IMG/VR virus record: IMGVR_UViG_3300009107_000034
Span: 1-20,097 of that record
Direction: 5' to 3' (one strand)
DNA from: a virus
Length of the DNA stretch: 20,097 bases
Made by a program: the position numbers and the translations under genes. Below are positions 1-20,097 of this stretch, piece after piece. Position 1 is the stretch's first letter, and every line of letters begins with the position of its first letter. A model generated the notes under the pieces. It saw only the letters and a program-made list of their open reading frames with translations, made no database searches and was not told the DNA's origin.

Positions 1-1574
1 GTGACGCCGAGACCGAGTTGGTGGACCGGTTATCGACAGAAAACATCGAGCCAATAATGTCTGAGATGGCGAGTGCGTCGATTAAGTCAAACTGGCCAAC
101 ACTGAACAGTATGTTGGATGCGAGTCAGGGGAATGTAAACGCGTCAGATCTCGCAAAGGTCTTGGGTTTTGAGAACAATGATCTCGCTCAGATGGTCGGA
201 AAACTTGCGAAGGAGAGATACGACAAGGAGCAGTCAGAGTCAATATCTTCAGCAAACGTGGCTTTTGAGGGGTTGATAAAAGACCCAAATGAGTGGGCTG
301 CTTTTGCAAGTCCATACTCTACCGAAGAAGAAAAACTTACTCGGTTCAGAGCGCTCGCTCAAATGGCGGGTGTGCGTGATTCAGAGCAATTAAGCGCAGA
401 CGATATGTGGTCCCGCGTAAATGCAATCGGCAAAGGGGTATTTGCAAAGAACCAAGCCGAATACAAGGGCAATATGTTAAAGACGTATCACGAAGAGCTT
501 GATGCCCAAAAGAAGTACCTGAACAGCGACCAGTATAAGAACCAAACAAATGCAATAACGGGCTTGGTGGGGGAAAGCGGTGATCAGCGATTCGCAAACG
601 ATAAGCCATACCAGATGGCAGTCTCAAAAGCGATCCAACAGCTCTTTAATGCGGGAGGCGTCTATTACTTCGATCTATCAAGCGGCACCAATCATTACAT
701 CCAAGCCCTGATTGACTACGCAGCGGACAACAAAGAAGAACTGACAGATGGCAAGCCTGTTAATACCTTTGCCATCGCAACACGTCTTCAGCAACGTGCT
801 GGACCAATATTCAAGGCAGCGCAAAATGAGATGCTTGCTGCCACGGGTACGGCTCACCGGCTACCCAAGACGCAATCTGAGTTTATGTCGTCTGAGGCAC
901 AGCGCAAGGCCGCATATCTTGTCGGGCCTCAATACATTGACGCAGACACGTACAACGATGAGATCACACAAGGGATTAAAGAAGCGGAAAACTTCGTCAA
1001 CTCTGTCATCAACATTCAAAAAGAACTTAGCAGTCTGGGTGATGATCTAACTCGGGAAAATTACGACACCAAAGTAACGCCGATCGTGAATCAGGCGGAT
1101 GAGATGTACAAAGCCCTCGCCCAAGCAGAAGCGGAGATCCAGACATATATCAGTATGCCTGGCCGATTCGGGGGAAATATTCAGGACAACAACATTGAGA
1201 CGCTCAAGGGCTACCTCCAAACGATAAAAGACATTCAAGCAAATCTGGGGTCTATTAACTTACCAGATCCCCCGAAAGATGAGCGACCAGGATCTGACAA
1301 AGACACAGTCCGAAAAAACACCACGACCAGATCTTACCGTCACGGAAATATCCCTGCCGTCAAAGACACGAAACAACGAAAACTAGAGAAACAGATCGCG
1401 GAAATCCAAAGCGAATTAAATAAGCTGCAAGAACCGATTGATACGTCTGGTCCGTCTTCTCCGAGACGCTTTGGTAAGCGAATAGAGACATTCCGAAAAG
1501 ACCGTATTACCAAACTCGAAGAACAACTATTAGAGCATCAAGCGCGTCTGCAAGAATTATTGGAGTCTGAATAA
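1..1574 (+). CDS. Putative internal virion/ejection protein, 5' partial
   Basis: The frame is open to the left edge of the window, so the true start lies upstream; the TTG at 18 is not a convincing start. About 523 residues are visible. The protein is hydrophilic and largely helical, with no membrane segment or catalytic motif that I recognise. The last ~85 residues are strongly charged and predicted coiled coil (KLEKQIAEIQSELNKLQ, then KLEEQLLEHQARLQELL). It ends with TAA one base before the ATG of the giant gene, so the two are co-transcribed and probably translationally coupled. In tailed phages a long helical protein directly before a multi-kilobase polyvalent gene is usually another internal virion or ejection protein; that assignment is inference from position and composition. 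It could also be a tail or scaffold component. Confidence 0.6.
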   Translation, partial: DAETELVDRLSTENIEPIMSEMASASIKSNWPTLNSMLDASQGNVNASDLAKVLGFENNDLAQMVGKLAKERYDKEQSESISSANVAFEGLIKDPNEWAAFASPYSTEEEKLTRFRALAQMAGVRDSEQLSADDMWSRVNAIGKGVFAKNQAEYKGNMLKTYHEELDAQKKYLNSDQYKNQTNAITGLVGESGDQRFANDKPYQMAVSKAIQQLFNAGGVYYFDLSSGTNHYIQALIDYAADNKEELTDGKPVNTFAIATRLQQRAGPIFKAAQNEMLAATGTAHRLPKTQSEFMSSEAQRKAAYLVGPQYIDADTYNDEITQGIKEAENFVNSVINIQKELSSLGDDLTRENYDTKVTPIVNQADEMYKALAQAEAEIQTYISMPGRFGGNIQDNNIETLKGYLQTIKDIQANLGSINLPDPPKDERPGSDKDTVRKNTTTRSYRHGNIPAVKDTKQRKLEKQIAEIQSELNKLQEPIDTSGPSSPRRFGKRIETFRKDRITKLEEQLLEHQARLQELLESE

Positions 1575-1575
1575 T

Positions 1576-4500
1576 ATGCCCACCCTTAATGAACTCATAG
1601 CTCAGCAGAGCAACATTAATGAGAACTCAGACCAATGGGACTATGACGTCGAATCCATAGACAAGTCGAAAGTGCTGTCTGACCCTCGAGTCCTGGCGGA
1701 CATGCGGAGATTATTCGAAGTAGAGGGCGGCAAGTTCGATTCAGATGAGGACATGGTCAACTACTGGTATCGGCTCCAATCCGGTGGTGACACAAATCTT
1801 CTGCTCGCTGGACGCCTGTTAGCAGAAGCATCAAACGATGACCAGGAGATGAAGCGCATCAAGTCCCGCCTTGCTCGCGTCCGTCAGCACATGCCTGGAC
1901 CTGGCGAGGAAGGACACCCAGGGTGGTGGGAATGGACGCGCGGATATGTCGGCAATGCCTTGTGGGACATCACGAACTTCGGGGGCATTGGCTTAGCAGC
2001 AAAAGGCATACGTGGCGCAGCGCTTGCGGGCAAGATAGCCAAGGGGAAAACAGCAACTTCCGCGATTGGCAAGAAACGAATGGCGCAAGTGGGCGCCCTC
2101 GAAGCCGGAATCTCTGGTGGCCAAGAAGCAGCGCTCAATACCATGGGCCAACTCCGCGATATAGAGATCGGCGTCCAAGATGAATTCGATTATGGAGAAC
2201 TCGGGCTTGCCACGGGATTCGGGGTGCTCATCGGCGGTGTAATTGGCGGCGCAATCTCAGGCGGAGCCACTTGGTTCGTTGGCACTCGCGCACTGAGCAA
2301 CATCCAAAAACTCAGATCCGCTGGCTGGCGAGACGAAGACATTGCGCAGCTCGGTGAGCAGCAATTCAAAGAAGCCTGGCAGCAAAGCCTCCCCGCCCCC
2401 CATATCGAAAGAACAGTCCCCGGTGACACCATCGGGATGTTTAACGACCCGAGCATGTTCGAAGACGGAGTCCCCAGTGGACGACCGCTTACTGAAGAAG
2501 AAGTTGAGAACCTCGACAGGGCTCCGCACTATGGCTCAGACACCATGTCTGAAGAAGAGCTCGCGTTAGGCGCCGGAATTGAACCAACCCGCTCACCGGA
2601 TTCGGGCCTCGATGCGGAAGAGCGTCTCCTGGCTGAGCAGCGAAGACAGGTAGAAGAAGAACTTGTAGATCTTCGCTTATCGGCAGAGGGGTCAGGACCA
2701 GAGTCCACTCTTTGGGATCAAATTCAGGAAGCTGCTACTCGCCTGTCAAATATTAGAAAACTTCAAAACTGGAAAGCCAGGATTCTTCGAGAGCAGGCTG
2801 AAATTGATGCAATGCTCGCATCAAACGATCCCAAAAGAATTGAGATCGGCCGCATTCGCACAATCGACAACGCAAAGACGCGAGCAGAATACGAAACATT
2901 ACTCAGACGAGTCGCGCTAGACCCATCCGAGCTTGATCAATTAGACCAAACTTTAGACCAGCCTTCTTTTCTTCAGTCTGCGGAAACATCGTGGGGAGCT
3001 GACAATCTAAATGCCGGTCAAGTTATTGACCCCGCCGGGCCGCCAAAACCACCCGAGCAAGTTGGCCCGCCGAAGCCGTCTGAGCCGGAACCCAGCTCAG
3101 ACGCCGCTGCTATTGGTGCCAGAGGAGAGCCGCTTCCCGACACCGCTCCCACCACCGACGCCACCCCCACCGCCGACACCGCTCCCACCACCGGTGACAC
3201 CGCCACCACCACCGCCGATGCGGAACCGGCTCAGACGAAGGGGCGTCCTAAGAAACTTAAAGATACCCACAGACAATACCTGCTCGAAAACAACATCGTT
3301 ACCGAACAGCAGTTAGAAAAGACGCGACCCCAACGTCTGGCCTATAAGCTGGCTCAGCACGCTGGCCTTGGAGTAAAACGACCAGACGGATCCAATAAGA
3401 CAACAGAAGAAATCCTGGCGGAATTCGATGAGTGGAAAACGAAGGCCGACGAAGACGCTGCGTCAGTAGAGGCTAACGAGACACCCGTCGGTGAAACTGC
3501 GGCAAGCAGTGCCCCCAAGTCTGCTGAAGACGCACTGGTAGCGCTTTCCACAGAAATGATATTGGCTAACCCTGATTCGTTCTTGGATCGAACCATTGTG
3601 TTCAACAGGATCGAGCAAAACGGCCTGCCCAAAGATGTGCAGGACGCTATGAAAGATCAGTGGCTCACTATCATGAACCAGGAGCCAAAGTCTCATCATT
3701 TCCTAGAAGGCCTTAATGACGAAGATGCCAAGTGGATCAATAGAGAAGTCGGCAAGCGCTGGAAACAGATAGAACAAAACGCTACACCGATGCTCATGGC
3801 CAACCCAGCCATGAAAGAGATGTACGGTTCAGTCGATGGATTTCTCAAAGCAGCTCGCGTCCGCTTGGAGCAACAGGTTCGCGCCGACTATCTCGAAGGA
3901 AAGATCGGCCCGCGCAAACGTAAGAAGAGCGCAACTCAAACAGCAATAGACAAGGTTGAAGGATCGCTTGGCCCACGCACGGACGAACAAAAAACTTCTG
4001 CGGAAATTATTGCAGAAAATTTGCGGATCGCTCGCGAAGCCAAAGCACAAAGAGATCTCGAGCGCGCGGTCCCGCAGGAAGCCGCCCCAGACGAAGGAAC
4101 AAAGACCACAGCCCGACTTACTGGCGAAGCACAGGAACGCGGTATTCAGGGCGAAACTGAAGCGCGAGCCTATGCTGATTTAACTGGCACCAAATCTCCC
4201 ATCAAATTCAGGGCCACAGGCACCGAACGCCTGTCTGACACCAAACGCGTCGATACCGAGAATGTCGATGCGCGCAGACAGAGAGAAGAGGCAATAGAAG
4301 ATGCCAAGTCCCGAGCGGACAAGGGAGATGCCCAGGCAACAGAAGAACTGCTTGAGCTACAAAAGATGGGCGAACGTGTATTCAAACCAGCGTTCGCTAA
4401 AAAGGGCCAGGAAGCCTGGTACGACCCCACCACTGGCCGTGTCTTCTCCAACCGAAACAACATCAACGTCGCAAATAAGATCGCAGAGGACGTTGATCTT

Positions 4501-7500
4501 GGCCCCAAGGTAACGCCTGACGCGGCGCATAATGCTGCTGCGGAGCGCCGCCGCGTAACCCTGGCCGAAGCAATCAAGAACATCAAAGCAAAGATTGATC
4601 GGAATGCGCTACTAACAGAGAAAGAAGCAGTTGCGTATCCAGAAATGCAAGATGAACTTGCACGTCTGGAGGCGCGTCTTGGCCCCAAACAAGAGAAGTC
4701 CCCAGACAAAACTCCAGAACAGGTAGACGACGCCGAACTGATATATGACGAGGACGGACTTGAGAGCGCGGTAACTCCAGACGAAGCTGGCGCCACCGTT
4801 GTTCAGACGGGTCGCAGACAGGTCACGAACGAAGACGGCGATGTAGAGATTCTCGACTCCGTTGCCAGGACTCCAGAAGAGCACACCGTAGCAATCACTA
4901 GAGCATTCCAAGACTACCAGGAAAGTGGAAACCCCCAGACGTTGCAAGATGCAATTAAACGCATCAACGAGGAATTCGCACTCGAGGGGACGAGCATCGC
5001 GATTCCAGAACCTTCTGTACAACCTGGAGTTCGCAAGGGTGATCGTGTTGTTGCAATCGTCAAACGTGATAGCGACTTGTCTGAGAGAAAAAGTAAACGG
5101 GTTATTTCCCAGAACCAGATTGCTGCTGGCAAGGGTTATCGGGACTTGCTCGGTAACGCGAAAGAAGAGGACTGGATCGTTGGATCAGTACCCCGTGGAA
5201 TAAGCGCGTCTGACCCCAACTTCGCTAAGCACTTCGTCCCAGATACACCAGACGATGCCCCCGCCATCGCAAAAATTCCAGAAGGCCAGCCGGGATCTGA
5301 TCAGACGTCAATCGACACGTTTGCTGCTCAAACCTTTGAGCTGTTCTCAACCCCGAAAACTGGCGGCCGTGTTGTCACCGGCCCCTTCAGTGACATATAC
5401 GAAAAAATCCTTCAGGTTGGAACGAAGTATTCAGAATATTTTGATAACGCCGCATATAAAGACGGCCGAATCGTAATCACTGGCTCAAACCTCGACAGAG
5501 TAATTTTAGACCTGGGCCACGGTTTCCCAGAATCAAAGAAAGGAGGCTTCGCCAAAACGATCGATGAGCATCGGGATCGAGTGACAATGCTTGAGACCAT
5601 GCTTGAAGTGCGTCGCCAACTCGCCCCCAACGGGATAAGAAGGCAGGACGAAGATCTTACCCAGGCAACAGACCGCTTAGTCAACAACATCTTCAGCGAG
5701 TCTGACGAAGCAACCAAGACAGTTGCGCGAAGTGTTTTGCAGAAACTGTCAATCGCTTACAAGTTGTCCCCAAGTGGCGCGCCGGGCCGCGCCCCAATTA
5801 TTCAGGCTAACCAAGACGGTGGGTTTGGTTTCGCCCATGGTAAGAACACCATTGAAGTTGGCGACTTAGGAAACGGATACGCACCGAACGCTGGCCGCCT
5901 GATTCACGAAGTCGGTCACTGGGCATGGGACAACATCCTCACAGATGCAGACAAGATTGAATATCTGCAAATGTTCAATCGTTACTACAATGAAGACGGA
6001 TCGCTGAATCTCGCCGCCCTTGAAGGCAGAACGATTGACAATGCGCTTATCCGAACCAATGCACTTGAAGGCCCAGGGGAATTCTTCGCAAGTCAGTTAG
6101 AACGCTGGGCCACTCAGAACGTCTACCGCAATGAAATCGGTAATGAAACATTCTGGGTAAGAATGGTCAACTACATGAAAGCCATCTTTGACAGGTACAT
6201 GGATGGCCGAAGAATTGATCCAGAGATGGAGCGATTGTTCAAGAAGATTCTTCCTGCAAATGAGGCACGCGCCGCAGCACTTCGCGGTCCCACCACTAGA
6301 GCAGGTACACGGGCGGGCCAGGCGATTATGAATCGGGCATGGGCGCTCGACGATATTATGGAACGACTCGAGGGCTCACTCGAGGGCGAAGATATCGAGC
6401 AATCCCTCTTCGTCCCAGTAGAGTTGATGCACTACCTCTACTCCATTGGCGGTGGTGCAGACGGTAAGAACCCACTTAACGCTGTTGCGCCAATCAAGTC
6501 TGAAATTGCAAGAGCATCACGGGAACTCAAAGACGCGCTCAATATTCCAGAAGGTATCAATTTCGATAGATCGATCGAAGTCCTAAGCGACATTGATCCA
6601 TCTTCTATGGAGTTTGTAAGAAGGACTGAACTCGTCCGCAGGCTCCTCGATGAAGGCATTGTCGCAGAACAGCCAAATGTGCCCATGCGCCCCATTCGAG
6701 ACATTGTCGAAGACATCAGACAACGTCTTGCCAAGAAGTTTTACAACACAGAAGGCGAGCACTACCGGACAGACAACATGCCGCCTTCCGTCAAGAAATA
6801 CGCATACAAAAATGCAAACGGAGATTACCGAGCCCCCGGACGCAAGGGCGGCGGTCGTGGCCGGAAGTATGCAGCAGCGGCCAAACAACGAGAGAAGCGC
6901 AAGGAGCGCGTGGCCAAGGATCTCGAGAAGGCGCAGAACATGGTGGCCAAAGACAATGGCGCGCCTCCCGTCAACTCCCCAAGCCTGAAGACACTCTCAG
7001 ACGACGAACTTCTCACGCTTTGGGAACAGCACTCAACCGGCAAATTTGGCAAGCAAATCGCCAATGAGTACGGAGCTCGTGTTGCAGCCCGCCCCCTTCC
7101 AGTGGATCCAGTCGAGATACCAAACGAGGTGTTCGAAATGAACACCAAAGATCTTCTCGTTGCTGGCCGAGATGCTTGGCGAGCAGGTGATTCTGGACGA
7201 CTGCACCAAGTCTTGTACGAGTATGGTCGCCGCGCTCACAACAAGAACAACCCGGACAATAAGATCCAGGCGGTGCGCAGCAAGCACGTCATAGACATTA
7301 TGACTCGCGAACTTGCGGACACCGTTGGCGATGAGGCAAACGATGGCATCCCCGCAAGCGCCAGGGCAAATGTTCGAGAAATTCTCACTCAGTTCAGCAA
7401 CCGTAACCCAGCCAGGCAAGTAGCTGAAAGACGGATCATGTACCGCCTTCTTGCGTTGGCCGGACGAACTCAACCGGGACCGGAGCACGAGAATCTCGTC

Positions 7501-10500
7501 ACCAACGGTGACATCTACCGCTTGGCTGATTTTACGGGAGCAGAACGACCAAAACCCCGGCACCCGGATTCTGTATTTACTGATTTTGGAGACCCAGAAT
7601 TCCAGTCCCTCAGACGATCTATCAGAGAAATAGTTGTCGGGTTGCAGGGGTCGAACAAAGTTGCGAAGGGGCGTGGCCACGTTAAATCGATAACCGATAC
7701 TTTAGGCCACGTTATCCACTCTGGCATTCTCTCTGAAGAAGATGTTACTGCCGTGATGAAGGCCTACAGGCCAATCAGCAGGACGGACGACATGCTCCGT
7801 CAAAAACAAAATTACAACGCGACAGGCCAGTTGGCTAAATTTGAGCGCCGGACTTACGCTGACGAGGAACGTGACGATGCTCTGCACTGGTTTGCTTTTG
7901 ACACCGCGCGCCTTTTAAATAATTCTGGATCCCAGATATCTGACCCGCATTTAGTCAACATACAAGACAGGACCATTGAGGGTCTGGCTTACGTGCTCAA
8001 TGGTCAAATCAAAAGCAAAGAGCTAAAAGCTAAATTCCCAATGCTGGACGCATTCGGCGATATGTTCGCCCCGTTGCGTGTCGGAGGTAAGCATCCACTA
8101 CTTGATACCCTTGGCAGACGCACGGCAATTCCCCAGGAATATTCCGTTGAATACGTCGGTCAGCTTTTGGAATCAATGACCCCACAGCGGTTTGATGCGG
8201 TCATGTCATTCGTTGGGCGCGGCATAGGAAGAGCGAGCGACTCATCGCCCGTAGTCTTTTGGCACGGCACAGCCAGCGGACCGATCGAGGCCACCCCCGA
8301 ATTTAAAGTAAACATGTCTGATTCCGGCTCTGTCTGGGGGCCGGGCTTCTATGTCACTTATGGCGAGAACGCCAGGAAGGCTGCGACTTTTTACGCCAGC
8401 GGTGCTGTTTCCAGCCGTAGCTACGAATTCCGCATCAGAGACGCATTGGAGAAAGGCGCCCTGACCGACAAGGAAGCGGAAGAAATGCTCGGTGTCGCGC
8501 TCGATCTGCTCGATGCCCGAAATGTTATCCGGCACAACAATGCCCTGCTTCGCCGAATCGAGCAGGAGATCACCTACGAAGATCCCAGCATGACGTTTGA
8601 GGATCTCAACAAGAATTCACGAATCGCCAGAAGCATTCGTGAATCTAAAGAATACATGCGGGTCGCTGGCGATGTCGAACGCTTCGCGCAAGACATGCTC
8701 CGCGAACACGGCATTGGCGATGACCCCCACATGATCCCGATGGTTGCCCACATTAACCATCCAGTTGACTTCAGAGATGCTCGGTCTTACGACATGAACA
8801 GCCCCCTGATTAGAGAAATTGTAGAACTTGGATCAACGATGGGTGTGCTTGATTCATTCGCGCTGCGCCGAATTGACGCCAACTTCAGCCGACCACTAAA
8901 CGGAAGCGACACATACAAAGCGCTTGTCGACGCATTTCACGCCAATCAAAACTCGCTTGGCAAGAGACACGCAAAAGAACTTCTGGCCAAGTTCCTGAAA
9001 GATGAGCTTGGCTACGATGGGATGACATACACGCACGGTTTTGTTGACCATAATGGGGATGAAACTCTGTTTGATGGGGCTGTGGTTTGGGATCAGAGCC
9101 AGGTCAAAGCGCTGACAGCAAAAGAGTTTGACGGCACGTCAGACGTATTCAGCCAGCACGTTATTCAACCGCGAGCTGATGTGGTCGATGGCGTAACCCC
9201 GAACGGCATTTTGATGTCCGCACACATCGCAGACGCCCGCGCAAGAAACAATGCGATGAACTTCTCTGCAATCGGTAACTCCCTGGAAGAAGGAGGCACA
9301 TCGCCCCGTCTGGTCGATACGATGCGGAATATGCTTAAGGGCAAGAAAGCCACCGACTCTGATATACGGGAGGTGCGGAAAGTTGCTCGCGGCTTGCAGC
9401 TCAGAACCAACTCCAGTCGGATCCGCGCTTGGGGCGGCAATTGGTTTGCTGACTGGGTGGCCCCAGTCGAAGGCACCGGATACTATGAAAGTCACCACAT
9501 CATGCTCGCTGGCAAGATCATGCCAATCATCAAGCGCTTGAACGACGCAACTTCTGGCCACAATGTCAAAGGCGCAATGAAGAGATGGATGTCGAAATCC
9601 AATCCGCTATCCAAGAATATGACGGCGGAAGAAGAAAAAATTGCGAAGGCGCTCAGACGGGCTCCGGGGAATAAATACGAGAAGTCGTTGACCCCCGCTG
9701 GTCGAGAAACACTAGCAATGATTCGCGGTATGTTCGCCGACGAGATAAATGAAATGGAGAAGGCCGGAATCATTACTGGCCGAATCGAAAACTACTTCCC
9801 CCAGATTTGGAGCACAGAGAAGATCCGTAGAAACATGGATGACTTCAGACGGGGGATGGCCAGGTATTTTGTCCACGAAGCTCAGGACCGTGGAGAGACA
9901 TTATCAATGTCTGATGCGCTACACCGAGCTGATGGAATGACTGAGACGCTCCTGCTTGAAGACGGCATCAATCTCCCCCCCGCTGGCGGTGGAAGTCGGG
10001 ACAAGGTAACTGACCACATCGACTACCAGAGGCTGATCCGTCTGGATCAGTACCCCGAGATGGTTGATGCGCTCGAGCCCTTCCTCGAAAACAATCTGCG
10101 CGACGTGCTCGTCAAGTACCTTGATGGCACAACATCCAGGCTGCTGTTCCACAACAAGTTTGGCGTCAAGAACCACGGCTTCTACGCATACAAGAAAGTC
10201 ATCCAAGAAGGCGAAGAAGGAATCATTGATCTTCTCGTTTCTGACTCAATCAAGATGCGTCCCATTAAGGGAAGAGTCGGGGGCGAGGCTGTCGTAGAGC
10301 ACGCTAACTTCAAGCACCGGGTCATCAACGCACCTTACAGTGCAGAGTCACGAAATGACGCCGCAGTTGCTGTACGTCAAGCAATGGATCTGTACCGCAA
10401 CCGTGGCGCTCTCGCCGCCAAGAAATATCTCGATGATCTGTCTGAAGAGCCGAACCCGGAATGGGGTAAGCGAGTCGATGCGATTGTCGCTGCAATGAAG

Positions 10501-11886
10501 ATTGTTCAGGAAGATCCGGTCATCCATTCTCAGGAACTCGATCACATCGAAATGATGATGAACGCACTTCAGCGTAAACCCATCGATGGTGGCAGCCGGT
10601 TCTTTGAGCCCCAACATAACTTATCGAAGAAGGCGCGCAACTTCACCGCAGTCACATTGCTTGGATGGACGGCACTGACGTCTACCACTGACCCGGTGCT
10701 GCCTCTAATCCGTTCGGGATCAATTAAGGCTTGGCTCCGAGGAATGCGTGACTGGGCCAAAAACCCGAACTACCGGGACATGATGCGCGAATCCGGCATA
10801 GCCATCGAGAACCTCGTGCATGAGCGACTGGTTCACCAGTACGGTGTGGACGGATCGAAACTTGCAACATCTTTCTTCAATGCAACGATGCTGACTCCGT
10901 GGACTCAGATGCAACGAGAGTGGGCAGGATTGGTCGGATACAACTGGTTCAAGGCCGAGCAGAAAAATTACTTCCAATACGGCAAAGATAGTCGACGAGG
11001 TAAGAGAGCGTTTCGTGTTTTGAAATCGTACGGCCTCGAGCATCTGATGAAAGATGGCGCCTACCAGCTCGATACACCGAACGATATCGGCTCAGACGAC
11101 GCTCTAAAGATGTCGCTGATTAAATTTGCTAACCAGTCCATCTACGCCCCCAACCCGAACGACATCCCAATGTGGGGTCAAACACCGATCGGGGCTATGG
11201 TGTTCCAGTTAAAGTCATTCCCGATGATGATGGGCCGTATGGTCGGTGGACGTAATGAAACCACGGGGATCATTCAGGAATTCAAAGCCGGGAACAAAAC
11301 CCCCCTGCTCTATTTCGCGGCGATTGCCCCGTGGTTTGGTGCCGGATCACTGGCAGCCAAGGATTACGCGCAATTCCGTGGTGGCGATACCGAACGCGAG
11401 TCAGCCCTTCGAGAGCGATCTCTTAACAAGTCACTCGACTCGATCGGCTTGGAAGAATTAGCAGAGACGCTCGGCTATGATCCGCGCCTCCATCCAGACA
11501 TGGACGCATGGCTCGGCAACTACGTTGAAGGCTTCGGGCATCTGGGTGGCTTGTCGTTACTCGGTGAGTTGATGCACAGCGCTGCTGCCAACGCAGACAA
11601 CGGGCAGTACGGCGTGAACAGAATCATGTCGGCACTCCTTGGCCCCAGCTTCAGTCACACACAAGGAGCGATTGAAGTATTCCAGGGCGCTCACTCGATG
11701 ATAAGGGGCGACGAAGCACCGGGGAAACGCAGGGCAGCGGCCAGACAAGTTGCCAGTCGCATCCCGATTCTTGGTGGAATCCGGGCGTTTAGGGAAGGTG
11801 TTGTGGATTCAGTCGCAGGAGAAGCGACTGCTCGGAAAAGCAAATCAAGTGGAAGTTGGGGATCTGGCTGGGGATCTAGCTGGTAA
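1576..11886 (+). CDS. Giant polyvalent / internal virion protein with zincin and ADP-ribosyltransferase-like domains
   Basis: A single uninterrupted 3436-residue frame starts at ATG with GGAG ten bases upstream. Seen in order: a helical N-terminus; glycine-rich hydrophobic segments at about 135-157 and 209-236; a Pro/Thr/Ala-rich linker at about 485-555 followed by GRPKK at 556; long charged helical stretches; HEVGH at 1444-1448 with a possible third ligand in GEFFA (E1502), a gluzincin-like arrangement; a very basic helical patch at about 1745-1795; an ADP-ribosyltransferase-like region from FWHGT (H2230) through GPGFY (Y2259) to DQSQVK (Q2509); then helical regions with YFPQIW (2740) and VFQLKSF (3209-3215); and a Trp/Gly/Ser tail (3422-3436). 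These domains match the 'polyvalent protein' architecture described for phages and conjugative elements (MPTase-PolyVal and ART-PolyVal types). The expected role is to be packaged, ejected with DNA, and to process itself and modify host targets early. No RNA polymerase motif set is evident. Domain calls rest on motifs, not searches. Confidence 0.85.
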   Translation: MPTLNELIAQQSNINENSDQWDYDVESIDKSKVLSDPRVLADMRRLFEVEGGKFDSDEDMVNYWYRLQSGGDTNLLLAGRLLAEASNDDQEMKRIKSRLARVRQHMPGPGEEGHPGWWEWTRGYVGNALWDITNFGGIGLAAKGIRGAALAGKIAKGKTATSAIGKKRMAQVGALEAGISGGQEAALNTMGQLRDIEIGVQDEFDYGELGLATGFGVLIGGVIGGAISGGATWFVGTRALSNIQKLRSAGWRDEDIAQLGEQQFKEAWQQSLPAPHIERTVPGDTIGMFNDPSMFEDGVPSGRPLTEEEVENLDRAPHYGSDTMSEEELALGAGIEPTRSPDSGLDAEERLLAEQRRQVEEELVDLRLSAEGSGPESTLWDQIQEAATRLSNIRKLQNWKARILREQAEIDAMLASNDPKRIEIGRIRTIDNAKTRAEYETLLRRVALDPSELDQLDQTLDQPSFLQSAETSWGADNLNAGQVIDPAGPPKPPEQVGPPKPSEPEPSSDAAAIGARGEPLPDTAPTTDATPTADTAPTTGDTATTTADAEPAQTKGRPKKLKDTHRQYLLENNIVTEQQLEKTRPQRLAYKLAQHAGLGVKRPDGSNKTTEEILAEFDEWKTKADEDAASVEANETPVGETAASSAPKSAEDALVALSTEMILANPDSFLDRTIVFNRIEQNGLPKDVQDAMKDQWLTIMNQEPKSHHFLEGLNDEDAKWINREVGKRWKQIEQNATPMLMANPAMKEMYGSVDGFLKAARVRLEQQVRADYLEGKIGPRKRKKSATQTAIDKVEGSLGPRTDEQKTSAEIIAENLRIAREAKAQRDLERAVPQEAAPDEGTKTTARLTGEAQERGIQGETEARAYADLTGTKSPIKFRATGTERLSDTKRVDTENVDARRQREEAIEDAKSRADKGDAQATEELLELQKMGERVFKPAFAKKGQEAWYDPTTGRVFSNRNNINVANKIAEDVDLGPKVTPDAAHNAAAERRRVTLAEAIKNIKAKIDRNALLTEKEAVAYPEMQDELARLEARLGPKQEKSPDKTPEQVDDAELIYDEDGLESAVTPDEAGATVVQTGRRQVTNEDGDVEILDSVARTPEEHTVAITRAFQDYQESGNPQTLQDAIKRINEEFALEGTSIAIPEPSVQPGVRKGDRVVAIVKRDSDLSERKSKRVISQNQIAAGKGYRDLLGNAKEEDWIVGSVPRGISASDPNFAKHFVPDTPDDAPAIAKIPEGQPGSDQTSIDTFAAQTFELFSTPKTGGRVVTGPFSDIYEKILQVGTKYSEYFDNAAYKDGRIVITGSNLDRVILDLGHGFPESKKGGFAKTIDEHRDRVTMLETMLEVRRQLAPNGIRRQDEDLTQATDRLVNNIFSESDEATKTVARSVLQKLSIAYKLSPSGAPGRAPIIQANQDGGFGFAHGKNTIEVGDLGNGYAPNAGRLIHEVGHWAWDNILTDADKIEYLQMFNRYYNEDGSLNLAALEGRTIDNALIRTNALEGPGEFFASQLERWATQNVYRNEIGNETFWVRMVNYMKAIFDRYMDGRRIDPEMERLFKKILPANEARAAALRGPTTRAGTRAGQAIMNRAWALDDIMERLEGSLEGEDIEQSLFVPVELMHYLYSIGGGADGKNPLNAVAPIKSEIARASRELKDALNIPEGINFDRSIEVLSDIDPSSMEFVRRTELVRRLLDEGIVAEQPNVPMRPIRDIVEDIRQRLAKKFYNTEGEHYRTDNMPPSVKKYAYKNANGDYRAPGRKGGGRGRKYAAAAKQREKRKERVAKDLEKAQNMVAKDNGAPPVNSPSLKTLSDDELLTLWEQHSTGKFGKQIANEYGARVAARPLPVDPVEIPNEVFEMNTKDLLVAGRDAWRAGDSGRLHQVLYEYGRRAHNKNNPDNKIQAVRSKHVIDIMTRELADTVGDEANDGIPASARANVREILTQFSNRNPARQVAERRIMYRLLALAGRTQPGPEHENLVTNGDIYRLADFTGAERPKPRHPDSVFTDFGDPEFQSLRRSIREIVVGLQGSNKVAKGRGHVKSITDTLGHVIHSGILSEEDVTAVMKAYRPISRTDDMLRQKQNYNATGQLAKFERRTYADEERDDALHWFAFDTARLLNNSGSQISDPHLVNIQDRTIEGLAYVLNGQIKSKELKAKFPMLDAFGDMFAPLRVGGKHPLLDTLGRRTAIPQEYSVEYVGQLLESMTPQRFDAVMSFVGRGIGRASDSSPVVFWHGTASGPIEATPEFKVNMSDSGSVWGPGFYVTYGENARKAATFYASGAVSSRSYEFRIRDALEKGALTDKEAEEMLGVALDLLDARNVIRHNNALLRRIEQEITYEDPSMTFEDLNKNSRIARSIRESKEYMRVAGDVERFAQDMLREHGIGDDPHMIPMVAHINHPVDFRDARSYDMNSPLIREIVELGSTMGVLDSFALRRIDANFSRPLNGSDTYKALVDAFHANQNSLGKRHAKELLAKFLKDELGYDGMTYTHGFVDHNGDETLFDGAVVWDQSQVKALTAKEFDGTSDVFSQHVIQPRADVVDGVTPNGILMSAHIADARARNNAMNFSAIGNSLEEGGTSPRLVDTMRNMLKGKKATDSDIREVRKVARGLQLRTNSSRIRAWGGNWFADWVAPVEGTGYYESHHIMLAGKIMPIIKRLNDATSGHNVKGAMKRWMSKSNPLSKNMTAEEEKIAKALRRAPGNKYEKSLTPAGRETLAMIRGMFADEINEMEKAGIITGRIENYFPQIWSTEKIRRNMDDFRRGMARYFVHEAQDRGETLSMSDALHRADGMTETLLLEDGINLPPAGGGSRDKVTDHIDYQRLIRLDQYPEMVDALEPFLENNLRDVLVKYLDGTTSRLLFHNKFGVKNHGFYAYKKVIQEGEEGIIDLLVSDSIKMRPIKGRVGGEAVVEHANFKHRVINAPYSAESRNDAAVAVRQAMDLYRNRGALAAKKYLDDLSEEPNPEWGKRVDAIVAAMKIVQEDPVIHSQELDHIEMMMNALQRKPIDGGSRFFEPQHNLSKKARNFTAVTLLGWTALTSTTDPVLPLIRSGSIKAWLRGMRDWAKNPNYRDMMRESGIAIENLVHERLVHQYGVDGSKLATSFFNATMLTPWTQMQREWAGLVGYNWFKAEQKNYFQYGKDSRRGKRAFRVLKSYGLEHLMKDGAYQLDTPNDIGSDDALKMSLIKFANQSIYAPNPNDIPMWGQTPIGAMVFQLKSFPMMMGRMVGGRNETTGIIQEFKAGNKTPLLYFAAIAPWFGAGSLAAKDYAQFRGGDTERESALRERSLNKSLDSIGLEELAETLGYDPRLHPDMDAWLGNYVEGFGHLGGLSLLGELMHSAAANADNGQYGVNRIMSALLGPSFSHTQGAIEVFQGAHSMIRGDEAPGKRRAAARQVASRIPILGGIRAFREGVVDSVAGEATARKSKSSGSWGSGWGSSW
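3137..3193 (+). repeat. Direct repeat in the Pro/Thr/Ala linker of the giant gene
   Basis: A 21-base unit beginning ccgacaccgctccc occurs at 3137-3157 and again at 3173-3193, 36 bases apart, inside a longer run of accgcc-like triplets up to about 3225. It encodes repeated DTAPTT-like peptides in a low-complexity interdomain linker (about residues 520-550). Such repeats can change in copy number by slippage without breaking the frame. Confidence 0.7.
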
Positions 11887-12130
11887 TCTCGTCTGAGCCC
11901 ATCTCTTCCCTGAGCTCTATCGTAAGACGAGCTGACAGAAACGCCGGGGTGCCCTGCCCCATCCACGCTCCTATGACGTTGAACTCAAAGTATTCGATCG
12001 CTTCTTCGAAGGCCATGCCATCGGCTTCAAGCAGTTCAATACACTTCTCTTCGTCCAGCAAGATAAACGTGTCTGAGAATCGGCGGACAACGCCGATGAC
12101 TGCGGACTCAAACCCATCAGGCACTAGCAT
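11876..12130 (-). CDS. Conserved small phage protein, function unknown
   Basis: 84 residues beginning MLVPDGFESAVIGVVRR. I chose ATG 12130 because GGGAG lies ten bases upstream. The longer ATG at 12160 has its AGGAG only one base away, which is too close. The protein contains a CIELLEADGMAFEEAIEYFEFNVIG core that resembles a small acidic family I associate with phage replication regions; no function is established. It is the last gene of the minus-strand recombination operon. It overlaps the previous gene's end by 14 bases and runs 11 bases into the convergent 3' end of the giant gene, with no intrinsic terminator evident between them. Confidence 0.7.
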   Translation of the reverse strand: MLVPDGFESAVIGVVRRFSDTFILLDEEKCIELLEADGMAFEEAIEYFEFNVIGAWMGQGTPAFLSARLTIELREEMGSDEITS

Positions 12131-12314
12131 TCGTGTTGTGCTCCCGTAGCCAGTCTGCATACTCCTCTAACGTCAGCCCAAATTTCTTGTCGAACCACCT
12201 GGCCCAACTAATGCCGGAGGGCGTTCGTTCGAACCGTCTTTTCCAGGCGTATCTCGCAGCATGGTGCCGTAACTGTAGTTGATCCTGTTGATATTTCTGT
12301 TTATCGAAGGCCAC
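12117..12314 (-). CDS. Small basic hypothetical protein
   Basis: About 65 residues, rich in Arg, Lys, Gln, Tyr and Trp (HHAARYAWKRRFERTPSG, then WARWFDKKFGLTLEEYADWLREH). I recognise no domain. The start is uncertain: there is no ATG in frame at the beginning. GTG 12314 and TTG 12326 both lie inside the end of the preceding gene, and neither has a clear Shine-Dalgarno site. Translation may depend on coupling to the upstream gene, whose TAA is at 12301. The frame is kept as a gene because it fills the operon with no gap and its composition is protein-like. A small nucleic-acid-binding role is possible from charge but unsupported. Confidence 0.55.
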   Translation of the reverse strand: MAFDKQKYQQDQLQLRHHAARYAWKRRFERTPSGISWARWFDKKFGLTLEEYADWLREHNTNASA

Positions 12315-12603
12315 ACTTAGCAACAATCAGTGCCCAGGCTTCACGCGCCGGGGCTTCTCTTATATCTGCATCTGCTTTCAAGTCAGCAAGTTGGTTCTCC
12401 AACTCTTCTTTATGTTTGAGCAAGTGTCTGACCTTGTCCTGCGCCTTCTTCACCTGACCTTCGTTGTCTCCGAACATAAGCCATTGCAATCTGGCGCGAA
12501 CACTGCTGATTTCGATGTCAATCTTGTTCAACTGTTTCTTCTTATCCCTGTAGGCAATAACGGCTGTCTGCCATTTATCGATCAATTCTTCTGTGTTTTT
12601 CAT
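12301..12603 (-). CDS. Coiled-coil hypothetical protein
   Basis: 100 residues from ATG 12603. The start forms an ATGA overlap with the stop of the nuclease gene and has TTGGAG seven bases upstream, so it is clearly coupled. A longer TTG start at 12642 is unnecessary. Nearly the whole chain is charged heptad-like helix (KKKQLNKIDIEISSVRARL, then VKKAQDKVRHLLKHKEELENQLADLKA), predicting a coiled-coil dimer or an accessory subunit. I see no catalytic motif. Position directly behind the nuclease suggests a partner of the recombination enzymes, which is inference only. Confidence 0.7.
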   Translation of the reverse strand: MKNTEELIDKWQTAVIAYRDKKKQLNKIDIEISSVRARLQWLMFGDNEGQVKKAQDKVRHLLKHKEELENQLADLKADADIREAPAREAWALIVAKCGLR

Positions 12604-13418
12604 TCGAGCTCCAAGGGGTAGTAAGCGTTGTACTGTCCGCAAGTTGCTTCAGCAGGTTCATCGTGAAGTAAGCACCACCATTTTTTAAAATGGTTTGGCT
12701 TGTCCACGGGCACTGCATTTTCGCAGGTAACGCAGGTCTTAGGAATATCCGCCTCAGACGGATTCCAGCATACCTGCTGCCTGAAACACATTCGACATCT
12801 CCAATCGTCTGACGATCTCGAGATCTTCCTTGCCTGGTTGCGCATCACGACTTCGATGCGATGCTGCATATTCGAAAAAACGAATGGGTCAAAGTCGATG
12901 TACTCCGCATGGTACTCGGACGTGTTCTTGTTATATGCGATGAAAAACGATCGCTCGAAATTTCCCAGCCCCATCATCAACTGGCACTGAGCCACGTATT
13001 TGGGGTGACTCTTTGCGACCCCATGCTTCTTAAACTTCTTCCAATTAGAGTCATTCATGCTTTTGACTTCTAACAAAAGCAGCTCTTCATCAATGACGAC
13101 TCGACCATCCATGTGAGCACGAACGTGGCCACCGTGATCGGTTAATTCATATTGCCGTCCAGTGATGTTGTCTTTCTCAAAAACATCCAGACCTGCTGTC
13201 TTCATGTCGGCAACGACAATGTCTTCAATCTTGTGCCCAAGCAAAAAGATTCGCTTAAGTTTCGGGCTTATCGGATCTTCTGGGAAGCCTCGCAACGAGT
13301 ACGCCAGATATGCCTCACACTCATTTCCAATAATCGAAGCGCCAATATATTGGCGAGGGGCTGACTCCTGATGTCGATCCCAGGCATTGAAATTTTCGAG
13401 AATGTCTTTGATCAACAT
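12600..13418 (-). CDS. Cas4/AddB-like PD-(D/E)XK nuclease with Fe-S-type cysteines
   Basis: 272 residues. Nuclease motifs are visible in order: GHKIED (H62, E65), HMDGRV (D104), LEVKS (E117, K119) and KYVAQCQ (Q144), the usual layout of RecB-family exonucleases. An early cysteine (C34 in NECEAY) plus C208-x2-C211-x5-C217 matches the four-cysteine iron-sulfur arrangement of Cas4 and AddB. A further set C229-x2-C232, C249 and C260 (with H252) looks like an additional metal-binding C-terminal module. In phages such enzymes resect DNA ends for single-strand annealing recombination, which fits the adjacent DUF669-like and RecA-like genes. ATG 13418 sits directly on the U-tract of an intrinsic terminator and has no Shine-Dalgarno site of its own, so expression probably needs read-through and re-initiation. 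It is not next to any CRISPR array. Confidence 0.85.
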   Translation of the reverse strand: MLIKDILENFNAWDRHQESAPRQYIGASIIGNECEAYLAYSLRGFPEDPISPKLKRIFLLGHKIEDIVVADMKTAGLDVFEKDNITGRQYELTDHGGHVRAHMDGRVVIDEELLLLEVKSMNDSNWKKFKKHGVAKSHPKYVAQCQLMMGLGNFERSFFIAYNKNTSEYHAEYIDFDPFVFSNMQHRIEVVMRNQARKISRSSDDWRCRMCFRQQVCWNPSEADIPKTCVTCENAVPVDKPNHFKKWWCLLHDEPAEATCGQYNAYYPLELE

Positions 13419-13447
13419 AAAAAAAGGGGGGCGGTTTCCCGCCCCCC
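13419..13447 (-). terminator. Intrinsic terminator between ssDNA-binding and nuclease genes
   Basis: On the minus strand a perfect 9-bp stem GGGGGGCGG / CCGCCCCCC closes on a GAAA tetraloop (GNRA type) and is followed by seven T residues. It begins five bases after the stop of the DUF669-like gene. The T-run ends exactly at the ATG of the nuclease gene. It should end most transcripts and leave the downstream genes to read-through. Confidence 0.9.
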
Positions 13448-13452
13448 AGTGG

Positions 13453-13962
13453 TCAGGCGAAATTCAACTCGTCGTTAAAGAGATGCGAGTCATCATCGGG
13501 TGAGGAGGAGGCACCCGAAGATGTGGGAGGCACCGCACCATTCGCCTGATAGTATGTCTTCACCTCGCGCTTAGGCCCATACACATTGCCTGTTCGGGGA
13601 TCTTTGCGTTCCTTGCTCATCCCGACCGACACACCAACACGCAATCCAGACAGTGTCGATATATCTCCGGGCTTATTGGGGTTGTCGTGACCCCCGAACT
13701 CGAGGATGGCCTTCAGTTTTTCCCGGCCAATTTTTTGAGCGATATCGCTTTCATTCTGGATGTTCAGCCAGTCGGTGATGGTGCCAGATCCACCTTCATC
13801 TCGGAACTCAACCTTCAGTTGTCGCCCCCGACCGCTCTTGGTCTTCACGATTTCGGCGTTAATCACCGAACAGTTGTAGTTGCCGGGTTCGAGGATCGCA
13901 CTACCACCACGAACATCAACATTACCCAAATCTAAATCCGCAAAGCCTGTCCACTCACTCAT
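13453..13962 (-). CDS. DUF669-like single-stranded DNA-binding protein
   Basis: 169 residues from ATG 13962, in an ATGA overlap with the preceding ATPase gene and with AGGAG eight bases upstream. The chain has the pattern of the phage DUF669 family: a start with LEPGNYNCSVINAEIVKTKSG, then LKVEFRDEGGSGTITDWLNIQN, then IGREKLKAILEFGG and LSGLRVGVSVG. It ends in a Ser/Pro-rich linker and an acidic tail (DDDSHLFNDELNF), typical of SSB-type proteins that recruit partners through the C-terminus. The expected role is to coat ssDNA during replication and annealing. It lies between the Sak4-like ATPase and the nuclease, a common phage order. A strong terminator follows directly, so it is probably made in greater amount than the genes behind it. 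Confidence 0.8.
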   Translation of the reverse strand: MSEWTGFADLDLGNVDVRGGSAILEPGNYNCSVINAEIVKTKSGRGRQLKVEFRDEGGSGTITDWLNIQNESDIAQKIGREKLKAILEFGGHDNPNKPGDISTLSGLRVGVSVGMSKERKDPRTGNVYGPKREVKTYYQANGAVPPTSSGASSSPDDDSHLFNDELNFA

Positions 13963-14777
13963 GATTTCTTCTCCTGTTTCTGTTTCTGCGCCTCAGCTTT
14001 GGCGCGTTTTGCCGTCTCAACCCACTTCCCATATTCGTTGTCGTCCATAGACATACGATCGAACAGGGATATGATGTTGTCGCACCGCTCAACTGGCCGA
14101 AGCCGATTGCGCGGATCGCGAACTTTTCCGTGCCACCCCTTTACTTCTTCAGTGATGATGAAGCGCTCGATATGCACATGCGGTGGGTCGCCCGTCGTTC
14201 GGCGAATCCCGCACAACACATGATCGAATAGCGCTGGCACCTGCTTTGCCACCTTCTTTGATTTGAGCAGTGGCCAGTAATGCGTCTGGTCATTGTCGTC
14301 TTGCTCTTCAGCAGCAAGCGCAGTGATATAAATGTGCATGGGCAGATCACGCACATACTTCATGGCTCCAATAATTTGGGTACTGTGCGCCCCGTACTTC
14401 TCGAAACCGTTGCTGCCAAATTCTTCTTCGGCCCACGCCATACATCGATCAGACAGTTCGGTAAGACTATCAATACAGAGCCACTTGTACTTCTGTTTTT
14501 TGAAGTCGGGGGTATTCATCATCTTGATAATCCCCTTGAATGAATAGATCCCCTGCTCAGGATCGTTGACCCCGTCCCACGACGAGAAGTCCAGGTAGTC
14601 GATGCCACAGTCCTCGATCGACTTAAGCCCCGCTTCACCACTAATGATGAACCCCGGCCCCAATGACTCTTGAAGGTATCGGCATTGATAAGTCTTGCCG
14701 AACCCATGATGCGCCACTAACAATGTCTTGCTTGCTGACGCCACAGAACCGTCATTCGCTTTCTTCGGTTTGAACAT
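13959..14777 (-). CDS. Sak4-like RecA-fold ATPase (phage recombinase/annealing mediator)
   Basis: 272 residues from ATG 14777 with GGAGG five bases upstream. The Walker A loop reads AHHGFGKT (22-29); K28 and T29 are present, but the first conserved Gly is Ala. Walker B is in KWLCIDS (D103), followed by a LTELSDR helix and IYITALAAEEQDD, a sensor-like strand. The C-terminus is a Lys/Gln/Glu tail. Size and motif order fit the AAA_24/Sak4 family of short RecA-like phage ATPases, which work with an SSB and a nuclease in single-strand annealing. It overlaps the preceding gene by 26 bases and the following one by ATGA. A distant RecA-like repair ATPase would look similar. Confidence 0.82.
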   Translation of the reverse strand: MFKPKKANDGSVASASKTLLVAHHGFGKTYQCRYLQESLGPGFIISGEAGLKSIEDCGIDYLDFSSWDGVNDPEQGIYSFKGIIKMMNTPDFKKQKYKWLCIDSLTELSDRCMAWAEEEFGSNGFEKYGAHSTQIIGAMKYVRDLPMHIYITALAAEEQDDNDQTHYWPLLKSKKVAKQVPALFDHVLCGIRRTTGDPPHVHIERFIITEEVKGWHGKVRDPRNRLRPVERCDNIISLFDRMSMDDNEYGKWVETAKRAKAEAQKQKQEKKS

Positions 14778-15195
14778 TTTTCCCTCCCACTTCTTGGACG
14801 GACACTTTCGCCCCGCCCCGTGTTATTGAAAGAGCATCAGTGATGCCCTCCTTCTCTTCTTCATCGAGCCTCTCGTACGCCTTTCTCGATATCGAATATG
14901 TAGTTGTCACCCACTTCGGGGGCACAGGGCCGTATCGTTGTTTGAGTAACTCGGTATCCCAAGTCCATCTGGCCCCACGTTTACAACGCACGAGGTATCC
15001 GTCAAGATCCATTGACCAATCGCCAATGTCCCTCGGGAATTCCTCTTTTAGTTCTTCGTCAATCTCGCTGAGGCGCTCTTTCGCAATCTTGATTCCGCGC
15101 TCAATATTCAGACGCTCGCGACATAACTGTGCCGCAGGGCTGAGGGGTTTCTCTTCCCCCCCTCCTGGCTCAAGATAGTCCCAGTCTTTCTCCAT
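14752..15195 (-). CDS. Conserved phage protein at head of recombination operon
   Basis: 147 residues beginning MEKDWDYLEPGGG. ATG 15195 is preferred to the upstream codons because GGGGGAG lies about five bases before it, and the longer form would run over the operator candidate. After a Pro/Glu-rich N-terminus comes a coiled coil (LCRERLNIERGIKIAKERLSEIDEELKEEF). A compact region follows (DLDGYLVRCKRGARWTWDTELLKQRYG, then PPKWVTTTYSISRKAYERL), and the end is Glu-rich. Proteins of this shape are frequent beside Sak4-like genes in phages; I know of no proven function. As first gene of the minus-strand operon it is the one most directly under the divergent regulatory region at 15196-15281. Confidence 0.75.
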   Translation of the reverse strand: MEKDWDYLEPGGGEEKPLSPAAQLCRERLNIERGIKIAKERLSEIDEELKEEFPRDIGDWSMDLDGYLVRCKRGARWTWDTELLKQRYGPVPPKWVTTTYSISRKAYERLDEEEKEGITDALSITRGGAKVSVQEVGGKNVQTEESE

Positions 15196-15218
15196 GATGC
15201 TCCCCCTGATGCTCTGCG

Positions 15219-15238
15219 TCACACCTGACCGGGTGTGA
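15219..15238. promoter_or_regulatory. Near-palindromic operator candidate in divergent gap
   Basis: TCACACC at 15219-15225 is an exact inverted repeat of GGTGTGA at 15232-15238; over the 20-bp site 16 of 20 positions are symmetric. It lies in the 86-bp gap between the repressor gene (starting 15282) and the recombination operon (starting 15195). The size suits a dimeric HTH repressor, and the Cro-like protein encoded next door is the obvious candidate binder. Possible -10 elements nearby are TATACC (15261-15266, plus strand) and TATGAT (minus strand, 15256-15261), both without good -35 boxes. Confidence 0.5.
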
Positions 15239-15281
15239 TTTGGATGCGAGTAGTGTATCATATACCGAACGGAGCGCAAGC

Positions 15282-15524
15282 ATGAAACGACAAAAATTCA
15301 ACGTGGCCAGATTAGTCAAAGACATGGGGGGGGCAAGCGCCGTGGCGAATCTGCTCGGCACCCCCCGGACCGCCCCGTACCGTTGGATAAGGCATCGTTA
15401 TGTCTCGAGTCGAATGCTGGAAGCTCTGAAGTGGCATCACCCAGACTTAAAAATCGACGAATACTTTGAGGACTACGACAACGATGACAACGATGACAAC
15501 GAGCACAACCCAAACCTGCACTAA
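15282..15524 (+). CDS. Cro-like HTH transcriptional regulator
   Basis: 80 residues from ATG 15282 with GGAG seven bases upstream. Residues ~5-45 form a compact helix-turn-helix: VARLVKDMGG, then SAVANLLGTPRTAPYRWI, with a basic recognition region (RWIRHRY). The end is a very acidic repeat (DYDNDDNDDNE). Size and layout are those of phage Cro/CI-type repressors lacking a dimerisation domain. It sits between two divergent modules and beside a 20-bp near-palindrome, so control of both the recombination operon and the PrimPol-helicase is likely (inference). The 3' end overlaps the PrimPol gene by 41 bases, within a 9-bp tandem repeat. No integrase or CI-type peptidase domain is seen here, so this alone does not show a temperate lifestyle. 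Confidence 0.75.
   Translation: MKRQKFNVARLVKDMGGASAVANLLGTPRTAPYRWIRHRYVSSRMLEALKWHHPDLKIDEYFEDYDNDDNDDNEHNPNLH
15477..15503 (+). repeat. 9-bp tandem repeat spanning repressor end and PrimPol start
   Basis: Three tandem units of gacaacgat (the last is gacaacgag) lie where the repressor and PrimPol genes overlap. One frame gives the Asp/Asn tail of the repressor. The other gives Thr/Met, so the first two units each supply an ATG (15484, 15493) that can start the PrimPol. Confidence 0.85.
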
Positions 15525-17394
15525 CACACTCGACTCAGCGCTTGAATATCTTGAACGGGGATGGTCAATCATCCCCGTTCGCGTTTCTGGGCAGGGGAAG
15601 AAGATCCCTCACATCAAATGGAAGGAGTTTCAGACAAGACAAGCAACCCCGGAAGAAGTCGAATCCTGGTTTACCCAGTGGCCAGATACAGGCATCGCCC
15701 TTGTGACAGGCGCGATATCCGGTATCTATATAGTTGATTGCGACACTATCGAGGCACAACGAGAAGCTGATCGAATCGGCCTGCAAACCTTCATCAAGAC
15801 CCGCACCCAACGGGGCAAGGAAGGCTGTCACCTGTACTTCGAGCATCCGGGCGACGGCAAGTTGCGGGGTAACAAGGTAGGCGTCAACGCTGACGGGGTC
15901 TCTTGGCCCAAGATAGACGGACTCGATTTCCGGGGCGACGGTGGCTATGCCCTGCTCCCCCCATCCAAGGGGTATGAGTGGGACATTCCAGTGGGCATTA
16001 GCCCAGACGATATGGCTATCTGGACAGACCCCCAGATCACGGCCAGCGTGGTGGACATCAACACGCGGGAAGAATTCGACCTATCCAGCCTCGATCTGTC
16101 GTCAGTTTCAGCTAGGAACCACATCCCAGAGTGGGACAAGACATATCAGTTTGTCAGGGATAAGTTCCCCACCACCCTGAAGATCCCTTCGGGCTGCGGT
16201 AACGGTCGCAATGATCGTGTGATGAGACACATCAGCGACTCAATTATTCGGGGCTTTTGGGGCGACGAGCTGCGCGCGAAGGGCCGGTCATTCATGCGGG
16301 AGTTCTTCGAAGAGCCTCTCCCCGAACCAGAATTCCTCGCGACAGTCGCCTCGATGGAAGCCGCTGAGCGCCGTAATCACCCCGAGCGCCTAGAGAAACA
16401 CGAGAAGCCTGCACAACCCTCGTCTGACATCGTGTTACTCACGGAGAACGATGCTGATCGCCTGATCGGGGAAGCCTCGAGCCGTGCCTATATCGTTGAG
16501 CCATGGCTCTGGCCCGAATCAATCACCCAAATCCACGGCTATTCCGGGTCGGGAAAGTCGATGTTCCTACAACACATCTTATATGCCGCCGCCACTGGCC
16601 AAGACCGCTTCGGCCCCTACCTCCTTGGCAGACGGGCTCGAGTTCTATATCTCGATTTTGAAATGGGGCGAGGCACAATCGGATCCCGGCTCAAAACACT
16701 GGAAGGAATGTATGGGCCAAGTGAGGGGTACTACCAGGTCTGGGCGCCCTTCTCAGACGAGGACATGGACTTGAAAAAACCGGGGGGTTTGAGCCGCCTG
16801 GATACGGTCATCAAAGCAGCCAACCCTGAGATTGTCGTTATTGATACCAATCGCTCTGCCTTCGTGGGCCTGGAAGAGAACAGCGCTGAGGGCTGGTCGT
16901 ACGTCAACAGAGTGCTTCTCAGACTGCGGGACATGGGGCTGGCAGTTATCTCGGTACACCACAGCAACAAGCCGGGTGAGTCAGGCCTTGGTCGGGAAGC
17001 CGGATCGACCGGCCAACTTGCGATTCTCGACACCCAGATCAGGGTCGCGCAGGTCTATGAAGACGAGACAACAGCCAAGCAAAATGCGGGGATCTGGGAT
17101 GCGTCGTACAGCACGCCTGTATTCCCCGCTATGAGCCGTTCGCTGTCTGAGGACTTCGATCTACAGATGGTGATGGAACTGCGTTACAGGAAGGTACGGG
17201 AGTGGACAGAGCACCATGAGTGGGGCCAATGGGTTGGGTTTGGGGTGAACCATCAGGACGAAAGCCGGATGGTGGTGGGTAGCCGAAGCCCCCGACAGAA
17301 GGCTCAGGCGTTGGCGAGTCAGGGCACACCCTTGAAAGAGATCGCAAAGACCCTCCATAAACCGCTCAAAGCAGTTAAGGAGTGGGTCGGATGA
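15484..17394 (+). CDS. Primase-polymerase / RecA-like helicase fusion
   Basis: 636 residues if read from ATG 15484 (GAGG about 12 bases upstream); ATG 15493 is equally possible, and TTG 15466 is less likely. The N-terminal ~200 residues have the bifunctional primase-polymerase signature: IVDCD (D85, D87), GCHLYF (H116) and GLDFRGDGGYALLPPS. A linker (~230-330) follows. The helicase has Walker A GYSGSGKS (352-359), Walker B VVIDT (D454) and SVHHSNK (H492, H493), as in AAA_25/RepA-type hexameric helicases. The last ~30 residues (ASQGTPLKEIAKTLHKPLKAVKEW) look like a helix-turn-helix. The protein should unwind DNA and make primers for phage replication; such fusions are common in phages and plasmids. 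It ends in an ATGA overlap with the next gene. No separate DNA polymerase is in the window. Confidence 0.88.
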   Translation: MTTMTTSTTQTCTNTLDSALEYLERGWSIIPVRVSGQGKKIPHIKWKEFQTRQATPEEVESWFTQWPDTGIALVTGAISGIYIVDCDTIEAQREADRIGLQTFIKTRTQRGKEGCHLYFEHPGDGKLRGNKVGVNADGVSWPKIDGLDFRGDGGYALLPPSKGYEWDIPVGISPDDMAIWTDPQITASVVDINTREEFDLSSLDLSSVSARNHIPEWDKTYQFVRDKFPTTLKIPSGCGNGRNDRVMRHISDSIIRGFWGDELRAKGRSFMREFFEEPLPEPEFLATVASMEAAERRNHPERLEKHEKPAQPSSDIVLLTENDADRLIGEASSRAYIVEPWLWPESITQIHGYSGSGKSMFLQHILYAAATGQDRFGPYLLGRRARVLYLDFEMGRGTIGSRLKTLEGMYGPSEGYYQVWAPFSDEDMDLKKPGGLSRLDTVIKAANPEIVVIDTNRSAFVGLEENSAEGWSYVNRVLLRLRDMGLAVISVHHSNKPGESGLGREAGSTGQLAILDTQIRVAQVYEDETTAKQNAGIWDASYSTPVFPAMSRSLSEDFDLQMVMELRYRKVREWTEHHEWGQWVGFGVNHQDESRMVVGSRSPRQKAQALASQGTPLKEIAKTLHKPLKAVKEWVG

Positions 17395-17597
17395 TCCGGG
17401 CGTCAGCAGACTTCTCGAGGGGCGCGCGTTTTGGTCAACTTACGATCTTGAGAAGAAGCCCTGCTCCGAAGTCTGTTGGGGCAAGACTCGGAAGAAAATA
17501 CTGGCTCTGCGCTTGCGACTGCGGGAGATCTACAATCGTGCGTACAGATCAACTTACCAGTGGCAAAAAACAATCGTGTGGTTGTACGAAATCCTGA
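17391..17597 (+). CDS. Cysteine-rich small phage protein (AP2/HNH-associated zinc-finger type)
   Basis: 68 residues from ATG 17391, with AAGGAG eight bases upstream and an ATGA overlap with the PrimPol stop. The pattern GARFGQLTIL, then YWLCACDCG (C40, C42, C44), RTDQLTSGKK and SCGC (C63, C65) matches the short zinc-binding module often found at the N-terminus of phage AP2 or HNH homing-type nucleases, or standing alone. Here no AP2 or HNH domain follows in any frame before the convergent genes. It is therefore either a stand-alone DNA-binding protein or the remnant of a lost nuclease. Its ribosome site and coupling argue that it is expressed. Confidence 0.75.
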   Translation: MIRASADFSRGARFGQLTILRRSPAPKSVGARLGRKYWLCACDCGRSTIVRTDQLTSGKKQSCGCTKS

Positions 17598-17617
17598 GTG
17601 TTCCGTACGAAGCATTC

Positions 17618-17687
17618 ACCCCCGCTACCCACCAGTGACCAGACCTTCTATCCGACGTATTTAACGTGAATTTCAGGCAGCGGGGGT
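17618..17687. repeat. Long inverted repeat between convergent genes, possible bidirectional terminator
   Basis: ACCCCCGCT at 17618-17626 is exactly complementary to AGCGGGGGT at 17679-17687, and two further pairs (CC/GG) follow after one mismatch. The loop is ~46 bases and includes a small ACGT/ACGT hairpin. It fills most of the 94-base gap between convergent genes ending at 17597 and 17692. There is no T-run on either side, so it is not a standard intrinsic terminator. Confidence 0.4.
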
Positions 17688-17691
17688 AAAT

Positions 17692-17877
17692 CTATTCGGC
17701 TGGCGCCTGTTCCTGAGTCTGGTTGCTTGAGCCACCAGTGGCATCAGCATCGCTCGATGCGCCACCACTGGTCGATCCCACTTCTACGCAACCGACAAGA
17801 AATACGTGGGCCAGAACGATTGCCACGGCCCCGGTCATGTAGGTAATTGTCCAGAATTTCTTTGCTAGTTCAGTCAT
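17692..17877 (-). CDS. Small predicted lipoprotein (spanin- or exclusion-like)
   Basis: 61 residues from ATG 17877. The start overlaps the preceding gene's end by eight bases, and AAGGAG lies ten bases upstream inside that gene. The N-terminus is a type II signal peptide: basic residues (K6, K7), a hydrophobic core (AVAIVLAHVFLVG) and lipobox LVGC with Cys30. The mature part is a short, low-complexity Ser/Gly/Asp/Gln chain ending QEQAPAE. After lipidation the +2 residue is Val, which by the usual rule allows sorting to the outer membrane. Phage lipoproteins of this size are either outer-membrane spanins (Rz1 type) or receptor-blocking exclusion lipoproteins; the sequence does not decide. If the Cys is not processed it would be a single-span membrane protein. 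Confidence 0.7.
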   Translation of the reverse strand: MTELAKKFWTITYMTGAVAIVLAHVFLVGCVEVGSTSGGASSDADATGGSSNQTQEQAPAE

Positions 17878-18046
17878 TGGTTGAACTCTCCTTGTGCGTC
17901 AAATGAAACCCAGTGTGGACAGTGTGATCCCCGACAGTTGCCGACAACCTGGCTGCGCACCCCGATAGTAGAAACACCGCTGCCAAAGTAATGTAAAAAA
18001 CAACGATGAACTCCCAGCTAAAAATCTTCGAAATCATCTTAATCAT
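17870..18046 (-). CDS. Small predicted lipoprotein or membrane protein, first of a tandem pair
   Basis: From ATG 18046 (GAGGGAG just upstream) it gives 58 residues: MIKMISKIFSWEF, a hydrophobic core and lipobox LSGC (Cys30), then a short polar mature part (AARLSATVGDHTVHTGFHL). This is a textbook lipoprotein signal peptide. The frame stays open upstream to ATG 18181 and GTG 18187, which would add ~45 polar residues and make an N-in membrane protein instead. I prefer 18046 because a good promoter (18166-18194) would start transcription inside that extension and because the extension is a strongly paired RNA element. ATG 18130 is a third option. It overlaps the second lipoprotein gene by eight bases, so both are one unit. 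Likely lysis or superinfection-exclusion function; unproven. Confidence 0.62.
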   Translation of the reverse strand: MIKMISKIFSWEFIVVFYITLAAVFLLSGCAARLSATVGDHTVHTGFHLTHKESSTND

Positions 18047-18165
18047 TTGCTCCCTCAAAAAGCCGTTGAACATCTGCTTATCCGCTAGTGTTTGATCATT
18101 TCCGGCGTCCGCTAGGGAGCCGGAAATCATTGCTCTGGTGTCCTGCGCTCCTGAACGGCTTTTTG
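18047..18165 (-). promoter_or_regulatory. Structured 5' leader RNA of the lipoprotein pair
   Basis: On the minus strand a perfect 13-base inverted repeat (18154-18166 with 18055-18067; core CAAAAAGCCGTT / AACGGCTTTTTG) encloses a second hairpin: ATTTCCGGC (18119-18127) with GCCGGAAAT (18098-18106). The inner stem is extended by UCC/GGA around a CUAGC loop, with one bulged C. A second copy of CTAGCGGA lies between the inner hairpin and the closing arm; its CUAG could kiss the loop. The closing arm ends in five T residues, directly followed by GAGGGAG and ATG 18046. The predicted promoter would start RNA at the first arm. This arrangement suits a cis-acting attenuator or ribosome-site sequester. 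It may instead be coding sequence if the longer start is used. Confidence 0.5.
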
Positions 18166-18194
18166 ATTTTGCCTGACTCATTGCCACGAGTCAA
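18166..18194 (-). promoter_or_regulatory. Predicted sigma70-type promoter for the lipoprotein pair
   Basis: On the minus strand, TTGACT (18194-18189; five of six consensus bases) is followed after exactly 17 bases by CAAAAT (18171-18166; four of six). The start would fall near 18159-18161, at the first arm of the structured leader and downstream of ATG 18181. Confidence 0.5.
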
Positions 18195-18197
18195 CCT

Positions 18198-18227
18198 TTG
18201 GGTGTACTTGGGGTGCTTGTTGGGTAT
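18198..18227 (+). repeat. Three phased TTGGG repeats upstream of the HTH/zinc-ribbon gene
   Basis: TTGGGTGT (18198), TTGGGGTG (18208) and TTGGGTAT (18220) recur at 10- and 12-base spacing, about one helical turn each. The last copy runs into the TATAAT box. They could be a binding array for a regulator, perhaps the HTH protein encoded just downstream. Confidence 0.45.
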
Positions 18228-18230
18228 AAT
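18225..18230 (+). promoter_or_regulatory. Consensus -10 box giving a leaderless transcript
   Basis: A perfect TATAAT lies with its last base eight bases before the A of ATG 18239. The expected start (18236-18240) is at or next to the initiation codon. No good -35 box is at 16-18 bp, and there is no Shine-Dalgarno site, so the mRNA is probably leaderless or nearly so. Confidence 0.55.
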
Positions 18231-18238
18231 TTGCGCCC

Positions 18239-18541
18239 ATGCCAAAGAAAATCCGCATCTCAGATGCAGATATGAGCTGGCTGCGAAACAACCACAACAA
18301 CCACACCTACCCTGAACTGGCCAAACGCATCGGCGTTTGCACTGATACCCTAAAACGAATATTGGTCCGAGAAGGACTGCAAGATTTCGCAGGCGCCAAG
18401 TATCAGTCAAGCAGATCGAAGAAGTCCGTCAACCACTGGCGACGCCCCTGCCTTCGCTGCAAGAACACCAACCCCCGGCCAAGGATGCAGTTCCTCTGCG
18501 ACCCCTGCAAAGCCCGTGGAGATTACGATCCATGGGTGTGA
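18239..18541 (+). CDS. HTH plus zinc-ribbon DNA-binding protein
   Basis: 100 residues from ATG 18239. Residues ~7-48 (WLRNNHNNHTYPELAKRIG, then TDTLKRILVREGL) form a helix-turn-helix of the type seen in phage regulators. A basic linker (SSRSKKSVNHWRR) leads to a C-terminal zinc ribbon CLRC...CDPC (C71, C74, C87, C90). A sequence-specific DNA-binding role is likely; the target is unknown. It lacks a Shine-Dalgarno site and appears leaderless behind a perfect -10 box. Three phased TTGGG repeats overlap the promoter and could be its own operator. It overlaps the resolvase-like gene by ten bases, so both are in one operon. Confidence 0.72.
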   Translation: MPKKIRISDADMSWLRNNHNNHTYPELAKRIGVCTDTLKRILVREGLQDFAGAKYQSSRSKKSVNHWRRPCLRCKNTNPRPRMQFLCDPCKARGDYDPWV

Positions 18542-19080
18542 GCGGAAGAGGCGCCAAAGCCAAGGGCGATAAGTTCGAGCGCGAACTGGCCGCCTACATC
18601 AACGAGGCAGTCGGCACCGACGCCAAGCGCGCACCCCTCTCTGGCGGCGGGTCTGTCTTTGCCTCCGGCGGCGCGGACCTCCTTGGCGTACCAGATCTAT
18701 TTATCGAGGCCAAACGGGTCGAGCGCCTCAACTTCCTAGACGCCATGCGCCAAGCTGAGCGTAATAAACTGGCCACCAACTGCCCCGACATAGCGATTGT
18801 CGTTAATCGACGTAATCGCCAAACCACTGGCGAGTCATTGTGCGTGCTCAGATTGGACGACCTGCTCCTGCTATACCGCTACTATCTTTCCAGGGACGCA
18901 ACAACACAACAGGAGAACTTAGATGCGGTCACTGAAACTGGCAGACACGGGCGACAAAGTAGTGGGTCGAATTTTGAACCAAAAAGAACAGGCCGCTGGG
19001 TCAGCGATGTCAGTGATCGAGGAACTGAGGGAACAGGTAAAGAAGGGGGAGGTGGTGGGACTGGCGGTGGTGGCAATTAA
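18532..19080 (+). CDS. Hjc-like Holliday-junction resolvase / PD-(D/E)XK nuclease
   Basis: 182 residues from ATG 18532 with GGAG nine bases upstream. The N-terminal ~110 residues carry a resolvase-like pattern: GRGAKAKGDKFERELAAYI (E16/E18), SGGADLLGVPDLFIEAKR (D55, E59, K61, the PD-(D/E)XK core) and then LDAMRQAERN and IAIVVNRRNR. This resembles archaeal-type Hjc and phage resolvases that cut four-way junctions before packaging. The last ~50 residues are low complexity, ending in a Gly-rich run (GGGGGTGGGGN). They are read out of frame with the next gene for 158 bases, so this tail may be dispensable. It could alternatively be a different PD-(D/E)XK endonuclease. Confidence 0.75.
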   Translation: MGVSGRGAKAKGDKFERELAAYINEAVGTDAKRAPLSGGGSVFASGGADLLGVPDLFIEAKRVERLNFLDAMRQAERNKLATNCPDIAIVVNRRNRQTTGESLCVLRLDDLLLLYRYYLSRDATTQQENLDAVTETGRHGRQSSGSNFEPKRTGRWVSDVSDRGTEGTGKEGGGGGTGGGGN

Positions 19081-19198
19081 CTCAGACGGAACAACCAGCT
19101 CGTGCTGGTCGTCAGCCTGCGCTGAGGAGAGCTACAAGACCATCGCTGCGTTCGACTTCTTAAAGATGCGATTCATGGAAACCATGTTCGAGTTTTGA
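18923..19198 (+). CDS. Small conserved phage protein overlapping the resolvase gene
   Basis: 91 residues from ATG 18923, with AGGAG seven bases upstream. The 5' half lies inside the 3' end of the resolvase-like gene in another frame. The core MSVIEELREQVKKGEVVGLAVVAINSDGTTS, followed by a helical AEESYKTIAAFDFLKMRFMETMF end, resembles a widespread small phage family of unknown function. That resemblance is the reason for calling it real despite the long overlap. A shorter form from ATG 19007 would begin at this core but has no ribosome site. Its stop is immediately followed by the next gene's ATG (TGAATG). Confidence 0.7.
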   Translation: MRSLKLADTGDKVVGRILNQKEQAAGSAMSVIEELREQVKKGEVVGLAVVAINSDGTTSSCWSSACAEESYKTIAAFDFLKMRFMETMFEF

Positions 19199-19552
19199 AT
19201 GCCCGACTGCGAAATACAACACGAACTCGTCTGCGTGGAATGGATCGACGCAGAACAAGTCAGCGGTTGGCATGACTTCGACTCAGACGAACCAGTATGG
19301 ATCATGAACACCTATGGAATTCTCATTGGAAAGACTGAGGACTGGATTATCCTGGCCGACACCCACCTCCCGCCAGACACTTGGGGCGGGATTAACAAGA
19401 TCCCAGTTGGCACGGTTGAACGAGTTACGAAGATTCGAAGCAATGTCAGATGTGGCTGCCACAAGACGGTGGCACGCAATCAAAACACTGGCTCATCAGA
19501 TGAGTCACCCCCCAATTTTTCCTTAGATATCCAACCCTCAGACGGGGAATAA
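19199..19552 (+). CDS. Small hypothetical phage protein
   Basis: 117 residues from ATG 19199, directly abutting the TGA of the preceding gene; no clear Shine-Dalgarno site, so coupling is likely. The N-terminal 80 residues (LVCVEWIDAEQVSGWHDF, VWIMNTYGILIGKTEDWIILADT, INKIPVGTVERVTKI) look like a small beta-rich domain seen in other phage proteins that I recognise only by pattern. The last ~30 residues are polar and unstructured, with a CGC motif at the junction. The function is unknown. It belongs to the run of small genes between the resolvase-like gene and the unrecognised gene at the end. Confidence 0.68.
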   Translation: MPDCEIQHELVCVEWIDAEQVSGWHDFDSDEPVWIMNTYGILIGKTEDWIILADTHLPPDTWGGINKIPVGTVERVTKIRSNVRCGCHKTVARNQNTGSSDESPPNFSLDIQPSDGE

Positions 19553-19556
19553 CACC

Positions 19557-19685
19557 ATGCCAGTCAAGAAAACCAACGGCGGATACAAGTGGGGAAGCAA
19601 GGGCAAGACGTACCCATCTAAGGCGCAGGCACAGAAACAGGCCCGAGCAGCATACGCCAGCGGGTACAAGAAAAAGAAGAAGTGA
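19557..19685 (+). CDS. Very small basic phage protein (42 residues)
   Basis: ATG 19557 to TGA 19685. The protein begins MPVKKTNGGYKWGSKGKTYP, continues SKAQAQKQARAAYASGYK and ends in five lysines. It is strongly basic (about one third Lys/Arg), with Gly/Tyr/Trp-rich loops. Tiny proteins with this 'GGYKWG.GK.YPSKAQA.KQ..A.YASGYK' pattern recur in phage genomes, which supports its reality despite its length; no function is known. Nucleic-acid binding is plausible from charge only. It lies four bases after the preceding stop and ahead of a GC-rich hairpin. Confidence 0.75.
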   Translation: MPVKKTNGGYKWGSKGKTYPSKAQAQKQARAAYASGYKKKKK

Positions 19686-19691
19686 GTCTTC

Positions 19692-19708
19692 GCCCCCCTG
19701 GCGGGGGC
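19692..19708 (+). terminator. GC-rich hairpin after the small basic gene, weak terminator
   Basis: GCCCCC (19692-19697) pairs exactly with GGGGGC (19703-19708) around a five-base loop, seven bases after the stop at 19685. There is no following T-run, so termination would be weak or factor dependent. It marks the 67-base gap before the next gene. Confidence 0.4.
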
Positions 19709-19752
19709 TCAGACGGGACGAAAAACTTTACATAAGGAGTAAGAATAGAAAC

Positions 19753-20097
19753 ATGGCTGGATACGGAAACAAACCAGACGACGGACGCACCCCTCCGGGC
19801 ACACTTGGTATCGGGTGGGGCGAAGCGTTGCAAGAACTCTATGGCGGGGGCAAGGAAATGCTCCAAACCATTGGCAAAAAAGTTCAGTCTATATACCAAG
19901 TAGATCAGGGAGGGGTGAATCTCGCATCTGAAATTAAACTTCCAGTTATGAGGAGGGTTAAAGAGGGGTGGAGTAAAACCGTCTTTGGCGGTGGCGCACC
20001 ACTCGAAGACGAGCGCAATCTCCGTCAAGCCATGATGCAGTATGCCCCAGGGAGGCACGGAAGTTTCCCGATCCCGGCGAATGAAAGATACCCCCAC
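19753..20097 (+). CDS. Unrecognised phage protein, 3' partial
   Basis: The frame begins at ATG 19753 and is open to the window end (115 codons visible). AAGGAG lies 13 bases upstream, a little far. The start is Gly-rich (MAGYGNKPDDGRTPPGTLGIGWG), followed by a helical segment (ALQELYGGGKEMLQTIGKKVQSIY) and later LPVMRRVKEGWSKTVFGGGAPL and HGSFPIPANERYP. I do not recognise a domain. The reverse strand is also open here, but it lacks a ribosome site and has a Trp/Arg/Phe-rich composition unlike a phage protein, so the plus-strand reading is preferred. A hairpin in the preceding gap suggests it may begin a new unit. Confidence 0.6.
   Translation, partial: MAGYGNKPDDGRTPPGTLGIGWGEALQELYGGGKEMLQTIGKKVQSIYQVDQGGVNLASEIKLPVMRRVKEGWSKTVFGGGAPLEDERNLRQAMMQYAPGRHGSFPIPANERYPH

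What the first reader, a model, noticed from the sequence alone, without database searches (positions are those of the whole stretch)
1576..11886. 3436-residue virion-type protein carrying both a zinc-protease motif and an ADP-ribosyltransferase-like domain
One gene takes half the window and joins glycine-rich membrane-active segments, HEVGH (1444) with a possible third ligand E1502, a basic patch, and an H-Y-Q type ADP-ribosyltransferase signature (H2230, Y2259, Q2509). Polyvalent proteins of this kind are known. The exact combination, and long regions between domains with no recognisable motif (about 560-1380, 1800-2220, 2520-3200), leave room for undescribed domains. The order suggests ejection, self-cleavage by the zincin, and release of an effector that modifies a host protein or nucleic acid.
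Basis: partly seen in the sequence, partly recalled or inferred. Interest (0 to 1): 0.7.

Follow-up and report, generated by a model that had tools for sequence, protein, structure and literature searches.

The report
Giant phage injection protein carrying enzymes
A 3436-residue protein of a marine virus of bacteria looks like an injection-machine core protein fused to a protein-cutting domain and a protein-modifying domain, and comparison with relatives shows the relic of a second protein-cutting site.

Summary
The ORF is real. It belongs to a family of CRP-810-type marine phages, usually one frame of about 3,000-3,900 codons. The zincin call holds: HEVGH1444 plus E1502, with the expected sheet and two helices in the model. 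The ART call holds at family level (ART-PolyVal, PF18760), but the triad is H2230-Y2259-D2481; Q2509 is Q in only 25 of 70 members. The 'empty' regions are not all empty. Residues 2600-3436 model like the T7 gp16 ejectosome core (three best PDB matches, Z about 10; suggestive for a helical model). Residues 1900-2195 are a decayed second HExxH domain, intact in 30 of 70 members. Of 70 non-redundant members 24 keep both metal sites, 40 only the first, 6 only the second, none neither; the ART triad is intact in 47. So a protease site looks indispensable and the ART accessory, but site changes on the tree are few (1 and 6). Best reading: a virion-packaged ejection protein that delivers a zincin and an ADP-ribosyltransferase. 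Packaging, self-cleavage and ART activity are untested. The kind (polyvalent proteins) is known; this is a new member with a corrected active site and an either-or protease pattern.

The parts
1576..11886 (+). gene for the 3436-residue ejection-type polyvalent protein
   Evidence: ORF of 3,000 codons or more in 34 of 80 loci of the first family scan; covers gp36, gp35 and gp34 of Roseobacter phage CRP-810
1576..2475 (+). N-terminal segment (aa 1-300) with Gly-rich hydrophobic stretches (aa 135-155, 209-229); homologue of CRP-810 gp36 'internal virion protein D'
   Evidence: family profile matches gp36 at E 2e-108; phrog_342 'internal virion protein with endolysin domain' in 5 of 27 members, best 3.3e-7, not in the window itself; hydropathy
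3973..5355 (+). moderately conserved region of unknown function (aa 800-1260)
   Evidence: conservation, alignment A8; no convincing PDB sequence relative
5659..6255 (+). zincin domain 1 (aa 1362-1560)
   Evidence: three strands, HExxH helix and Glu helix in the model; VIA-align Z 7.4, 143 residues, to a zincin metalloprotease structure; Pfam Peptidase_M91 in 4 of 35 members and DUF6782 metallopeptidase in 1, neither in the window
5905..5919 (+). HEVGH, aa 1444-1448
   Evidence: HExxH with the later E in 64 of 70
6079..6081 (+). E1502, third metal ligand
   Evidence: lost in the same 6 rows that lose HExxH
7273..8160 (+). decayed second HExxH domain (aa about 1900-2195); the site reads TDTLG at aa 2040-2044 and H2104 stands at the third-ligand position
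   Evidence: HExxH in 30 of 70 members; column 2104 is E in 30 of 30 of these and in 11 of the 40 others; alignments; profile comparison with zincin 1 P 1.1e-4, probability 56
8161..9150 (+). ART-PolyVal domain (aa 2196-2525) with a helical insertion
   Evidence: PF18760 in 31 of 41 members, best 1.3e-11; window 19.6 bits against a cut-off of 31.2; of six members rescanned one passes the cut-off, two match below it, three do not match; Z 9.9 to a cyanophage A4 pre-ejectosome chain
8263..8265 (+). H2230 of the ART
   Evidence: H in 55 of 70; first strand of this domain in the model
8350..8352 (+). Y2259 of the ART
   Evidence: Y in 58 of 70; second strand
9016..9018 (+). D2481 of the ART (LGYDG), corrected third residue
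   Evidence: D in 60 of 70, E in 8; residue just before the fifth strand; published H-Y-D triad
9373..11883 (+). gp16-like ejectosome core region (aa 2600-3436)
   Evidence: Z 10.5, 10.4 and 10.0 to T7 and PhiM1 core proteins, next row 5.7; phrog_6958 and phrog_684 virion structural proteins in 40 and 39 of 41 members, phrog_342 in 13 of 41

Best explanation
It is the large, gp16-like ejection protein of a CRP-810-type phage. Packed inside the head, it would leave the virion with the DNA, insert its glycine-rich N-terminus and helical C-terminal third into the envelope to help form the channel, and deliver two enzymes: a zincin and an H-Y-D ADP-ribosyltransferase. The zincin most likely acts after ejection, on the protein itself or on its channel partners, freeing the enzyme cassette or dismantling the channel. 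The ART most likely modifies host proteins early in infection. Shown here by computation: the domain anatomy, the conserved residues and the pattern of site loss; strongly suggested: the gp16-like fold. Inferred, partly from what I recall of T7: head location, membrane insertion, cleavage, ADP-ribosylation and its target.
For: The C-terminal model matches T7 and PhiM1 ejectosome core chains above all other rows, and viral internal virion proteins appear in the predicted-structure list below 'large polyvalent protein' entries. PHROG virion families match 39-40 of 41 members. The gene stands where CRP-810 has internal virion protein D and two further ORFs, before a holin and an endolysin. Zincin layout as published. 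HExxH and E1502 are lost together in one clade. At the second site HExxH and the Glu column go together: E in 30 of 30 with HExxH, in 11 of 40 without. None of 70 members lacks both HExxH motifs. ART family match. A cyanophage A4 pre-ejectosome chain is the top row for the ART region, and A-4L ORF27 shows HGT, GSGTY and GVDA in that order.
Against: I saw no virion proteomics for this family. The window's own ART score is below the Pfam cut-off (19.6 against 31.2 bits), and the nearest relative L013 gave no ART match when scanned alone. Foldseek found no PDB match at E 0.001 or better for the 1196-residue middle model, whose pTM is 0.39. The gp16 matches align 246-290 of 877 residues at 5.8-6.0 A, and the tool warns that Z under about 13 may be a common arrangement in helical models. 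N4 vRNAP, which bears a zincin, is packaged unprocessed (PMC5512222, passages). The tree has 1 change of site 1 and 6 of site 2, so the either-or pattern is statistically weak.
Confidence: 0.7

Rival explanations
1. The zincin works before or during packaging: it matures the protein (or the head) inside the assembling virion, as proposed for phage P1 DdrB, and has no role in the host cell.
For: P1 DdrB is processed before packaging and carries an MPTase (PMC5512222, passages). Retention of at least one HExxH site in 70 of 70 fits a host-independent role, whereas the ART triad is altered in 23 of 70.
Against: N4 vRNAP with the same kind of domain is packaged whole. No cleavage data for this family.
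Confidence: 0.3
2. The HExxH domain is an effector protease against a host envelope or defence protein, with the ART as a second effector.
For: Published as one of the possible roles of MPTases in polyvalent proteins (PMC5512222, passages).
Against: An effector role predicts loss and variation like that of the ART; instead a site is kept in 70 of 70.
Confidence: 0.2
3. The HExxH domain binds metal without being a peptidase, and the second HExxH region is not a zincin at all.
For: The N4 vRNAP preprint notes that HExxH also occurs in radical SAM enzymes (PMC12633501, passages). The second region of the window is modelled as helices with hardly any strand, and no Pfam peptidase matches it in 23 members.
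Against: Site 1 has the zincin sheet and the Glu helix, lost together with HExxH. The Glu column of site 2 follows its HExxH, and profile comparison aligns both motifs of the two regions (P 1.1e-4).
Confidence: 0.12
4. The ART fold is only a structural or binding module in the window's lineage, not an active enzyme.
For: H-Y-D is not intact in 23 of 70 members, including the window's neighbour L014 with R at 2230. The window's own Pfam score is low.
Against: The window and its nearest relative L013 both keep H, Y and D.
Confidence: 0.25

Closest known systems
Polyvalent proteins of phages (Iyer et al. 2017, PMC5512222; passages read)
   Same: Very large virion-type protein joining a zincin-like MPTase and an ART with an H-Y-D triad; [quoted passage not shown]
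   Different: The C-terminal third is gp16-like and the second metal site is decayed in the window; no polymerase or lysozyme match was found.
Phage N4 virion RNA polymerase gp50 (PMC12633501, preprint; passages read)
   Same: About 3,500 residues; membrane N-terminus, HExxH domain, large helical C-terminal part.
   Different: No polymerase match here, an ART and a second metal site instead. The C-terminal match to N4 gp50 is weak (Z 3.5, 193 residues).
T7 gp16 / PhiM1 tetrameric ejection protein
   Same: C-terminal fold (Z 10.0-10.5); place among virion genes.
   Different: T7 gp16 has a peptidoglycan-cutting (LTase) domain (PMC11440229, passage; its N-terminal place is recalled); here a zincin and an ART instead.
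CRP-810 gp36, gp35, gp34 (OR671924)
   Same: Same protein family along the length (profile E-values from 2e-108 to 0); zincin, second HExxH and ART motifs all seen in gp35.
   Different: Three ORFs in the record; second HExxH intact there, decayed in the window; N in place of Q2509.
Cyanophage A4 pre-ejectosome chain (PDB 9k3a_B)
   Same: Fold of the ART region (Z 9.9, 175 residues, rmsd 4.1); H, Y, D motifs in A-4L ORF27, which I infer to be this chain.
   Different: No HExxH in ORF27; best profile stretch only 2.6 bits.

Membership tests
ART-PolyVal (PF18760, Tox-ART-HYD2 clade) | Profile match above the curated cut-off | tested here: inconclusive
   Window 19.6 bits against 31.2; 31 of 41 members match at E 0.1 or better; of six rescanned, L049 39.8 bits passes, L035 29.6 and L088 22.6 do not, L039, L072 and L013 give no match
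ART-PolyVal (PF18760, Tox-ART-HYD2 clade) | H in strand 1, Y in strand 2, D in strand 5 | tested here: met
   H2230 and Y2259 in the first and second strands, D2481 just before the fifth; H-Y-D in 47 of 70 members, the window among them
ART-PolyVal (PF18760, Tox-ART-HYD2 clade) | ADP-ribosyltransferase activity | not testable with these tools
   needs a bench assay
zincin-like MPTase of polyvalent proteins | HExxH and a later helix with the third-ligand Glu | tested here: met
   joint loss
[quoted passage not shown]
   helix 49-68, strands 79-82, 89-91, 96-99, helices 109-124 and 171-187 of the model, with two further helices between the last two
zincin-like MPTase of polyvalent proteins | significant match to a known MPTase profile | tested here: inconclusive
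   Peptidase_M91 in 4 of 35 (best 0.001), DUF6782 in 1 (1.4e-5), MPTase-PolyVal in 1 (0.089), none in the window itself
second zincin (aa 1900-2195) | HExxH present in the window | tested here: not met
   TDTLG at the site, H at the third-ligand position; HExxH in 30 of 70 members
T7 gp16-type ejection protein | gp16 core fold | tested here: inconclusive
   three best rows Z 10.5, 10.4, 10.0, next 5.7, but 246-290 of 877 residues and Z under the tool's caution level for helical models; model pLDDT 68.4, pTM 0.70
T7 gp16-type ejection protein | sequence match to internal-virion or virion-structural families | tested here: met
   window: phrog_684 1.3e-10 and phrog_6958 5.2e-10; phrog_342 'internal virion protein with endolysin domain' in 13 of 41 members, best 2.1e-22, not in the window
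T7 gp16-type ejection protein | peptidoglycan-cutting domain | tested here: not met
   no such Pfam match in the whole window protein or in the N-terminal segments of 27 members
T7 gp16-type ejection protein | packaged in the virion | not testable with these tools
   no proteomics at hand
N4-type virion RNA polymerase | single-subunit RNA polymerase domain | tested here: not met
   no polymerase match in Pfam or PHROGs for the window protein

The most novel reading that the evidence does not exclude
The family carries a redundant pair of proteases in its ejection protein: either metal site can decay but never both, because one act of proteolysis (self-cleavage or cutting of the channel) is an obligatory step of genome entry, while the ADP-ribosyltransferase is an optional payload. 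The phage ejectosome would then be a self-processing machine.
Probability: 0.25. Interest if true: 0.65.

Novelty: new member of a known kind. Interest (0 to 1): 0.42.

Why it matters
The 2017 paper that named polyvalent proteins lists several possible jobs for their zincins without a decision (passages). This family offers natural experiments: members with both sites, only the first, or only the second. It also has a cultured phage and host, CRP-810 on FZCC0198 (PMC11288001, abstract), in which the question can be tested. It brings together the gp16-like ejectosome core, the polyvalent zincin and an injected-type ART, and gives domains to gp35 and gp34 of CRP-810, annotated as hypothetical proteins.

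Tried and rejected
H-Y-Q triad: rejected, Q2509 is Q in only 25 of 70. Pfam and PHROGs on the whole protein: almost silent; segments and relatives gave the matches. Sequence search of PDB with zincin 1, second-site, ART, C-terminal, N-terminal and aa 800-1260 profiles: nothing convincing (hits to designed and coiled-coil proteins look like composition). Foldseek of the middle model against PDB: no match at E 0.001 or better. Pfam on the C-terminal part: LPD39 in 1 of 41 at 0.089, otherwise nothing of the kind. Genome contigs: one weak partial relative, L090. tblastn of residues 1-1375 against phages reported no match, although a direct comparison finds CRP-810 gp36 (E 5e-18), so that search missed it. 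CRP-810's three ORFs as natural splitting at domain borders: not pursued, because the gp35/gp34 border is a 31-nt tandem repeat (30 of 31 identical) and the breaks in L046, L135 and L151 fall elsewhere. Association of site-2 loss with loss of H-Y-D (28 of 30 intact with site 2, 19 of 40 without): not supported on the tree (3 independent pairs, median p 1). The cyanophage A4 structure paper was not found in the library. Whether 'two metal sites in a gp16-like protein' is in print was looked for only with the listings and by words in PMC11288001.

Full report
What was checked. The window is a 20,097-base virus record. The whole protein matches almost nothing: Pfam has no real hit, PHROGs one virion structural family at residues 3095-3222 (E 4e-8). 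Of 50,697 phage records two match residues 1376-3436; none was reported for residues 1-1375, although a direct comparison finds CRP-810 gp36 there (E 5e-18).

The nearest named phage. Roseobacter phage CRP-810 (OR671924; PMC11288001, abstract and passages read) has gp36, gp35 and gp34 in the same place, before a small ORF, a holin and an endolysin. Profiles built here match gp36 with the N-terminal part (E 2e-108), gp35 with zincin 1 (1.6e-113), the second site (4e-145) and the ART (4e-133), and gp34 with the C-terminal part (E 0). The main text of the paper mentions ORF36 once, as internal virion protein D, ORF34 and ORF35 not at all, and holds none of the words ADP-ribos, metallo, peptidase, polyvalent or protease; its supplements were not seen.

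Relatives. Four scans of IMG/VR with family alignments found 202, 88, 133 and 205 relatives, overlapping, of which 80, 80 (79 distinct loci), 80 and 80 were returned. From the first two, removing near-copies (92% identity and more over half the length) and ORFs under 600 residues left 61 rows; 11 of these, under 2150 residues, were dropped, leaving 50. The last two added 22 (ORFs of 1400 residues and more). Two of the 72 do not reach the first site and were left out: L266_0, with an intact second HExxH, and L178_0, with a lost one. Counts are of the remaining 70. Genes broken in the contig dropped out by length, except the larger piece of L135. The row labelled as the window is a near-identical contig, 3432 of 3436 residues equal. 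The added rows were fitted to a fixed alignment, so single columns of the variable ART may be misplaced in some.

First metal site. HExxH plus the later Glu is intact in 64 of 70. The six others (L076, L086, L092, L093, L095, L098) lose both parts together and form one clade, which is what a third ligand would do. The model of residues 1330-2525 (pLDDT 77.7, pTM 0.39, 35 sequences) has the zincin order: helix, three strands, HExxH helix and, after two short helices, the Glu helix. In the second-look alignment to PDB chains a zincin metalloprotease scores Z 7.4 over 143 residues, a middling value that alone would prove little. Pfam peptidase models touch a few members only and not the window.

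Second metal site. In CRP-810 and in 30 of 70 members the stretch aligned to window residues 2040-2044 reads HExxH and is followed by a Glu helix. The Glu column (2104) is E in 30 of these 30 and in 11 of the 40 others. In the window the site is gone (TDTLG; H2104 for the Glu). Profile comparison of the two regions aligns both motifs (P 1.1e-4, probability 56). Against it: the window's own model of this region is nearly all helix and no peptidase profile matches it (0 of 23 members), so its zincin nature rests on motifs and profile alone.

Either-or pattern. Of 70, 24 keep both, 40 only the first, 6 only the second, none neither. On a tree of the C-terminal columns (quick method, LG+G4, several long branches) the first site changes once and the second six times; on the tree of 50 rows with a mixture model the counts were 1 and 3. 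As the six rows without the first site are one clade, the absence of 'neither' is suggestive, not proven.

The ART. PF18760 matches 31 of 41 members, best 1.3e-11; the window alone scores 19.6 bits against a cut-off of 31.2. Of six members scanned again, L049 passes with 39.8 bits, L035 (29.6) and L088 (22.6) fall short, and L039, L072 and L013, the window's nearest relative, give no match. The founding paper (PMC5512222, passages) gives the active site as H in strand 1, Y in strand 2 and D in strand 5. In the model H2230 lies in the first strand, Y2259 in the second, and D2481 is the residue before the fifth. D2481 is D in 60 and E in 8 of 70; Q2509 is N in 28, Q in 25, others in 17. H-Y-D is intact in 47 of 70, with 5 changes on the tree; the window has it. 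The best row for the middle model is chain B of the cyanophage A4 pre-ejectosome (Z 9.9, 175 residues, over model residues 866-1186); the next rows (8.4, 8.3) match only the long helices of the insertion. Anabaena phage A-4L ORF27, which I infer to be that chain from its name, size and numbering, carries HGT, GSGTY and GVDA in that order, but profile similarity is slight (best stretch 2.6 bits).

The C-terminal third. The model of residues 2560-3436 (pLDDT 68.4, pTM 0.70, 41 sequences) has T7 core proteins (9jyy_I Z 10.5, 281 residues; 7eyb_I 10.4, 246) and the PhiM1 ejectosome (8vb2_A 10.0, 290) as its three best PDB rows; the fourth is 5.7. The tool warns that helical models may reach such values by a common arrangement, and rmsd is 5.8-6.0; the gap to the rest and the agreement of all three with ejection proteins speak for the match. 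Sequence support: phrog_6958 in 40, phrog_684 in 39 and phrog_342 (internal virion protein with endolysin domain) in 13 of 41 members; the window itself matches the first two. Among predicted viral structures the best rows are 'large polyvalent protein' entries, and internal virion protein D entries recur below.

How it most likely works. An ejection protein of gp16 kind whose middle holds one intact zincin site, the relic of a second, and an H-Y-D ART. The order channel part - enzymes - channel part fits delivery during genome entry. What the zincin cuts is not shown; retention of a site in 70 of 70 argues for a job in the phage's own machinery (self-cleavage or dismantling of the channel) more than for a host target. 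The uneven retention of H-Y-D argues for a host-facing payload. The parallel with N4 vRNAP (membrane N-terminus, HExxH domain, helical C-terminal part; PMC12633501, passages) is in layout, not in membership: no polymerase match is found here.

Verdict. The residues are there, the reading is right in outline and wrong in the third ART residue, and two of the three 'empty' stretches are filled. The kind of protein is known; the either-or protease pattern in a gp16-like protein is the part worth a test.

Noticed in passing
L008:23491-23552 (CRP-810, border of gp35 and gp34): A 31-nt tandem repeat (30 of 31 identical) lies where the reading frame of the big gene breaks in CRP-810; it may be real or an assembly join.
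   Followed up: partly
L135:4261-5771: About 1.5 kb separates two pieces of the big gene in this contig; no Rfam match was found.
   Followed up: partly
window 11876-12642: The longer ORFs after the big gene are on the minus strand, whereas CRP-810 has a small ORF, a holin and an endolysin on the plus strand there.
   Followed up: no
window 17692-18187, minus strand: Two small ORFs side by side with lipobox-like endings of a hydrophobic stretch (FLVGC, FLLSGC), possibly spanin- or exclusion-type lipoproteins (reading only).
   Followed up: no
window 12600-14777 minus strand, 15466-19080 plus strand: Replication and recombination block: Cas4-domain exonuclease, candidate single-strand binding protein, Sak4-like annealing protein, Prim-Pol/AAA protein, RusA-like resolvase, in an order like that of CRP-810.
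   Followed up: no
L009:3183-14762 (MW202828, Manatee Spring podovirus): A 3859-residue protein annotated 'reticulocyte binding/rhoptry protein' matches the zincin 1 profile at E 6.5e-19 and holds two HEFGH motifs; the annotation is probably misleading.
   Followed up: partly
L171, L172, L176, L177, L179, L192: A clade of relatives in which the ART third residue is E (Q in L192) and Y2259 is H in three: an altered active site worth a look.
   Followed up: no
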